Both the position numbers and the translations under genes were made by a program. Source: Rhizobium sp. SL42 (GTDB taxonomy: Bacteria > Pseudomonadota > Alphaproteobacteria > Rhizobiales > Rhizobiaceae). Taken from it: 64,000 nt of DNA. Every line of letters starts with the position of its first letter. The stretch's first letter is position 1. This document shows, in pieces, positions 1 through 64,000 of this stretch. The notes under the pieces were generated by a model, which saw only the letters and a list, made by a program, of their open reading frames with translations, ran no database searches and was not told the DNA's origin. The stretch is from NCBI RefSeq assembly GCF_021729845.1, contig NZ_CP063399.1:62001-126000 (forward strand). The letters run 5' to 3'.

Positions 1-225
1 CACTCCAACAGCGCGCGTTCCGCACTTCAGCGGCTCGAACAACTAACCGCCGAGGCGAGCCATCAGCCGATGCAGGCGGTGATCGGAGATGCAGTCGACC
101 TGATCATCTCGATCGAACGAACGGCAAAGGGCAGGCGGATCAGCGAGATCCTCCACGTCACCCGCTTCGCAGGCGGCCAGTACCAAACGGAACCCTACGC
201 AGAGGAGAGCCGCGATGCCGCATAA
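1..225 (+). CDS. trbB: TrbB, conjugal transfer ATPase (VirB11-like), C-terminal part only
   Basis: Only the last 74 codons are present; the gene enters from the left edge and stops at TAA 223-225. The reading starts [15 protein letters not shown] and contains [14 protein letters not shown] and [10 protein letters not shown], the usual C-terminal region of the VirB11/TrbB hexameric ATPases that power pilus assembly and substrate transfer at the inner-membrane base of the channel. It overlaps the next start (ATG 215) by 11 bases, which suggests translational coupling. The identity rests on this tail together with the perfectly collinear trbC-to-trbI genes that follow. Confidence 0.9.
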
Positions 226-589
226 GAGATCATTCCTGACAATCGCACTTATTACTCTGGCATCGATCGCCGCAGCATCCCCTGCTTTCGCAAGCTCTGG
301 CGGAAGTCTTCCATGGGAAGGGCCGCTCGAGCAGATCCAGGAATCCATCACCGGCCCGGTCGCAGGCTACATTGCTCTGGCCGCTGTCGCTATTGCCGGC
401 GGCATGCTGATCTTCGGTGGCGAGCTCAACGATTTTGCCCGCAGGCTGATGTACGTCGTCCTCGTCGCGGGCATTCTGCTCGGTGCCACGACAATCGTCG
501 GCCTCTTCGGCGCGACCGGTGCGTCGATCAGCTTGTCTAGGGAGCCGGTCATGCAACTTGCTTCGGACCTCGAAGGGGAGGGGGCTTGA
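215..589 (+). CDS. trbC: TrbC, pilin subunit (VirB2-like)
   Basis: A 124-residue protein with an N-terminal signal peptide (hydrophobic run about residues 7-27, cleavage likely near AFASSG) and two further hydrophobic segments (about 49-68 and 77-98). This is the normal layout of TrbC/VirB2 prepilins, which are processed and cyclised or assembled into the conjugative pilus. It starts inside the 3' end of trbB, and its stop TGA 587-589 shares a base with the trbD start. On Ti plasmids TrbC is the second gene of the trb operon, as here. The S26-like protease TraF at 49199-49765 is the expected maturation enzyme. Confidence 0.9.
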
Positions 590-873
590 TGGGACTCCAC
601 CACAATCGCATCCATCGCGCTCTGTCACGGCCGAACCTCTTGATGGGCGCCGACCGTGAACTAGTGCTGATCACTGGGCTTGCCGCTGTGATCCTGATCT
701 TCGTCGTGCTGACGGTCTACTCAGCGCTCTTTGGCGTGGCGGTCTGGATCGTCATCGTTGGCCTGCTTCGGATGATGGCCAAGTCCGATCCCCTCATGCG
801 GAAAGTCTACGCCCGTCACATTTCCTACAAGCACCACTATCGGCCGACGACCGCGCCGTGGCGGAAATACTGA
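589..873 (+). CDS. trbD: TrbD, inner-membrane T4SS component (VirB3-like)
   Basis: 94 residues starting at ATG 589, which overlaps the trbC stop by one base (TGATG); an in-frame TTG just upstream is less likely. It begins with short basic/polar sequence followed by one long hydrophobic stretch (about residues 24-62) and a basic C-terminus, typical of VirB3/TrbD proteins that associate with the VirB4/TrbE ATPase. It lies in the invariant trbC-trbD-trbE order, and the call depends mainly on that position plus size and topology. Confidence 0.88.
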   Translation: MGLHHNRIHRALSRPNLLMGADRELVLITGLAAVILIFVVLTVYSALFGVAVWIVIVGLLRMMAKSDPLMRKVYARHISYKHHYRPTTAPWRKY

Positions 874-883
874 GGAGGCGGTG

Positions 884-3340
884 ATGGCAGCGCTGAAACG
901 CTTTCGAACTACCGGTCCGTCCTTCGCTGACCTGGTTCCCTATGCCGGCCTGGTCGACAACGGCGTTCTACTTCTCAAGGACGGCAGTTTGATGGCTGGC
1001 TGGTACTTCGCCGGACCGGACGCCGAAAGCGCCACCGACCTCGAACGCAATGAGCTTTCCCGGCAAATCAATGTGATCCTGTCGAGGCTCGGGACAGGCT
1101 GGATGATCCAGGTCGAGGCTGTCCGGGTGCCAACGGTCGACTATCCCAGCCCGGACCAGTGCCATTTTCCGGACCCTGTCACCCGCGCGATCGATGCCGA
1201 GCGCAGGAGCCATTTTCAGCGCGCGCAGGGGCATTTCGAGAGCAAGCACGCGATCATCCTGACCTACCGACCGCTCGAGTCGAAGAAGACGGCATTTGCC
1301 AAATACATCTATTCGGACGAAGAGAGCCGGAAGAAATCCTATGCAGACACGGTCCTGTTCGTATTCCGCAACGCCATCCGGGAAATCGAACAATATCTGG
1401 CCAACACGCTGTCGATCGCCCGCATGCAGACGCGCGAGGTTCGCGAGAGGGGAGGGGAGAGGACCGCGCGCTATGACGAGCTTTTCCAGTTTGTCCGCTT
1501 TTGCATCACGGGAGAAAGCCATCCGGTTCGCCTGCCTGAAGTTCCGATGTATCTCGACTGGTTAGTCACTGGTGAACTCCAGCATGGACTGACGCCGAAG
1601 CTCGAGAACCGGTTCCTCGCTGTCGTTGCGATTGATGGGCTCCCGGCCGAAAGCTGGCCGGGCATCCTCAACAATCTCGACCTGATGCCGCTGACCTACC
1701 GATGGTCGTCGCGGTTCATCTTTCTCGATGCCGAAGAGGCCCGCCAGAAGCTCGAACGTACGCGAAAGAAATGGCAGCAGAAGGTTCGCCCCTTCTTCGA
1801 CCAGCTCTTCCAAACCCAGAGCCGATCGGTCGATCAGGACGCCATGACGATGGTCGCCGAGACCGAGGACGCCATAGCCCAGGCGTCTTCGCAGCTCGTC
1901 GCCTACGGCTACTATACCCCTGTGGTTATCCTTTTCGATAAAAACCGTGAAGCCTTGCAGGAAAAGGCAGAAGCTATCCGGCGGTTGCTTCAAGCCGAGG
2001 GCTTTGGAGCGCGCGTCGAGACTTTGAATGCGACCGATGCCTTCCTCGGCAGCCTGCCTGGCAACTGGTACGCCAACATCCGTGAACCGCTGATCAACAC
2101 GAGCAACCTCGCGGACTTGGTCCCCTTGAACTCGGTATGGTCGGGCAACCCGGTGAACCCGTGCCCGTTCTATCCGCCGAACTCGCCGCCGCTGATGCAG
2201 GTGGCTTCGGGCTCAACGCCGTTTCGTCTCAATCTGCATGTCGACGATGTCGGGCACACTCTGATCTTCGGTCCGACGGGTTCGGGCAAGTCGACCCTTC
2301 TCGCACTGATTGCCGCGCAATTCCGTCGCTACGAGTTCGCGCAGGTCTTTGCCTTCGACAAGGGTAACTCGCTCCTCCCCCTGACGCTTGCTGCCGGCGG
2401 CGATCACTACGAGATCGGCAACGACCAATCCGGGGAAGAAAGAGCGCTGGCATTCTGCCCGCTGTTCGATCTCTCGACGGATGGGGATCGGGCCTGGGCC
2501 ACCGGGTGGCTCGAAATGCTCGTCGCCCTGCAGGGCGTCACCATTACGCCCGACCATCGTAATGCGATCTCACGCCAGATCGGGCTGATGGCGACCGCGC
2601 CTGGGAAGTCGCTGTCGGACTTCGTCAGCGGGGTGCAGATGCGCGAGATCAAGGACGCGCTCCATCACTATACCGTCGATGGTCCGATGGGTCAGCTGCT
2701 CGACGCGGAAGAGGACGGCCTGACGCTCCGGGCCTTTCAGTGCTTTGAGATCGAGCAGCTGATGAATATGGGCGAGCGTAATCTGGTGCCCGTCCTCACC
2801 TATCTCTTCCATCGGATCGAAAAGCGGCTTGATGGTTCTCCGAGCCTGATCCTACTGGATGAGGCATGGCTGATGCTTGGTCACCCGGTGTTCCGCGACA
2901 AGATCCGGGAATGGCTGAAGGTGCTGCGCAAAACCAATTGCGCCGTTGTTTTGGCAACCCAATCGATCTCGGATGCCGAGCGGTCCGGCATTATCGACGT
3001 GCTGAAAGAATCCTGCCCGACAAAGATCTGCCTGCCGAACGGCGCTGCGCGCGAGCCGGGCACACGCGAGTTCTATGAGCGGATAGGATTCAACAAGCGC
3101 CAGATCGAGATCGTCTCGAGCGCCATACCCAAGCGCGAATATTACGTCGCCACGCCAGACGGACGGCGGCTTTTCGACATGTCACTCGGGCCGGTGGCGC
3201 TGAGCTTTGTGGGCGCATCCGGAAAGGAAGACCTGAAGCGGATACGCGCGCTGAAGACGGAACACGGCCAGGACTGGCCTGCCTATTGGCTTGAATCGAG
3301 AGGAGTTCACGATGCCACGTCGCACCTCAACGTCCGATAG
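884..3340 (+). CDS. trbE: TrbE, T4SS ATPase (VirB4-like)
   Basis: 818 residues from ATG 884, preceded by GAGGAG at about 872-877; the GTG three bases upstream is less likely. TrbE/VirB4 is the large inner-membrane-associated ATPase needed for pilus biogenesis and substrate transfer. A Walker A motif GPTGSGKSTLL lies near residue 465 and a Walker B motif SLILLDEAWLM near residue 650, with the CagE/TrbE/VirB N-terminal domain before them. Length is normal for the family. It ends 29 bases past the trbJ start and so overlaps it, in keeping with a tightly packed operon. Confidence 0.95.
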   Translation: MAALKRFRTTGPSFADLVPYAGLVDNGVLLLKDGSLMAGWYFAGPDAESATDLERNELSRQINVILSRLGTGWMIQVEAVRVPTVDYPSPDQCHFPDPVTRAIDAERRSHFQRAQGHFESKHAIILTYRPLESKKTAFAKYIYSDEESRKKSYADTVLFVFRNAIREIEQYLANTLSIARMQTREVRERGGERTARYDELFQFVRFCITGESHPVRLPEVPMYLDWLVTGELQHGLTPKLENRFLAVVAIDGLPAESWPGILNNLDLMPLTYRWSSRFIFLDAEEARQKLERTRKKWQQKVRPFFDQLFQTQSRSVDQDAMTMVAETEDAIAQASSQLVAYGYYTPVVILFDKNREALQEKAEAIRRLLQAEGFGARVETLNATDAFLGSLPGNWYANIREPLINTSNLADLVPLNSVWSGNPVNPCPFYPPNSPPLMQVASGSTPFRLNLHVDDVGHTLIFGPTGSGKSTLLALIAAQFRRYEFAQVFAFDKGNSLLPLTLAAGGDHYEIGNDQSGEERALAFCPLFDLSTDGDRAWATGWLEMLVALQGVTITPDHRNAISRQIGLMATAPGKSLSDFVSGVQMREIKDALHHYTVDGPMGQLLDAEEDGLTLRAFQCFEIEQLMNMGERNLVPVLTYLFHRIEKRLDGSPSLILLDEAWLMLGHPVFRDKIREWLKVLRKTNCAVVLATQSISDAERSGIIDVLKESCPTKICLPNGAAREPGTREFYERIGFNKRQIEIVSSAIPKREYYVATPDGRRLFDMSLGPVALSFVGASGKEDLKRIRALKTEHGQDWPAYWLESRGVHDATSHLNVR

Positions 3341-4115
3341 CTGGATCGTCGCAACGATGACTGCGGCAATCGCGCTGGCCTCTATTGCTTCCGCCCACGC
3401 TGGATCTGCAACGGGCGCTGCCACCGAATGGACGCAGCTTGCCAACAATGCTCAGCTCATCGACCTGCTGAAAAGCTCCGGCCTGCAGGTCGATAATCAG
3501 CTGACCCAGATCACCCAACTGGCAGAGCAGATCCAGAACCAGCTTAAAATCTACGAGAACATGCTGCAGAACACGGCCCAGCTCCCTACACATATCTGGG
3601 GCGAGGTCGAAAGCGATCTCAACCGTCTGCGCAGCATTGTCGACCAGGGACGAAGCATTTCGTTTTCGATGGGCAATGCAGACGATGTCCTTCAGCAGCG
3701 GTTCAAGAGCTATGCGGACCTGAAAACGAACCTGCCCAACGCCGAATCTTTCTCGAACACTTATCAATCTTGGTCGGACACGAACCGGGACACGATCGGC
3801 AGCACGCTGAAGGCCGCAAGCCTGACAGCGGATCAGTTCGACACGGAAGAGGGCACGATGAACTCGCTGCGATCCATGTCGGAGTCGGCCGACGGTCAGA
3901 TGAAGGCGCTTCAGGTCGGACACCAGATCGCATCCCAGCAAGTTTCTCAGATGCAGAAGCTCCGTGGTCTGGTTTCCCAGCAGATGACGATGATGGGCAC
4001 ATGGCTCCAGACGGAGCAGACGGACAAGGATCTTGCCCAGGCCCGGCGTGAGAAATTCTTCAATGCCGACGTTTCCACGATCCCGAGCGGTCAGAAGATG
4101 GAGCCACGCTGGTGA
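3312..4115 (+). CDS. trbJ: TrbJ, minor pilus/assembly protein (VirB5-like)
   Basis: 267 residues from ATG 3312 with AGGAG at 3301-3305. A signal peptide ends near SAHAGS (about residue 30), and the rest is helical and Gln-rich (NQLTQITQLAEQIQNQ), as expected for TrbJ/VirB5, a periplasmic protein linked to pilus tips. The C-terminal tail REKFF...GQKMEPRW closely resembles the tail of the next gene product, TrbK (see findings). Its stop overlaps the GTG start of trbK (GTGA). Confidence 0.9.
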   Translation: MPRRTSTSDSWIVATMTAAIALASIASAHAGSATGAATEWTQLANNAQLIDLLKSSGLQVDNQLTQITQLAEQIQNQLKIYENMLQNTAQLPTHIWGEVESDLNRLRSIVDQGRSISFSMGNADDVLQQRFKSYADLKTNLPNAESFSNTYQSWSDTNRDTIGSTLKAASLTADQFDTEEGTMNSLRSMSESADGQMKALQVGHQIASQQVSQMQKLRGLVSQQMTMMGTWLQTEQTDKDLAQARREKFFNADVSTIPSGQKMEPRW

Positions 4116-4315
4116 GCCGCCCGGTCCTGATCGTAGTGGTGCTGGCCATAGTAACTGCGGCGGCTTCCGGCACCACTTTCTATCTCGTTCAGGTGAACGC
4201 CCCGGCATCCTCCCAAATGAGCGAAGAGCAACGGATCACCCGCGAGAAATTTTTCGGCAAAGCCAAGGAACTGCCCCCGATCGAAAAAGGTCAGGAGATA
4301 CGGCCGCGATGGTGA
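4112..4315 (+). CDS. trbK: TrbK, putative entry-exclusion protein
   Basis: 67 residues starting with GTG 4112, which overlaps the trbJ stop by four bases. One N-terminal membrane anchor (about residues 4-27) is followed by a short polar tail containing TREKFFG and ending GQEIRPRW. TrbK in RP4 and Ti plasmids is a small membrane or lipoprotein that blocks redundant entry of the same plasmid. This one has no lipobox cysteine, so it is probably a plain membrane-anchored form. It sits in the canonical J-K-L position and overlaps trbL by seven bases. Confidence 0.82.
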   Translation: MSRPVLIVVVLAIVTAAASGTTFYLVQVNAPASSQMSEEQRITREKFFGKAKELPPIEKGQEIRPRW

Positions 4316-5487
4316 AGCGAAACCTTGAACGGGCCTTCCTGCTTGGTGGAACGGCCTGCCTGATCCTGGCCACTCCAGGCTTTGCAGAACAGGGGCAGGT
4401 TCTTACAGAACTTGAGAACCAGGTTTCTGCTGCCGCGATGGGATGGGAAACGACCATTATGGACGCGGCGAGGTCGCTGTTCTGGATCCTCGCTGGGATC
4501 GAGATCGGCATCGCCGCCGTCTGGCTTGCCATACAAGCTGCATCCCTTGATAGCTGGTTCGCCGAACTCGTCCGGCGGATCATGTTTATTGGCTTCTTCG
4601 CGTTCGTTCTCACCCAGGGACCAACGCTTGCGAGGGACGTCGTCAACAGTCTCTACCAGATCGGTGCGGGCGGTGGATCCGCCTCACCGGCCGAGGTGTT
4701 CGATGCTGGTATTCGGGTCGCATCGCAGGTGTCCGAACAGGCCAAGTTTGGCGTGTTCGAAGACAACGCACTTGCGATCGCCGCCGTCCTTGCCATGGGC
4801 GTCGTCGTCATATGCTTTTCGTTGGTTGCGGCAATCTTCGTCGCGGTGATGGTCGAGATGTATGTCGGCCTGCTGGCAGGCATGATCCTGCTTGGTCTTG
4901 GCGGTTCATCCTTTACCAAGGATTTTGCCGTCCGCTATCTGGTCTATGCCTTCGGCGTCGGCATGAAGCTTATGGCACTCGTCATGATCGCGAAAATCGG
5001 CTCTGAGGTCCTTCTCGGCCTGGCGCAAGCGCCGACAGCGGATAGCGATCAGTTCATCACCACACTGGCCATCGCCGGCATATCCGTGGTCGTATTTATC
5101 ATCTCCATGTACGTGCCAACGATTATCCAGGGCGTTGTTCAAGGGGCATCGGTCACGGGCGGAATGGAAGCCCTTCGTCACGGTGGGCAGACAACATCTT
5201 TTGCGCTTGGTGCTGCATCACTCGCCGCTGGCGCCGTCGGAACCGGCACTGCGGCGGCTCAGTCCGCCCGCGCCGCAGGATCCTCCGTGGCGGGCGCCGC
5301 TCTGCGCGGTATCGGCGTCGGGATCGGATCAGCCGGAAAGGCGGCCGGCTCGGCTGCAAAGGAAAAGGCGATCGGCTCACCAGGAGCCTATGCCGGCTCG
5401 ATCATGGGGCTTGCCAATGCCAAGCTCGATCAGGCCCGCACCGGTCAAAGCGGCCTTAAAATGCCGCCAGAACGAAACAATACGTAG
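4309..5487 (+). CDS. trbL: TrbL, polytopic inner-membrane channel protein (VirB6-like)
   Basis: 392 residues from ATG 4309, inside the trbK 3' end. A signal-like N-terminus (LLGGTACLILATPGFAEQG) is followed by several hydrophobic segments between about residues 45 and 270, then an Ala/Gly/Ser-rich hydrophilic C-terminus, the standard TrbL/VirB6 layout. VirB6-type proteins form the inner-membrane part of the translocation path. The upstream in-frame extension of the reading frame lies inside trbJ/trbK and is not used. Confidence 0.92.
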   Translation: MVKRNLERAFLLGGTACLILATPGFAEQGQVLTELENQVSAAAMGWETTIMDAARSLFWILAGIEIGIAAVWLAIQAASLDSWFAELVRRIMFIGFFAFVLTQGPTLARDVVNSLYQIGAGGGSASPAEVFDAGIRVASQVSEQAKFGVFEDNALAIAAVLAMGVVVICFSLVAAIFVAVMVEMYVGLLAGMILLGLGGSSFTKDFAVRYLVYAFGVGMKLMALVMIAKIGSEVLLGLAQAPTADSDQFITTLAIAGISVVVFIISMYVPTIIQGVVQGASVTGGMEALRHGGQTTSFALGAASLAAGAVGTGTAAAQSARAAGSSVAGAALRGIGVGIGSAGKAAGSAAKEKAIGSPGAYAGSIMGLANAKLDQARTGQSGLKMPPERNNT

Positions 5488-5508
5488 TCATCAGGAAGGC
5501 AAAAAGCG

Positions 5509-6171
5509 ATGGCAGCAAACCGGCCACCCGATAGCCCTTACCTTGCCGCGCGGCAGGAGTGGACTGAACGATATGGATCTTATGTCCAGGCGGCGCGCGC
5601 ATGGCGGATCGTCGGGATACTTGGACTGTCGATGGCCGTGATCGGCTTCACCTACGCCTTGTATCTCAGTACGCAGGTCAAGCTTGTGCCCTACATCGTG
5701 GAGGTGGATAAACTGGGCACGTCGGTGACAGCCGGCTTTCCCCAGCAGATCGAGTATGCCGATGCCCGCGTTGTTCGCGCAACGCTCGGCAATTTCATCA
5801 CGAGCCTAAAGTCGATCACACCGGATGCGGTAGTCCAGAAGCAGTATATCGACCGGACCTACGCGCTTCTCAGGACGTCCGATCCCTCGACCCAGAAGAT
5901 CAATGCCTGGTTTCGCGGCAATTCTCCGTTCGAAAAAGCGAAGACATCGACCGTCGCCATTGAGGTCAACAACATCGTCGCACTCTCCAACCAGACCTAC
6001 CAGATCGACTGGACCGAATATGAACGCGACCGCAAAGGCAAGGAAACCGGCACGCGCCGGTTCCGCGGGATTGCGACCGTCGCGCTGACCGCGCCGCAGG
6101 ACGAGGCGATCATCCGCCTCAACCCGATCGGTCTTTATGTCCAGGACTTCGACTGGACAGCACAGCTTTAA
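5509..6171 (+). CDS. trbF: TrbF, T4SS bitopic scaffold protein (VirB8-like)
   Basis: 220 residues. It has a short cytoplasmic N-terminus beginning [20 protein letters not shown], a single transmembrane helix (about residues 36-57) and a periplasmic NTF2-like domain ending [11 protein letters not shown]. These are hallmarks of VirB8/TrbF, a hub that contacts most channel components. A purine-rich GGAAGGC precedes the ATG. Length matches the family and the order after trbL is canonical. Confidence 0.93.
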
Positions 6172-6187
6172 GGACAGGGGAATTCAC

Positions 6188-7000
6188 ATGCACAGAACTG
6201 GATTGATCGCAGCCGTCGGCTGCATGGCCGGGCTCGTCCTTGCGGACTGCGCGATGGCGCAGAGCATGACGTCGAACGAGGTGAAGGGGACCAACATCTC
6301 ACGGAAGTGGCGGGGAGCGCCCGGTCTGGTCACGACCGGCCCCGATGGAAAGGTCATCTTCCTGTTCGGCGAGACCCAGCCCTCTGTCGTCTGCTCGCCG
6401 CTTCAGGTTTGCGACATCGAGATGCAAGGTGGCGAGATCGTCCGCGATGTGCTTGTCGGCGACACTGTCCGCTGGAAGGTAGAGCCAGCGACGTCTGGAG
6501 CAACCGGAGGGCAGGCGATCCACCTGATCGTCAAGCCGTCGGAGGCCGGCCTCGTCACGTCAATGGTCGTCACGACCTCTCGGCGGACCTATCATATTCA
6601 GCTCAAATCCCATCCCAGCCAGTACATGGCCCGGATCGGCTTCGAGTATCCGGAGGATGTCACGACCAAACTGGCAGATATCAATGCACGCCTTGAGACA
6701 GGCGGCATTCCCGGGACAGCTCCAGACAAGCTGAACTTCTCCTATTCGGTCAGTGGAGGAGCCTCGTGGCGGCCGAAGCGCGTCTATTCCGATGGCGCCA
6801 AGACCTACATCCAGTTTCCCCGGTCAATCTCCGGGCACGACGCACCAGTGCTCTTTCTCGTCAGCGGCGGCCAGAACCGCATCGTCAATTATCGCATGAA
6901 AAACGACATGATGATCGTTGACTACGCCGTCGACAAGGCCGTGCTCGTGTCGGGGGTTGGCTGGCGCCAGCAGAAAATTACGATCCGGCGGGGAGGTTGA
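6188..7000 (+). CDS. trbG: TrbG, outer-membrane core complex protein (VirB9-like)
   Basis: 270 residues from ATG 6188 with AGGACAGGGG upstream (about 6171-6180); the in-frame upstream codons lie inside trbF. A signal peptide ends near CAMAQSM. The mature protein has the beta-rich VirB9/TrbG fold, with motifs such as [16 protein letters not shown] and [17 protein letters not shown]. With TrbI and the lipoprotein TrbH it should form the outer-membrane core of the secretion channel. It is followed three bases later by trbH. Confidence 0.94.
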
Positions 7001-7003
7001 CCA

Positions 7004-7441
7004 ATGAAAAAAACCATTGCTGCCATCATTGTCGCTTTCGGTGTTTCGGGCTGCCAAACAGCCGATGAAACGCTGACCACCAGTTCCAACCCGATCACCG
7101 TCACCGGCGCCACGGCGAGCGCGATCGCCGGCGACATGGCAAGCCGCCTAGCCGAACAGGTCGGTCCGGCCGGCGCCACGACCCTCAAAATGGACAAGGA
7201 TACTTCCGAATATGCAGCCGCTCTTGAGGCCGCGCTGAAGGGATGGGGATACACGGTCATCGCCGATGGGAAAATCGGCAAGGACCAGAAGCCGGTCGAG
7301 GTTGCATGGTCAATCGACAGCTTTGACGGACAGGTGCTCGCGCGTGTCAGCACACCGGCTATCGCCCTCGGCCGGGCATATACAGCAACGTCAGCGGGCG
7401 CGACGCCCGCCAGTCCGCTTTCGATCATGCAGCGAAATTGA
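7004..7441 (+). CDS. trbH: TrbH, outer-membrane lipoprotein of the Trb channel
   Basis: 145 residues. An N-terminal lipoprotein signal MKKTIAAIIVAFGVSGC places the acylated cysteine at residue 17. The remainder is a small periplasmic domain. The protein is in the fixed trbG-trbH-trbI position seen on Ti and related plasmids, where TrbH takes the role of a VirB7-type lipoprotein in the core complex. Name and role come mainly from position, size and lipobox. Confidence 0.85.
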   Translation: MKKTIAAIIVAFGVSGCQTADETLTTSSNPITVTGATASAIAGDMASRLAEQVGPAGATTLKMDKDTSEYAAALEAALKGWGYTVIADGKIGKDQKPVEVAWSIDSFDGQVLARVSTPAIALGRAYTATSAGATPASPLSIMQRN

Positions 7442-7454
7442 GGGGAGGGGGAGC

Positions 7455-8753
7455 ATGGTTCAATCGCTCCAGCTTGGCACGACGGGCAATGCTGACGATC
7501 AACAGAGCATGCGTCGCCTAAATCGGCTTCCGATCATCGTCGCCATCGTCATCATCGTACTGTTCTTCGGTGTCGTCATCATCGGCCTGTCGTGGCGCGG
7601 CCTCTCCTTCAATCGAGGAAATGAACTCGACGGCACCTCCACCTCTCCGGCCACGACGTTTGGCGATCAGCTCAAGCGCGGCGTGTCGGACGGGATCATA
7701 GGAGAACCGGAGCAACGAGAAGTGTTTCAGCCGACGCCGGTCATTGTAGAGCGGGAGCCCGTGAGGGAGCCGGTAGCGGAGCGCCAGAACGAGGTCCAGA
7801 CGGAACGGCGATCGCAGCTCGAACCCGAAGCGGAGTGGAAGGCGCGGCTGAAGCGGGAACAGGACGAGCAGATCCTTCGCGAAGCCCAGCGTCAAAGGAT
7901 GGCCAGCCTCCAAGCGAGGGCGACGGCGCTTGATTCCCCGCTGAAGGTGGACGTATCCGAGGTCCAGAAGAGCGCCTCGGAAAGCAGGACCGACGCCCGT
8001 CAACCGCTCAATGCAACGACAAACAGCGCATCCGATCTCTATAGCGCTGCGATGAAGTCGGGTCTGCTTGGACAGAACGTCGATCAAAACGGCCAGACAT
8101 CGAAGGAGGACTTTTTCAACCAGGACATCAAGGATCTTGGCTACCTTCCGAACCAGGTCGTACCCCAGCTTTCGCCCTATGAGTTGAAGCGCGGATCGAT
8201 CATCCCGGCGACGCTGATTGCCGGCCTGGACTCTGATCTTCCAGGCCGGATTTCCGCCCAGGTCAGCCAGAACGTCTTTGACAGCGCCACCGGCTACCGG
8301 CTCCTGATCCCTCAAGGAGCAAAGCTCTTCGGCCGATATGATTCGAAGGTGTCGTTTGGCCAGGAGCGTGTTCTGGTCGTCTGGACCGACCTCATCTTTC
8401 CGAACGGATCGACGCTTCAGATCGGCGGCATGTCGGGTACGGATGCCGAGGGGTATGGCGGTTTCCGGGACAAGGTCGATCGTCATCCCTGGCGCACGTT
8501 CGGCTCTGCTGCCCTCGTTGCCATCATCGGCACGGGGATCGATATGTCGATGCCGGAGAGCTCGACAGTTACCACACAGGACACGGCTTCCGATGCGGCA
8601 CGACGAAATTTCGCCGAGAGCTTCGGCAGGGTGGCAGAGCAAACCATCTCGAAAAATCTGAATGTCCAGCCGACGATCCGGATCCGACCAGGGTACAAAT
8701 TCAACGTTCTGGTCGATCAGGATCTAATTTTCCCGAGCCTTTATCGCAAATAG
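7455..8753 (+). CDS. trbI: TrbI, channel-spanning core protein (VirB10-like)
   Basis: 432 residues from ATG 7455 after a purine-rich AGGGGAGGGG. It has a cytoplasmic N-terminus, one transmembrane helix (about residues 25-48), a long charged Glu/Arg/Gln-rich periplasmic linker (about 90-185) and the conserved C-terminal VirB10/TrbI beta-barrel domain with GYRLLIPQGAKLFGRY and the ending RPGYKFNVLVDQDLIFP. VirB10-type proteins bridge both membranes. This is the last gene of the trb operon; no clear rho-independent terminator follows in 8754-8990. Confidence 0.95.
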   Translation: MVQSLQLGTTGNADDQQSMRRLNRLPIIVAIVIIVLFFGVVIIGLSWRGLSFNRGNELDGTSTSPATTFGDQLKRGVSDGIIGEPEQREVFQPTPVIVEREPVREPVAERQNEVQTERRSQLEPEAEWKARLKREQDEQILREAQRQRMASLQARATALDSPLKVDVSEVQKSASESRTDARQPLNATTNSASDLYSAAMKSGLLGQNVDQNGQTSKEDFFNQDIKDLGYLPNQVVPQLSPYELKRGSIIPATLIAGLDSDLPGRISAQVSQNVFDSATGYRLLIPQGAKLFGRYDSKVSFGQERVLVVWTDLIFPNGSTLQIGGMSGTDAEGYGGFRDKVDRHPWRTFGSAALVAIIGTGIDMSMPESSTVTTQDTASDAARRNFAESFGRVAEQTISKNLNVQPTIRIRPGYKFNVLVDQDLIFPSLYRK

Positions 8754-8990
8754 AACATACGCTCGCCCAGGCCGAACAACGGCCGCGCAATTGAACCGGG
8801 TTGGCCTGTCACAATCTTGTGCGGGCAAATTTTTCCGCAGAGTCGCTGTCTCTTTCATTGTCACTGACAAACGCTCTGGAATCCAACAGCCTTCAGATGG
8901 GCCACAGAATTAACGAGCGGCTGCTTGCCAGGTTCAGGGGCAGCATCGCAACGAGCGGACATTTGCTCCTGCAAGGTGTAGTGAGGGTCG

Positions 8991-10232
8991 ATGCGCATTG
9001 CGATTCATACTCTCGGCACACGGGGCGACGTCCAGCCATACGTTGCATTGGCTAAGGGCCTGATGGCGCGTGGACATGAGGTCCAACTGGCAGCTCCCAT
9101 GCAGTTCACCGACTTGGCCGCCGCGTACGGTATTCCGTTCGCGGGCCTACCAGGCGAATTTCTGGCGCTGCTGGACACGCGGGAGGGCAAGGCCGCCGTT
9201 GCCGGCGGCACAGGCTTCAGCGCCGGTTTCAAGCTTCTTAAGCATGTTCGCCCCCTAATGAGAAGGCTTCTCGACGAGGAGTGGCGGGCCGTCCGCCGCT
9301 TCCAGCCTGACGTGTTGGTCTATCATCCGAAATCGTTCGGCTCGCCTGACATGGCCGCGGCGCTCGGTGTGCCGCATGTCCTTGCTTCCCCCGTTCCGGG
9401 TTTCACACCGACCGACGAATTTCCGAGTCCTATGCTTCCCTTCGAGTCGCTCGGACCATTCAACAAAATGAGCCACACCTTTGCCATCAACGGCGCGCGG
9501 CTGCTGTTCGCCAAGGACTTGAAGGCGTGGCGCGCAACCACGCTCGGCCTTCCTGGAAAGACTGCTCGCAAGTCGGCGGCAGGAACACTCTACGCCTACA
9601 GCCCCGCCGTGCTCCCGAAACCGAGCGACTGGGGTCCGGACGTGCTGGTCACCGGATATTGGTTCCTCGACCGCCCCGATTGGCAGCCGGACGAGGCGTT
9701 GGAATCTTTCTTGAGGGCTGGATCCCCACCTGTCTATCTCGGCTTCGGGAGCATGCCGGGGATCGATCCTGCGGCAATGACGGGCATGATCCTGGAGGCC
9801 CTCGAAATGACTGGCAAACGCGGCCTCCTGGCGGGCGGGGGCGGCGCGATCGGTAAAGTCGATGCGAGCCCACGTGCGTTGTTCCTGGCCAACGCGCCAC
9901 ACGATTGGTTGCTGCCACGGGCAAGTGCCGCCATCCACCACGGAGGAGCAGGAACGACTGCGGCGAGCCTTCGTGCAGGACTGCCCACGCAGATCGTCCC
10001 TTTCTTCGGCGACCAGCCCTTCTGGGGCAGGCGTGTAGCGGCTCTTGGCTCTGGACCCGCCCCACTCGATCTGAAGACGCTCAGCGCTGCCGGTCTGGCC
10101 AATGCGTTGGCAGCGATGGACGCGGCCACCATGCGCGAACGCGCAGCAGAGCTGGGAACCGCCCTGTCGGGCGATCGCGGTGTCGAGGCCGCAACTAAAT
10201 TCCTCGAACGACTGAGCTTCAAATCGAGTTGA
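8991..10232 (+). CDS. UGT-type glycosyltransferase
   Basis: 413 residues. The N-terminus MRIAIHTLGTRGDVQPYVAL and the C-terminal donor-site motif HHGGAGTTAASLRAGLP followed by FFGDQPFWG are typical of the GT1/GT28-like family that includes sterol 3-beta-glucosyltransferases and macrolide or rhamnolipid-type transferases. It probably moves a sugar from a nucleotide donor to a lipid or small hydrophobic acceptor; the acceptor cannot be deduced. It stands alone on the plus strand after trbI, separated by 237 bases in which I see no gene, so it is likely transcribed independently. Confidence 0.85.
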   Translation: MRIAIHTLGTRGDVQPYVALAKGLMARGHEVQLAAPMQFTDLAAAYGIPFAGLPGEFLALLDTREGKAAVAGGTGFSAGFKLLKHVRPLMRRLLDEEWRAVRRFQPDVLVYHPKSFGSPDMAAALGVPHVLASPVPGFTPTDEFPSPMLPFESLGPFNKMSHTFAINGARLLFAKDLKAWRATTLGLPGKTARKSAAGTLYAYSPAVLPKPSDWGPDVLVTGYWFLDRPDWQPDEALESFLRAGSPPVYLGFGSMPGIDPAAMTGMILEALEMTGKRGLLAGGGGAIGKVDASPRALFLANAPHDWLLPRASAAIHHGGAGTTAASLRAGLPTQIVPFFGDQPFWGRRVAALGSGPAPLDLKTLSAAGLANALAAMDAATMRERAAELGTALSGDRGVEAATKFLERLSFKSS

Positions 10233-10412
10233 GTGTGGGGTGTGTGGACGACGAGCCTCGCCCGCCAGGCCGGCAGGAAATCAATACCGCAGCGCGCGGC
10301 AGCACAGGGGCCGGTGGCGGTCTGTCCGCTCTTGGATACCGCTTCTCGAAAGCAGTCATCAGCGTGAGGTGCGTCGACGGCTCATTTGTGGCGGCAAGCG
10401 GTGACCAAATAG

Positions 10413-10886
10413 TCAGAGCCAGCGCCGAACCTCGGCCTTGTAGCGGCGGTAGTCGTCGCCGAACTTCGCTTCGAGATAGCGCTCCTCGCGGGCGATCACC
10501 TGCGACTGGATCGCGATCAGCACCAAAGGAAGCAAGGCGAAGGCGATCGGTCCGTCGAAGCCTATCGCAATGCCGGCATAGATGAGCGCCATGCCGAGAT
10601 ACATAGGATTGCGGGTCCACCGATAAGGGCCGGTCGTTGCGATGAGGCTCGTAGGCCGCGACGGCCGAACGTTGGTGCCCAGCCGCCGGAACATCCCTGC
10701 CGCCGAAAGCATCATTCCCGTGCCGGCAAAGAACAGCAGCGCGCCCGTCGCGAACAGCAAACGCCAGTCGATGCCGAAAGTGCGCAGGGCGACGAACCGC
10801 TCCGCCGCCAGCCCCAACAGCAGCGCTCCCAGATAGATCAGGGGCGGAGGGAAGCGCACACCCGCGCTGTCACTTTCAACGGCCAT
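10413..10886 (-). CDS. Isoprenylcysteine carboxyl methyltransferase-like membrane protein
   Basis: 157 residues with several hydrophobic segments and the ICMT/PEMT-like C-terminal signature: GPYRWTRNPMYLGM (SAM-binding loop) and EERYLEAKFGDDYRRYKAEVRRWL. Bacterial members are integral membrane methyltransferases of mostly unknown substrate. It lies downstream of the frameshifted ABM-like gene and the flavoprotein gene on the same strand, in what may be one TetR-controlled unit. The 180 bases between it and the UGT gene hold nothing recognisable. Confidence 0.8.
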   Translation of the reverse strand: MAVESDSAGVRFPPPLIYLGALLLGLAAERFVALRTFGIDWRLLFATGALLFFAGTGMMLSAAGMFRRLGTNVRPSRPTSLIATTGPYRWTRNPMYLGMALIYAGIAIGFDGPIAFALLPLVLIAIQSQVIAREERYLEAKFGDDYRRYKAEVRRWL

Positions 10887-10922
10887 ACTCTTCCCTCCTA
10901 TTTCTGCCGTGATCAGTCTCGG

Positions 10923-11302
10923 TCAGGCCTTGCAAAAGCCGGCGACGGCGAACTTTTGGAACAGGTGCGGTCTGGCTTCGACCGATGACGGATATGCTGG
11001 AAGTTTCGCGAGGAACTCGGGATCAGTGAAGGCGGCGCGGACCGCCTCGGTCGATTCCCACACCACATAGTTCAGGTACGTCGGGCTATCGCCGATCGCT
11101 CGATGCAGTTGCATGGAAATGAAGCCGGTGCCTTTGTTATGACCTCGGCAGCCGCCTTGAAAGCGTCCAGAAAGCCCGCTTCGTCGGCGGGATCACCGAC
11201 AGTGATGAGGTTGATGAGCACGAGAGGCGCGGCCGCGATGCCGAGTTGGCGGTCGAACGGAAATTTCTCGTCAAGAGGTATGAATGGTTTTGCGGCGGCC
11301 AT
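10923..11302 (-). pseudogene. Antibiotic biosynthesis monooxygenase (ABM) family protein, frameshifted
   Basis: A start at ATG 11302 with an AGGAGCG site reads MAAAKPFIPLDEKFPF...LDAFKAAAEVITK. A one-base shift near 11140 puts it out of frame, and the rest (GTGFISMQLHRAIGDSPTYLNYVVWES...RPHLFQKFAVAGF) continues in the neighbouring frame to a stop at 10923. The two halves together give a normal ABM-fold protein of about 125 residues, a family of small heme- or cofactor-independent oxygenases. One missing G after AAG would restore the frame, so this is either a recent mutation or a sequencing error. Confidence 0.75.
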
Positions 11303-11357
11303 GGTGGCGCTCCTGTCATTGTGAAATTGGAACTGACGTGATCGATGCTGCTTGTTT

Positions 11358-12251
11358 TCAACCCAGCATCGATTGCTGGGCAAAGATACCCGCCATCGCG
11401 CCTTGCCATGTTGCCGTGGTAACCGAGGGGATGCCGGGGTTGGCGAGGTCACCGGCGGCGTAGATGCCTGGCATGCTGGTTTCGCGGCGTTCGTCGGTCT
11501 TGAGGGCGATGCCGGTTGGCGTATTGACGGTGGCGAGGCCCAGGGATTCATGAAGGCTTGCGGACGGCTTGGTACGCGGATGCGCGAACAGGATGTCGAC
11601 TGCGACATCGGGGCCGGTATCGATCTTGATGGTGGCACCGTGGCTCCCATGACGTGCGATCCCGGTGATCCGTCCATCAACGACAGGTACCTGACGGCCC
11701 GTCAGATCGGCCCGCATGTCGGGTGTGATGTCGTGGCCGTCAGCGAAGACCGTCAAATTGTCGGTCCAATCGTGAAACAGCCTGACCTGATTCATCGACT
11801 GCGGGCTAGACCAGACGAGGCCCCAATGCTGGTCAGCAACTTCGAAGCCGTCGCAATAGGGGCATGGAATAACGGATGTGCCCCAGTTTTCGGCAAAACC
11901 CGGAACCTCAGGCATTTGGTCAACAACGCCATAGCTCAGGATCAGGCGGCGCGCGCTAAGGGTTTCACCATCGCTGGTAAGGACGGAGAAATTGTCGATG
12001 GTACCGGAGATACTGTCGGCGCGGGCATTGACCATCCTTATAGCAGGGTAGCGCGCGAGTTGCTGCCGCGCCGCGGCCAGAATTTCGGACGGTCGTTTGT
12101 CATCGTGGCCGAGCACACCGTGAGAGCGGCCAGCGAATCGATTGCGCTGAAGGCCGGTATCGAGAACGATGACATTGCGGCGGGCACGGCCATGCTGCAG
12201 AGCGGCGGCGAGGCCAGCAAAGCTTCCGCCGATGATGATGACGTGATCCAT
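11358..12251 (-). CDS. Thioredoxin-reductase-like FAD/NAD(P) oxidoreductase
   Basis: 297 residues. The N-terminal FAD motif is DHVIIIGGSFAGLAAAL, a redox CxxC lies in SVIPCPYCDGFE near residue 135, and the C-terminal FAD motif is GIYAAGDLANPG. The size and single two-domain core match low-molecular-weight thioredoxin-reductase-like flavoproteins. The physiological partner is unknown. It is divergent from the TetR gene at 12469 and upstream of the ABM and methyltransferase genes, so it is probably induced by whatever ligand that TetR protein senses. Confidence 0.85.
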   Translation of the reverse strand: MDHVIIIGGSFAGLAAALQHGRARRNVIVLDTGLQRNRFAGRSHGVLGHDDKRPSEILAAARQQLARYPAIRMVNARADSISGTIDNFSVLTSDGETLSARRLILSYGVVDQMPEVPGFAENWGTSVIPCPYCDGFEVADQHWGLVWSSPQSMNQVRLFHDWTDNLTVFADGHDITPDMRADLTGRQVPVVDGRITGIARHGSHGATIKIDTGPDVAVDILFAHPRTKPSASLHESLGLATVNTPTGIALKTDERRETSMPGIYAAGDLANPGIPSVTTATWQGAMAGIFAQQSMLG

Positions 12252-12367
12252 TGTGTTGGGCTCCGTGTTGCGGATAGAGGGGCTGGATTGGATCTTGCGG
12301 CGGCCTCAGCAGGAGGGACTCCAATGGCGGAAAGCGAGGCCAGCTTCAGCAGTGTTCGTCGGTGCAT
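12252..12367 (-). pseudogene. Orphan Tat-type leader remnant upstream of the flavoprotein gene
   Basis: ATG 12367 opens a frame beginning MHRRTLLKLASLSAIGVPPA, a twin-arginine-like signal sequence, but the frame then runs out of register across the flavoprotein start at 12251 with no mature domain. It may be the leftover 5' end of an exported protein deleted from the operon. It lies downstream of the putative TetR operator and so would be in the leader of the flavoprotein transcript. A chance reading frame is the alternative. Confidence 0.35.
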
Positions 12368-12411
12368 GGGACCCTCGTGGCTCAGGTCGCGGAATTTGAC
12401 TTGCATGTTTC

Positions 12412-12429
12412 AGATACTGAATGGTATCT
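12412..12429. promoter_or_regulatory. Putative TetR operator between divergent genes
   Basis: AGATAC-TGAATG-GTATCT is a perfect 6-bp inverted repeat with a 6-bp spacer, 40 bases before the TetR start and about 160 before the flavoprotein start. A further GATACTG half-site-like string follows at about 12444. TetR/AcrR repressors commonly bind such dyads in their own divergent promoter region. Confidence 0.5.
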
Positions 12430-12468
12430 TAAAGATAAATAACGATACTGTCAAGGATCGCAATAGCC

Positions 12469-13116
12469 ATGAATGAAAATGTACAAAACCGACGCGGCCG
12501 GCCCGCCAACGAGGCGCTTGGCCAAACGATCGTCGATGCCGCGTGCGAACTGTTTGAGGAACTAGGATTTCATGCGGCGACGTTGGATAAGGTCGCCCAG
12601 CGGGCGAAGATATCCAAGCTCAGCATCTACAAGCACTTCGAGAACAAGGAGGCGCTGTTTGGCGCGGCCTTTGCGGCCCGCTGCCAGCAGTTAGTGCCGC
12701 AGAAACTCTTTGAAGGCGTTGATGGTTCAGCCGAAGATCAACTCATGGCGGCGGGATCGTCACTGCTTCACACGCTTTTGCGCCCGGAGGTCCGCAATGT
12801 CGAAGCCATGGTCATGGCCGATACGCCAAACCAGAAGTCGTTGAGCAAGCTCCATTACGAAGCAGGCCCTGGGCATATCATTGCGCAAATCGAGGGTCTG
12901 TTGCGTCAGTTGCATGCAAAGGCGCTTCTGAACGTGCCCGATCCTCTCCAGTCCGCCCGCTTGTTCGGTGCGCTTTTCAAGGGCTCAGATCTTTTGATTA
13001 TCGCACGCTTCGACGAGGCGAAAGGTTCGGACGACAACGAGATCGAATCCTATTGCCGCTCGGCCGTCGCCATGTTCATCGCCGCGCACCGCGGCAACGA
13101 CCACGCGGGCGGATAG
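12469..13116 (+). CDS. TetR/AcrR-family transcriptional regulator
   Basis: 215 residues. The N-terminal HTH reads IVDAACELFEELGFHAATLD...KISKLSIYKHFENKEALFGA, the TetR_N signature; the C-terminal region resembles the AefR-like TetR ligand-binding domain. It is divergently transcribed from the thioredoxin-reductase-like gene, with an inverted repeat between them, so autorepression and repression of that operon are likely. The ligand is unknown. The 297 bases downstream (13117-13413) show no convincing gene. Confidence 0.88.
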   Translation: MNENVQNRRGRPANEALGQTIVDAACELFEELGFHAATLDKVAQRAKISKLSIYKHFENKEALFGAAFAARCQQLVPQKLFEGVDGSAEDQLMAAGSSLLHTLLRPEVRNVEAMVMADTPNQKSLSKLHYEAGPGHIIAQIEGLLRQLHAKALLNVPDPLQSARLFGALFKGSDLLIIARFDEAKGSDDNEIESYCRSAVAMFIAAHRGNDHAGG

Positions 13117-13413
13117 TCTGGACGAGGCCGCGAAGAAACCGTCCGCTTTCGGGAAGGTACAACGGTGGTCTGAATGGCGGAAAGGAGGGCGCACGGCGGA
13201 AACTGTTTCCGCAATGGGGCCGTGAGCGGACTGTCTGAAGTTGAGGTGCCGCAAGCCGGAGCCGACATTCAAAAGTCTGGCGGCTTGGTCGAACTCGGCC
13301 CAAAGCTGGCAGAATGGTTCTTCGTCGTCATGGTTGAGCTCGCCCCTCCAGACTCTGGAAGTCAGACCACACCACCACTGTTCAGCAATTTCTGCGTTTC
13401 AGGAGGAGTCGGT

Positions 13414-14544
13414 TCACCGTAAATCTCCGGCCGAAGCCGCAATCGTCGTCCAGAGGTGATATAGTGAGCTAGCCGGGATAGTGCGGGCCGTCGGCACCTC
13501 GTTGAGGTCGAGACAGTCGTGCCAGCAGCCGTGTGGCACTCCCGTCATATAAGCAGCGAGGATTGCGGAGGCGACGTCGTCCGCCTCTGTCCGATATCCC
13601 GGAAAGCCAAATCGCTCATAGAGCGCCATGAAAGCCTTGAGCATCTCCACCTGCGGCCATAGGCGCCGTGACGGGCTGATCGCCTTATCTCCCGAAACGG
13701 TATCGACCAGGAAAATCGAGCCGTCCATGCGCCCGACCGCCAGCGCGGTGTAAAACAGGTCCAAGCATATATTGATGTTATCGCTGCGAGCGAGACTATC
13801 GTGACGGGTCGTCAACCAGACCCACTCGCACATGTGGCCTGGCTCCAGCCGATCGGATCCGTATCGGTCGGCAAGTTCCCATTGGGGGCCAAAAAACTCG
13901 TGAAGCGGCCCCTTTGGTCCGACGAAAAAATGCGAGCGCAAGAGTGCGAAAGCCTTGCCTTCCGACCTCATATGCTTGGAGGTCCGGGTGTTCTCGCACA
14001 AGGCCAATGTGGCTTCGAGGTAATGCATGTGCGGGTTCTGGCGGCGAGGAAGCGTGCCATCGCTGTCTTCGGCCCAGCCGCCAAAGGGGTCTGTCAGGGT
14101 CCGGTCGACCGCCAGGATCGTCTGGTCGATCTGGTGTCGGTAGACGTCCTTGCCGGTCGCCGTCAGCAGCCATGAGAGCGCGAGCAGCACACAGGCATTG
14201 TCGTAGAGATCGCGAACAGGATCGGTAATGAGCTCGGTATGGCGGTTGAAGCTTCTCGCATAGCCACCGCGCTTCCCGCTGACCCAGGCGACGCGGTGCA
14301 GGTTGGCGAAGGCACGTTCTGCCATGGCGAGCGATGCTGAGGGGGCGACACCGAGATGGGCGGCATGGGCGTGAACATAGATCTGACGGGCCACCGTTCG
14401 GGTCCGCACCTCACCTGCTTCCTGCGGCGACCCATCCAGTTCCAGGTATTCGACAAATTGGCCGCAGGTCTCGTCGAAGCCGGATTTGCTCCAGGTGGGC
14501 AAAATTTCCTCGAGGAAGACGCGTTTCAGTTGCTGGACGCTCAT
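13414..14544 (-). CDS. AGE-family (N-acylglucosamine 2-epimerase-like) sugar isomerase
   Basis: 376 residues from ATG 14544. It has the (alpha/alpha)6-barrel motifs of AGE enzymes: RQNPHMHYLEATLAL, EPGHMCEWVWL and RLWPQVEMLKAF, which hold the catalytic histidines and glutamate. Members epimerise or isomerise sugars at C2 (GlcNAc/ManNAc, mannose/fructose, cellobiose or mannobiose). It is third in a minus-strand operon after a GT4-containing protein and a GH130 enzyme, 40 bases beyond the GH130 stop. GH130 enzymes act on beta-mannosides, so a mannose or mannobiose substrate is a reasonable inference. Confidence 0.82.
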   Translation of the reverse strand: MSVQQLKRVFLEEILPTWSKSGFDETCGQFVEYLELDGSPQEAGEVRTRTVARQIYVHAHAAHLGVAPSASLAMAERAFANLHRVAWVSGKRGGYARSFNRHTELITDPVRDLYDNACVLLALSWLLTATGKDVYRHQIDQTILAVDRTLTDPFGGWAEDSDGTLPRRQNPHMHYLEATLALCENTRTSKHMRSEGKAFALLRSHFFVGPKGPLHEFFGPQWELADRYGSDRLEPGHMCEWVWLTTRHDSLARSDNINICLDLFYTALAVGRMDGSIFLVDTVSGDKAISPSRRLWPQVEMLKAFMALYERFGFPGYRTEADDVASAILAAYMTGVPHGCWHDCLDLNEVPTARTIPASSLYHLWTTIAASAGDLR

Positions 14545-14584
14545 GGACGATCGCCTGGTGGGGCGGACGACCCACTGTCCGCAT

Positions 14585-15940
14585 TCACAAGGCTGCCCCG
14601 GTGGGATGCATCGTTTCCAGAAGCCTGCTGATCTTGATCGTGGTGAAGTTGGAATAGGTATCCGAGACGGCATATGGCAGCGCAATCAGATCGCCATGCC
14701 GCATGGCACCGCAGGAATATACGACATTCGGCACATAGCCCTCGCGCTCCGTCGGTTCGGGCTGCAGCAGCGGCTCTACCGTCCGCGACAGGATGATGCT
14801 CGGGTCGTGCTTGTCGAGCAGCGTCACCCCGATTGCATAGCGCCGCATCGGTCCCACGCCATGGGTAAACAGCAACCATCCCTCGTCAATTTCAACAGGG
14901 GAGCCGCAATTGCCGATCTGGACGAACTGCCAGGCGAATTCCGGCTTCATCAGCAAACGTCCTTCATCCCATTGATGCAGGTCGTCGGAATAGAGCAGAA
15001 AGAGGTTTTCGCTGTCCTGCCGGGCGATCATTGCGTAGCGGCCATCGATGCGCCGGGGAAAGAGCGCCATGCCCTTGTTGCGGGCGGCGGGTCCCCGCAG
15101 CGGCGTCAGGGTGAAGTTCAGGAAGTCGGTGGTCTCCAGAACCTCCGAGCGGATGGATGAGCCGCTATAGGCGGTATAGGTCGCGAAGTAGATCGTCTTG
15201 CCTTCGTCCTCGAAGGCGACGAAACGGGCATCTTCGATGCCGTTCGACTGCGCCTCGGTCACCGGAAAGATGACCCGCTCGCTAAGATCACTTTCCTCCT
15301 TGAAACTGAGTCCGATGCAACCGGCGGGCGCCAGGCCGTCGCTCGCATGGATGTCCGGCAGACCTGCCAGTTGCGTCGGCGCATCGATGGTGACGGCCCC
15401 CTCCGCGTCGATCACGCCGGCGCGGAAGGTGAGCGAGGAGATATGTCCCTCGCCCACAGCCCGCAGACTAATGATCAGCCGGCGGCTCCCATCTGCAACG
15501 CCGGACTGATCCGGATGCGGCACGATGCTCGGATTGAACAGAGCGGCGGACTCGAACGAATATTCGTTCATGAAATAGGCCCCGACCAGTTGCCTCTGCT
15601 GCTGACTGAACTGTTGATGATGGAGGAAGGCATCCTCCATCGCGTCCGCCCGCAGCTCGAACTGTCGCAACAGGTTCCGATGCCGGCCGTCGAAATTGGC
15701 GAGAATGTCGCGCAACTGGTTGGCGGTCGAAGTCGGGTCCAAGGACAGCACGCGATCGACGATTTCGTTGGCCCTGGTCTTGTCGCGCGGATTGAGATGC
15801 CGCGGTTCGGTGGATGGCTTGAACGGGCGCACGATGACCCGTGTCGGATCCGGTCTCAGATAGAGGGCCTGCCGATTGAGGAGGCTCGAGTGGGGCAAAT
15901 TTGATCTTTCTGAATGTTCGCTGTGAATGGCGCGGCTCAT
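14585..15940 (-). CDS. GH130-family beta-mannoside phosphorylase/hydrolase-like enzyme
   Basis: 451 residues from ATG 15940, which overlaps the upstream gene stop (ATGA). Five-bladed-propeller motifs of GH130 are visible: NPSIVPHPDQ, GIEDARFV (with the conserved Glu-Asp-Ala-Arg), TAYSG, KGMALFPRRIDGRYAMIARQD and GWLLFTHGVGPMRRYAIG. GH130 contains 1,2- and 1,4-beta-mannoside phosphorylases and hydrolases. The subgroup, and so phosphorylase versus hydrolase, cannot be set by eye. It has an N-terminal extension of about 100 residues rich in charged helices. It is coupled to the GT4 gene, which suggests the same oligosaccharide is made and processed by this operon. Confidence 0.85.
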   Translation of the reverse strand: MSRAIHSEHSERSNLPHSSLLNRQALYLRPDPTRVIVRPFKPSTEPRHLNPRDKTRANEIVDRVLSLDPTSTANQLRDILANFDGRHRNLLRQFELRADAMEDAFLHHQQFSQQQRQLVGAYFMNEYSFESAALFNPSIVPHPDQSGVADGSRRLIISLRAVGEGHISSLTFRAGVIDAEGAVTIDAPTQLAGLPDIHASDGLAPAGCIGLSFKEESDLSERVIFPVTEAQSNGIEDARFVAFEDEGKTIYFATYTAYSGSSIRSEVLETTDFLNFTLTPLRGPAARNKGMALFPRRIDGRYAMIARQDSENLFLLYSDDLHQWDEGRLLMKPEFAWQFVQIGNCGSPVEIDEGWLLFTHGVGPMRRYAIGVTLLDKHDPSIILSRTVEPLLQPEPTEREGYVPNVVYSCGAMRHGDLIALPYAVSDTYSNFTTIKISRLLETMHPTGAAL

Positions 15941-18216
15941 GACAATTGCCTGGCGCCGACCCTCGGCATGACCGGCCGCAGCATCTGGTTGGCGCGACCG
16001 AGCTCGACGCAGGAGATCAGGTAGCAGAGCACGGATTCGGCACCCCGGTTCTCGTTGGGGCGGTCCACATGCAGGCCGTCGCGGCAACTGCCCGTCTCCG
16101 GGTCAACGAGGGAAATGCCGTGATCATTGCTGCCCGTGAACCAGTCGAAGGCCCTGTGCGCGGCCTCGATCCAGCTCCTGTCCGAGGTCGCTTCGTAGGC
16201 CGCAAGGCAGGCGGCCACGGTTGCCGTCGCCTCGACTGGCTGTTGGTCGAAAGGCTTGGGCGGCTGCCTGACCTCGAAGAAGCCATCGGTGCCAATGGGG
16301 CGAAAATGACCTTTCTCGCCCGTCTGCTGGGTCATCAGCCATTCAAGCGTCGCAACACCTGTCTCGACGAAAGCCGGCACCTTGGTCGACAGGCCCGTCA
16401 TGATCAAGGCCTGGCTCAGCCGCGCATTTTCATAGGACAGTCCCTCTTCGAACCAGTGGCGGCCGCCCACCGACACACGACGCTCCAGGTCCATCAGGTT
16501 TTCAGCATGCCGTATGCGCAGCATGCGAGCGTGGGGGTCTTGAGGATTGGCCGCGCAATAATCGTTGAGGCCGAGAAGCGTGAAGGCCCAGGCGCGCGGG
16601 GAACGGAAGTCGAGCGTGACGGACATCGCCCGGGCAAAGAGGGCACTCGCCCATCGGCGACGCGGCCCATCAGTATCGGACAGGGCGCAGGCCCCGAGCG
16701 CCCAGAGGGTTCGCCCGTGGCTATCTTCGGAGCCCTTCACTTCGAGCCAACGGCGGTCGTAGCTCATGAAGTTTCGGAAACGGCCAGTATCGGGGTTCCA
16801 GGCGTGTTCGACGAAGGCCGCGAAGGAGGCTGTCACCCTGTCCGCTATGCCCGTCTCGCCGTTGGCCGAAAGGAGCGAGGACAGAAGCAGGGCTCGCGCA
16901 TTGTCGTCGACGCAATAACCATGTGACCTGTCCGGCACCGAGAACACCGCATGCTGGATGATGCCCGTGTCGTCGCACATCGTGTGTAGATGGCCCAGCT
17001 TCAAAGCCGTCTGCTGCGGCGGGCGCTTGATCCGCAACGAGATGAGATCGCTGACGAGTTTCGGCCGATAGGCGGTGCGCGCCTTCGCCATGCTGTCGAG
17101 ATAGAGCGAGGCGACATGCGACCAGATCATCGCGCGACCGGCTTCGTAGGCCCCCTTGCGCATCGCCATCCGGCCCTTGTCATCGCCGAGCAAGGTAGCG
17201 ATTGCCTTCGCCGTCGCCAGCGCATCCCCAAAAGGAACTAACACACCGCGACCGTCGCCCAAGAGATCGCAAGCGTGCCAATAGGGCGTGGAAACCACAG
17301 CACTGCCCATTCCAAAACTGTAGGAGAGCGTTCCCGAGGTCATCTGCGCCTCGTCCAGATAGGGCGTCACATAGACGTCGCACATGGCAATGAAGTCGAG
17401 AAGCGTCGGCAGATCGACGAAACGATTGAGAAACTGCACCGCATGATCGACGCCCAGCCGCTCGGTGCGTTGGCGCAGACTGTCGCGATAGGCCTCGCGC
17501 TGTTGGCGCAGAAGCGTCGGATGGGTCGCGCCGAGCACTATATACAGGGCATCGGGGTTCTGCTTCAGAATCGACGGCATGGCGTCGATGACAACCTCGA
17601 TACCCTTGTTGGGGGATAGAAGACCGAAGGTCAATATGACCGGCCGGCCGGCGCAACCACGTCCGATCTTGGCGAGGTCCGGATCGTGAAAGGGCCTGTC
17701 GGGTATGCCATGGGCGATGACGTCGATCTTCTGGGGCGCGACGCCATAGATTTCCGCGAGCAGCGTCCGTCCCTTTTCCGCCATGACGACGACGCGGCTG
17801 GAATGGGCCGCGACTTTCTGCAACACGCGGTGTTGAGACGGCGTCGGTTCGGCAAGGATGGTATGGCAGGTGGTAACCAGCGGAATTTTAAGGCTTTCCA
17901 GAAGCGTGAGGATGTGTTCGCCATCCGGACCGCCGAAGATGCCGAATTCGTGCTGCAGTGAAACCACATCGAACCGTCTTTCGTTCAGAACCCGCGCAGC
18001 CGTCACATAGTCTTCGACTTCCTCCTCACGGATCTCGAAGATCACATCGCCAGGATAGGCGTAACTCTGCTTGGCATCCGTGACGGCGACGATGCTCGTC
18101 TGGACGGGCTCGACCGAGTCGAGCAGCGCCTGGGAGAGATCGCCGGTAAAGGTTGCTATGCCGCATTGCCGGGGAAGAGAATTGCCGATGAAGGCGATCC
18201 GTGTCGGTCTGCTCAT
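15937..18216 (-). CDS. Bimodular GT4 glycosyltransferase with C-terminal alpha/alpha-barrel-like domain
   Basis: 759 residues from ATG 18216 with GGAGGGA eight bases upstream. Residues about 1-390 form a GT4/GT-B glycosyltransferase: RIAFIGNSLPRQCGIATFTGDL at the N-terminus, then TFGLLSPNKGIEVVIDAMP, and SGTLSYSFGMGSAVVSTPYWHACDLL at the donor site. Residues about 410-759 are a second, helical module (ARALLLSSLL, WALGACALSD, RNFMSYDRRW, FDWFTGSNDHGISLVDPETGSC) resembling (alpha/alpha)6 carbohydrate-active proteins. It is the first gene of the operon with GH130 and AGE. The product is unknown; a beta-mannan-like or storage/osmolyte glycan is an inference from its partners. Confidence 0.82.
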   Translation of the reverse strand: MSRPTRIAFIGNSLPRQCGIATFTGDLSQALLDSVEPVQTSIVAVTDAKQSYAYPGDVIFEIREEEVEDYVTAARVLNERRFDVVSLQHEFGIFGGPDGEHILTLLESLKIPLVTTCHTILAEPTPSQHRVLQKVAAHSSRVVVMAEKGRTLLAEIYGVAPQKIDVIAHGIPDRPFHDPDLAKIGRGCAGRPVILTFGLLSPNKGIEVVIDAMPSILKQNPDALYIVLGATHPTLLRQQREAYRDSLRQRTERLGVDHAVQFLNRFVDLPTLLDFIAMCDVYVTPYLDEAQMTSGTLSYSFGMGSAVVSTPYWHACDLLGDGRGVLVPFGDALATAKAIATLLGDDKGRMAMRKGAYEAGRAMIWSHVASLYLDSMAKARTAYRPKLVSDLISLRIKRPPQQTALKLGHLHTMCDDTGIIQHAVFSVPDRSHGYCVDDNARALLLSSLLSANGETGIADRVTASFAAFVEHAWNPDTGRFRNFMSYDRRWLEVKGSEDSHGRTLWALGACALSDTDGPRRRWASALFARAMSVTLDFRSPRAWAFTLLGLNDYCAANPQDPHARMLRIRHAENLMDLERRVSVGGRHWFEEGLSYENARLSQALIMTGLSTKVPAFVETGVATLEWLMTQQTGEKGHFRPIGTDGFFEVRQPPKPFDQQPVEATATVAACLAAYEATSDRSWIEAAHRAFDWFTGSNDHGISLVDPETGSCRDGLHVDRPNENRGAESVLCYLISCVELGRANQMLRPVMPRVGARQLS

Positions 18217-18313
18217 CTGCGTTCCCTCCAGAACATGGTGGCGAGGTCTCGCCAAAAAAGCCAGTGACGCACAGCGCGACCGCATGGTGGATGCACCCGC
18301 CTCGGCATCGGGT

Positions 18314-18517
18314 TCACGCCGAGCCGATAGCCTCCAGATCCCGCTCCAGAGCGACGCGCCCCTGCTGAAGCTCGGCATTCCAGAGCCGATATTGCGGGCT
18401 ATTGTGATAGGCCGGCATGGGGGCCTCGATCGTGTAGGTGACGGCGGCGGCCGGCGACAGACCCTTTGTGGTCACGAGACGAACCATTTGGCCGACGATA
18501 AAACGGTGAGAAGGCAT
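18314..18517 (-). CDS. Small conserved-type hypothetical protein
   Basis: 67 residues from ATG 18517, with GGAGAAA just upstream. It begins MPSHRFIVGQMVRLVTTKG and has a basic/aromatic SH3-like look but no motif I can assign. It sits 97 bases upstream of the GT4 gene on the same strand and 15 bases after the 18533-18811 gene, so it may be co-transcribed with either. Confidence 0.6.
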   Translation of the reverse strand: MPSHRFIVGQMVRLVTTKGLSPAAAVTYTIEAPMPAYHNSPQYRLWNAELQQGRVALERDLEAIGSA

Positions 18518-18532
18518 GAGTTTCTCCAATCA

Positions 18533-18811
18533 TCAGTGCGTTGTGTTCAGGCTTTTCTGGCCGGAAAGGACTCTGTCCATGTCGAGAGCGGCATCCAGGT
18601 CCGACGGATCTATTTGGACCAGGCTCTTCTTCTTGCCGGCAAACACTTCAATCATGGTTGCCACGCGCCGATAGGCGAGCCAGGAGATTCCGGTGATCTG
18701 TTCCTCGTCGTCCTGCACCTGGTAGTCGCCAGCGGGACATGGCCCGTCCAGACCTTTGAGGGTGAAGGGCGCATCGAAATGCACGGTTCTCGTCTTCGTT
18801 CGCGTAAACAT
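18533..18811 (-). CDS. Hypothetical protein
   Basis: 92 residues with a good AAAGGAG Shine-Dalgarno before ATG 18811. The sequence starts MFTRTKTRTVHFDAPFTLKG and continues GPCPAGDYQVQDDEEQITGISWLAYRR; such short beta-rich proteins are frequent on rhizobial accessory replicons but their function is not known to me. It forms a pair with the downstream 67-residue gene. Confidence 0.65.
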   Translation of the reverse strand: MFTRTKTRTVHFDAPFTLKGLDGPCPAGDYQVQDDEEQITGISWLAYRRVATMIEVFAGKKKSLVQIDPSDLDAALDMDRVLSGQKSLNTTH

Positions 18812-18888
18812 CTGAGACTCCTTTGCGGGGGATCGGTGTCATGTGGCGGCAGTGCAGAGATCAGCTCGGGATGCGACCTCAGTGTTCA

Positions 18889-19059
18889 TCAAGCCTGCTT
18901 CGGCGGAACAGCGGGCCGCGCTGTAAACGGATGGATACTGCAATCCGGCCGCTTCCCGGCCCCTGACCTGATCTCGAAGACGTTCGGTCGGCATGTCGCA
19001 GACACGATCCGCTTTTTACGGATGTCAGCCAGTATGATCACCTTGTCCGAAGTCCCCAT
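18889..19059 (-). CDS. Short coupled ORF (56 aa), hypothetical
   Basis: ATG 19059 overlaps the stop codon of the upstream gene by one base (TAATG) and has GAGGAGCGG eight to ten bases before it. The product starts MGTSDKVIILADIRKKRIVS and ends VPPKQA at TGA 18889-18891. The coupling and the strong ribosome site are the evidence that it is translated. No domain recognised. Confidence 0.5.
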   Translation of the reverse strand: MGTSDKVIILADIRKKRIVSATCRPNVFEIRSGAGKRPDCSIHPFTARPAVPPKQA

Positions 19060-19361
19060 TAGCCGCCGCTCCTCACGGTTGTAGCAACTTGATCGCGACC
19101 ACAGGGACTTCCGCCCTCGCCTTCCCAGCGCGACATAGCCGTAGCGTGACTGAAAACAACAGTATCCCAGACGGCTGCCTGCATATCGCTCATGACCATT
19201 CCCTTGCGAAGGCGGTCGATGATCACGACCTCTCTTGCATAGTTGCCACCTGACTGCGCCCGGAGACCCGCGCTCGAGTAGCTTGAACGGTGGAGCAGCG
19301 CACGCAGAAGCGCCAGATCAGCCAGCTTTCGCTCACACTCTGGAGGATCGTTCTTCAGCAT
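19059..19361 (-). CDS. Hypothetical protein (100 aa)
   Basis: The frame starts MLKNDPPECERKLADLALLR and has an amphipathic middle (REVVIIDRLRKGMVMSDMQAAVWDTVVFSHATAMSRW). No clear ribosome site is seen at ATG 19361, and an internal start is possible. Support comes from its exact TAATG junction with the following small ORF. No family recognised. Confidence 0.45.
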   Translation of the reverse strand: MLKNDPPECERKLADLALLRALLHRSSYSSAGLRAQSGGNYAREVVIIDRLRKGMVMSDMQAAVWDTVVFSHATAMSRWEGEGGSPCGRDQVATTVRSGG

Positions 19362-19480
19362 GGTCGAAGGCCGAATGTCTGCCAGAGGCGGTCGTCATGG
19401 ACGATCACTGCAGTGGATTGCTTACGATCGACCATGACTTGTTCCTCTTCCGAGTTCGCCAAGCGCTTTGATTGGCGTCG

Positions 19481-19768
19481 TCAGGTCGCCGACTGGAGGG
19501 ACGACCCGAATGCACTGAGATCGAGTTCGATCATATGTCGTCGCCGAGACTGATAGGCTTGTCTCGCTGTCGTCAGGATGCGCTCCCGCAGGCGATCGAA
19601 TGCCAGGAGATAGTCGCGCTCCTTCCGGCGGTTGGTCGCCCCCTCACGCTCAAAGAGTGCCACAGGCAATAGAAACAGAACCTGGTTCAGACCATCATGC
19701 CCGATGAAACGAATGAAACCGCGGGTCTCGTCATAGGCACGGGTCGGATTGGGGAAAGAGAGGGTCAC
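19481..19768 (-). CDS. DUF1488-family small protein
   Basis: 95 residues. The opening MTLSFPNPTRAYDETRGFIRF followed by GHDGLNQVLFLLPVALFE is the DUF1488 pattern, a short protein of unknown function common in rhizobia. Its ATG overlaps the stop of the upstream 82-residue gene by four bases (ATGA), so the two are translationally coupled. Confidence 0.7.
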   Translation of the reverse strand: MTLSFPNPTRAYDETRGFIRFIGHDGLNQVLFLLPVALFEREGATNRRKERDYLLAFDRLRERILTTARQAYQSRRRHMIELDLSAFGSSLQSAT

Positions 19769-20013
19769 AGGCTCGTGACCTGACAGCTACTTTTCAGCCG
19801 CGCGAGGACGGCCTTGTCTGCCCAGAGGTTCACGGCGGAAATCAATTCGCCGGATCTGTGGACGCCCTTCTGGTAGAGGGTAATCGCATGCCGCGCCGCG
19901 CCGCGGTCCAGTTCGCAAAGCGGTTCTTCATAGCGAAACCCGGCATGCCGGAGCGCGTTTCTGATGATGTTGATGTCGAAGCTGCCGATAGGCTGATGAA
20001 GGTCGGAAGACAT
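19765..20013 (-). CDS. Hypothetical protein, first gene of a small coupled pair
   Basis: 82 residues with AGGAGG upstream of ATG 20013 (GAGGACGTC on the coding strand). It begins MSSDLHQPIGSFDINIIRNAL and contains RHAITLYQKGVHRSGELISAVNLWADK, a mostly helical small protein. It is coupled to the DUF1488 gene. Function unknown. Confidence 0.6.
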   Translation of the reverse strand: MSSDLHQPIGSFDINIIRNALRHAGFRYEEPLCELDRGAARHAITLYQKGVHRSGELISAVNLWADKAVLARLKSSCQVTSL

Positions 20014-20371
20014 GACGTCCTCCTTTATTGGGGCCAGGGTGAGTGCCGCCCAGAAAATGGCAGTGCCCGTTCAATGGCTGCCACTTCGATGAATATGGGC
20101 TGGCTTGTCAGAACTTGCAAGGACCTTTAAAAAATATCCATAGGGCACGATCGGAGTCGCCGTCGTCATATGGTCAGTGCCGCGCGTCGCTCCGGCACAA
20201 ATAAAGTCTCCTCTACGGTCGCCTTCAAAGAAGGGATGGCTTGCTGTGGCATGTCTTTAACCTGAGCGGTGCGGCCAGAGCGATCCACGAAATCTGTCGT
20301 CGTGATTCACACTCCTTGCGCTGGCGTGGATGCGGAACTAATTGCCGCTCCGGCGCCATGTTCACATCAGC
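20014..20371. other. Intergenic stretch without recognisable gene
   Basis: About 358 bases. It presumably holds the promoter of the 20013-19481 pair, with an AT-rich TTTAAAAAATATCCATAG string near 20126-20144. I see no protein-coding or RNA signature that I can support. Confidence 0.4.
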
Positions 20372-20728
20372 TCAAATCAAGGGCACAACGATAAATCCAC
20401 GCTCGCTCGCGGCGCATTGCTGATAGGGCGAGCTGATCGACTGCTTTCGGGTATCCAACCGACCACCTTCAATGCCGAAATGAGAAGGCGCTGAGCAGCC
20501 GCAATGGGCCGTTACCCTCGGCTGGGGCGATGGGGTGCGCAGCGTCTTCCAGACGACGCAGCCGAACTTGTATTTCGTCTCAAGCTCCGCCTGCTTCTCG
20601 TCGCCCAGGCGGACGTAGGAAGCGTGGGCAAGTTTGTCGCCGTCGTCTCGCGTCGAGGCGTAATCGCACGATCCCCAGACCTTGCCCGTCGATGACCAGT
20701 GCGCACAGTTTTCACATCGCCTGCTCAT
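20372..20728 (-). CDS. Cys-containing hypothetical protein
   Basis: 118 residues from ATG 20728, preceded by AGGAGATACTGC. The N-terminus MSRRCENCAHWSSTGKVWGSC carries a CxxC...C cluster that could bind a metal, and another Cys pair (AHCGCSAP) lies near residue 85. The frame is open far upstream, but that extension runs into a methylase remnant and antisense DUF982 sequence, so the ATG with the ribosome site is preferred. Confidence 0.6.
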   Translation of the reverse strand: MSRRCENCAHWSSTGKVWGSCDYASTRDDGDKLAHASYVRLGDEKQAELETKYKFGCVVWKTLRTPSPQPRVTAHCGCSAPSHFGIEGGRLDTRKQSISSPYQQCAASERGFIVVPLI

Positions 20729-20779
20729 GCAGTATCTCCTGGAATGTTGAAGAGGTAGGACTGGTTTCGCTCCAGGCGA

Positions 20780-20962
20780 CCAAGCGGGCGGATTGATCCA
20801 TAAGACCTCTGTCCGAGCTTTCGCCCCATCAGTGCGGGCCATGGTCTCGACGCGGTGCCATCCACGCATGGCGCTGTCGTATAGTTCTGATTGGTATCCT
20901 GAGATGATCACCATCGCGCGCGATGCGTCGAACACCCTGCGGCGAACGTTTGAGTGGTTCAT
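20780..20962 (-). pseudogene. C-terminal remnant of a DNA adenine methyltransferase
   Basis: A stretch reading VFDASRAMVIISGYQSELYD, then GWHRVETMART and ARTEVLWIN, matches the C-terminal end of D12-class (phage/plasmid) N6-adenine methyltransferases, where the ISGY..LYD and RTEVLW.N strings are characteristic. The catalytic DPPY part is absent because upstream the frame is replaced by sequence antisense to the DUF982 gene. It is a fragment, probably left by a deletion. The frame stays open into the next gene at 20728, but this is likely fortuitous. Confidence 0.6.
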
Positions 20963-21083
20963 TCCCCACCTAGCAGCGACACTGAAAGGTGCCTCTCTCC
21001 GATTAGCAAGTGCACGCCGTGGAGGGCCGTGGTAGGGTCCGTCTCCGGGGGCATTCTCTCGGTCTAACCGAAGGAAACCTCCT

Positions 21084-21353
21084 ATGGGTTCTGTGATCGA
21101 GATTGGCTTCCAACTTAATTGGAAGCAGCCTGTTTTGGTTGGCGAAGGCGACCTCTGCGACACCGCAATCTTGGGGCCCCGTGCTGGCCTGAAATACCTG
21201 CAGGACAGCTTGCCATTGCGCTCCGGAAAAACGTACTGGAATGCGATCAACGAATGTAGCGCTGCTCTTCGCCACGGACGTGATTTGGACCGATCTAGGG
21301 TATCTTTCATTGCCGCCTACGCGGAATGCATGGTGAAAATTGATGGCCATTAG
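21084..21353 (+). CDS. DUF982-domain protein
   Basis: 89 residues with GGAAACCTCCT before the ATG. The pattern W(K)QPVLVGEGDLCDTAILGPRAGLKYLQD...YWNAINECSAALRHGRD matches DUF982, a family of roughly 80-residue proteins that is multiplied in rhizobial genomes and of unknown function. It stands alone on the plus strand between minus-strand genes. Confidence 0.75.
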   Translation: MGSVIEIGFQLNWKQPVLVGEGDLCDTAILGPRAGLKYLQDSLPLRSGKTYWNAINECSAALRHGRDLDRSRVSFIAAYAECMVKIDGH

Positions 21354-21384
21354 GCACCGCCCGCGGGTTCTGTCAGGGCGACGG

Positions 21385-22254
21385 TCATTCCGAGCTCTCC
21401 GTGGCGGCAACGGCTGATCGCAGCAGATCGTTCAAGGACTCGAGTTCGGCAACGCGGGCCGCGGCGGCTCTTACTTCGCGTCGAAGGCGGCACACCTCCG
21501 GTAGGTGTGAATGTATATCGTCAATTTCGACGCCTTTGGCTGCCGATGCCTTCACGGCGCAAGGCCCGCACCGAGCGCGGTCGGTTTCATAAAAACAATC
21601 TTCGGGGTGCGGGCAGACTTCTTGGACATCCTGTTTCTTGAGCAAGCGAGACGCGTCAGACAGTGTGAACGCTACTTGCGCCTCTAGATCAGCCACATGT
21701 GATGAGGCCGTGGGTTGTTCATCGTTGCCATGTTGCGCGAGGACAGAATCATCGTCAGGCAGCTGACGGGTGAGGGATAATGGAGCTCTCGCGTTGTATC
21801 TGAGAGCAATATGACTGCCGACCCCCTCTACGAAGCCGACATGAGCATCATCTACGACGTCGTGACGAAAACCGTCGTCGTATCCTTTCGAGGAAAGATC
21901 ACCCTTCTCGGACCCTTCCCAAATCGCCGTGCCGCTATGCTTGCGGGTGAGAGCTTCTGTCGAGAGAGAGGCTGGGGCACGTAGCTGGTGCGGTTCGTTC
22001 TGCGCTTGTGCGCGATGCGTTTCTCCATCGTGCGTTGCGGCTAAAACAGCAGCCTCTGCATGTTCACCCGCCAAATTCGTCTGGGGCGCTGGGGTCGGGT
22101 CGAAGTCGTCGTAGCTGGGGTCAATCCATCCTTCTCCGGCGCACTCCCAGCACGGTTCGTCGTCTTGACCGCAGATGCAATCGCCAGGCCAGCACTCGCA
22201 CCTGTGATAGCCCCGACCGTTGCAGGCGGCGCATTTCGTGAGCATGTCGCTCAT
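21385..22254 (-). CDS. Protein with DnaJ-like cysteine-rich N-terminus
   Basis: 289 residues. The N-terminus has CAACNGRGYHRCECWPGDCIC and CWECAGEGW, i.e. CxxCxGxG-type repeats like the zinc-binding region of DnaJ. The centre is low-complexity and acidic, a second Cys group (CPHPEDCF, CGPCAVK) lies near residue 225, and the C-terminus is a coiled coil (RRLRREVRAAAARVAELESLN). Function unknown; such proteins occur on phage and plasmid accessory segments. It may run on from the small genes at 22270-22630. Confidence 0.55.
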   Translation of the reverse strand: MSDMLTKCAACNGRGYHRCECWPGDCICGQDDEPCWECAGEGWIDPSYDDFDPTPAPQTNLAGEHAEAAVLAATHDGETHRAQAQNEPHQLRAPASLSTEALTRKHSGTAIWEGSEKGDLSSKGYDDGFRHDVVDDAHVGFVEGVGSHIALRYNARAPLSLTRQLPDDDSVLAQHGNDEQPTASSHVADLEAQVAFTLSDASRLLKKQDVQEVCPHPEDCFYETDRARCGPCAVKASAAKGVEIDDIHSHLPEVCRLRREVRAAAARVAELESLNDLLRSAVAATESSE

Positions 22255-22269
22255 GTCAGTCTCCCCCCG

Positions 22270-22491
22270 TCAGGTTCGAGGGCGTGCCGACCCGATACGG
22301 CTTCTTCGTTCGCCAGAATTCCCTGCTTTTGCAGGCCATGCCGGAGTACTCGCTTTCGTTAGCGCATTGCCGGCACGGGCTTCGATGGCGTCGTCTAGAG
22401 ACAGATCCCACACCTCGTCCGCAGTGAGATGAAGTCCTCGAGCGTTCGCGGCCGCGTGCATGATGGCCATGTAGACGTCTCGCTTAACCAT
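22270..22491 (-). CDS. Small hypothetical protein (73 aa)
   Basis: The product starts MVKRDVYMAIMHAAANARGL and continues HLTADEVWDLSLDDAIEARA, a short helical protein. Its start overlaps the 3' end of the 48-residue ORF upstream by eight bases, and it is followed 15 bases later by the Cys-rich gene. This suggests a small minus-strand operon that was cut on its 5' side by the IS3-family element. Confidence 0.5.
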   Translation of the reverse strand: MVKRDVYMAIMHAAANARGLHLTADEVWDLSLDDAIEARAGNALTKASTPAWPAKAGNSGERRSRIGSARPRT

Positions 22492-22630
22492 TGTCCGAGC
22501 CCTCCGTGGTGGCGAGGGCGACGCGAGCCTCTTCCTCGCTATCGAACCACTTGATCTCGGTCTCGTCAGGATCGCAGTGTTCGTCCCATGTGACCGGCAC
22601 ATCAGGCATCCACTTGTCCGGTCGCTTCAT
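22484..22630 (-). CDS. Short ORF (48 aa) abutting the IS3 element
   Basis: ATG 22630 to TAA 22484 encodes a product starting MKRPDKWMPDVPVTWDEHCD and then FDSEEEARVALAT. It overlaps the next gene. The ATG lies almost at the IS boundary and no ribosome site is present in the adjoining IS end, so the gene may have lost its promoter and perhaps its true N-terminus to the insertion. Confidence 0.45.
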   Translation of the reverse strand: MKRPDKWMPDVPVTWDEHCDPDETEIKWFDSEEEARVALATTEGSDNG

Positions 22631-22701
22631 GAGGGTTGACCTGAGACCCTGAACTTCCTCCAATTTTTGGTAGAGTCCGTCGTATTAAGGAGACGGACGG
22701 A

Positions 22702-22968
22702 ATGAAGCGTGCACGGTTTACGGACGAGCAGATCATCGGAATGCTGAAGGAGCAGGAGAGCGGCCAGAGAACGGCTGATGTCTGCCGCAAGCACGGAATA
22801 TCCGAGGCGACGTTCTATAAATACAAGGCCAAGTATGGCGGCATGGATGTATCCGATGCCCGCAAGCTGAAGGCTTTGGAAGATGAGAATGCCAAGCTGA
22901 AGAAGCTGCTCGCCGAGGCGATGCTGGACAACGCCATTTTGAAGGATGTTGCCTCAAAAAAATGGTGA
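22702..22968 (+). CDS. IS3-family transposase OrfA
   Basis: 88 residues. It starts [20 protein letters not shown] with the HTH region [24 protein letters not shown] and a leucine-zipper-like tail ([27 protein letters not shown]). This is a normal IS407-group OrfA, which binds the IS ends. It overlaps orfB by seven bases across the A7 tract. Confidence 0.93.
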
Positions 22969-23801
22969 CGCCCGGCGCAAGGCGGGATGCGGTGGCCCAT
23001 GTCTGCAAGGAGCATGACGTGAGCCAGCGTCGGGCGTGTGCGATCCTGACCATTGATCGGTCGAGCGTGCGATATTGCAGCGTTCGGCCGAACGATGCCT
23101 CCATTCGAGAGGCCATGAGGCAGGTTGCGTCCGAGCGCCGCCGCTTCGGTTATCGCCGCATCCATGTGATGCTGGATCGGCAGGGCATTGTCATGAACCT
23201 GAAGAAGCTGCGTCGCCTCTACCGTGAGGAAAAGCTTGCAGTTCGCAAGCGCGGCGGCCGTAAGCGGGCATTGGGAACACGACGGCCCATCGCGCTGCCG
23301 TCACGGGCCAACGAACGGTGGAGCCTCGACTTCGTCAGTGATGCATTCACCGATGGGCGGCGGTTCCGCGTCTTGGCCGTCGTCGATGACTTTACGCGAG
23401 AATGCCTGGCGCTGGTCGCCGACACATCCCTTTCGGGTCTGCGCGTCACGCGTGAACTCGATATCGTCATGGCTCAACGCGGACGCCCTCACACGATTGT
23501 CTCAGACAACGGCACGGAACTGACCTCAATGGCAATCCTCAGATGGTGCCAGCAGACACGTGTCGAATGGCACTACATTGCACCGGGAAAGCCGATGCAA
23601 AACGGCTTCGTGGAAAGCTTCAATGGTAGTTTCCGCGACGAGTGCCTCAACGAAACACTATTCTCGTCACTGCCTCACGCCAGAGCCGAGATCACCGCAT
23701 GGAAGGAGGATTACAACAAGCAACGACCGCATTCATCGCTGGGCAATATCACGCCCAACGAATTCGCCGTGAAAATGGCTATGGAAAAACAGGCCGCATA
23801 A
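22962..23801 (+). CDS. IS3-family transposase OrfB (DDE integrase domain)
   Basis: 279 residues with the rve catalytic core: [14 protein letters not shown] carries the first Asp, [11 protein letters not shown] the second, and [17 protein letters not shown] the Glu. The C-terminal [14 protein letters not shown] is typical. It is probably expressed as an OrfAB fusion by -1 slippage. The frame is intact, so the element may still be mobile. Confidence 0.94.
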
Positions 23802-23865
23802 AGCCAGATTGAAGATCCAAGACTCTCCTGAAAACTGGAGGGGAGATGGGTCTCAGGTCAACCCT

Positions 23866-24912
23866 GATGCCCGCTACGAACAGATCACACCCGACGACTA
23901 CGATTGGCAAGAGGGATGGCAGGCATTCGAAACATCCATTAAATCCGAGGCCCGTTTTTTCAGCCGCACGGCGGCAAGGCAGTTAGACGATCTGTTTGCA
24001 ACGATCGGAGAGATGCAAACGCGCAACGGTCGCCCCATTATCGTTGATGCAGGCCCGGAGACTGCGTTGACGCAACTGTTTCGTGCTCGCGTATTTCAAT
24101 CAACATCACAGCTTGAAACAGCCCTCGCTCGCCCAGACCTCAGTCTCGCACCGCCACCATCGCGCCTTGCATCGGCAGGCCGAATGAACGCGCATGGCAT
24201 CTCGGTTTTCTACGGAGCGACCGAGGCCGGAATTGCACTGGCGGAAGTCCGCCCGCCAGTCGGTTCTCACGTGATGGTTGCTCGCTTCGATATTGCGCGC
24301 CGGGTTCGGCTTCTTGATTTGACTTCGCTTCCGGACCTCATGGAAGACGGCAGCATCTTCGATCCTCAATATGCTGTCCGTCTAGGGCGGATGCGGTTCA
24401 TGAAGACGTTGACGCGGCGCATGTCAAGACCAGTGATGCCTGACGATCAAATGTCGGACTATCTGCCAACACAAGCTGTTGCCGACTTTCTCGCCACAGA
24501 GAGTAAGACCCCTTTGGACGGCATCATATTCCCGTCCGTCCAAGCGACCGGTTGGGGACTCAACGTTGTCCTGTTCCACAAATCTTCGCGGGTGGAAGAA
24601 CTGGACATCCCGAAGGATACCGACATTTCCGCTCAAACCCACTCCACCGATGACGAAGGCCCCTACCCAGACTTCACCGTTTACGAAGAAGTACCTCCCG
24701 CCGAACGGGTGCCCGAGGAGCAAAAGCCGCGCCACCCATTTATGATACCCAGCTCTGATTGGGACGATATTGCCGAAGGGGACTATCGCGAGACCACGCT
24801 CCGGATTGACCCTCAAGCAGTATGGGTGCATGTCATTGAAGGCGTCAAAATCGAGACCAGCCAGCACAAGGTCAGCCGACATCGGTGGACCAAAACTGAC
24901 ACCCCATTCTGA
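23866..24912 (+). pseudogene. RES-domain protein, 5' end removed at the IS3 boundary
   Basis: The frame emerges from the IS right end (NPDARYEQITPDDYDWQEGW) and runs about 350 codons to a stop at 24912. The RES domain is seen in LFRARVFQS (Arg), then FYGATEAGIALAEVRPP (Glu) and ARFDIARRVRLLDL. RES proteins are NAD-consuming toxins or related enzymes, and longer ones carry an N-terminal helical domain, part of which remains here. The start codon and first residues are missing. No Xre/DUF2384-type antitoxin gene is seen nearby. Confidence 0.7.
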
Positions 24913-25045
24913 TGTTCTCAGCCAAAGTTCCCGTCACCTAAGGCGTTCGCAAGATGTGTGCCGTATTCCAGCACACACGCGGCAACGGGACCGACGCGTG
25001 CCCCCCGTCGCATCCCCTGGACCTGGCTCACCATTGGCATTGAGC

Positions 25046-25159
25046 TTACTGCGCCATACAAACGTCCCGCCGTTCTATCGATTGTGCGACCTCCTTGGCG
25101 AATGTGGACTTTCCAACGTGAGAGGTCCCCGCGATAAGGACACCTAGTGCCTGCTGCAT
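25046..25159 (-). pseudogene. N-terminal fragment of a P-loop kinase/ATPase
   Basis: ATG 25159 opens MQQALGVLIAGTSHVGKST, a Walker A (GTSHVGKST) typical of small AAA/kinase-like proteins, followed by FAKEVAQSI, but the frame stops after 37 codons. A neighbouring frame continues with YGAVSSMPMVSQVQGMRRG down to about 24918, so a frameshift is possible. I treat it as a decayed fragment. Confidence 0.45.
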
Positions 25160-25912
25160 ACGACGAAGCTCCCTGCGGCAATTGTTTTTCAGAGAAAGGA
25201 AGATGGGCACGGAGTGACCGCTGAGGGCGCCCATGTGACATACGGCTCCCACAGTGACATGTTCGCTCTCGAGCACCTTAGTGGATCACGCTAACGTCCC
25301 AAATGGAGGCGCTTTGCCGTCCGGCAGCACAGGGGCCGTATCCTAACCGTCAGCTTTTGACCAACTTGTGCGAGCAAGCCGACACTCACTTTTCGTAGTG
25401 CCGCATGGTCGCCAGTGCGAGATGCACAGCGTACAGACTGTTCACGGCTTTCGATTGGACGTATCAGCGTGGTGCAGCTAACTCTTAAATCAGACGCAGA
25501 AACGCGCAGATCGTGGCAGGCGAGATATGACAACTGCCGCCCCATTGAAATTCATACTCAGCAGGAAGCTTCAGACGTTGGTACTCAACCGAGATCCCGC
25601 GCCACGCTGTCACGGCATGTTTCTCGACTGGTCGCTCGGCGTCTAAAAATTCCAGTTGCAGCGCGGCTTCGGTGTTCATCGGCACACTTTGTTTATCTGA
25701 GATTGTCTGCCTATTTGCGGTTCAGCCACCAGTCGGCATGCGATTTGACGATTCACAAGAATAGTCGAATATTCGCGATTTATGCTCGGATCTCATCACA
25801 TCTTCACGAATAGTAAACCCGTCTATCTGAGAATTAGCACCATCAGATTTGATGGTTACTCGAAGCTTGCCGGATTGGCTGGCGAGCCGAGCTGAATACT
25901 CGGGGGAATGAA
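25160..25912. other. Long intergenic stretch, no supported gene
   Basis: Roughly 750 bases of mixed composition, more AT-rich toward the 3' end (25720-25860), where an ATTCGCGATTTATGCTCGG-like region leads into the chemoreceptor gene. Only short, unconvincing frames occur. It probably contains the chemoreceptor promoter and decayed accessory DNA. Confidence 0.4.
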
Positions 25913-27700
25913 ATGCTAGGATTTGGCGGCGTTGACGCAAAGGCCGTATTGGAAGCCATGAGCAAGTCTCAGGCAATAATTGAGTTCAAGCTCGACGGAA
26001 CGATCCTGACAGCGAATGAGAATTTCTGTCGCGCGCTGGGCTATCAGTTGTCCGAGATCGTGGGCAAACATCACCGCACGTTCGTCGATCCCGCGGAAGT
26101 GAACTCTTCAGAATACAAGGAGTTCTGGGCGAAGCTCTCGCGAGGCGAGTATGATCGTCGACAGTATAAGCGTATCACCAAAGATGGTGGCGAGATCTGG
26201 ATCGAGGCTTCCTATAATCCGGTTTCTCGCGGTGGCAAACCCTACAAGGTGGTTAAGTTCGCGACAGTCATCACGCAACTAAAGCTCAAGGCCGCAGAAG
26301 ACGCAGGTAAGCTTGACGCGATTTCCCGTTCGCAGGCCGTCATCGAGTTTACGCCCAAGGGAGAGATCCTCACGGCGAACGAAAATTTCTTGAAAACGCT
26401 CGGCTATCAGCTATCGGAGGTTCAGGGAAAGCACCACTCAATGTTCTGCGAGCACGCCTACACGAACAGTGAAGACTACCGGCGCTTCTGGGCGAAACTG
26501 GCCGGGGGTGAGTTTGTATCTGACGAATTCATGCGACTCGGCAAGGGCGGTAAGCCGGTATACATTCAGGCGTCCTACAATCCGATCTTCGACATGAACG
26601 GCAAAGTGTTTAAGGTCGTCAAGTTCGCTACTGACGTGTCAGGCCGGGTGAACAATGTCGAGCAGCTGGCGAGTGCCATGCAGGCACTCTCGGCAGGCGA
26701 CCTCACTCAGGAACTCCGGTCCCCCTTCCTGCCGGCACTCGAAAAACTGCGCTTTGATTTCAATGAAACATCGTCGAAACTTCGTACGACGCTGCAGAAC
26801 ATATCCCAGAACGCCGGAGCCATCGCGGCCGCATCTCAGCAGATCCAGTCGGCGTCCAATGACCTTTCGAAACGAACCGAGCAGCAGGCAGCATCCGTGG
26901 AAGAAACGGCTGCAGCCCTGGAAGAAATCACGACGACAGTTGCAGATTCCAGCCACCGGGCCCAGGAGGCGGGTACACTCGTTCGTCGAACCAAGGTGCA
27001 CGCCGAGAACTCTGGGAACGTCGTCGGGCAAGCGGTTGATGCCATGGGTAAAATCGAGCGATCGGCGGCAGAGATCGCGAACATCATAGGCGTCATCGAC
27101 GAGATCGCCTTTCAGACGAACCTGCTCGCATTGAATGCTGGAGTCGAAGCGGCCCGGGCCGGTGACGCAGGCAAGGGTTTTGCTGTTGTTGCACAGGAGG
27201 TGCGAGAGCTTGCCCAGCGTTCTGCCAAGGCCGCAAAAGAAATCAAGGAGCTTATCAACACCTCCAACGAACACGTCAAGAGCGGCGTAACCCTGGTCGG
27301 CAATACTGGTAAGGCTCTCCAGGAAATCGTCAGCCAAGTCGTACAGGTAGATGGCAATGTTGGGGCGATCGTCGAAGCCTCGAAGGAGCAGGCGACCGGG
27401 TTGAAGGAAATCAATACGGCCGTTAACACTATGGATCAGGGCACCCAGCAGAATGCTGCCATGGTCGAAGAAACGACAGCCGCCGCCCACAGTCTGGCAC
27501 GGGAGGCAGAGCAGTTGTTCGCTCTCCTCGGCCAGTTCAACGTCGGTGGAGGAACGGTGAGCCACCGCGCGGTGCCTGTCGCTGCGAATGGCGCTTCAAA
27601 GCCTGCGGCATCCCCGGCACGCCAGATGACGGCGAAGGTAGCTCAAGCCTTTCATGGTAGTGCCGCACTTAAATCTGGAGATAGCTGGGAAGAATTCTGA
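25913..27700 (+). CDS. Soluble methyl-accepting chemotaxis protein with two PAS domains
   Basis: 595 residues with no transmembrane segment, so cytoplasmic. Two PAS domains in tandem (about residues 10-125 and 130-245) share the same motif, [18 protein letters not shown] and [18 protein letters not shown], which indicates internal duplication. A HAMP-like linker ([17 protein letters not shown]) follows. The MCP signalling tip is [20 protein letters not shown]. The C-terminus DSWEEF resembles the pentapeptide that tethers CheR/CheB. It probably senses redox state or an intracellular ligand through the PAS pair. A purine-rich GGGGGAA precedes the start. Confidence 0.93.
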
Positions 27701-27737
27701 ACCCCTGCGCCAGCACGATATCTTAGCCAACTAGTAG

Positions 27738-27775
27738 CAAGGCAGTGTTCTTCCCACGGACCTGCCTTGTTTCCT
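27738..27775 (+). terminator. Possible terminator after the chemoreceptor gene
   Basis: CAAGGCAG (27738-27745) and CTGCCTTG (27762-27769) form an 8-bp perfect stem with a 16-base loop followed by TTTCCTT. The T-run is short, so efficiency is uncertain. Confidence 0.4.
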
Positions 27776-27808
27776 TAGAAGTGGCATCGGGCTTGAGGAG
27801 GGAAACTC

Positions 27809-28018
27809 ATGGCAGTGATTTTACAATTCAGGTCACCTGTTGTGGCTGATGAAGGAGAACAGCCAGAAAGCGCTTTGTCTCAGCTTTCGGACTTGGAGCA
27901 GCTCCTGCACTACATGCGGGCCGTTGACGGCGCACTGTCCGCAATCAAATACTACTTGATGGAGGAAGCCTCCCGATGTGAGACGGCAGGCAAGTTAGAC
28001 CTTGCCGAACAAACCTAG
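27809..28018 (+). CDS. Small hypothetical protein (69 aa)
   Basis: AGGAGGG lies eight bases before ATG 27809. The product begins MAVILQFRSPVVADEGEQPE and has a helical body (LSDLEQLLHYMRAVDGALSAIKYYLMEEASRCE). The MxxxLQF opening is shared by many short rhizobial proteins of unknown function. The strong ribosome site supports expression. Confidence 0.6.
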   Translation: MAVILQFRSPVVADEGEQPESALSQLSDLEQLLHYMRAVDGALSAIKYYLMEEASRCETAGKLDLAEQT

Positions 28019-28473
28019 ATTCAACCTCAAGTGCGACGCCAAGGTGATGCATTCCTTGATGCCCCTTACGTCAAACACCGGGTTCGTTGCAAATGACCGC
28101 TCCTAGGCGCCAAGCGGCCTGTCAGCTCGAGGCCCCCAATGTCCGGTTGGGGCCGACTGCAGCCATGCATGGAAGCGTCAAGATAATTATTCAACTCACA
28201 AGCTAGGGCTTCGATGCCGTGCTGCGCCGGGTCGGATGGGACCAGACGCAGACGGCTGAGCTGTCGCGCCGGATGGTGGGGACGAGAGCACATTTGCTGA
28301 TCATCAAGCTGCTGGAGAATCATGCCTCGGTCCGGCTGCCTCGACATCATATTTTGGCGGCGCGCCGTCGCCCCGATTGAACGAGGCAATGGGGCCCGCT
28401 TGTGATCGGCCGCGCTGGAAGTTTAGCGGGAAGCGACGAGGGGCCCGGCCGTCGCGGCGGAGCCGCACCTGAA
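28019..28473. other. Intergenic stretch, no supported gene
   Basis: About 455 bases between the 69-residue gene and the HU gene. A plus-strand frame around 28205-28380 (reading VLRRVGWDQTQTAELSRRMV) is open but has no start or family I recognise, and is probably a relic. Confidence 0.35.
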
Positions 28474-28752
28474 CTATCTGTTCAGTGCATCCTTGAGCGC
28501 CTTGGCCGGCGTAAAGGCTAGCTTCCTCGAAGCTGCAACAGTCATTTTCTCGCCGGTAGCAGGATTGCGGCCTTCGCGCTCCGGCGAGGCCTTAACCTTG
28601 AACTTCCCGAATCCTGGGATTGAGGTTTCTGCGTCGGAGCTCGCCGCATCCGCGATGGCCTGGAACACGGCCTCGACGATGCCTTTGGCCTGAACTTTCG
28701 TCAGGTTGTTTGCTGATGCAATCTTGTCTGCAATTTCGTTGGTGGTGGTCAT
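28474..28752 (-). CDS. HU-family DNA-binding protein
   Basis: 92 residues. The HU/IHF fold is clear: NEIADKIASANNLTKVQAKGIVEAVF (dimerisation helices), SIPGFGKFKVKASPEREGRNPATGE (arm with the conserved GRNP) and the C-terminal AFTPAKALKDALN. HU binds and bends DNA without strong sequence specificity. A plasmid-borne copy probably helps organise plasmid DNA or supplements chromosomal HU. Confidence 0.93.
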   Translation of the reverse strand: MTTTNEIADKIASANNLTKVQAKGIVEAVFQAIADAASSDAETSIPGFGKFKVKASPEREGRNPATGEKMTVAASRKLAFTPAKALKDALNR

Positions 28753-29019
28753 GGATTTCCTCGCATCTCTAAATGAGATTGAATGCCTGCCAGCTTATGA
28801 TCCTGTTGTCATTGAAGGCCGTGCCGAAGCGACAGGTATATACAGGATTTCCACAGTTCGTTCCCTTCAGGGGCCGCATTTTGGCGTTTTCCCAAGTACA
28901 TTGAGGACGGATTGGAGTTCGCGGACCCGTTGGCAACCCGTTGCCACACAGGTTTGCCCGTGCGCCGTATCCATCCCCGGGGTTCGAACGAACGGCCAGA
29001 AGTAACCGGCTGCATCAAG

Positions 29020-29925
29020 TCAGATTAGTTTACCTTCGAGTACTTGGATGTGCTCACGGCAGATTGTCTCGACGGTCGCCTGAAGCAGCTGTGTCTGTCC
29101 GATCAGCCATGACAGCGCCTCATCGCTGATCTCGAAATGTTCCGAGTAACGCGCCTTCACATAGGCTTCATTGAGCACATTATACCAAGCGGTAAACCTG
29201 TGCTGATCACGCGGCCAGACTTCCACCAGCTTCCGATCTAGGTCTTCGGCCAACCCGCGCAGGAACTTTAGATTGTGCGAGGGAGGGCTGTAGTTGGTTA
29301 GAGTCAGAAGTAGGCAAGAATAGAGAGTTTCGGTCGCTTGATGAAGATTGAAGGCTGCATGATTTAGCATACCATCTGCAACAGCATACCGCGCTAGTTG
29401 GCAATAGTAGCGAGCGCTACCTGCCTGCCTATCAAAATGGGCCCGTGCGATTTTTAACTCATCGAGAGCTGATAGATTTTTAGGCTCTCCCAGTGGCTCC
29501 TCATCGATCTCGTGCAGGACGATACCTTCGCGGCGAATATCGGCGAAGAAATACTGGCCGTCCTTTAGAGCCTTATTGACCTCCCGCAGTCCATGCACGA
29601 TCAGGCCAACAGGTGTCTTCACACCGGGATCCCACAGAAGGCGATCCTCCGCCTTGTCCCAGTATTGGCGGTCGGCGAGCTTGCCGGTGTTGACGATGAC
29701 AAGGACGTCATAGTCGGACCTGTAGCCCTTCATCGTATGGGGCTCGTCGACCCAGGTTCCCCGTGCGTAGGACCCGAAGAGGATGATCTTGAGGATGCGG
29801 CCGCGCTTCTTGAAGTCGGCTTCGGCGCCGGAAAGGGCGTCTGCAAACTCTTCCTCGATGATCTCGACGACGCGAGCAAGCTCACGCTGTTTCTTTTCCG
29901 GGAGGTGCTCAAGGCTCGATTTCAT
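29020..29925 (-). CDS. Fused nucleotidyltransferase-HEPN protein
   Basis: 301 residues from ATG 29925. The N-terminal MNT-type nucleotidyltransferase has ILFGSYARGTWVDEP and, 11 residues on, YRSDYDVLVIV (GSxxxG and DxD catalytic motifs). The C-terminal half (about residues 165-300) is a HEPN domain (LDELKIARAHFDRQAGSARYY, FNLHQATETLYSCLLL). Two-gene HEPN-MNT pairs are toxin-antitoxin modules in which the MNT protein AMPylates the HEPN toxin; here both are in one chain, so its role is open. The RNase-type R-x4-6-H motif is not obvious. Confidence 0.82.
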   Translation of the reverse strand: MKSSLEHLPEKKQRELARVVEIIEEEFADALSGAEADFKKRGRILKIILFGSYARGTWVDEPHTMKGYRSDYDVLVIVNTGKLADRQYWDKAEDRLLWDPGVKTPVGLIVHGLREVNKALKDGQYFFADIRREGIVLHEIDEEPLGEPKNLSALDELKIARAHFDRQAGSARYYCQLARYAVADGMLNHAAFNLHQATETLYSCLLLTLTNYSPPSHNLKFLRGLAEDLDRKLVEVWPRDQHRFTAWYNVLNEAYVKARYSEHFEISDEALSWLIGQTQLLQATVETICREHIQVLEGKLI

Positions 29926-30026
29926 AGCCAATCGATAGGACAAAGGTTGTGCTCCGTCTACTCGCACATTTCATAGTTTTTGAAGGAAAAGCCGCCGTCT
30001 TCTGTCGGCTTTTGTGTGAATCCCGC

Positions 30027-30728
30027 TCAAATCAGCTGGCGCTGGGTCGCGATTGCGATCGCCTGGGCCATGCTGGCGGCGCCAAGCGCTCGCCGGGCAT
30101 TACTGAGGTGGAATGCGACTGTCGACAAACTGAGGCCTTCAAGCATTGCCGCGTCCCTCATCGTCTTTCCCTCGGCCGACCAGCGCAGGCAGACGGCCTG
30201 CATCGGCAACAGACTGACAGGCTCCGGGTCGCGGCCAACTGCGGGACGGTTTTGATAGCGCGCATACAAGAGTGCCACAACGGTCGCAGCCTTCACTTCA
30301 TCGACCGGTTTCAGGCTGATGGCTTGGGTGGCAGAGGTCAGTATCAGAACGGCGATGTGACCGAACCCGGTCTCTATCGGAATGGTGAGGCCAAAGCGCA
30401 TTCCACGCCGGTGAGCATCATCCAACAGGAGCCTGGCCGATCGTGACGCAATCTGCCGCAGGGTAGGAATATCCCAGCTAAATACACTCATTCTGCCGCG
30501 TGCCAGCGCTAACATTGGATCGACGCAATTGGCGGTGATGTCGAAATACAGTGTCTGCCAGTCGGGGTGTGTATTGGTGACAAAATTGGCGCCATTGGAG
30601 CAGGAGTGCATATAGGTAAAGTACTCAAAGCCCGCCTGCTGGATGACCTGCGCCAGTTCTTCGCCAAGCTGATCCGGATTTTTTGTAATTGCGACCCTAT
30701 CAATGATGGATTGAAGCCAGGAACTCAC
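30027..30728 (-). CDS. traR: TraR-type LuxR-family quorum-sensing regulator
   Basis: 233 residues from GTG 30728, which has AGGAGA at good spacing; an upstream GTG at 30770 would overlap the preceding stop but lacks a site. With this start the acyl-homoserine-lactone pocket residues fall in the same register as in Agrobacterium TraR: W57, Y61, D70, P71, W85 and G113. The C-terminal LuxR HTH follows (LRWSAEGKTMRDAAMLEGLSLSTVAFHL), although the usual Glu before the HTH is Gln (PMQAVCLRW). TraR activates tra and trb genes when bound to the lactone. It is the last gene after an oxoamine-synthase-like gene. No traI synthase gene is in the window. Confidence 0.85.
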   Translation of the reverse strand: MSSWLQSIIDRVAITKNPDQLGEELAQVIQQAGFEYFTYMHSCSNGANFVTNTHPDWQTLYFDITANCVDPMLALARGRMSVFSWDIPTLRQIASRSARLLLDDAHRRGMRFGLTIPIETGFGHIAVLILTSATQAISLKPVDEVKAATVVALLYARYQNRPAVGRDPEPVSLLPMQAVCLRWSAEGKTMRDAAMLEGLSLSTVAFHLSNARRALGAASMAQAIAIATQRQLI

Positions 30729-30766
30729 GCAGGATCTCCTCGTCTGATTGATGGCCGTCTTGTCTC

Positions 30767-32020
30767 TCACGCGCCTGCGTCGCGGATCTCAGCTCTCACC
30801 ACTTCGATGGCAAGGCAAAGATCACGGATTTGCGCCTCGGTGTGCGATGCAGTGAGGCAGATGCGCAAACCGGCATCGCCGCGCGCCACTGTCGGGAAAA
30901 AGATCGCAGACGTGTAGAAGCCGAGTTTCAGTAGCTGGCGCGCTGCAGCCACCGAAATAAGCTCGTCGCCAAAGCGGATAGTGCGGATCGGCAGGTCTAT
31001 TGTTCGGTCACGGGTCGGCAGCAACTGGTCAAGCAGTGCAAGATTGCGTCGAAGTGCATGCTGACGCTCTGCCAGCTCTCGACTTCTGTGGATTTCTGCC
31101 GACGCCGCAGCCGCCCCGATCGCAGCCGTGTTCAGCGACGCCGAAAATGCATGTGCCACGGCAAATCGGCGAAACAGCAGTTCCTGGGCAGCGGTGCCGA
31201 GCATCAGGATACCACCGGACGCACCGAAACCCTTGCCAAGCGAGGCGGCAACGATCGTCCTGTCGCCAAGCTCGGCAAATTCGGACCGGGCAAAACCAGA
31301 TCCGTTTTCGCCAAAGAGTGAAATGCCATGGGCATCATCAATGTAGAGAAAGAGGCCATACCTCTCCTGCAACGCGCGAAGCGCCTTCAACGGGGCGCTG
31401 CCGCCCATGGAATAGACGCCGTCACAAACATAGGCGACGCAAGGATGGCTGCGGCAAAGCGCCTCCAGCGCGATCATGTCATTGTGCTGGATGGTATCCA
31501 CTGCCGTTTCGCCGGCGACGGTAGCCTTGTGCTGGGCAAGCGTCGCATGAGCGGACCGGTCGAAGACGACAAGTGGTTTTACGCCGCCGGTCAGATGGCC
31601 GGAGGCAAGCAGAGGCAGGGCGCTCATATTGGCGGCCAGCACGGTGGTGAATGTGATGACTCTTGCCTGGAACAGATCCGACAGGTTTTCCTCAAGCTCG
31701 CCCAAGATGCTGAAGTTCAGCCTCGTCCTGGCACAAGACCAGTGCAAGGTCCCTGCATCATGGACCGCCCTCTTAGCGCTCGCAACGATTTCCGGATGAT
31801 TGTCCAGACCGAGATAGGAGCAGCGGACAAAATCGGTGATATCGCGATCCTCCGCCGTGAGCCGAACCGTCCGGCCGGACACAGGCGCCGCATAGAGCGC
31901 CATGATTCCCTGGTAGTGCGCTTCCTCGAAATTGGCACCTGCTGCATCGATCATCGTTGCAGTGTTGCGGAAATGGGTTGGAAGTCTTGGACCATCCGGC
32001 GGCTGAACTGCATTGCTCAT
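30767..32020 (-). CDS. Divergent alpha-oxoamine-synthase-like PLP enzyme
   Basis: 417 residues from ATG 32020 with AAGGAAGG upstream. Class I/II aminotransferase fold: SYLGLDNHPEI at the N-terminus, LYIDDAHGISLFGENGSGFAR (PLP-pocket Asp) and AASLGKGFGASGG with the Schiff-base Lys. This is the layout of KBL/BioF/HemA/CqsA enzymes, which condense an amino acid with an acyl-CoA. The glycine-rich GTR loop is altered (LHWSCARTRLNFSILGELEENL), so the reaction may differ. It lies 38 bases before traR on the same strand, suggesting co-expression. It could make an amino-ketone metabolite; a signal role like CqsA is speculation. Confidence 0.8.
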   Translation of the reverse strand: MSNAVQPPDGPRLPTHFRNTATMIDAAGANFEEAHYQGIMALYAAPVSGRTVRLTAEDRDITDFVRCSYLGLDNHPEIVASAKRAVHDAGTLHWSCARTRLNFSILGELEENLSDLFQARVITFTTVLAANMSALPLLASGHLTGGVKPLVVFDRSAHATLAQHKATVAGETAVDTIQHNDMIALEALCRSHPCVAYVCDGVYSMGGSAPLKALRALQERYGLFLYIDDAHGISLFGENGSGFARSEFAELGDRTIVAASLGKGFGASGGILMLGTAAQELLFRRFAVAHAFSASLNTAAIGAAAASAEIHRSRELAERQHALRRNLALLDQLLPTRDRTIDLPIRTIRFGDELISVAAARQLLKLGFYTSAIFFPTVARGDAGLRICLTASHTEAQIRDLCLAIEVVRAEIRDAGA

Positions 32021-32126
32021 ATTGGCCTTCCTTGCTACTTTCGCGAGCAGTTGGCCATTGTTTCCTTTTTGTGACAACGAAGCTTGTGCAAAGAAAACTT
32101 CAAGATTGTTCAAAGATCTGGAGGGT

Positions 32127-32837
32127 TCAGCCTCCCGATCCGCGGACAACCGCGACATAGCCGCTTGATCTCACGGTGCGGATATGGGTGTGCCCAGTTG
32201 TGGCCGCCATGTCGCGCCGCAGATTTGCAATGTGCACATCAACGGTGCGGGTGCTGACATGGCTGTGCCCGGGCCATGCCGCTTCGATCAATTCGGCGCG
32301 AGACACAACATGACCGGCCGTCTGGAGAAGACGCCGTAGCAAGCGGAACTCGATTGGGCTCAGTTGCGCGCTGCCTTGTGCGCTGCGGACAAGCCGGGTC
32401 TGGGTATCGATTTCAATATCGCCGAAATGGCAGACAACAGGAGCGAAACCTGCCTTCTCACCGGTTTTGGTGTTGGTGCCCGCCAGCCCGTGCAGATAGG
32501 CGAGGACGCGCTCGGGCGAGACGGGCCGCACAAACCCCTCATCTATGCCTGCTTTGAGCAAAAGGAGATAACTCTGCTCGTGGCGGGCCCGTATCAATGC
32601 AACGATTGGCAATTGCGCCGTCAGACCATGTGCTTTCACCTGACCACAGAATCGGACCAACTGATCGACATTGTCGCCGGTATCGACAAGAATTGCAGCA
32701 ATTGTCGGCGGTGGCGCACTGAGGATCGAAGCCAGGTCATCGGCTGGCATTGTCCTGAACCCAGATGAAGACAGGATATGGCTCATCAGCATGTAGAAAT
32801 CCGGATCCATGGAATAGATCATTACCAGATCAGTCAT
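32127..32837 (-). CDS. OmpR-type winged-helix regulator with degenerate receiver domain
   Basis: 236 residues from ATG 32837. An N-terminal receiver-like domain (about 1-115) keeps the acidic start (SMDPDF) and an Asp in IAAILVDTGDN, but the conserved Lys is replaced (GFVRPVSPERV) and the Thr/Ser switch position is Ile. The C-terminal winged helix is intact: LSPIEFRLLRRLLQ, AELIEAAWPG, RTVDVHIANLRRDM, IRTVRSSGYV. It is probably a phosphorylation-independent regulator. It lies between the ABC binding-protein gene and the oxoamine synthase gene, same strand, with two dyads just upstream. A relative is at 41787-42461. Confidence 0.85.
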   Translation of the reverse strand: MTDLVMIYSMDPDFYMLMSHILSSSGFRTMPADDLASILSAPPPTIAAILVDTGDNVDQLVRFCGQVKAHGLTAQLPIVALIRARHEQSYLLLLKAGIDEGFVRPVSPERVLAYLHGLAGTNTKTGEKAGFAPVVCHFGDIEIDTQTRLVRSAQGSAQLSPIEFRLLRRLLQTAGHVVSRAELIEAAWPGHSHVSTRTVDVHIANLRRDMAATTGHTHIRTVRSSGYVAVVRGSGG

Positions 32838-32874
32838 CAAACCCGCTCGCCTCCATGTGTGTGGGATCTTCATA

Positions 32875-32904
32875 GACCAGCCAATGCGATCACATTGGCT
32901 GGTC
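32875..32904. promoter_or_regulatory. Long perfect inverted repeat upstream of the winged-helix gene
   Basis: GACCAGCCAATG and CATTGGCTGGTC, 12-bp perfect arms with the 6-bp spacer CGATCA, in the 116-base gap between the binding-protein stop and the regulator start. It could be a transcriptional stem-loop (no T-run on either side) or an operator for the regulator itself. Confidence 0.6.
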
Positions 32905-32920
32905 GACACTCAATCCTCGC

Positions 32921-32936
32921 ATGCCGGTACCGGCAT
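32921..32936. promoter_or_regulatory. 16-bp perfect palindrome
   Basis: ATGCCGGTACCGGCAT lies 17 bases from the long inverted repeat and 18 bases after the binding-protein stop. A continuous palindrome of this size fits a dimeric activator or repressor site. It shares CGGCAT half-sites with the tra-region palindrome at 53254-53271. Confidence 0.5.
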
Positions 32937-32953
32937 TCATCGAAGAGGCTCGG

Positions 32954-34015
32954 TCAGCGTACCCAGTTGTTCCAGCGTTGCAGCAGCATGGCCGCATTGG
33001 CGTTGATCCACACCGCATCTGGCACGATGACATTGGTCTTGATGTCCTCGGGTGTCGGCATCGACTGACGGGTTTTCTCTGACATCAGCGCGATCGCCTC
33101 GGTGCTCGGCGGCGTGCAGGACAGAACATCGCAGGCCTTCGCCTGGACCTCTGGATTGTCGAGCCAGAAGGCGATCAGCTTCAGGGCATTCTCCCGGTTG
33201 GGCGCACCCTTGACCACGGCGACGCGGTCACCCACTAGGAACGAAGCCTCATAGGACCAACCGATCGGCAAGGCATCGTTCTTCATCGCTCTTGCGCGTG
33301 TCAGCCAGATCTGTCCGAGGTCGTATTCTCCATTGCGGAACCCTTGGACACTCTGGTCGCCGGTCTTCCACCAGACTGTGACCTCGTCGCGGATCTCGTC
33401 CAACTTGGCAAAGGCGCGGTCCACATCAAGGGGAAAAAGCTCGTCCTTTTTCACGCCATCGGCAAGAAGAGCCGCGGCCAAAACCCGCCATGGATCGTCA
33501 AAGTTCGGAAAGGCGCGACCACCGGGAAAGGCCTTGGTGTCCCACATGTCAGCCCATGTCCGGGGATGTTCATTCATGCCCTCGTCCTGTCTGTAGGCCA
33601 GCAGGGTGGCAGTCGATTGCAAGAGCGCACCACCGGCAGCGCAGGCATTGCTGGCAAGGTCCGCCTTTGTCGAAAATTGTCGGCAAAACTCGGTCAGGTC
33701 CTCCGTCACCAGCCGGTGGGCTTCGGAGGCCGCCTGGATTTCGCCCTCAAGATAGAGATCCCAGGTGACATTGCCCGCCTTGACCATGGCCGCAGCCTTG
33801 GCGCGCATTTCCGCATTGGTGGCGGACACGATCGTCACGGGAATGCCGGTCTCAGCAGTGAAGGGATCGAACCAGGCTTCCTTCAGTGCGCGGTCATAGG
33901 CGCCGCCGGTCGATGCGATGATGATCGGTTCTGCAGCATCTGCTGGTCGGTCGGCCGCAAGCGTGCCGACCAGAAGGCTCAAGGCAGACAGGCTGATTGC
34001 ATAGATCGTCCTCAT
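32954..34015 (-). CDS. Periplasmic binding protein of a polyamine/opine-type ABC importer
   Basis: 353 residues with a signal peptide ending near PADAAEP. It is a family 1 (PotD/AfuA-like) solute-binding protein: IIIASTGGAYDRALKEAWFDPF at the N-terminus, then PGGRAFPNFDDPWRVLAAALLADG and GQIWLTRARAMKNDALPIGWSYEASF. This family binds putrescine, spermidine and related cations, and some members bind opines or 2-aminoethylphosphonate. The substrate here is unknown. Its start overlaps the upstream permease stop by four bases; it is the fourth gene of the ATPase-permease-permease-SBP operon. Confidence 0.88.
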   Translation of the reverse strand: MRTIYAISLSALSLLVGTLAADRPADAAEPIIIASTGGAYDRALKEAWFDPFTAETGIPVTIVSATNAEMRAKAAAMVKAGNVTWDLYLEGEIQAASEAHRLVTEDLTEFCRQFSTKADLASNACAAGGALLQSTATLLAYRQDEGMNEHPRTWADMWDTKAFPGGRAFPNFDDPWRVLAAALLADGVKKDELFPLDVDRAFAKLDEIRDEVTVWWKTGDQSVQGFRNGEYDLGQIWLTRARAMKNDALPIGWSYEASFLVGDRVAVVKGAPNRENALKLIAFWLDNPEVQAKACDVLSCTPPSTEAIALMSEKTRQSMPTPEDIKTNVIVPDAVWINANAAMLLQRWNNWVR

Positions 34016-34902
34016 GGATGTTCCACTCCTGTAGGGTTCTGGGGATTTGCGGCCTTCGCGAGGAAATGCATGAGGCCGATGAGCAAAAGGGAGGCGATAA
34101 CCGTGACGCTGGAAGCGGCCGCGATCACCGGGGTCAGGTTGAAATCGATGTCTTCGAACATCTTGCGACCGATGGTCTTGCCGCCAACGTCGGAAATGAA
34201 GAAGGCAACCGTTGCCTCATCGAAAGACGCGAGGAAGGCGAAGACGGCACCTGAACCAATCCCTGCGCCGATATTGGGAAGGGTCACGTGGAAAAAGCTC
34301 TGGAGGCGACTTGCGCCACAGTTGAGTGCAGCAAGTTCAAGGGCCGGATCCAGTCGCTTGAGCGCCGCAGACACAGTGATGATGACGAAGGGCACTGCCA
34401 GCACCGTATGTGCCGTCAGGAACCCAACCAGCGTGCCGGTCAACCGCATTGGCGCAAACACCAGATAGAGCGCCACACCCATCACGATGTGCGGGACAAT
34501 CATTGGTCCTAGCGCAAGCGCATTGAGCAGCCCCTTGAAGGGCATGTCGCCACGCTCGATAGCCAAGGCTGCCATGGTGCCGATCACGGTTGCCGTAAGG
34601 GACGTCGCAATCGCAATCCGTAGACTGAACCACATTGCCGCCATCCAGTCGGGATCCCCGAAAAAGGCCCTGTACCAGTCGAGTGTCAGCCCCTCAGGTG
34701 GAAACTGCAGATGTGTGGACATGCTGAGCGACATCGGCAGGATCATCAGGGTCGGCAACACGAGAAAGAAGAGGATCGATGCCACGATAAGCCCGCCCAC
34801 GATGGTGAAAGCCGATCGCAATCCGTATCTCGCGATCCGCGCCTGGGGGACTGGCCGGTTCCCTACCGAGACAACGGGCGCTATGTTTCTATCAACGAAC
34901 AC
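34012..34902 (-). CDS. ABC importer permease (PotC-like)
   Basis: 296 residues starting GTG 34902, overlapping the upstream permease gene by 11 bases. It has six predicted membrane helices and the BPD_transp_1 EAA-type loop ELAALNCGASRLQSFFHVTLPNIGAGI. It is the second membrane subunit of the polyamine-type importer. The C-terminus ends shortly after the last helix, and its stop overlaps the binding-protein start. Confidence 0.9.
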   Translation of the reverse strand: MFVDRNIAPVVSVGNRPVPQARIARYGLRSAFTIVGGLIVASILFFLVLPTLMILPMSLSMSTHLQFPPEGLTLDWYRAFFGDPDWMAAMWFSLRIAIATSLTATVIGTMAALAIERGDMPFKGLLNALALGPMIVPHIVMGVALYLVFAPMRLTGTLVGFLTAHTVLAVPFVIITVSAALKRLDPALELAALNCGASRLQSFFHVTLPNIGAGIGSGAVFAFLASFDEATVAFFISDVGGKTIGRKMFEDIDFNLTPVIAAASSVTVIASLLLIGLMHFLAKAANPQNPTGVEHP

Positions 34903-35785
34903 TGTGGAATCCTTTGTTGAGCGACAACGCCTTGCGGAACAGGAAGACGACGAGGAGCGTCACCGCGAGCAACACGGTCGACAATGCGGCAGCGAACGGC
35001 CAATCGAGGAGTACGGTGGTCTGTTGGCCGATCAGCGTGGCCATCAGCATGGAGCCGGGCCCGCCCAGCAGAGCCGGCGTGATGTAGAAGCCAAGAGCCA
35101 GGACAAAACACAAAAGGCCGGCGGCAAAGACACCCGGCAGGCTGAGCGGCAGGATGATCCGCAGGAAAACCTGAGCTGGATTGGCACCGAGATTGGCCGC
35201 AGCGCGCCGATAGTCCGGCGGCAGAGTCTTTAATGTCGAGAAGATAGGCAGGATCGCGAAGGGCAAAAGCACATGAATCATGCCGAGGACGACGGCACCA
35301 TGGGTATAGAGTAGCTTCAGCGGTTCATCGAGCAGGCCCTGATCGCGAAGGAAGCCATTGATTGGTCCATTCCGCTGCAGCAGCAGAATCCAGGCATAGG
35401 ATCGGATCAGCACCGAGGTCCACAGCGGTACGAACACGCAGGCCGCAACGGCCAGTGCCGCTTTCGCCCGCAGCGACGCCATTGCAAAGGCAACGGGATA
35501 GCCGAGGGCCAGGCAAAAGCTGGTCACGGTTGCCGCGGTGATCACAGTGTCGAACAGAATATTCAGATAAAGCGGATCGTCCCAGATGCGGAAATAGCTG
35601 TTGCCACCATCCGCAAAACTCAGCCCCACCAGCTTTGCCACGGGATAGACAAAGCCGAGTGTCAGCGCGGCTAGGAGGGGTAAAGTGAGAATTCCCGAAA
35701 TCAGTGGCGAAAAGTGCCCGGCATCGCGCGCCGTGACCATTCTGGAAAGACGCGAGCCAGATGTAGGTGAAACTTGCATGGTCAT
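34892..35785 (-). CDS. ABC importer permease (PotB-like)
   Basis: 297 residues from ATG 35785 with GAGGAGA upstream. Six hydrophobic segments and the cytoplasmic loop RRAAANLGANPAQVFLRIILPLSLPGV identify a PotB/PhnU-type permease. It follows the ATPase gene by ten bases. It should pair with the PotC-like subunit to form the translocation pore. Confidence 0.9.
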   Translation of the reverse strand: MTMQVSPTSGSRLSRMVTARDAGHFSPLISGILTLPLLAALTLGFVYPVAKLVGLSFADGGNSYFRIWDDPLYLNILFDTVITAATVTSFCLALGYPVAFAMASLRAKAALAVAACVFVPLWTSVLIRSYAWILLLQRNGPINGFLRDQGLLDEPLKLLYTHGAVVLGMIHVLLPFAILPIFSTLKTLPPDYRRAAANLGANPAQVFLRIILPLSLPGVFAAGLLCFVLALGFYITPALLGGPGSMLMATLIGQQTTVLLDWPFAAALSTVLLAVTLLVVFLFRKALSLNKGFHSVR

Positions 35786-35795
35786 CGCTGTCTCC

Positions 35796-36938
35796 TCATC
35801 GGGCATCGAAAAGCAACGTGGCATCTGCCGTGATCCGCAAGGATACTTCGGCCCCGCGCTCAGGCAGTGCGCCCAGTTGAGCTGGCAGGGACGCACGCAT
35901 GACGACTTCAGGCGCTCCACGAAGGCGGATGAGGGCCGTGCGCGAAGCGCCGGCAAAAACGATCGTCTCGACTGTGCCGGACAGGCCCGTACCCATGGTT
36001 CGCTCCACGGCGTGGCCATCCTGGGAGATGGATCGTGTTCCAGATGCGGATCTCGTGTCGACTTCGACATGCTCCGGCCGAACACCGATCCTCACCGACG
36101 ATCCTTCACCCGGCAGTTCGCCGGAGCGGATATTGGTTGGGCGAGTTTCCAGAAGGGAGAGGCCGCATCGGATCGTCACCGCTGACTTCTCGGTCCGGCA
36201 GACAATGCCCGGGATAAAGTTTATCGAGCCGACGAAGTCGGCGATGAACGCGGTTTCGGGCCGCGTGTAGAGCTCGACCGACGTGCCGATCTGTTCAAGA
36301 CGTCCGGCATGCATCACGGCGACCCGGTCCGACATGGTCAGGGCCTCTTCCTGATCATGCGTGACATAGATGACGGTCGCCCCGATCCGCTCCTGGATCT
36401 GCTTGATCTCGAATTGCATGCTTTCGCGCAGCTTCTTGTCGAGCGCACCAAGGGGTTCGTCCATCAGGATGACCGGAGGATCGAAGACCAGGGCACGCGC
36501 GACGGCGACGCGCTGCTGCTGGCCGCCGGAAAGTTCATGGGGGTAGCGCGACTGCAGGGCGCCGAGTTGCACCAGATCGAGCATCGCATCGACCCGCCTG
36601 TCGGCGTCCCGTCCCTTGGCCAATCGGCGCATCTTGAGAGGGAAGGCAATATTCTGCCGCACGGTCATGTGCGGAAACAGCGCGTATTTCTGGAATACCA
36701 TGCCGATATTGCGGTGATGGGGCGCAAGCGATGTTACATCCTGATCGCCCACGACGATGGCGCCGGCGGTTGGCGTCTCAAATCCGGCAATCATCGTCAG
36801 AAGGGATGTCTTGCCGGAGCCAGATGGGCCGACGATAGAGACAAATTCTCCCGCTTGAACCTCGAGACTGGTGTCGCGGACGGCCCAGACTGGCCCGTAT
36901 CGTTTTTGGACGTGGCGCAACGCCAACTGTTGTCCCAT
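35796..36938 (-). CDS. ABC importer ATPase (PotA-like)
   Basis: 380 residues. Walker [14 protein letters not shown] near residue 38, signature [15 protein letters not shown], Walker [13 protein letters not shown], then a TOBE domain in the last 130 residues, as in PotA/UgpC/FbpC. It is the first gene of the importer operon, divergent from the GntR gene, so the operon promoter lies in 36939-37144 close to the 37096-37110 element and is probably under GntR control. Confidence 0.93.
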
Positions 36939-37095
36939 GCTATTCCCCTTTTGTTTTTTTGAATGCGACTATGCTTGGCCGATCAGTGCGTGCTGAACGG
37001 CGTGCTTTCCCGTCAATTCTGACGGGCAGGTGACTTGAAATGCGCAAATTGCTAATGTTTGATCAGGCAAACTTTGCTGAAACTTCACAATTCCA

Positions 37096-37110
37096 TTTTT
37101 TGTTACATCA
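37096..37110. promoter_or_regulatory. GntR-type operator candidate, copy 1
   Basis: TTTTTTGTTACATCA, in the divergent region between the ABC operon and the GntR gene, 35 bases before ATG 37145. It matches the two elements upstream of the aminotransferase gene (consensus TTTTTGTTAYAYCA). Confidence 0.55.
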
Positions 37111-37144
37111 AAAATTGGGCCTGTCAACACGCTCAGGACGAAAC

Positions 37145-37822
37145 ATGACGGAAATCAATACGGACTACTCGCGCCGCGAGCAGCCACCAAATATTGGCGA
37201 TGCCACCTATAGCCAGCTGAAGGACCGCGTCAGTCGCGGCGCTTACAGGCCGGGCGACAAGCTGTCTATTCGCTCAGCCGCCGAAGTCCTGAACGTCGGC
37301 TTGTCGCCTGCACGCGATGCGGTCAATCGCCTCGTGGCTGATGGCGTGCTGGTTTATGCCGGCCCCAAAACCGTAATCATCCCCGTTCTGTCGGATGCAG
37401 ACCTGCGTGAGATCACCCTGATACGGATTGCCCTGGAAGGCCTTGCCGCCGAGATGGCGATCGCGAATTGCAGCCAGCATGACATTGATTTATTGGGTGA
37501 AATCCAAGCTAAGATTAACGCTGCGCTGGAGACTGGGGCCTATGGCGACGCACTTTGGCACAACAAGGAGTTCCATTTCCATGTCTACGGTCTGTCGCGC
37601 CTGCCACACCTGATCTCGATGATCGAACCTCTTTGGCTAAGGGTCGGCCCTTCTTTCTATGGCCTCTATCCGGAATTCGCCGAGGCTCGGCATGGCGTGC
37701 GAAACCATGAAATGGTGATCGAGGCACTGGTCGACGGCGACGGCGGCGCGCTGCGGGCCGCGATCGAAAACGACATCCGCGACGGCTATCGTCGCCTGCG
37801 CCAGGCACTTCGCGAGCGGTAG
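37145..37822 (+). CDS. GntR-family regulator with FCD ligand domain
   Basis: 225 residues from ATG 37145. The N-terminal winged helix is seen in YSQLKDRVSRGAYRPGDKLS and VGLSPARDAVNRLVADGVL; the C-terminal FCD helical domain includes LTLIRIALEGLAAEMA-like sequence and a His-rich part (LWHNKEFHFHVYGL), which in this family binds a metal and an organic-acid or amino-acid ligand. It sits between the divergent importer operon and the co-directional aminotransferase operon, with matching elements on both sides, and so very likely controls both. Confidence 0.88.
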   Translation: MTEINTDYSRREQPPNIGDATYSQLKDRVSRGAYRPGDKLSIRSAAEVLNVGLSPARDAVNRLVADGVLVYAGPKTVIIPVLSDADLREITLIRIALEGLAAEMAIANCSQHDIDLLGEIQAKINAALETGAYGDALWHNKEFHFHVYGLSRLPHLISMIEPLWLRVGPSFYGLYPEFAEARHGVRNHEMVIEALVDGDGGALRAAIENDIRDGYRRLRQALRER

Positions 37823-37834
37823 GACTTTCAACGA

Positions 37835-37848
37835 TTTTTGTTATACCA
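37835..37848. promoter_or_regulatory. GntR-type operator candidate, copy 2
   Basis: TTTTTGTTATACCA, 13 bases after the GntR stop and about 85 bases before the aminotransferase ATG. Copy 3 begins 29 bases further on, close to three helical turns. Confidence 0.55.
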
Positions 37849-37863
37849 GCTTGACCTTTTGTA

Positions 37864-37877
37864 TTTTTGTTATATCA
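37864..37877. promoter_or_regulatory. GntR-type operator candidate, copy 3
   Basis: TTTTTGTTATATCA, about 55 bases upstream of ATG 37933, in the leader of the aminotransferase-TPP-SDR operon. It has the same orientation and nearly the same sequence as copies 1 and 2. Confidence 0.55.
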
Positions 37878-37932
37878 AAATCGACAACTTTGCAAAGTAG
37901 CCGATTTTTCAGCAACACAAAGGCAAGCACAG

Positions 37933-39288
37933 ATGTTACCAGAAATGGCAGTCGGGACTGCGGCGCGCGAGCGTCCGCGGTCCGCCGACCTCTATCGCCG
38001 TGGCCGCGGCGTCTTCCCTGCGGGTGTCACCCGCTCCACAATCGAGCTCGACCCAGAACCGATCTACATGGCTTCGGGGACAGGCGCCTATGTCTTCGAT
38101 GTCGATGGCAATCGCTTTCTCGACCTGAACAACAATTTCACCACCCTTGTGCATGGACATGGCTATCCGCCTATCGTCGAGGCGGTGAGCGAGCTTCTTC
38201 GAAAGGGCTCGTGTTTCTCCAATCCGACCCAATACGAAATCGCGCTGGCCGAATTGCTCATTGACCGTATTCCGGCCGTCGAGCGGGTTCGGTTCGTCAA
38301 TACCGGCACGGAGGCGGTGATGTTCGCCATCAAGGCCGCGCGTGCCTATACCGGTCGTCCGGCCATCATCCGCTTTGCCGGCTGCTACCATGGCTCCTAT
38401 GACTGGGCAGAAACCGGCCAAAACGGGGTGACGAAGTCTGGAGGCCTGGGCGTCACCATCGGTCTTCCCGCTTACGCGGGCGCGCCTGTGCAATCGGCCG
38501 ACGATGTCGTTGTGCTTGAATTCAATGACGTCGAGGGGCTGGAGCGGGGAATTTCGCAACATGCCGACCACCTGGCGGCTATCCTGATCGACCCCATGCC
38601 GAGTCGGGCGGGGCTGTTGCGTCCCATTCCGCAATTCTCCGAACGCCTGACAACGCTTGCCAGGCGTTACGGCATCCTTGTCATTGCCGACGAGGTTCTC
38701 AACCTTCGGCAGGGCTATCAAGGCGCTTCCGCACGCCATGGGATCCAGCCCGATCTATTGACTGCCGGCAAGATCATCGGCGGTGGTTTTCCCATCGGGG
38801 CAATCGGCGGCCGGTCTGATGTCATGGCAGTCTTTGGTGGTGACGGCCGGCCACCGCATGTGCCGCAGGGTGGCACCTTCTCGGCCAATCCGGTGTCCAT
38901 GGTGGCCGGCCTCGTTGCCATGCAGGCAATGACACCTGCGATTTTCGATCGTCTTGAACGCATGGGCGATGCCTTGTGCCAGCAGCTCCGCGACTGCGCG
39001 GCGCGACTTGATCGACCATTCTCAGTGGCAGGGGCAGCGTCTCTGTTTCGCATTCATCCAAAACCGGTCGTCCCGACCACCTATTCCGAGAGCCGCATGA
39101 ATGCAGGGGAGGAGGAATGCATGCATGACCTCACACGCTTCTTCCGTGACCGGGGCATCCTGCTCCCGTACGGAGCCGCGGCGTGCCTTTCCACAGCGAT
39201 GACCGACCGTGACATCGATCAGGTGGCATCCGTGTTCGAACAGTTCCTTAAAACTCACGATGCCCGCCGCTGGGAGGCAAGATCATGA
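37933..39288 (+). CDS. Class III aminotransferase (glutamate-1-semialdehyde aminomutase-like)
   Basis: 451 residues; ATG 37933 is preferred because the upstream in-frame codons fall in the putative operators. Features are FVNTGTEAVMFAIKAARAYTG and CYHGSYDW (PLP-phosphate region), VIADEVLNLRQG, the Schiff-base Lys in LLTAGKIIGGGFPIGAIGG, and GTFSANPVSMVAG. It resembles HemL-like PLP enzymes, but the operon makes a catabolic or biosynthetic transaminase likelier than a heme role. It overlaps the TPP-enzyme start by four bases (ATGA). Confidence 0.88.
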   Translation: MLPEMAVGTAARERPRSADLYRRGRGVFPAGVTRSTIELDPEPIYMASGTGAYVFDVDGNRFLDLNNNFTTLVHGHGYPPIVEAVSELLRKGSCFSNPTQYEIALAELLIDRIPAVERVRFVNTGTEAVMFAIKAARAYTGRPAIIRFAGCYHGSYDWAETGQNGVTKSGGLGVTIGLPAYAGAPVQSADDVVVLEFNDVEGLERGISQHADHLAAILIDPMPSRAGLLRPIPQFSERLTTLARRYGILVIADEVLNLRQGYQGASARHGIQPDLLTAGKIIGGGFPIGAIGGRSDVMAVFGGDGRPPHVPQGGTFSANPVSMVAGLVAMQAMTPAIFDRLERMGDALCQQLRDCAARLDRPFSVAGAASLFRIHPKPVVPTTYSESRMNAGEEECMHDLTRFFRDRGILLPYGAAACLSTAMTDRDIDQVASVFEQFLKTHDARRWEARS

Positions 39289-41000
39289 ATTCAAATTTTC
39301 TCCAAGAGACTGTCGCGGACCGCGTCGCCGATGCCTTGTTGCGTCATCAGGTGGAATACCTGTTTGCCCAGAGCCTGCCGTCTGCGGTCGTCCTGTCTGC
39401 GGAAGCCCGTGGTATTCGCCAGATCTCCTATCGGCAGGAGAATATGGGCGGGGCGATGGCCGATGGCTATGCGCGCATTTCCGGAAAGGTCGGCGTCGTT
39501 GCGGCGCAAAATGGACCAGCAGCAACCCTTCTTGTACCGCCGCTTGCCGAAGCCATGAAGGCCAGTGTGCCGGTCATTGCACTGGTGCAGGAAGTGGAGC
39601 GTGATCAGGCCGACCGCAATGCGTTTCAGGAACTCGATCATATCGCGCTGTTCCAGTCCTGCACAAAATGGGTGCGGCGCGTCCAGATCGAGGACAGGAT
39701 CGAAGATTATATCGATGCGGCCTTCACGGCGGCGACCTCCGGGCGGCCCGGGCCTGTCGCCCTACTGCTGCCGGCAGATCTGCTGCGTTCCAAAGTCCGC
39801 ACCAGCTTGTCATCGCGCAATGCCAGCCTCGGACACTATCCCCTTGATCGCCCCCGGCCCGCAGACGCACTGATTGACCAGGCGGCAGATTGGATCGCTG
39901 CGGCGAACCATCCGGTCGTGCTCGCAGGTGGCGGCGTGCATGGCGCGGGCGCCTCACAGGAACTGGCACGTCTGCAGGAGATCGCGAGCCTGCCGGTCTG
40001 CACAACCAATATGGGCAAGGGCACGGTCGATGAACATCATCCGCTATCGGCTGGCGTACTTGGATCACTGACCGGGCCGACTTCGCTTGGCCGGCATACC
40101 GTGTCTTTCCTGACCAATGCCGACCTGATTATTCTGATCGGCACGCGCACCAATCAGAACGGTACCGACAACTGGTCGCAGATCCCGAAGACAGCCCGTG
40201 TGATCCATATCGACATCGACCCGAGTGAAATCGGCCGGAATTTCGAGGCGCTGCGACTCGCTGGCGATGCAAGAGAATCGCTGATTGCGCTGAACGTCGC
40301 GCTTGGAAGACGGGATCTTGGCCATAGAAATGCCGAAAGACCTGACCTTGAGAATCGCATCGCACGATGCTGGCAGCAGTTTGAAACGGCGCGTGCTCAG
40401 CGTTACGGTTCGGACCAGTCGCCGATCCGGCCTGAGCGGGTAATGCGCGAGCTTCAGCCCTGGCTGAACGACGATCTGACCGTCGTTGCCGATGCGAGCT
40501 ATTCCTCCATGTGGGTCACGGGCCAATTGCGGGCTGTGTCTTGCGGCACTCGGTTCATCACGCCCCGCGGGCTCGCAGGTCTTGGATGGGGACTGCCGCT
40601 TGCGATCGGGGCAAAGCTGGCCCGTCCTGACGTGCCGGTTGTTGCCCTGGTCGGCGATGGCGGTTTTGCCCATAGCTGGGCCGAGCTCGAAACCATGGTT
40701 CGGTTGAACATTCCTGTGACTGTCATAGTCCTCAACAACGGAATTCTCGGTTTCCAGCGTGATGCTGAAACGGTGAAGTTCGGTCGCTACACCACGGCCT
40801 GCCATTTTGCTCCCGTCGATCATGCTCTAATCGCCGCCGCTTGCGGATGCAAATCCGCTCGCGTTTCCGACCCGGCCGAGCTCGCCGACCTCATCCGGAG
40901 CGGCATTGAGGCAGAAGGTCCCTTCCTCATCGAGGTGATGACGGATCCGGATGCGCATCCGCCGCTGTCACTGTTTGCCAAGATGGATCAGGCGGCCTGA
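39285..41000 (+). CDS. Acetolactate-synthase-like thiamine-diphosphate enzyme
   Basis: 571 residues with three ThDP-enzyme domains. The catalytic Glu is in ISYRQENMGGAMADGYAR; PGPVALLLPADLL ends the Pyr domain; the ThDP-Mg motif GDGGFAHSWAELETMVRLNIPVTVIVLNN is near residue 455. It is similar to acetolactate synthase, sulfoacetaldehyde acetyltransferase and other 2-oxo-acid decarboxylating or ligating enzymes; the substrate cannot be told. It is translationally coupled to the aminotransferase (ATGA) and the SDR (TGATG), so the three should act in one pathway. Confidence 0.88.
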   Translation: MNSNFLQETVADRVADALLRHQVEYLFAQSLPSAVVLSAEARGIRQISYRQENMGGAMADGYARISGKVGVVAAQNGPAATLLVPPLAEAMKASVPVIALVQEVERDQADRNAFQELDHIALFQSCTKWVRRVQIEDRIEDYIDAAFTAATSGRPGPVALLLPADLLRSKVRTSLSSRNASLGHYPLDRPRPADALIDQAADWIAAANHPVVLAGGGVHGAGASQELARLQEIASLPVCTTNMGKGTVDEHHPLSAGVLGSLTGPTSLGRHTVSFLTNADLIILIGTRTNQNGTDNWSQIPKTARVIHIDIDPSEIGRNFEALRLAGDARESLIALNVALGRRDLGHRNAERPDLENRIARCWQQFETARAQRYGSDQSPIRPERVMRELQPWLNDDLTVVADASYSSMWVTGQLRAVSCGTRFITPRGLAGLGWGLPLAIGAKLARPDVPVVALVGDGGFAHSWAELETMVRLNIPVTVIVLNNGILGFQRDAETVKFGRYTTACHFAPVDHALIAAACGCKSARVSDPAELADLIRSGIEAEGPFLIEVMTDPDAHPPLSLFAKMDQAA

Positions 41001-41773
41001 TGGATCAAATTTCGCAGCGTATTGCTGTCGTGACTGGTGGCAGCTCGGGCATCGGGCTTGCCATTGTCACGCAGTTGTTGGCTGCGGGATACAAGGTGGC
41101 GTTCTTTGGTCAGAACCCCGCCCATGTCGATGCAGCACTGTCTGTGCTGCATCGACAGGTCGATTGCCCCGATGTACTCGGCCGATGCACAGACCTGACT
41201 GAGGCGGGTGATGTGGCTTCCTTTTTTGCCGATGTCGCAGATGTCTGGGGAGTGCCGGACACCTTCATATGCAATGCCGGGATATCGCCGAAGGGACCAG
41301 AAGGCGCCACGCCCTTTGCAAGCATCGGGATGGACGAGTGGAATACTGTGCTATCCGTCAACTTGACCGGCAGCATGCTTTGCTGCCAGGCCGTTATTCC
41401 ATCGATGATGTCGAACCGCTTCGGTCGCATCATTCTGGTCGGGTCGATCGCCGGCCGTACCCTTCCGAAAGTGGCAGGCGCCGCCTATGTCGCGTCGAAG
41501 GCTGGCCTCTCCGGACTATGCCGCTCACTTGTTTCAAGCTGCGCTGGGACTGGGGTCACCGTCAATGTGGTGGCGCCGGGACGCGTTCTGACAGACATGG
41601 CAGGCGACGCCGACAGTCCGATCAACAGGGCGATACTGACACGCATCCCCGCCGGCCGCCTTGGTGCGCCCGCCGATATAGCGAACGCGATCAGCTTCCT
41701 CGCTTCGCGTGAGGCGGGCTTCATCAATGGCGCCATTCTTGATGTGAACGGTGGCGAATTTGCCCCCCTTTGA
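41000..41773 (+). CDS. Short-chain dehydrogenase/reductase (SDR)
   Basis: 257 residues. NAD(P)-binding TGGSSGIG motif (AVVTGGSSGIGLAIV), NAG motif (FICNAGISPKG), catalytic Ser in ILVGSIAG, YxxxK in AAYVASKAG, and a C-terminal FINGAILDVNGG. Classical FabG-like SDR that probably reduces or oxidises a carbonyl/alcohol made by the TPP enzyme. The start shares one base with the preceding stop, and the end is followed 13 bases later by the winged-helix gene. Confidence 0.92.
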   Translation: MDQISQRIAVVTGGSSGIGLAIVTQLLAAGYKVAFFGQNPAHVDAALSVLHRQVDCPDVLGRCTDLTEAGDVASFFADVADVWGVPDTFICNAGISPKGPEGATPFASIGMDEWNTVLSVNLTGSMLCCQAVIPSMMSNRFGRIILVGSIAGRTLPKVAGAAYVASKAGLSGLCRSLVSSCAGTGVTVNVVAPGRVLTDMAGDADSPINRAILTRIPAGRLGAPADIANAISFLASREAGFINGAILDVNGGEFAPL

Positions 41774-41786
41774 GCGAGGACAACTG

Positions 41787-42461
41787 ATGACAATCCTCAT
41801 TTGCGTGACAGACGCGCAACTCTTCCTCCTGCTTCGCTACATCCTTGCAAACGAAGGCTTCGAGGCCATACTTGTGACGGAACATGATGAACTCCCGCAA
41901 CTCACCAGTCGAGGACCGGTCTCGGCCATGATCGTCGATCGGGTCAAGCCGGGACCGGGCGCCGACGCGTTTATCATAGCTGCAAAAAGCGTGTTTCCAA
42001 CGGCTGCGATCGTCTGTCTCCATCGGCGCCATGCTGGTGGAGAGGCGCTTTCAAACGCATGTGATCTGCGTCTCGAAAGCCCTTTCAATCCCGGTCTTTT
42101 GTTGGGCTTCCTTCTTCGACTGAGACACCCCCTTGTGAGTAAGAAAGACGAGGACGCCGGCCACATACTTCGCTTTGCCGATCTCTCCATGGATATCGCC
42201 GCAGTCAAGGTCCGCCGGGCCGACCGCGACGTTGTGCTCACGGCCCTGCAATTTCGCTTGTTGCGCCGTCTGCTGCAGGAACCTTCGGCGGTCTGCGAGC
42301 GCGAGGACCTCATCGAAGCCTGCTGGCCAGAATCCGCCGAAGTCGAACCGCGTACGGTCGATATTCACATCGGCCACATCCGACGGGCGCTGACGGGTTC
42401 CGGGCCGGACCTGATCCGGACAGTGCGGGGCAGGGGCTATGCCCTCGATATACCAAGCTAG
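41787..42461 (+). CDS. Second winged-helix regulator with degenerate receiver domain
   Basis: 224 residues from ATG 41787 with GCGAGGA upstream. The receiver-like half has an Asp in VSAMIVDRVKPG but lacks the acidic pair (ICVTDAQL) and the conserved Lys (RLESPFNPG). The winged helix is intact: LTALQFRLLRRLLQ, EDLIEACWPE, RTVDIHIGHIRRAL, IRTVRGRGYAL. It resembles the 32127-32837 regulator in size, architecture and degeneration. It is the last gene of the GntR-controlled operon and converges on a small gene. Its 3' end is duplicated in decayed form at 61500-61713. Confidence 0.87.
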   Translation: MTILICVTDAQLFLLLRYILANEGFEAILVTEHDELPQLTSRGPVSAMIVDRVKPGPGADAFIIAAKSVFPTAAIVCLHRRHAGGEALSNACDLRLESPFNPGLLLGFLLRLRHPLVSKKDEDAGHILRFADLSMDIAAVKVRRADRDVVLTALQFRLLRRLLQEPSAVCEREDLIEACWPESAEVEPRTVDIHIGHIRRALTGSGPDLIRTVRGRGYALDIPS

Positions 42462-42670
42462 TTTTTCAACCTTCTAAACAAACCCGCAAGCTCGCGAAAT
42501 TCAACTTCCTCCCCATCCAGCCACGCGTCGAGGGCGCAGTAGGCGACCGCCGTCGGCGCGTCGCTGCCATACAGCGCGCGCACCCGGTGTGTGGCGCGCT
42601 CAAGTCCATCGGCTTCACCTGAATTGGGCTTACCGTTCTCCTTGGGGCTATCCTGACGATTTCGCGACAA
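42458..42670 (-). CDS. Small acidic protein convergent with the winged-helix gene
   Basis: About 70 residues if translation starts at TTG 42670, which follows AGGGAGAG. The C-terminal half reads THRVRALYGSDAPTAVAYCA, then LDAWLDGEEVEFRELAGLFR. Its stop overlaps the stop region of the 41787-42461 gene. The same tail is encoded by the decayed copy at 61706-61922, with conservative differences (LFGADAPTALAYCALDAWLDG), which argues that it was a selected protein. No known family recognised. Confidence 0.55.
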   Translation of the reverse strand: MSRNRQDSPKENGKPNSGEADGLERATHRVRALYGSDAPTAVAYCALDAWLDGEEVEFRELAGLFRRLKN

Positions 42671-42822
42671 CGCACTCTCCCTGCGTCCGGCAGAGGAGTT
42701 CCAAACAGATGCCCGCCGGACGGTGTCGCACAGCGCACGTCCAACATATGGGCGTGTGTGCCGTCCCTGGCGAAAGGGTCGTTGCTTCTCTGATATTATA
42801 TCTCTCCTTCCGATTGGCAAGA
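42671..42822. promoter_or_regulatory. Conserved leader upstream of the small gene
   Basis: About 150 bases shared with 61923-62072, with long identical strings (CTCTCCCTGCGTCCGGCAGA; CTTCCGATTGGCA). On the minus strand a TATAAT lies at about 42797-42802, and TATACT is at the same place in the other copy. It probably contains the promoter and untranslated leader of the small gene. The two copies do not keep a common reading frame throughout. Confidence 0.5.
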
Positions 42823-43525
42823 CGTTGACGGGTGCGTGTTTACGATCTGCCTCCGGTACGGGCCGGCGCACCCGGGGAAGCTCCGGTACTGAAACGACCA
42901 ACCGGACACCCTGCCCGTGGATGGTTTGACGGTACGGCTTCGGGCAAAGGAAAAGGAGTTGTCCTGGGTCGAACAGGAGCTCGTGCGGGTGCGTAGCCTT
43001 AGCGGCCAGCAGTTGATCCAGTTCAATCGTCTCGCTGAACTGGAACGGCTCAAGGCGCAACTCGACGGGGAGCGGGGCCAGCTGATTGCCGAGATCGTCA
43101 GGGCCGGCACGCGCGTCACGGAGACGGAGCTCCAGAGTTTGCAACTCGATCAAGATCGCCGAACCGAAATTATCACCGAGCTCAGGGACGTCGATAACAA
43201 GTTGGCTGAGCTCGAAGAGCAACAGGTAACGGCAAAGGACGAACTGAAACGGATAGAGATCCGCGCGCCACAGGCAGGGATCGTGCACGAGCTTGCTTTG
43301 CACACGGTCGGCGGCGTGGTTGCACCCGGCGAGACCGTTATGCAGATCGTGCCGATCAACGACAGCCTCGTTGTCGAGGCCCGCATCCAGCCGGCCGATA
43401 TCGACCAGGTCAATCCCGGGCAGGGCGCTGTCCTACGTTTCTCGGCGTTCAACCAGCGAACCACCCCGGAAGTCCTCGCCAAGGTGGAAACGGTCGCGGC
43501 GGATCTCGTCACTAATCCGCAGACC

Positions 43526-43528
43526 TGA
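43526..43528. repeat. Left target-site duplication (TGA) of the IS5-family element
   Basis: TGA directly precedes the left inverted repeat and is repeated as TGA at 44463-44465 after the right one. IS427/IS1031-group IS5 elements typically duplicate a TNA trinucleotide. Confidence 0.7.
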
Positions 43529-44462
43529 GAGCCTGACTCGAAAAGACCTCAATAGGCATGGTACCTTGCGAGCCTCCGAGTGAGAATGCGGATATGAGCG
43601 ATAAGCATCCAGGCTTCAGCGGAAGCGATTGATTTTTCCCAATCCTTGGCCAGTCGTCTGCATCGGCCAAGCCAGGCGAATGTGCGCTCCACGACCCAGC
43701 GACGCGGCAGCACTTCAAAGCCTTTTGCCTTGTCTGTTCGCTTGACGATTTGCAACGTGAACTTCGCGACCTTGCGCAATGCGGCCCGCAGCTTCGGACC
43801 GGCATAACCGCCGTCAGCAAAGATGTGCCTGAGCCAAGGCCAGCGTCTGAGGATGGTTTTGAGAGCCGCCACTGCACCATCGCGGTCTTGAATGTCAGCG
43901 CTGTGGACGGCGAGCCCCACCATCAAACCGAGCGTGTCGACAACGATATGACGCTTGCGGCCTTTGATCTTCTTGCCCGCGTCAAAGCCCGCAATCCCGC
44001 CGCTTTCAGTCGTTTTGACGCTCTGACTGTCTATCACGCCTGCCGTCGGTGAGGCTTCCTTTCCTTCCAGCTCTCGCGTCTCCATAACGAGATGATGGTT
44101 GATCCGCGTCCACAAGCCAGTCGCCCGCCACTCGTAGAAGTAACCCTGCACAGTTGAATAGGGTGGAAAATCTTTCGGTAGCATCCGCCATTGGCATCCG
44201 GTCGACGCGATATATAGCAGTGCGTTTAAAACTTCGCGCAATTCCGTCTTGCGCGGTCGACCAAGCCTACGGGGCATCGGCATAAACGGAGCAATCAGCG
44301 ACCACTCCCTGTCCGTCAGATCACTTGCATAACGCCCCGTCCGTCGGCCATATTGGCGACGGGTGAAATCAGTCCAGCCCATTGCGGTCTCCATCGAATC
44401 CTAAGCAAATCCGAAGGAATCACAACTGGCTGATTTCACTCAATTCTTTTTCGGTCAGGTTC
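43529..44462 (-). mobile_element. IS5-family insertion sequence (IS427/IS1031-like)
   Basis: 934 bases. The left end GAGCCTGACTCGAAAAGA pairs with the right end (reverse complement GAACCTGACCGAAAAAGA), 14 of 18 identical, bounded by TGA duplications. It carries a single transposase gene on the minus strand. The element has interrupted the HlyD-family gene. Confidence 0.88.
43549..44394 (-). CDS. IS5-family transposase
   Basis: 281 residues (or 277 from ATG 44382, MGWTDFTRRQYG). The DUF4096-type N-terminus has DLTDREWSLIAPFMP and GCQWRMLPKDFPPYSTVQGYF; the DDE core has GVIDSQSVKTTESGG (Asp), HIFADGGYAGPKL (Asp) and RRWVVERTFAWLGRCRRLAKDWE (Glu, Y-2-R-3-E region). The frame is intact, so the element may be active. 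Confidence 0.94.
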   Translation of the reverse strand: METAMGWTDFTRRQYGRRTGRYASDLTDREWSLIAPFMPMPRRLGRPRKTELREVLNALLYIASTGCQWRMLPKDFPPYSTVQGYFYEWRATGLWTRINHHLVMETRELEGKEASPTAGVIDSQSVKTTESGGIAGFDAGKKIKGRKRHIVVDTLGLMVGLAVHSADIQDRDGAVAALKTILRRWPWLRHIFADGGYAGPKLRAALRKVAKFTLQIVKRTDKAKGFEVLPRRWVVERTFAWLGRCRRLAKDWEKSIASAEAWMLIAHIRILTRRLARYHAY

Positions 44463-44645
44463 TGAGAGGCCTGGTATTCGATCCGCGCCCGCATTTCGGC
44501 ACAGGAGTTTGCAAAGCTTGGGCCGCTGACCTTGCTGTCGGGCATGCCGGTAGAGGTCTTCATTAAGACAGGAGAGCGGACGGCGATGTCCTATTTGTTG
44601 AAGCTGCTGGCAGACCAGCTAGCAAGAGCTATGGTGGAAGAATAG

Positions 44646-44940
44646 AGAAGTCGTGAGCGGCTAAGCTCACAGTGTTCTAAATTTCATGGTCGACCGTTGT
44701 TCCGCGGCAGGAAAACAACGGGTCAGCGGTTTGAATTGGTTCAAGGCGGATGAGGTAAGTTCCGTCAAGCTGATGGTTATTCTGCGGCGTTTATGGAATC
44801 CATTGAAGGAAAACCCTGCACCCGGATGTGCAGTGGGCCGATACAGTGGTGATGTCTATGGACTGCAATCGAGGTAACCGCTATTCGCGATCCTTCGTAC
44901 GTCGCCGAGACGTCCTGTCTATACACCAAGGCCGCTTGAA
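44646..44940. other. Intergenic region before the SyrB-like gene
   Basis: About 295 bases after the HlyD remnant with no supported gene. It probably carries the promoter of the 44941 gene. Confidence 0.35.
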
Positions 44941-45612
44941 ATGAAAAAAATCCAACGCAGTTTTGCCGTCGAGTATAAGTCCGGGCGGCGGAAGACCGGT
45001 TCCAAGTCCACGTCGATCTGGGGTAACGTGGACCTTAAATCCGTTGCGCGCGACGTAGAGGAAGAGGTAACGTTACGTTTGTCGGGCGGCCCGCAGGAGC
45101 AGGAAGCTGTCGGCGAAGTGCCTTTACCTGCAGCACAACAGGCGGGACCATTGTTGACACTGCTGCACGGGCAGGAGCCAACTGCATCGGCTTTAACGGA
45201 GACAATGATGGCCGGCGAAAGCGATCCGATGACCAAGACCGATGTGCCAGCCGTCGTCAAAACCGAACTTGCGCCACAGACGCAGCGTAAACCCCGCGCC
45301 AAGAAGGCAACCCCTGAAACGGTGCTTGTCGAGGTAACCACGGAGCTTGGCGCAGCTTCGAGCGTATCGGATGGAAGTCAAAAGAGGGGACGCAAGGCCA
45401 AGTCGCGTGAAGCTGTGAGCAGTGCCGAACGCGCGCCTAAGAAACGCAAGACGATGCCCGCGCAGACAGTAACGATGGCCCCGACGGCGGAGGGCGATGA
45501 GATGGCGGATCTCCTGCAGTTGGAACAGGAAAACCAAAGTCTGCGCAAACTGCTAGCCGAGAAACTCCGTGCTGAGAATGCCGATCTGCGAAAGCGACTT
45601 AAGCTCGGTTGA
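44941..45612 (+). CDS. SyrB-like regulator, long form (copy 1)
   Basis: 223 residues. The N-terminal module MKKIQRSFAVEYKSGRRK followed by STSIWGNVDLKSVARD is shared with the 63251-63835 product. The middle is basic, low-complexity and disordered (QRKPRAKKATPE, RGRKAKSREA). The C-terminus is a short coiled coil, MADLLQLEQENQSLRKLLAE then LRAENADLRKRL, shared with the 62667-63062 product. Sinorhizobium SyrB, a negative regulator of syrM, has the same basic linker plus coiled-coil tail, but I cannot show DNA binding here. Confidence 0.72.
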   Translation: MKKIQRSFAVEYKSGRRKTGSKSTSIWGNVDLKSVARDVEEEVTLRLSGGPQEQEAVGEVPLPAAQQAGPLLTLLHGQEPTASALTETMMAGESDPMTKTDVPAVVKTELAPQTQRKPRAKKATPETVLVEVTTELGAASSVSDGSQKRGRKAKSREAVSSAERAPKKRKTMPAQTVTMAPTAEGDEMADLLQLEQENQSLRKLLAEKLRAENADLRKRLKLG

Positions 45613-45944
45613 GAATAACAGCCGGCCAGTCGTAGCCACATTTCCACGCTTTTCGGGCTGTAAATTTGCGGCAGTTACGGCTCTCGCCAAGGCCGGAACT
45701 TGCAGCCTGCGTGCGGGAAAGAACGTGAGGTCGAATAGTTGGCGTCTCCATGGTGTCCGTCTGGGGCGTGAAGTGACATGGCGTGGTTGTATGGAGCTGC
45801 AACGAGGAGAGCCGTCCCCGTGGGGTAGTCGCGGGAGCGGTACCCCTTCGGATTATCATCTGGTCTTGGAGGGTGGCTGTCTCCCGATAAAATGAAGTCG
45901 GGCTCTCGACTGGACGCGGAGCCCAGCATCAAAGGAGAACAGCG

Positions 45945-46022
45945 ATGGGAGAATATATCGGCCTCGACATGTCAATGAAAGAGACTGCCGTTGCAATCCG
46001 CCGCAATGGCTCGATAAAGGGC
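45945..46022 (+). pseudogene. 5' fragment of an IS110-family transposase
   Basis: ATG 45945 with AAAGGAG upstream starts MGEYIGLDMSMKETAVAIRR, the first strand of the IS110 DEDD domain with its catalytic Asp. After about 26 codons the similarity stops and the frame becomes antisense to the DUF4143 gene. The 330 bases before it (45613-45944), including GTCGGGCTCTCGACTGGACG near 45899, look like the matching IS left end. Confidence 0.6.
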
Positions 46023-46079
46023 GCCAGCAGCGCCAGACGCTACCACCAGACAGAACCACACAAGCCTGATAAGTCCGCT

Positions 46080-47333
46080 TCACATCGACCAAAGAATCGA
46101 GAGGGGTGCAGCCTGCAGGCGTTCGGCGAACGGCGTGATGCGATCATGATCATGCAGGACGAGGCCTCGCACGAAACGGTCGCCGACCGCTGCCTGCAAC
46201 TGACGCAACCCGCGAAAATCATCCGCCTTGACGGTCGCAGACGCCTTGACCTCAATACCAATAATCCTGCCGCGCCGATCTTCGATCACGACATCGACCT
46301 CGTCCAGATCCTTCGTTCTGTAGTGAGAAAACGACACGCGCCTTTCGGACCATGATGCCAGCTTCATCAACTCGGAAACGACGAAACTCTCTAGCAGGGC
46401 GCCAAATCGGGTCTTGTCATCGGATAGCCGGGCCAGCTCATCCTCACGCAACGCAGCCAGAAGTCCTGTATCGATGAAATGGAGCTTTGGCGTTTTGACA
46501 AGCCGACTGAGCCGGTTGTTCGACCATGGCACCAAGGTTTTGACAAGGAATAGCCGTTCCAGGATGGCCATGTATTTCTGAGCGGTGACCCCGGACAGTC
46601 CCAGCGCCGAACCGAAGCTGCTATTGTTGATCAATTGCCCGGCATGTTCCGCCAGGACATTTAAGAGGCGTGGCAAACGATCGAGCTGGTCGATATTGGC
46701 AATGTCGCGCACGTCGCGATCCAGTATCAGACTGACATAGTCTTCGAGCCACGAGACGCGCCGGGCCGGCGTGGGTCGCCTCAAGGCTTCGGGATAGCCG
46801 CCAGCCAGAACCATGCTCATCAGGTCCTTGCCCAGAACAACTTCACCATCAATGACTGGTTCGTCTCCTGCGAACAGTCGATCAAGCATGAGGCCTGGAC
46901 CTGAGCGAATTTCAGCCTGCGCAAAGGGAAGAAGCGGAATGACTGCCATTCGGCCGGCGAGCGAGTCGGCAATTGCAGGAATGGTCGCGAGATTGGCGGA
47001 GCCCGTGAGCAGAAACCGTCCCGGCTCCTGATCGATATCCACGCTTGCCTTGATCGCAAGCATCAGATCTGGGGCTCGTTGGACCTCGTCGATAACCGCG
47101 CGCTTGATCCCCCGGATAAACCCGATCGGGTCGGCCTTCGCGGCGTTCAAGGTACCCGCATCATCCAATGTGATGTATGGTCGATCCTTGTCCGAGAACA
47201 TGCGCGCGAGCGTCGTCTTCCCAGCCTGCCGAGGCCCGGATATCAAGACGACACGGGTATCGGCCAGAGCTGCCTCCACGAGAGGCAACGCTTTTCGATC
47301 GACGAGGGACATTGAATTTGAGTGCTCAGACAT
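46080..47333 (-). CDS. AAA ATPase with DUF4143 domain
   Basis: 417 residues (ATG 47333, or 47312 for a shorter form). Walker A GPRQAGKTTLARMF near residue 33; Walker B-like AVIDEVQRAPDL; sensor GRFLLTGSANL; then the DUF4143 region with LHFIDTGLLAAL and a C-terminal PD-(D/E)xK-like segment (DEVDVVIEDRRGRIIGIEVKAS). These proteins are widespread as stand-alone accessory genes with unclear, possibly defence-related or toxin-like, function. It overlaps the IS110 fragment region at its 3' end and precedes traH. Confidence 0.88.
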   Translation of the reverse strand: MSEHSNSMSLVDRKALPLVEAALADTRVVLISGPRQAGKTTLARMFSDKDRPYITLDDAGTLNAAKADPIGFIRGIKRAVIDEVQRAPDLMLAIKASVDIDQEPGRFLLTGSANLATIPAIADSLAGRMAVIPLLPFAQAEIRSGPGLMLDRLFAGDEPVIDGEVVLGKDLMSMVLAGGYPEALRRPTPARRVSWLEDYVSLILDRDVRDIANIDQLDRLPRLLNVLAEHAGQLINNSSFGSALGLSGVTAQKYMAILERLFLVKTLVPWSNNRLSRLVKTPKLHFIDTGLLAALREDELARLSDDKTRFGALLESFVVSELMKLASWSERRVSFSHYRTKDLDEVDVVIEDRRGRIIGIEVKASATVKADDFRGLRQLQAAVGDRFVRGLVLHDHDRITPFAERLQAAPLSILWSM

Positions 47334-47419
47334 GCGACCATTCTTAACTCAATATCCGTCTGTTTTAAAGTGAAATTGCGTCCGCTTTAAATCACGCAGG
47401 CGTCCAATCTTGAGCGCCA

Positions 47420-48028
47420 TCACTTCTGGCCCCCGATCCTTGTGAGATCGATTCGGATACCCGCGTCGTCGGGTTTGGTCGGCGCCTCATCCAATATTGT
47501 CGAAGACCCGTTTTCCTCGAACGCGCCAGCATCATCGGCCTCTACCGGCAAACGCTGTACGATCGCGCCACCGGGACCCTCAGCCCGAAACACATTCTCA
47601 CCCTCGAACTTGCCGGTCCGCCAGGAGTGGATCGCGTCATCGAACAACTGTGGGAACACCTCTTCGCTCGTTGGATTTCCATACCACTTCGCAACGATGC
47701 GCAGGATCTTGGCGAACATTGCCGTACCCGTCCGCAGGTTGGCGCAGGGTTCGACGAGATCTACTTTCAGCTCCGACGCATCCTTCACCCCTATGCCCGC
47801 CGGGATCTGGGTGAGACCAACCCGCACAATAGAGCCGGCAACGTTCTCTCGGACAATCTCGATCGCTTCCTCGGGTGTTTTCGGTTTGCGAACGAGGATC
47901 AGACGGCCTCCGGACTTCACCGTGATGGCAAGCGGATCGTCCGAACCGACCGCCTGGACGAACTGCTCGACGATTGCAGGCTTCAACGAAGGATCGGCAC
48001 ATTCCTTGATCAACGCAGCATCCAGCAT
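47420..48028 (-). CDS. traH: Conjugal transfer protein TraH
   Basis: 202 residues from ATG 48028 with GGAG upstream (a TTG at 48046 is also possible). The sequence starts MLDAALIKECADPSLKPAIV and closely follows TraH of Ti plasmids, where it is the last gene of traAFBH. Its role is not well defined; it has no clear membrane segment. The start is 15 bases past the traB stop on the same strand. Confidence 0.8.
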   Translation of the reverse strand: MLDAALIKECADPSLKPAIVEQFVQAVGSDDPLAITVKSGGRLILVRKPKTPEEAIEIVRENVAGSIVRVGLTQIPAGIGVKDASELKVDLVEPCANLRTGTAMFAKILRIVAKWYGNPTSEEVFPQLFDDAIHSWRTGKFEGENVFRAEGPGGAIVQRLPVEADDAGAFEENGSSTILDEAPTKPDDAGIRIDLTRIGGQK

Positions 48029-48042
48029 GCGAGCTCCATGTT

Positions 48043-49209
48043 TCAAATGTTGAATGAGATGACGAGAGGAAGATCAAACAGGCTGGCCCAGGCCTCGCTG
48101 CTCGCCCGCTGAATGTCGATGATCGACGTCCCCGCGGTCCACCAACCGTTTCCGACTGTAATGATAACGTCGGGGCGGTGGAATGCCGATTGCAAGATCG
48201 GCCAGACGAGGAGTTGTTCGTAGCAGATCAGCGGCGCGACTTTTGTGGTGGCGACCTCTACGACGGGATTGGCGAAGAAATGTGCCCGTGCGCCAGATCC
48301 ATCACCACCACCAATCCAGGCTCTCCACGGCTGCCACATCGATCCGGGCACCGGCATTCGCTCCCGGTAGAGAATCTCTGTCTTCTCAGCGGATATCGTC
48401 ACGAGCACGTTGTCGTATCCGCGACCATCGATGAATGCGGCTCCAGCGATGACCGTGATATCGGTCCCGGCGAGCCCTTTCTGCCAGAAGCGAGCAACCG
48501 TCGGCGTCCAGAAACCGAGAGCACTTTCCGGCAACACGATCGTCGTTCCGGGCGGTCGGGCGCGAACGACATCGATCAGGTCCTGTTGCCGCTGGAGACC
48601 TGCTTCGCGGCCGAGTGACGCTCCCATTTCAAGCTCGACACCGCTCCACGACGCAGGTAGAATCGGCGTCGTCCACTGAGCGGCGGACCAAAGCCATAAG
48701 CCTGTCAAGGTAATGGCTGCAGCCGGCCGATATGGCGTCGTCATGACGCCGAGGCCGGCTACCATCACTACCAGACCCCACCATCCCCAGCCCGGAAATA
48801 GAACGCCTGTGGCGATGATCGGATGTGCCCATCCCAGAATGCCGAAGGGTGGAACTGCCATCACAACACACGCAGCCAGGTATCGGAGCGGCTTCTGCCA
48901 TCCTTTGCGATCCGTCCAGAGCACGGAATGGACCATAACGAAGGCGGAGGAGGCGACGAGCCAGAGCAGAACTCCGGGCCAGATATCCTGACCATAGAAG
49001 TTCGCCACCCCCTGCGGCAAACCACGCGATGCCGCGAGGAAGTAGGCTGCGGAGATCGCCGTCGCCTGGAGGCGCGTCCGCGCCAGGGACCAAAGCATCG
49101 GAAAGGCCCCTGCGACGGGAAGAAGGAGCACATGACCGCTCCAACTTATCAATCCGGCGCCGGCTGATAATGCGACGAGGACACCCGTTCGGAAGAGCTC
49201 AAGGCGCAT
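48043..49209 (-). CDS. traB: Conjugal transfer protein TraB (nitrilase/Lnt-like membrane protein)
   Basis: 388 residues from ATG 49209, overlapping traF by 11 bases. Several N-terminal membrane helices are followed by a carbon-nitrogen hydrolase domain: IVLPESALGFW (Glu), ILYRERMPVPGSMW (Lys region shifted to Arg) and KVAPLICYEQLLVW (catalytic Cys). TraB of Ti plasmids has this layout, like apolipoprotein N-acyltransferase. It may modify a lipid-linked component of the transfer apparatus. Confidence 0.88.
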   Translation of the reverse strand: MRLELFRTGVLVALSAGAGLISWSGHVLLLPVAGAFPMLWSLARTRLQATAISAAYFLAASRGLPQGVANFYGQDIWPGVLLWLVASSAFVMVHSVLWTDRKGWQKPLRYLAACVVMAVPPFGILGWAHPIIATGVLFPGWGWWGLVVMVAGLGVMTTPYRPAAAITLTGLWLWSAAQWTTPILPASWSGVELEMGASLGREAGLQRQQDLIDVVRARPPGTTIVLPESALGFWTPTVARFWQKGLAGTDITVIAGAAFIDGRGYDNVLVTISAEKTEILYRERMPVPGSMWQPWRAWIGGGDGSGARAHFFANPVVEVATTKVAPLICYEQLLVWPILQSAFHRPDVIITVGNGWWTAGTSIIDIQRASSEAWASLFDLPLVISFNI

Positions 49210-49765
49210 AGGTCCAGACCTCCTGCGCCAATCCGAGGATGCCATCCATCTGCAGAGGACCGAAGTACCGGCTGTCGAACGACCCCGGGAACTCGGAATG
49301 GAGAAAGACCGCGCCGGGCGGAACGACACCACCATCGTAGTGCACCATCTCACGCCTCTGGCCGTCCAGCCGTGCAACGCGCGACTGAGGCAGCGGCCGG
49401 CCATCGACGCGCACATCATCAGCTATCTCGATCGCCTGCCCGGATGTCGCCACCACCGTCTTGATCAGCGGCGCGACCCAACCGGCGCAAAGGCCGAAGC
49501 GCAGATATCCACGCGCTCGCGCCTCGCGCATCCCGTTGGTATCAGGTGGGCAGATGAAGATCAGATCGCCGACCAAGATCGGACGATCGGGTTCGACGAT
49601 CCGCCACAGACCCAGCGGCTCACTCGGCGTAAGATTGACCCTGAGCCCTGCGCTCCCAAGCAGCCCGATCAGTCCAAGCGTGAACAGGCTGACGCTGCTG
49701 ATCCGATAGAACCAGACGAGCCGTTTCATGCGCCGTAGCACTCTGTGTCTATGGCGCATCTTCAT
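49199..49765 (-). CDS. traF: TraF, S26-family peptidase for pilin maturation
   Basis: 188 residues. One N-terminal membrane anchor (about residues 18-42), the catalytic Ser in NLTPSEPLGLWRI near residue 48, the Lys in WVAPLIKTVVATSGQ, and a C-terminal FGPLQMDGILG. TraF of RP4 and Ti plasmids is a signal-peptidase relative that processes and cyclises TrbC. The ATG overlaps the traA stop by four bases. Confidence 0.92.
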   Translation of the reverse strand: MKMRHRHRVLRRMKRLVWFYRISSVSLFTLGLIGLLGSAGLRVNLTPSEPLGLWRIVEPDRPILVGDLIFICPPDTNGMREARARGYLRFGLCAGWVAPLIKTVVATSGQAIEIADDVRVDGRPLPQSRVARLDGQRREMVHYDGGVVPPGAVFLHSEFPGSFDSRYFGPLQMDGILGLAQEVWTYAP

Positions 49766-52700
49766 TTGAGGGTGAGCCCCTGCGATCTCGTCTGACGCAA
49801 TGCTTCAGTCTGTTTGAGTGCCGTCACGCTGCGCTCGTGGGCAGACAGTTGCTGCACCGTCCGCATCGTGTTCCAGGCCTGTTGCACCTCACTCTTCTGG
49901 GCGGCGTTCATGCCCGACGTCACCCGCTGGAAAGCCTCGCCGTTGGCGTCCTTCGCTGCAAGGGGTAGGAAGGTTCTCTCTCCGAACCGTTCGGTAACCG
50001 CCTTGGCGAAACCTTCGAGTTCAGCCTTCACCATCTTGTCGGCGAGCGCGAACTCAAGACCCGAGGGGAGGTCGTTGCGGTCGATGGCATCACGCACCCG
50101 TTCAAGCACGCTTCTCGCATTGGACGAGAGAGCGGGGATCTCCAGCGCAACCTGCCTGCGCACAGCAAGCTCCTCGGCGTGACTTCTCCGTTCGGTATCG
50201 CCGCGCTGGCGTAGATAGTCGCTGATACTGTCCGCGAGCGGCCTCACATTTTTCAGCGCCCGGTCCCGGTCCAATTTGTCGGCACGGTTGGCGAAGACAC
50301 CGGTCTTGCCTTTCAGGGAGCCGAAAGCTTCCGGCTCTGCAGTGATCCGTGAAAGCGTCTTCGCCGCGGTCGCCGGATCGCTCAACATTGCATCGAGATT
50401 CGCCGCCTTGAACGCCGCTTCGGGCTGCGCGTAAACGTGGTGGAAGCGCATGGACACTTCCTCCCACTGCTTCTTCAATGCCGGATCGGATGCAAGCTTG
50501 TCCTCCACTGCCTGATCGATCGATTTCGGGAATGTGGTGATACCGGCCACCATGGGCTTGGCCTCCTTTGCTGAAGTTTGAATTGTGCTGGCCGCCGACG
50601 TTGCGAAACCGAGCCTGGCGCCGAGGACTGCAAGCCGGCCGGCGAGATCGACAAGCTTTTGCTTCTGCCGAGCCGTCCATTCGAGACGATCGCGCGCAAC
50701 CGTTCTGGCGACGTTGACGATGTGAAGCCCGCGCGCTTCGGCAAAGCGGAGTGCCTGCGAGTAGATGCTGCCGCCGGCGTAATCGAGCGTGGTTTCCTTC
50801 GAATTCTTGCGCGACAGGATTTCGACCAGGCCTCCAGCCTTGGCGAAGGATCGGTGGCCGTAATAGACGCCGAGATCCTCGCGATGACGGGTCATCGCGA
50901 CATAGGTCAGATGACGATCGAGGGAGAGTGAAGCCAACACCTTGACCCGGTCGACCGTCGCGCCCTGGCTCTTGTGTACCGTGGTGGCATAACCGTGATC
51001 GACATTGTTGTAGAAGCGCTGCTCGACGATGACCTGGCGCAGGTGCTCACCCTCGCCGATGACAGCGACGATACGACCGAGCGCTGCTTCCACCACCTTG
51101 CCCAGCATGCCATTCTTTACGCCGATCGCCCCTTCGTTCTTCAGGAAAACAATCTGGTCACCGGCTGCGAAGTGTCGGTTGCCGTCGGCGGTCTTGAACA
51201 CAAATCCCTGCTCGATGATGCCGCGCTCGATCAGCTTAGCGCGTGCCAATTCATTCAGCATGCGGACGTCACGGCGCAGATGCGCCAGGATCAATGTGGA
51301 CCTGGCAGGATCGTATTCTCGGTTCCAGTCGGCGATGAGGTTGGTGACCGCATCGGCCTTCAGCTCTGAGCCGATCATCTTGCCATTGGATTGATAGGCT
51401 GCGACGGCTTTGCCGACATGGCCGCGCGCAAAATCGAGCGATGCATCGCGCATCCATTGCTCACGCTGGCGATAGATCGTCTCGAGTTCCGCATAGCCGA
51501 TCCGATCGGCAATGGCGCGGAAGGCAGCACCCGCTTCGATCGGCTGAAGCTGTTCCGGATCGCCGACAAGCACGAGCTTGGCGCCGGCTCTGGTGACGGT
51601 CTCGACGAACATCGCCATCTGCCGCGACGAAACCATGCCAGCCTCGTCCAGAACGAACACAGTCTTCTCGTCGAGCATCCCGCGACCTTGGCTCCAGCTG
51701 AGCTCCCAGGACGACAACGTGCGCGAGACAATACCCGCTTCCTTCTCCAGACCTTCTGCCGCCTTGCCGGCGAGGGCGCCACCGACGACACGGTAGCCGG
51801 CCGCCTCCCATGCCTCGCGCGCCGCCTTCATCATCGTGGTCTTGCCCGCGCCGGCGCGGCCGATCACGGCGGCGATCCGCTCACCACCGGCAACGTGTTC
51901 GATGGCGGCCTTCTGCTCGTCGGACAGCCGTTCGTGGCGCGCGAACGTCGCCTCGAGCACTGGTTTCCGGACGCCATGCGACGACCGCTGCGAGAGCAAG
52001 ATTGCCCGGTTGGCCATCTCGGCTTCGAGGCGGATCAGTTCGCGTGTCGTGTATTTTTCCGGCGCACGGACCCCGGTCACGAAGTCCAACCGCTCGCGAT
52101 CAAGACGGAGGGTTTCCGGGTTCTGCAGGATGCGCGCCATCAAGCTTTGGAAGAGACCCGCATCATCGATGTAGCGATGCAGCACCTTGGCGACGTCGCG
52201 CTCGTCGAAGACACTCTTCTCCCGCGTGATCAGGTCGAGCACCAGTTCCGGATTGCGCTGGATCCGACGCACGTTCTCGGCCCGGCGTTCTTCCTGTAGC
52301 TCCAATCTTTCGAGTGATGCCGCCTCTCCCTTCCCGTCCGCTTTTCGCTCGACCGCCTTGGCGCCGACACCCAGATGGATCGTCGGCGTAAGCTCGATAC
52401 CCTGCTCCTCGAACGAGCGGCCATCGACACGGACATCCAGCCCGGCAATCGCGAGATGCCTATTCTGGCAGGCGAACCAACCATCTCGGAACGCATTGAA
52501 GTTTTCGAGCCCGCCGGCCCAAAGCTTATAGACGATCTTACCCGCGTCATTGCGGAGTGGCTGGCCGTCCGGGCCGGTGACAGCGACCTTCTTCGACCCG
52601 AAACCGTCTTCGGTCAGTGGCCGCAATGTGGTCATCAGATGGATATGCGGATTGCCCGGCGCATCATGGAAAACCCAGTCCGCGACCATCCCCTCTGCGG

Positions 52701-53070
52701 TGATATGCCTGCCTACGAAATCCCGGACAAGCTCGATATTCTGCAGGGGGGATAGTTCGATTGGAAGCGCTATGGTCACATCCTTGGCAAGCTGCGCATC
52801 GGAACGCTTCTCGAAGTCCTCGACCTTGTTCCAGAACGCCTCCGAAGCACCCGACACCGAACGATCGGCAATCATCGATTGCAGCCATTCCGGTGCATCC
52901 GAAGGGATGACAAACTCCTCGTGCAGCAGTCCCTGCTTGGCGCGATAGTCGATCGCCCGGGCTTCCCGCTCGTAGTCCATTTTGGCGCAGTGCCGATACG
53001 CCGCCGACAACACGGCGCTGCGGCCGGAGCCACGGGCGACGATGCTGACTGAGAAATGCGGCACGGCCAT
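49762..53070 (-). CDS. traA: TraA, relaxase-helicase (MOBQ type)
   Basis: 1102 residues. The N-terminal MobA/MobL relaxase domain starts MAVPHFSVSIVARGSGRSAV, with the catalytic Tyr likely in AAYRHCAKMDYERE and the metal-binding HxH in HDAPGNPHIHLM. A RecD-like helicase follows, with Walker A VIGRAGAGKTTMMKAA near residue 405 and FVLDEAGMVSSRQM (Walker B). The C-terminal third is helical. TraA nicks oriT, stays bound to the 5' end and unwinds the transferred strand. It is divergent from traCDG across the oriT. Confidence 0.95.
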   Translation of the reverse strand: MAVPHFSVSIVARGSGRSAVLSAAYRHCAKMDYEREARAIDYRAKQGLLHEEFVIPSDAPEWLQSMIADRSVSGASEAFWNKVEDFEKRSDAQLAKDVTIALPIELSPLQNIELVRDFVGRHITAEGMVADWVFHDAPGNPHIHLMTTLRPLTEDGFGSKKVAVTGPDGQPLRNDAGKIVYKLWAGGLENFNAFRDGWFACQNRHLAIAGLDVRVDGRSFEEQGIELTPTIHLGVGAKAVERKADGKGEAASLERLELQEERRAENVRRIQRNPELVLDLITREKSVFDERDVAKVLHRYIDDAGLFQSLMARILQNPETLRLDRERLDFVTGVRAPEKYTTRELIRLEAEMANRAILLSQRSSHGVRKPVLEATFARHERLSDEQKAAIEHVAGGERIAAVIGRAGAGKTTMMKAAREAWEAAGYRVVGGALAGKAAEGLEKEAGIVSRTLSSWELSWSQGRGMLDEKTVFVLDEAGMVSSRQMAMFVETVTRAGAKLVLVGDPEQLQPIEAGAAFRAIADRIGYAELETIYRQREQWMRDASLDFARGHVGKAVAAYQSNGKMIGSELKADAVTNLIADWNREYDPARSTLILAHLRRDVRMLNELARAKLIERGIIEQGFVFKTADGNRHFAAGDQIVFLKNEGAIGVKNGMLGKVVEAALGRIVAVIGEGEHLRQVIVEQRFYNNVDHGYATTVHKSQGATVDRVKVLASLSLDRHLTYVAMTRHREDLGVYYGHRSFAKAGGLVEILSRKNSKETTLDYAGGSIYSQALRFAEARGLHIVNVARTVARDRLEWTARQKQKLVDLAGRLAVLGARLGFATSAASTIQTSAKEAKPMVAGITTFPKSIDQAVEDKLASDPALKKQWEEVSMRFHHVYAQPEAAFKAANLDAMLSDPATAAKTLSRITAEPEAFGSLKGKTGVFANRADKLDRDRALKNVRPLADSISDYLRQRGDTERRSHAEELAVRRQVALEIPALSSNARSVLERVRDAIDRNDLPSGLEFALADKMVKAELEGFAKAVTERFGERTFLPLAAKDANGEAFQRVTSGMNAAQKSEVQQAWNTMRTVQQLSAHERSVTALKQTEALRQTRSQGLTLK

Positions 53071-53139
53071 TGCGACGAAGCTCCTTCAATCGAACAAAAT
53101 CAAAGTGTTCATCGAGAGCGGACGACCCTGCCAGGGGGC

Positions 53140-53202
53140 AAAAGCAGAGTGTCGCATCAGCGACGTATAATTGCGCCCTTCGGATCCGCTCTCATCGAGC
53201 GG
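53140..53202. other. oriT: Origin of transfer (oriT) candidate
   Basis: The core GACGTATAATTGCGCCCTT (53162-53180) matches the RSF1010/Ti-type nick region, with cleavage expected around TTGCG/CCC near 53175. It is immediately preceded by an inverted repeat GTCGC-ATCA-GCGAC (53151-53164) and followed by CCGCTC-TCATC-GAGCGG (53186-53202). Its place between divergent traA and traCDG is exactly that of Ti oriT. Confidence 0.85.
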
Positions 53203-53222
53203 TCGGGATCATGCTCAAAAGC

Positions 53223-53237
53223 GTAGGCTCCGCCTAC
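53223..53237. repeat. Short perfect inverted repeat near oriT
   Basis: GTAGGC-TCC-GCCTAC, 6-bp arms with a 3-bp loop, between the oriT core and the 18-bp palindrome. Possibly an accessory-protein site for TraC/TraD or part of oriT structure. Confidence 0.5.
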
Positions 53238-53253
53238 TCGCATTTCTGCTAGT

Positions 53254-53271
53254 AGATCGGCATGCCGATCT
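53254..53271. promoter_or_regulatory. 18-bp perfect palindrome, candidate tra box
   Basis: AGATCGGCATGCCGATCT is a perfect 18-bp dyad, 54 bases before the traC ATG and 183 from the traA ATG. Ti plasmids carry an 18-bp TraR-binding tra box in this same divergent interval, though with a different sequence. The size and place fit a LuxR-type site for the TraR homologue at 30027-30728. Confidence 0.55.
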
Positions 53272-53325
53272 GAAGGACTCTGGTGTCGTGAACCAAGACA
53301 AGCAACATCAAAGGACAATCCAGAG

Positions 53326-53622
53326 ATGAAGAAGCCATCCTCCAGGATCCGCGAAGAGATCGCTAAGCTCCAAGAACAGCTCAAGCACGCGGAAACGAGA
53401 GAAGCCGAACGCATTGGCCGCATTGCGCTTCGGGCAGGTCTCGGCGAGATCGAGATCGATGAGACGGAACTACACGCGGCGCTCGAAGAGCTGGCGAAAC
53501 GCTTTCGCGCAGGCAAGCCAGGTGCGATCGGAAGGAAGGGGTCAGGGGAAAGCAGATCGAGCGGCGGACAGTCCGAGACGGCCGCGTCTGGCGCGGCTCC
53601 GGGCAGCGTTGGCGAGGATTGA
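53326..53622 (+). CDS. traC: TraC, accessory oriT-processing protein
   Basis: 98 residues starting [20 protein letters not shown], a basic coiled coil, then a Gly/Ser-rich tail. Size, composition and its place as first gene of traCDG across oriT from traA match TraC of Ti plasmids, which assists TraA at oriT. The traD ATG comes four bases after its stop. Confidence 0.85.
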
Positions 53623-53626
53623 GCGG

Positions 53627-53842
53627 ATGAGCAGGAACGCAACCTCCGACACCCGGAAGAAGGACACCCGCGAAAAGATCGCGCTTGGCGGCCTGATCGT
53701 CAAAGCGGGTCTTCGCTTCGAGAAACGCGCGCTCCTTCTCGGAGCTCTGATCGAACTGCAGCAGCGGCTGAAGTCCGACGACAGCGAGCGAGCGCGGTTG
53801 ACAGCGATCGGAGCGGAGGCGTTCGGCAATGAAAGCGAATAG
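53627..53842 (+). CDS. traD: TraD, small conjugal transfer protein
   Basis: 71 residues from ATG 53627. The core [31 protein letters not shown] is typical of the TraD family of rhizobial/Ti plasmids (Pfam-type TraD), a helical protein of uncertain role at oriT or in TraG function. It overlaps traG by 14 bases. Confidence 0.87.
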
Positions 53843-55748
53843 GATCGTGCTCCTCATTCTCCCCGTGGCCATGATGATCGCAACTGTGTTCGTTGTGACC
53901 GGCATCGACACTTGGCTTGCCGGCTTTGGCAAGACAGAAGCGGCGAAGCTTGGACTGGGGCGGGCAGGGGTCGCGGCACCTTACATGGCGGCTGCGGCAC
54001 TCGGACTGATTTTTCTGTTCGCGGCGGCGGGATCGGCGAGTATCCGCGCTGCAGGCTGGGGCGCGGCGACCGGAAATGCCACAATCATCCTGACGGCTTG
54101 TGCAAGAGAGGGTCTCCGACTTGCAGCGCTTTCATCGCAGGTGCCGGCGGGGCAGTCAGCACTATCCTACCTCGATCCAGCAACGATGATCGGCGCAGCG
54201 GCGGCATTGATGTCCGGCTGCTTTGCAATGCGCGTGGCGATGGTCGGCAACGCTGCCTTCGCCCGCGCAGCACCCAAGCGCATTGTCGGCAAGCGTGCCC
54301 TCCACGGCGAAGCCGATTGGATGAAACTCGCCGAGGCGGAAAGGCTGTTTTCTCAAGCCGGCGGGATTGTCATTGGCGAACGATATCGCGTCGACCGCGA
54401 CAGCGTTGCAGGTGTATCGTTCCGCTCTGAAAACAAGGAGACATGGGGGGCAGGGGGCCAATCGCCGCTTCTCTGCTTCGATGGTTCGTTTGGCTCCTCT
54501 CACGGCATCGTCTTTGCCGGATCTGGCGGTTTCAAAACGACCTCCGTGACAATCCCGACGGCACTGAAATGGGGCGGTTCCCTCATCGTGCTCGATCCCT
54601 CCAACGAGGTCGCACCGATGGTGTCGAAACACCGCGAAGACGCCGGCCGACGGATCCGGATCCTCGATCCGCGCGAACCCGCAACCGGCTTCAATGCGCT
54701 CGATTGGGTCGGCCAATATGGCGGAACGAAGGAGGAGGATATTGCATCGGTCGCGTCATGGATCATGAGCGACAGCGGTCGTCCGACTGGGGTCCGCGAC
54801 GACTTCTTCCGAGCATCGGCCCTGCAGCTTTTGACGGCGATCATTGCCGACGTTTGCCTCTCCGGCCACACGCCCGAGGAACAGCAAACGCTACGCCAGG
54901 TCCGTGTCAATCTATCCGAGCCCGAGCCAAAGCTCCGTCAGCGCCTGCAGGATATTTACGACACTTCGGGATCGGACTTCGTGAAGGAGAACGTGGCCGC
55001 CTTCGTCAACATGACGCCGGAAACCTTCAGCGGTGTCTATGCCAATGCGATCAAGGAGACGCACTGGCTTTCATACCAGAACTATGCTGCCCTGGTCTCG
55101 GGTTCAACATTCCAGACCGACGACATTGCTTCCGGAACGACCGACGTGTTCATAAACATCGATCTGAAGACGCTGGAGACCCATGCCGGATTGGTGCGGG
55201 TCGTCATCGGATCATTTCTCAATGCGATCTACAATCGCGATGGCGCAATGGAAGGTCGAGCCCTGTTCCTTCTCGATGAGGTGGCCCGGCTCGGCTACAT
55301 GCGCATCCTTGAGACCGCACGGGACGCCGGTCGAAAGTACAGCATCACACTGACGATGATCTACCAGTCCATCGGCCAGTTGCGTGAAACCTACGGCGGC
55401 CGAGATGCATCGAGCAAATGGTTCGAGAGCGCAAGCTGGATCAGTTTCGCCGCTATCAATGATCCAGAGACGGCCGACTACATCTCCCGGCGCTGCGGCA
55501 TGACGACAGTCGAGATCGATCAGGTCAGTCGCAGTTTTCAATCACGGGGTTCGTCTCGGACACGTTCAAAACAGTTGGCAGCCCGACCACTGATCCAGCC
55601 TCATGAAGTTCTGTGCATGCGCGCCGACGAGCAGATCATATTCACGGCAGGTAATCCGCCACTTCGATGTGGTCGTGCGATCTGGTTCCGACGAGAGGAC
55701 ATGAAAAGCTGCGTCGATGCCAATCTGTTCATGAAGGCCGGTGCGTAG
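53829..55748 (+). CDS. traG: TraG, coupling protein (VirD4-like)
   Basis: 639 residues. Two N-terminal membrane segments (about 8-28 and 48-68, with a third hydrophobic stretch near 115), then the ATPase: Walker [17 protein letters not shown] near residue 235, Walker [16 protein letters not shown] near residue 480, and the T4CP motif [21 protein letters not shown]. It brings the TraA-DNA complex to the Trb channel. It ends the traCDG operon. Confidence 0.95.
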
Positions 55749-55985
55749 CTCATCCATGCGGGGCGTCACTTTGCGGGACCGACAGCCACGGCGCGGCTAC
55801 TGGAGGATCGCCACCCGAAGGGGCGAAGACCGCCTTGGGCTTCGTTCGCAACAGCGAATAGAGCCCTATATAGAAGACGGAACGCCCGGGCTTAGCTGGT
55901 ATTCATCAAGAATATGAATCGGTGTCCAACGACCGATTCAAAACAGTCGTTGGACACCACGGTTCGTGCGCGCGATTCTGCCGCG

Positions 55986-56282
55986 ATGCTCACACAACGC
56001 TTCCAGCTCTACATCGAACGCAGAGACACAGAAAAAAATATGGCCCGATTTTATGCGATGGCGATCGAGCCAAATCTGTTCGGAGAAATATGCCTGACCC
56101 GCCGCTGGGGCCGCATTGGGACAACGGGACAAATGATGATCCATCATTTCACGAGGGAAGAAGAAGCAGTGGTCCTGTTTCTCGATCTCGTTCGCCGGAA
56201 GCGCGCAAGAGGATACCGACCGAAGGCGCCGGAACGCGGCCATACGCGCCTCCGCGAAACTGACGTAACCAGAAAGCAATAA
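55986..56282 (+). CDS. WGR-domain protein
   Basis: 98 residues from ATG 55986. The WGR domain is plain: NMARFYAMAIEPNLFGEICL followed by TRRWGRIGTTGQ and a C-terminal basic helix (FLDLVRRKRARGY). Small WGR proteins are often found just after traG on rhizobial plasmids; the domain may bind nucleic acid. An upstream ATG at 55914 is in frame but the internal start gives the usual family length. Confidence 0.82.
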   Translation: MLTQRFQLYIERRDTEKNMARFYAMAIEPNLFGEICLTRRWGRIGTTGQMMIHHFTREEEAVVLFLDLVRRKRARGYRPKAPERGHTRLRETDVTRKQ

Positions 56283-56330
56283 TACCAGAAACTGGCCAAT
56301 GTCGAGGAGGAGGGCCGAGCGCAGGATGCA

Positions 56331-56582
56331 CTATCTTGTGCGGCTTATCTCGGATAAAGACGCCCGGCGCGCAACGAACTCTTTCAGGAGGTGCAGGAAG
56401 AATCCCTTGCTGAAGCGACCGAGCGGCGGTTCGGGTTCAAGGTAGAACGGCCGTTCTTTGACGTCGCCATTGAACTCGTCAAGGATGATCCAGAGGCGCA
56501 AAACGAAATCGAGGTCGGCGCGGCGTTTTTCGATCGCTGGTATTTGCACGGCGAACCGGATGCGTTCCGGCTGCTTTGTCAT
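56331..56582 (-). CDS. Hypothetical protein (83 aa)
   Basis: The minus-strand frame reads MTKQPERIRFAVQIPAIEKR followed by DFVLRLWIILDEFNGDVKER and has strong G/C preference at third codon positions, more than the opposing plus-strand frame 56391-56666. No domain recognised. Which strand is coding is uncertain. Nothing further is seen between it and the binding-protein gene at 56862. Confidence 0.4.
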   Translation of the reverse strand: MTKQPERIRFAVQIPAIEKRRADLDFVLRLWIILDEFNGDVKERPFYLEPEPPLGRFSKGFFLHLLKEFVARRASLSEISRTR

Positions 56583-56861
56583 AGTGGGAAGCTACCGGAC
56601 GGTTCTTGTGATCCTCCGTTTCCCCCTTGCCCGCTTAGCGGCTTCACAAGAAAGGATACCGGATGACCGCAGCCGTCTGGATCTCGTCGTATCCGCTCAT
56701 CGACTCCACGCATCACTATCGACGTAAACCGCGACGACGCCATCAAATTCGGCAAACAGTTCGTCGGGCGTGGTCTCGATTGTGCGAGTGGCACGCATTT
56801 CGGATTTTCCGCTGGCGCAAGCACACGAAAATGTGGGGTCACTGGGTGTGGCGCACCTCGC

Positions 56862-57791
56862 TCAATCGACTGGGGCAGACGGCTTTGCGAAGGCCGCGCG
56901 CAATTCGGCCGACATCGGCAGACGCATGTTGATGCCTTCTGGAGGAACAGGTGCGTTGAACCACTTCTCGTAAAGCGCTTCGATCCTGCCGCTCGCGTAT
57001 ATTTCTCGCAGAGCGGCGTTCACGGCGTCTTTAAATTCGGTATCCTCCAGCCTGACCATAAGCCCATAAGGCTCCGGCCAGCCGAGTGCTTCGCTTGATA
57101 TTTTAAAAGTCTCGGGATTTTTCGATTTCGCCACCATGGCCGCGAGGAGAATACCATCCATCACAAAGGCTGCTGCACGCCCTTCGCTCACCAGTTGGAA
57201 GGCATCTTTGTGGGTCTCAACCGGCATGACGGCGATGTGCAAGGCACGCTCGCGATTGAGGGTGTTCAGTTGGCCGATGTTGGTCGTGCCTGATGTGGCG
57301 GCGACCGTGCGGCCGGCGAGATCGGCGATTGTCTTGAGGTTGTTTTTCTTCAACGACACGAACTGCGTGCCGGTGACGAAATGCGGATAGGAAAAGCCGA
57401 CACTCTTGCGCCGCTCGGCATTGTTGGTGCTGGCCACGCATTCGATGTCGAGATCGCCTTTGCGCAGCATGGTGACGCGGTTGCGCGGTGTGCGCTCGAC
57501 ATATTCGATCTTCACTGCGGCAAGCTTCAGGGTGCTCTTGATGTTCTCGATGACATCAAGGCAAAGTTCAGTCGAATACCCGGCAACGGTGCCGTCGGGC
57601 TGGCGGAAAGAGAACGGGAAATCTTCCGCGCTGTATCCGATGCGAACGACGCCTGTCTCAGCGATCTTCTTGAGCGTCGAGGCCGGCGCTTCTGCATGGC
57701 CTGGTACAGTCGTCACAAAGATCGAAAGGGCCGTGATGGTACCTAGAAGCAGTTGCGGTATCGGCGTTTGCCGTGGAGTTTCTTGGCTCAT
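56862..57791 (-). CDS. Family 3 amino-acid-type solute-binding protein (copy 2)
   Basis: 309 residues with a signal peptide ending near GHAEAP. The GltI/SBP_bac_3 features are TLKKIAETGVVRIGYSAEDFPFSF, DGTVAGYSTELCLDVIENI, KGDLDIECVASTNNAERRKSVGFS and GRTVAATSGTTNIGQLN. It is a close paralogue of the next gene. Neither has an adjacent permease or ATPase; both follow a membrane GGDEF-EAL gene on the same strand, 13 bases apart from each other. Confidence 0.88.
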   Translation of the reverse strand: MSQETPRQTPIPQLLLGTITALSIFVTTVPGHAEAPASTLKKIAETGVVRIGYSAEDFPFSFRQPDGTVAGYSTELCLDVIENIKSTLKLAAVKIEYVERTPRNRVTMLRKGDLDIECVASTNNAERRKSVGFSYPHFVTGTQFVSLKKNNLKTIADLAGRTVAATSGTTNIGQLNTLNRERALHIAVMPVETHKDAFQLVSEGRAAAFVMDGILLAAMVAKSKNPETFKISSEALGWPEPYGLMVRLEDTEFKDAVNAALREIYASGRIEALYEKWFNAPVPPEGINMRLPMSAELRAAFAKPSAPVD

Positions 57792-57804
57792 GCGTCAGTC
57801 CTCT

Positions 57805-58704
57805 TCAATCCAGATAATCCCTTGGAGCGGCAAAGGCGGCTTTCAGGGCAGGGGACATGGGCAAGTTGAGGTTCATGCCGTCGGGCGGGATCGGCGACAT
57901 GAACCAGGTCTCGTAAATCGTGTCGATGTCATGACTGGTGAAGACCTGTTTCAGTGCCATGTTGACGACTTTTCGGAACTCTTCGTCACCGTGTCGCACG
58001 AGCAGGCCGTAGGGTTCCGGTAAGCTTAGCGTTTCTTCCGACAGCACGAATTTCGATGGATCAGGCGCCTGTGCGATCATGGCGGCGAGCAGAATGCCGT
58101 CCCAGACGAAGGCCGAGGCGCGTCCATCGGCCACAAGGCCGAAGGACTCAGAATTTGTCTTGGTCGGTATCACGCCGATATTGAGCTGTTTCTCGCGGTT
58201 GATTGTATTCAATTGGTCTATGTTGACGGTGCCGGAGGCCGCCGCGACCGAGCGGCCGGAGAGATCTTCTATTTTGACGATGCCGTCCTCGCGCCGCGTC
58301 ATGTACTGGGTGGCAGTGGTGAAATGTGGATAAGAGTAACCTACGATCCTGCGCCGCTCGGCATTGTTGGTCGTGGCGGCACATTCGATATCGATCTTGC
58401 CGCTTTTAACCAGCACGAAGCGCGTGGCGGAGGTGGCAGCAACGTATTCGACGGTCAATTCGTCTAGCTTCAGGTGCTGTCTGACCGCTTCCACCACGCG
58501 GTTGCAGAGATCCATCGAGAAGCCGATGATCTTGCCGTCCGGTGTCTTGTAGGAGAACGGCGGTTCGGCCTCCCGATATCCCACCGAGATGACGCCGGTT
58601 TCGGCAATTTTTTTCAACGTGCTGCTCGTCTCGTCTGCCATGGCCAGCGCGAAGGGCGCAAGCGAGGCCAGGGTACACAACACTGTAGGTGCCAGTCTAT
58701 GCAT
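57805..58704 (-). CDS. Family 3 amino-acid-type solute-binding protein (copy 1)
   Basis: 299 residues from ATG 58704 (MHRLAPTVLCTLASLAPFAL signal peptide). It shares with copy 2 the strings STLKKIAETGV, DIECAATTNNAERR(R)IVGYSYPHF, ASGTVNIDQLNTINRE and PEPYGLLVRHGDEEF, clearly a tandem duplication. Likely binds an acidic or polar amino acid. It begins 57 bases after the GGDEF-EAL stop, so probably in the same transcript and perhaps a sensory partner of that protein. Confidence 0.88.
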   Translation of the reverse strand: MHRLAPTVLCTLASLAPFALAMADETSSTLKKIAETGVISVGYREAEPPFSYKTPDGKIIGFSMDLCNRVVEAVRQHLKLDELTVEYVAATSATRFVLVKSGKIDIECAATTNNAERRRIVGYSYPHFTTATQYMTRREDGIVKIEDLSGRSVAAASGTVNIDQLNTINREKQLNIGVIPTKTNSESFGLVADGRASAFVWDGILLAAMIAQAPDPSKFVLSEETLSLPEPYGLLVRHGDEEFRKVVNMALKQVFTSHDIDTIYETWFMSPIPPDGMNLNLPMSPALKAAFAAPRDYLD

Positions 58705-58761
58705 GTCGTTTCTCCCATCTGGGGCGCCTGGTGGTTCCACTATGGCCGTTCTTAGTGTTGT

Positions 58762-61023
58762 TCATTTCGACGACGTTTCGCGCCTTTCCGCTTGCGGCCT
58801 GAGCTCGATGTCGGCGATCGGGCGCGGTCGGGCGAAATAGTAGCCTTGCGCGTTGGTACAGCCGGCTGCCCTCAGGATCAGCAGCTGTTCCTCTGTCTCA
58901 ACGCCTTCGGCGGTAACCTCCATGCCCAGTTCGCGGGCGAGATTGGTGATGGCTGCCACGATCGCCCTTGAGGTCGCATGCGTCGGCAAGTCGGCGACGA
59001 AACCTCGGTCGACCTTGATCTTGCTGAAGGGCATGTCGGCGAGATAGCTGAGGGAGGCATAACCAGTGCCGAAGTCATCAAGCACGATGGAAATACCCAT
59101 GTCGCCAATCGCCTGTAGGGCTTGGCGGCTGTCTATTCCGGCCAGCATTACCGTTTCGGTTACCTCAAGTTCCAGCCGCGCGGCCGGCAAACCGGACGCC
59201 TGAAGGGCCGCGCCGACCGTCTCGACGATCTCGCCATGACGCAGTTGCACGGGCGACAGATTGACGGCGAGCCGTATCTCGCCAGGCCATGTGACCGCGT
59301 CAGCGCAGGCGCGTTCCAGCACCCAGGCACCGAGCGGAACGATCATCCCAGTCTCCTCGGCCAGTGGTATAAAGCGGTCCGGCGCAATCAGGCCTTGCTG
59401 AGGATGGCGCCAGCGCACCAGCGCCTCTAAACCGCAGACGAGGCCATCGACGATATTGACAAAGGGCTGGTAATGCAATTCGAATTCACCACGCTGCAGT
59501 GCGAGCCTGAGGTCGATCTCCAGGGCATGCTGGTCCTGGACCACCATGTCCATGCCGTGTTCGAAGACGATGAGGGTGCCACGTCCGGCGGCCTTGGCGC
59601 GATAGAGCGCGAGATCGGCGTTCTGAAGCAGATGGCCGGCGCTTGTGCCATGGGCTGGCGCACAGGAAATGCCGATACTGGTGCCCACCACTACCTCGTG
59701 GCCTTCCAGCATAAAGCCGGCGGAGAATGTCTCCAAGATGCGGGCAGCAAGTCCGCGCGCCTCGTTGATGGCGTCCGTGCGCACCCGCTGGATGATTGCA
59801 AATTCGTCGCCGCCAAGCCGGGCCGCCAGGTCGCCGTCGTCGAGCACCTCGCGGATCCGCTGCGCTGTCGTGACCAGCAACTGGTCGCCGCAGCCATGAC
59901 CCAAGGTGTCATTGACCACCTTGAAGCGATCGAGGTCGAGCAGGAGGACGTTGAACCCACCTGTGTGGTCGATATCTTCGAGCGCTGTGTCCAGCGTTTT
60001 CATCAAGAGCGCCCGGTTGGCGAGCCCGGTCAAGGCGTCGTGATGAGCCATGTGTTCGAGCTCTACCGCCATGTCACGGATTTCCCGCAGCCGGGCGCGC
60101 TCGACGACCGCCTCGCGCAGGGCTTCGATGGCGCGCGCCATATCGCCAATTTCGTCGCTGCGGTTCTGGAAGGGCGTCACCGTGTCGGTCACCTCACTGG
60201 CAATCTGCAGCGTGGCCTGAACAAGCGTCGGCACTGGCCGGAACAACCGCCTGGCCAGGACGGTGGCGACGACGCCGGTCAGAAGCAGGATCGTTAAGAC
60301 CATGACCAGCGAATTGCGAAGCAACTCCTCCTGCGCGCGATTGAGGATGGAGGCCTTGCCAATCGAGACTGCCACCGCGCCCAGCAGCGCGTTATCTGGG
60401 CTGACAATCGGCAGCAGGCCGATAAAGTAGCGCTCTCCCGCAATTGTGGCGAACCCGCTGGCGACCCGCCCTGCCAGCGCCTCGCCGGTGAAAATAACTT
60501 CATCCGGCGCTACCCAGGGCGTTTCGCTAGGCGAGAGACCCGATGACGCCGCCACATCCGCAAAACTTCCGGTTTTGGGGTCGAGGCGGAAAAGCCATGC
60601 CTCATTCTTGGTCTGTGCGGCCACCAAGGCCAGCACGTCAGTCGGGGTGAAGCCGGTGAAGAGGATAGAGTCGTCGTCGCCGATCGGCTGCCCGGTGACG
60701 ATCCCCTCCACCTGGCCGCCCGTGTCGGTCTTGATCGCCACATAGGTATAGATACTACGCAGGGTCGAACTGGCGATCTGGGTGTTGATGCGTGCCTGGT
60801 TGTTCCATTGCTCTTTTGCTGCGTCGACGAACATCGACCAGCCAACCCATGCGCCTAAACTATAGGAAAGTAGTGCGACGGCGAGAAACACGATGATGAT
60901 CTTGGAAAGCAGCGAGCGATTCCAGGCTACCAGCCGCGAAACGCCCGAGCGCAGGAACCGCAACAAGGCTCGCGGTCCAGCGGCGGCAACAGAAAGTTGT
61001 ACATGACAAGCGTCATCAGCCAT
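58762..61023 (-). CDS. Membrane GGDEF-EAL protein (cyclic-di-GMP turnover)
   Basis: 753 residues. Transmembrane helix 1 (about 40-62), a periplasmic Cache-like sensor region, helix 2 (about 240-262), HAMP, then GGDEF (ARLGGDEFAII, active-site motif intact; HHDALTGLANRALLM start) and EAL (GLEALVRWRHPQQG, with LELEVTETVML, LDDFGTGYASLSYL and KVDRGFV). Both catalytic motifs look complete, so it may make and degrade c-di-GMP under control of the periplasmic domain. First gene of an operon with two binding proteins. Confidence 0.93.
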   Translation of the reverse strand: MADDACHVQLSVAAAGPRALLRFLRSGVSRLVAWNRSLLSKIIIVFLAVALLSYSLGAWVGWSMFVDAAKEQWNNQARINTQIASSTLRSIYTYVAIKTDTGGQVEGIVTGQPIGDDDSILFTGFTPTDVLALVAAQTKNEAWLFRLDPKTGSFADVAASSGLSPSETPWVAPDEVIFTGEALAGRVASGFATIAGERYFIGLLPIVSPDNALLGAVAVSIGKASILNRAQEELLRNSLVMVLTILLLTGVVATVLARRLFRPVPTLVQATLQIASEVTDTVTPFQNRSDEIGDMARAIEALREAVVERARLREIRDMAVELEHMAHHDALTGLANRALLMKTLDTALEDIDHTGGFNVLLLDLDRFKVVNDTLGHGCGDQLLVTTAQRIREVLDDGDLAARLGGDEFAIIQRVRTDAINEARGLAARILETFSAGFMLEGHEVVVGTSIGISCAPAHGTSAGHLLQNADLALYRAKAAGRGTLIVFEHGMDMVVQDQHALEIDLRLALQRGEFELHYQPFVNIVDGLVCGLEALVRWRHPQQGLIAPDRFIPLAEETGMIVPLGAWVLERACADAVTWPGEIRLAVNLSPVQLRHGEIVETVGAALQASGLPAARLELEVTETVMLAGIDSRQALQAIGDMGISIVLDDFGTGYASLSYLADMPFSKIKVDRGFVADLPTHATSRAIVAAITNLARELGMEVTAEGVETEEQLLILRAAGCTNAQGYYFARPRPIADIELRPQAERRETSSK

Positions 61024-61497
61024 CAGTCAATTGCCACACAGATCTCATCGTAATCTCTTCAACTGCTGATCTCGCCCCAACTCTGTCAGTCTACGCGACA
61101 TAGCTTGCGAAACTAGAAACAAGCTTTCAGCTGTCACATTTTGCAGATTCTTCGTTTATGCTCTCTTAAATTGTGCACGACCTGAGTAATTCCCGAAGGT
61201 CCTGCCGCATCAGGGATCGGCCGAGAAGGAGTCGAAGGAAGATTTCATGCCCCGGGTCGATTGTAGCTCCCTGGGAATAGGGATTAGAACTCCGGGTCTC
61301 TGAGTACCCGTACACATGACGTCATGAAGCAGACGTTTATATTGATGCAATGATTTCCGAGGAAGTATTTCTGCGCTTTGAACCGTACCGCCACTCAGTC
61401 GACAAAGAGCTAAATACTCGCCTGAGATCAGATGCCGAATTTGTAAAAGCTTATGCCACAGCTATGGTATCGTACTGTAAACGGGGATCGATCCGGA
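61024..61497. other. Intergenic region, no supported gene
   Basis: About 470 bases. The part next to 61023 should hold the GGDEF-EAL promoter on the minus strand. The short frame from 61350 (MISEEVFLRFEPYRHS) is not supported as a gene and leads into the decayed regulator copy. Confidence 0.35.
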
Positions 61498-61499
61498 CC

Positions 61500-61713
61500 C
61501 ACGTCGATTTTTGCGCCGTCTCTTGCAGGACCCTTCAGCGGTCTGTGAGCGCGATGAGCCTATCGAAGCCTGCTGGCCATAATCCGCCGAAGTTGAACAG
61601 AGCACTGTTGAGATTCACATCAGTCATATGCGTCGCGCGCTCTTGGACTCGGGAACAGATCTGATCCGGACCGTGCGGGCTCGGGGCTATATACTGGAAA
61701 TTCCGAACTGGTT
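61500..61713 (+). pseudogene. Decayed 3' copy of the winged-helix regulator gene
   Basis: Reads FLRRLLQDPSAVCERDEPIE, ACWP, then a TAA stop at 61580-61582 where the intact gene has GAA, then SAEVEQSTVEIHISHMRRAL and IRTVRARGYILEIP. It corresponds to the last 70 codons of 41787-42461. The 5' part of the gene is missing. Confidence 0.8.
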
Positions 61714-61922
61714 TTTGAGCCTTCGAAACAGGTCCGCCAGTGCACAAAACTCTACTTCCTCGCCATCCAGCCACGCATCCAGGGCGCAGTAGGCGAGCGC
61801 AGTCGGGGCATCTGCGCCAAAAAGCGTACGGGCCTGCCTCCAGCTTGCTCAAGTTCATCGCTCAAACCTGAACTCGATTCACCGTATTCCTGCTCCAGAC
61901 ATCTTGGAGGATTTCGTGACAA
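61706..61922 (-). pseudogene. Decayed copy of the small convergent gene
   Basis: From TTG 61922 the frame aligns with the 42458-42670 product at its start (LSRN...) and through a DELEQA string, then shifts by one base; the tail RTLFGADAPTALAYCALDAW and LDGEEVEFCALADLFRRLKN is in the next frame. Its stop codon is also shifted past the original place. Confidence 0.7.
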
Positions 61923-62072
61923 CGTGCTCTCCCTGCGTCCGGCAGAGGAGTTTCAAACGGATATTTGCCGACGGTTTCGCAAAGCGCACGACCGACATAT
62001 CGGCGTGTGTGCAGTCCCTGGCAGAAGGGTCGTTGTATTTCCGAGAGTATAGCTCTCTTCCGATTGGCAGGC
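61923..62072. repeat. Second copy of the conserved leader
   Basis: Corresponds to 42671-42822, with near-identical strings at CTCTCCCTGCGTCCGGCAGA and CTCTTCCGATTGGCAGG. Similarity ends at about 62072/42822, defining the outer edge of the duplicated segment. Confidence 0.65.
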
Positions 62073-62302
62073 CGGAGATGCGTCGCACGCGCCCTGCAAT
62101 TGCTCATTGATGGGCCGCGACCGCTCGTCGCAGGCGAGAGCCCAATACAAATTCGGGGCCATAGTAAAGAATGGCATGCGTGCTTTTGAAATGAGAATTT
62201 AGGCTCCGCGAAAATATCGCATGACCCGATGCCAGTGCCATCTGGAAAAAGGACTGATTTCGATCCCATGTAGGGTGCGATCACTTCATCGGAGCAATTG
62301 CA

Positions 62303-62674
62303 ATGGCAGAGCACGTCGCCAGAGATGTGAGCGACACTGTGTTCGAGATCTTGCCGCCATCACGCGCGCGTAGTCAGGAAGTGATTGCCTGTGATTGTTG
62401 TCGAAAGCGAAAGTTGGCATGCGAATTTGACGAAGATGGTTTTGGCATATGCTGTGAATGCCTCTGCTCGGATGCTGTTCTGGCTGGCTGGGATCATTGG
62501 ACGGAAGCCGACATGCCGCCGCCATCATCTGACACTGACAATTTCAGTGCGCTCTGTCAGATGAAATCGTCCAGATTCGCCTTATCCGAAAGCTGCGCCG
62601 AAATCCGCGAGTTGACAGTGCCGTCGCCACGGTCAAAAACTCATATTGCTACCAAGGGAGATACTGATGGCTGA
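62303..62674 (+). CDS. Cys-rich protein with a CxxC-x6-C motif resembling fungal zinc clusters
   Basis: 123 residues with GGAG before ATG 62303. The centre reads VIACDCCRKRKLACEFDEDG then ICCECLCSD: Cys at spacing C-x2-C-x6-C-x9-C-x2-C. CRKRKLAC is strikingly like the basic zinc-cluster motif of fungal Zn2Cys6 activators, but the sixth Cys is not at the expected spacing. It may be a small metal-binding or DNA-binding protein. The stop overlaps the next (SyrB-like) start by eight bases, indicating coupling. Confidence 0.6.
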   Translation: MAEHVARDVSDTVFEILPPSRARSQEVIACDCCRKRKLACEFDEDGFGICCECLCSDAVLAGWDHWTEADMPPPSSDTDNFSALCQMKSSRFALSESCAEIRELTVPSPRSKTHIATKGDTDG

Positions 62675-63062
62675 CGAAACCAGTTCTGAAATTGTTGCCG
62701 AAATTGCGGTGCCAGATGCGCCGGTAAAGGCAAAAAAGACGCGTGGCCCGAACAAGCCAAAGTCAGAGGCCAGCAAAGCCGAACCTGCGACAGTTGTGGC
62801 CTCATCGACTAAGCGACACAAACGCGCAGATGTGGATGTCGCGAAGCTAGGCACACCGAAGAGCACAGCGAAAGCCGTCGTCATGGCAACGCTTCGTAAG
62901 CAGACCGGCACGTCAGCAACGGCGTCGGCCCCTGCTAACGCTGGTGACGAGTTTGCAGACCTCATCCAGCTAGAGGAGGAAAACAAGACACTGCGAAAGG
63001 CGCTTGCAGACAAACTGCGCCAAGAGAATTCCGACCTTCGCAAGCGGCTTGGCATCACCTGA
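62667..63062 (+). CDS. SyrB-like regulator (copy 2)
   Basis: 131 residues from ATG 62667 with AAGGGAG. It begins MADETSSEIVAEIAVPDAPV, has a basic Ala/Lys/Pro linker (KAKKTRGPNKPKSEASKAEP) and ends in the coiled coil FADLIQLEEENKTLRKALAD, LRQENSDLRKRLG. This is the standard SyrB size and layout. Overlaps the Cys-rich gene. Confidence 0.78.
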   Translation: MADETSSEIVAEIAVPDAPVKAKKTRGPNKPKSEASKAEPATVVASSTKRHKRADVDVAKLGTPKSTAKAVVMATLRKQTGTSATASAPANAGDEFADLIQLEEENKTLRKALADKLRQENSDLRKRLGIT

Positions 63063-63250
63063 TCGCATATTGGAGGACAACCGGCGACGTGGTGAGACTT
63101 GTCCTGCCCCGAATATGTCGCCTAAGTAGCAATGCCGGGTTCGCATCGCGAACCCGGAGACCAGAAGCATATGTAGAATGCGCGAATGATGGCTTTGTTC
63201 GAGCGCTTTGATGGTGTTTGACGTTGACATCCATTGCAAAGACGGGACCG

Positions 63251-63835
63251 ATGAAGAAACCACAACGAGACTATGTCGTCGAATTCAAAGCGGGACGCCG
63301 GCGGTCAGAGACGCGTGTCACCTCAATCTGGGGCAATACGGATCTTCAGGCGCTTGCGCGGGCGGCAAAAGAAGACGCACCGCATCTGTTCGACGCACCA
63401 ACCGCTGTGGCCATCGGCGTCCAACCAATCGCCACCGAGCTGGGGGCAGCGATGCCGCCCGTTCTTGCACCTGAGACTTCTTTCAAAGGGGTTCAGCCAG
63501 TCGATGAGCCTTTGATCGCGCTAAAACAGCCGGCCGCTCCCGCGGACGGTTGTGGCGCAGCATCCTCTGCCGCTGCACTACCCAAGCAACGGGGCTCCTA
63601 TCAAAGGGGCGGAAAGGCACCACGCAAACCAAGCGGTCGCAGTCCAGGCAGGATGATAACCGAGAGACCCAATGTCGGCTCGTCAGCCTTTGACGTGGAA
63701 GTGTCGATTGAGGAACTGGATGCGCTGACCGCGGAGAACCTTCGCCTTAAAACGCTGTTGGCTAAACAATTGTTGATAGGGCCAGATCATACCACAGACG
63801 AGCGCGGCGAGGTCGCGAAGGAGCACAAAGTTTAA
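63251..63835 (+). CDS. SyrB-related protein with the TSIWG N-terminal module (copy 3)
   Basis: 194 residues from ATG 63251. N-terminal MKKPQRDYVVEFKAGRRR and TSIWGNTDLQALARA match copy 1; a basic region (PRKPSGRSPGR) and a short C-terminal coiled coil (SIEELDALTAENLRLKTLLAKQLL) follow, the latter only loosely like copies 1 and 2. It appears to be an N-module paralogue with a different tail. Confidence 0.68.
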   Translation: MKKPQRDYVVEFKAGRRRSETRVTSIWGNTDLQALARAAKEDAPHLFDAPTAVAIGVQPIATELGAAMPPVLAPETSFKGVQPVDEPLIALKQPAAPADGCGAASSAAALPKQRGSYQRGGKAPRKPSGRSPGRMITERPNVGSSAFDVEVSIEELDALTAENLRLKTLLAKQLLIGPDHTTDERGEVAKEHKV

Positions 63836-63920
63836 CCGCATTGAGGTAGTGGATGGCGTCCGGCAACTCACCTGCTTCAAGCAGGCCACGGGTGAGTTCA
63901 AAACTCGCTTCCGCTGTCAT
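63762..63920 (-). CDS. Small hypothetical protein at the window edge
   Basis: Reads MTAEASFELTRGLLEAGELP then DAIHYLNAVKLCAPSRPRRA and ends ALSTIV. The frame is open to the right edge (another ATG at 63998), so the true start may be further out. It overlaps the 3' end of the copy 3 gene by 74 bases on the other strand, which lowers confidence. A helical, TPR-like look, no family recognised. Confidence 0.4.
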   Translation of the reverse strand: MTAEASFELTRGLLEAGELPDAIHYLNAVKLCAPSRPRRARLWYDLALSTIV

Positions 63921-64000
63921 GGGGAGATCGTTGTCGGATTTGGGATCGCTCCCGTCGCCGAAGCTGCGAGCTTGCTCATCAGTCTGGAGACGACACATCG

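Follow-up and report, generated by a model that had tools for sequence, protein, structure and literature searches.

Does a traR gene that closes an ABC importer gene series place plasmid transfer under the control of an imported compound? The window, a 64,000-nucleotide stretch from Rhizobium sp. SL42, lies on a 352-kb repABC plasmid (contig C3) that carries traI, trb and tra genes. Importer, RR2 (winged-helix regulator), BioF-like and traR genes occupy the minus strand and a GntR gene with an enzyme operon the plus strand, all as open frames in the order and orientation given by the original prediction and with matching families. Pfam and NCBIfam profiles assign the minus-strand series to ABC ATPase, two BPD permeases, SBP_bac_8, Trans_reg_C, PRK07505 and Autoind_bind+GerE, and the divergent side to GntR+FCD, class-III aminotransferase, PRK06112, SDR and a second Trans_reg_C.

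The importer comprises an attA1-like ATPase (35796..36938, minus strand; PF00005+TOBE_2; 52% identical to its S. meliloti pSymA relative), permease 1 (34892..36085, minus; PF00528), permease 2 (34012..34902, minus; PF00528) and an AttC-like solute-binding protein (SBP; 32954..34015, minus; SBP_bac_8). Permease 1 probably starts at about 35.79 kb; alignments of its long frame to relatives begin only at residue 74-144. The best PDB match of the SBP is the 'mannopine' SBP 5l9s (E 5.4e-151), which we take to be AttC of pAtC58. About 117 bp further on lies RR2 (32127..32909, minus; start probably 32837), 48% identical to its relative at locus L001. Its only Pfam match is PF00486, with no Pfam receiver match, consistent with the degenerate receiver proposed for it; the NCBIfam PhoB model spans residues 27-251 at a score under its cut-off. 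Between SBP and RR2 sits an inverted repeat (32875..32904; 15-nt arms, 93% complementary) with no following T-run, absent from the terminator-like sites called. The BioF-like alpha-oxoamine synthase of the PRK07505 subfamily (30767..32158, minus) is 68% identical to its pSymA relative, scores 510.8 bits against NF005697 (cut-off 342) and overlaps traR or lies within 40 nt of it. Downstream of traR, a nucleotidyltransferase-HEPN gene (29020..29967, minus; PF01909+PF05168) is a frequent neighbour of the module and is also found on many other plasmids.

On the plus strand, a GntR/FCD regulator related to RctR (37040..37822; PF00392+PF07729; start probably 37145) is followed by a GSAM-like class-III aminotransferase (37867..39288; PF00202; start probably 37933; E 1.9e-119 to PDB 6k8h), a TPP-dependent acetolactate-synthase-like enzyme (PRK06112; 39285..41000; 941.5 bits against NF004772, cut-off 673), an SDR oxidoreductase (41000..41773; PF13561) and RR1, a winged-helix regulator in an RctC-like position (41751..42461; PF00486 its only Pfam match). 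A small conserved convergent ORF of about 70-90 aa (42458..42730, minus; start uncertain) closes the locus; the C-terminal end of frame 42458-43303 resembles the family of this ORF (A1), which was also traced by tblastn.

A search of other plasmids, as the original prediction had advised, finds the same arrangement on six more plasmids from Rhizobiaceae. Another 76 loci were fetched via GntR; in 69 of them the aminotransferase lies directly 3' of GntR, and in 40 RR2 adjoins the BioF-like gene (totals of 78 and 49 less nine, namely L001-L008 and the window). Judged by this gene order, the arrangement is more than chance.

The rctR/rctC/rctB-rctA circuit of S. meliloti pSymA is reportedly the subject of work by Perez-Mendoza in 2005 and Nogales in 2013. 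Twelve of the 13 proteins, TraR being the exception, have relatives in a pSymA cluster that is identified, by likeness, as the published rctR/rctC/rctB transfer circuit, described in the available parts of two papers (PMC13274422; PMC13055273). The window GntR is 53% identical to its single pSymA match at E<=1e-30, which would be rctR to judge from the accessible text of one of them, where it bears no locus tag (PMC13274422). Synteny and this identity place an RctR-type GntR with an adjacent enzyme operon in the window; an RctC-type regulator, RR1 (43% to pSymA), ends that operon. The two loci thus share a related GntR, a divergent importer and an aminotransferase-TPP-SDR-response-regulator operon, and the small convergent ORF, RR2 and the BioF-like gene also occur in pSymA. 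The window differs in its traR output, in its Ti-type tra/trb transfer genes plus traI, and in a genome that matches neither RctB nor RctA. The pAtC58 plasmid carries the entire module, including the att importer, whose genes are each related to those of the window importer (SBP 65%, ATPase 52%); there, however, a DUF2218/RctB-like gene stands last in the block, and RctA is present on the plasmid. In the portion available of one study, attA2/B/C are labelled mannopine and attA1 putrescine (PMC4051167). The claim that no system with this gene set had been described is therefore not supported, given this att-type importer (PMC4051167) and what is here identified as the RctR/RctC enzyme cluster, as far as the sources extend (PMC13274422).

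A 16-bp palindrome resembling TTTTGTTGCAACAAAA recurs in the divergent GntR/importer region and ahead of the enzyme operon. Predicted operator O1 (TTTTGTTACATCAAAA, 37098..37113) occupies the former, at a position kept in relatives, and predicted operator O2 (TTTTGTTATATCAAAA, 37865..37880) the latter. The palindrome is present with <=1 mismatch in the GntR/importer region of 71 of 75 loci and with <=2 mismatches upstream of the aminotransferase in 77 of 78, versus 4-8 mismatches in shuffled aminotransferase upstream regions (one shuffle per locus). When the SL42 genome (5.17 Mb) is searched with O1, only O1 (0 mismatches, by construction) and O2 (1 mismatch) appear at <=2 mismatches; every other site has 3, near control level, the total being 17 matches against 14 in the control. 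From this placement we infer that GntR binds and represses at O1 and O2.

The palindrome also precedes the RR2-BioF-RctB block of pSymA, and upstream of RR2 in blocks detached from the importer it occurs with <=3 mismatches in 34 of 34 and <=2 in 32; the detached TraR-type loci L006, L057, L061 and L066 have it. Among importer-fused blocks (SBP-RR2 gap <=200 bp; n=11), nine show 6-9 mismatches there, and L002 and L028, with 3 and 4, show 7 and 6 in a narrower stretch. Since fused blocks, as in the window, mostly lack a palindrome of their own, it is from the importer promoter that traR would be controlled. The same-strand run that ends in traR indeed starts at the importer promoter region carrying O1, in keeping with the prediction that traR terminates the importer series.

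The last gene of the RR2-BioF block varies. In 44 uncut loci it is traR in 10, rctB in 24 and neither in 10, and by gene order the conserved unit holding traR is RR2-BioF-output, with importer fusion only sometimes. RctA is present in 20/20 rctB-type versus 0/11 traR-type genomes or records, and 0/11 of the latter match the RctB model; parsimony on the tree requires at least four output changes. The dichotomy is incomplete, given the 10 blocks that end in neither gene and a plasmid, pAtP4, for which the available text reports RctA plus quorum sensing without rctB (PMC4992315).

The RctB assignment rests on a DUF2218-like gene whose model (A3) has one match each in p42d, pSymA and pAtC58, where p42d's copy adjoins traA. 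The pSymA gene, missed by the Pfam DUF2218 model, is tied to the pAtC58 gene by BLASTP (E 5e-16) and by model A3; we take rctB to be SMa0974/Atu5116. These single matches, and the place beside p42d traA, led to two other candidates being dropped: a 71-aa convergent ORF, whose model lacks a p42d match in a search that had no positive control, and the NT-HEPN gene, which has relatives in 393 plasmid records. Model A3 finds no rctB in the SL42 genome, nor does an RctA query that detects p42d find RctA there.

The traR gene (30027..30770, minus; Autoind_bind+GerE) encodes a LuxR-type protein 34% identical to a Ti-plasmid TraR. It may start at GTG 30770, overlapping the preceding gene by 4 nt, or at GTG 30728, the start annotated for a 92% homologue (P0002). 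At 145.7 bits against NF010444, under the 250-bit equivalog cut-off, the name TraR is by best match; the nearest solved structures are TraR 1h0m/1l3l, and alignment with TraR finds the Trp/Tyr/Asp/Trp positions kept, presumably the ligand-pocket residues. On C3, traR is the sole Autoind_bind gene, traI adjoins trb and repABC is present; the window holds trbE, J, L, F, G and I (881..8753, plus) and traH, traB, traF and traA (minus) with traG (plus) at 47420..55748. A weak tra-box-like site with 2 mismatches lies between traA and traG (53263-53274). Ti-type tra-box-like matches number 8 in the window against 3.5 expected, barely above chance (5/100 shuffles reach 8), and 8 against 7.4 around traI, at chance level. 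A search of the SL42 genome, run without a TraM-bearing positive-control genome, gives no PF09228 (TraM) match. No AHL synthase is found in TraR-type genome G007 or on TraR-type plasmid records W04 and W06; one plasmid TraR is reported, in the part available, to be active without AHL (PMC9601222).

A metabolite-sensing cassette with an RctR-type input and TraR as its transfer output is the reading favoured here, with rather better than even confidence. As a prediction, metabolite gating of traR is well supported in architecture by palindrome placement, output alternation and the RctA pattern. The GntR/FCD repressor would bind O1, at the divergent importer and gntR promoters, and O2, at the enzyme operon. 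Build-up of a ligand, probably the compound that the Att-type importer takes up or a product of that compound, would open both operons; extra importer would provide positive feedback, and the enzymes handling the compound would be made. Read-through of the importer transcript, which the SBP-RR2 hairpin could reduce, would supply TraR along with RR2 and the oxoamine synthase. Together with AHL made by TraI of the same plasmid, TraR would then activate tra/trb, and a transfer response would follow.

Alternatively, traR or RR2-BioF-traR might have its own promoter, driven by a winged-helix regulator, with the metabolite acting indirectly via RR1. The available text reports that RctC activates rctB in S. 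meliloti and that RctR does not repress it directly (PMC13274422), which contrasts with the palindrome ahead of the pSymA block. A separate promoter under RctC may serve rctB, and the same could hold for traR; the roughly 117-bp gap with its strong inverted repeat leaves room for one. BioF and traR, however, overlap or lie <40 nt apart, most fused loci lack a palindrome in the SBP-RR2 gap, and no promoter-like site is found in that gap (a weak test, with fewer sites than in shuffles), making this alternative unlikely. Less probable again is that the enzymes are biosynthetic and make a diffusible amino-ketone-type signal, a non-AHL pheromone read by the importer and GntR. The oxoamine synthase does share a block with traR/rctB and weakly resembles alpha-hydroxyketone autoinducer synthases (64 bits, cut-off 428), but no exporter gene is recognised within the series and outgroup loci keep the importer/enzyme cassette without RR genes. 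One of these, L072, looks catabolic in that it encodes a GNAT enzyme and a metallopeptidase of MlrC type, although a relaxase-like gene nearby means that it may yet belong to a mobile element.

Some cassettes have neither RR genes nor transfer outputs within the stretches seen, which could suggest an ordinary catabolic operon beside traR by chance. That is very improbable, as TraR or RctB ends 34 of the 44 uncut blocks, the output tracks the presence of RctA wherever this was tested, and the tree requires four or more changes. Neighbours of the cassettes without RR genes include MlrC, GNAT, gluconolactonase, relaxase-like and Cucumopine_C domains; their survey pointed to no compound.

On Ti plasmids, opine-licensed traR lies within occ and arc operons, under LysR-/AccR-type control. 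In one Ti record with occ genes that was inspected, traR follows gtfA and adjoins the occ genes. The opine-like logic first proposed stands in so far as the architecture is similar, with traR predicted to be under a regulator reading an imported compound on a plasmid that bears traI, tra/trb and repABC; it does not stand as a new gene set, the set being already described. The window differs in having GntR/FCD, palindromes and an Att importer, and in the low identity of its TraR. Other inputs exist, as the text available reports a response of pAtC58 rctB to AccR, the opine regulator of Ti plasmids (PMC4231840). The accessible part of another paper mentions SBP_bac_8, GntR and response-regulator genes in a luxI/luxR neighbourhood on a chromosome (PMC13133039). 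In the open-licence papers searched, no TraR tied to RctR/rctB-type control and an ABC transporter was found. What is new is the palindromes and their placement, and the traR/rctB alternation with its RctA pattern; the gene set itself is known.

The findings suggest that quorum-sensing and rct classes of rhizobial plasmids use one input. Whether rhizobial plasmids share a swappable sensor, with the same cassette and operator licensing transfer and the output swapped at least four times between TraR and RctB to match the transfer machinery, is an evenly balanced question. Three papers, in the portions available, describe the signal for rct-controlled transfer as unknown (PMC13055273; PMC13274422; PMC8628070); the predicted operator, the enzyme set and the importer plus SBP now allow a search for it through ligand screens and reporter assays. 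The att 'attachment' genes of pAtC58 would become linked to transfer control. If the shared sensor is real, one importer-repressor-enzyme cassette would license transfer in symbiotic, At and accessory plasmids alike, and the sensed compound may serve rhizobia as a common cue for plasmid spread.

The genes named in the original prediction are present in the order given, and their families agree. They belong to a module made up of an Att-type importer, a GntR regulator, an aminotransferase, a TPP enzyme, an SDR, two winged-helix regulators (RR1 and RR2), a BioF-like gene and an output gene, the last of the RR2-BioF block. The NCBIfam PhoB model aligns with RR1 and RR2 along the full length of both proteins at scores under the cut-off, and no Pfam receiver family matches either protein. 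Catalytic lysines of the enzymes, the SDR YxxxK and the TPP motif appear intact in translations read by eye. The module's plasmid (C3) is 351,829 bp long, and the traR candidate is its sole Autoind_bind gene; five more lie on contig C1. The part of C3 that immediately precedes the window (C3:62001-126000) holds repC, repB and repA and, divergent from them, a LuxI-type synthase gene (C3:60661-61191) followed by trbB and trbC (rep, trbB and trbC translations read by eye). The window itself carries trbE, J, L, F, G and I and traH, B, F, A and G.

Several features surround these genes. A tra-box-like site with 2 mismatches (53263-53274) lies between traA and traG and is possibly a divergent TraR box; a GGDEF/EAL protein and two glutamate/aspartate-type binding proteins are encoded near the tra genes (58762-61023 and 56862-58740). 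An NT-HEPN gene (29020-29967) with relatives on 393 plasmid records adjoins traR and often neighbours the module across loci, in changing positions. At 42458-43583, a small conserved ORF within a longer frame runs antisense to an HlyD-type-looking fragment (by eye), followed by a transposase-like frame (43549-44394); the module edge here seems rearranged.

The original prediction knew of no described system with this gene set, a view that is not supported. The set from importer to BioF-like gene, RR1 and RR2 included, occurs on six other plasmids. The S. meliloti 1021 plasmid pSymA has matches to all but one of the 13 module proteins (NT-HEPN counted in, the HU gene left out), TraR being the one absent, and the window GntR has a single match at E<=1e-30 (53% identity). 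One study describes RctR as repressing an adjacent several-enzyme operon and RctC as activating rctB (PMC13274422); we infer that the pSymA cluster is this circuit. pAtC58 also carries the whole module. The best PDB match of the solute-binding protein (SBP) is 5l9s, labelled a mannopine SBP (E 5.4e-151; second-best 1.7e-43), which we take to be AttC of pAtC58. Another source lists attA2/B/C as a "[mannopine]" ABC importer and attA1 as "[putrescine]" (PMC4051167).

The output gene varies across loci. Seven aligned GntR sequences served as query in a pattern-based, non-exhaustive scan that covered 84,980 species genomes. It gave 81 matches, of which 80 were kept, falling in 76 loci. With nine earlier sequences added, RR2 adjoins the BioF-like gene in 49 loci. 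The output gene was taken as the one that follows BioF or, in pAtC58-type and A. rubi/A. rosae loci, the one that follows an NT-HEPN gene placed between. On this basis TraR is the output of 10 loci and an RctB-like gene that of 24, of which the model recognised 22 and tblastn the other two (L064 and L065). Another 10 loci have neither over a distance of about 2.3 kb (L002, L017, L020, L028, L046, L048, L050, L052, L060, L084), and in 5 the position is cut off because the contig or stretch stops there (L022, L038, L043, L067, L083). These counts include the near-duplicate pairs L005/L007, L003/L008 and L006/L061. A GNAT acetyltransferase-like gene, seen by eye, follows BioF in L046, L048, L050 and L084 (Mesorhizobium, Aquamicrobium, Phyllobacterium). 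In L016 (0-5100), traR seemingly retains only its C-terminal part and BioF lies away from RR2, possibly a broken output. The RctB model has one match each in pSymA and pAtC58 and one in R. etli p42d, adjoining traA; p42d is placed under rctA/rctB control in PMC7403402.

A palindrome, TTTTGTTGCAACAAAA, was found with variants upstream of RR2 in sequences inspected by eye. Scored against five variants picked from the same loci, so that mismatch counts are partly circular, the best site has 0-1 mismatches in the GntR/importer region of 71 of 75 loci (3-5 in the remainder) and 0-2 in the GntR-aminotransferase gap of 77 of 78, against 4-8 in one shuffle per locus. When the predicted operator of the window's GntR/importer region (O1, 37098-37113) is searched against its own genome (5.17 Mb), the sole other site within 2 mismatches is O2 (37865-37880, 1 mismatch), before the enzyme operon; the remaining matches all have 3, and matches number 17 versus 14 for the reversed control. 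The variant TTTTGTGACATCAAAA occupies the GntR/importer region of L005, L006, L057, L061, L066 and L083, and repressor recognition residues may co-vary with it.

Nine loci in which RR2 does not adjoin BioF were dropped from the comparison before RR2. Blocks detached from the importer operon have their own palindrome copy in 34/34 cases, 32 of them within 2 mismatches. Among 11 fused loci (SBP-RR2 gap <=200 bp), nine have 6-9 mismatches; L002 has 3 and L028 has 4 in a stretch including 30 coding bases, and 7 and 6 in a narrower one. Loci set apart for a long or broken gap are L021 (7 mismatches) and L027, L045 and L049 (3 each). No palindrome was found before RR2 of the window, so GntR-type control of traR would act only through the importer promoter. 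A strong inverted repeat (32875-32904) lies between the SBP gene and RR2 and is perhaps an mRNA-stability or attenuation element; hairpins are seen there by eye in several other fused loci too. On pSymA, the palindrome in front of RR2 leads one to expect that at least RR2 and BioF are controlled directly, in tension with PMC13274422, where RctR is said not to repress rctB directly.

Opine-licensed traR and RctR-controlled rctB are known kinds. Searches of open-licence papers found no report of TraR as the output of an RctR-type sensor, of the operator or of output exchange. PMC13133039 mentions SBP_bac_8, GntR and response-regulator genes in the context of a luxI/luxR pair on a Rhizobium chromosome, which may be a further relative of the module. 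The two-output picture of TraR and RctB is incomplete, because pAtP4 is reported to have RctA and quorum sensing and no rctB (PMC4992315) and pAtC58 rctB to be controlled by AccR (PMC4231840).

When the tree is midpoint-rooted, cassettes that lack RR genes in the stretch covered (20.8 kb at most) cluster on one side. Close to one of them, L072, lie genes for an MlrC-type peptidase and a GNAT enzyme as well as a relaxase-like gene; the grouping and these neighbours favour, without proving, a catabolic origin. Near another such cassette, in Chelatococcus (L080, 1601-3876), lie two Cucumopine synthase C-terminal domain proteins.

The output gene is accompanied by a difference in RctA. With the pAtC58 120-aa regulator annotated beside avhB1, taken as RctA, as query, 32 genomes or records were searched: RctA is matched in 20/20 RctB-type entries, in drafts at the level of the genome rather than the replicon, and has no match in L002 or in any of the 11 TraR-type entries, which include two A. 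rubi loci (L006, L061) and L016 with its C-terminal traR part. For L001, L002, L003, L004, L006 and L007 the plasmid record alone was searched; duplicates L005 and L008, the weakest RctB-like loci L030 and L042, L053 and the remaining neither-type loci were set aside. On a tree with 11 TraR, 23 RctB and 41 unlabelled tips, 4 output changes are required, versus a mean of 9.5 and a minimum of 5 in 1000 label shuffles. The A. rubi/A. rosae TraR shares 82% identity with a Ti TraR whereas that of the window shares 34%, and RctB-type pAtC58 is the sister of the A. rubi/A. rosae backbone in the tree (support 1.0); capture has therefore likely happened more than once.
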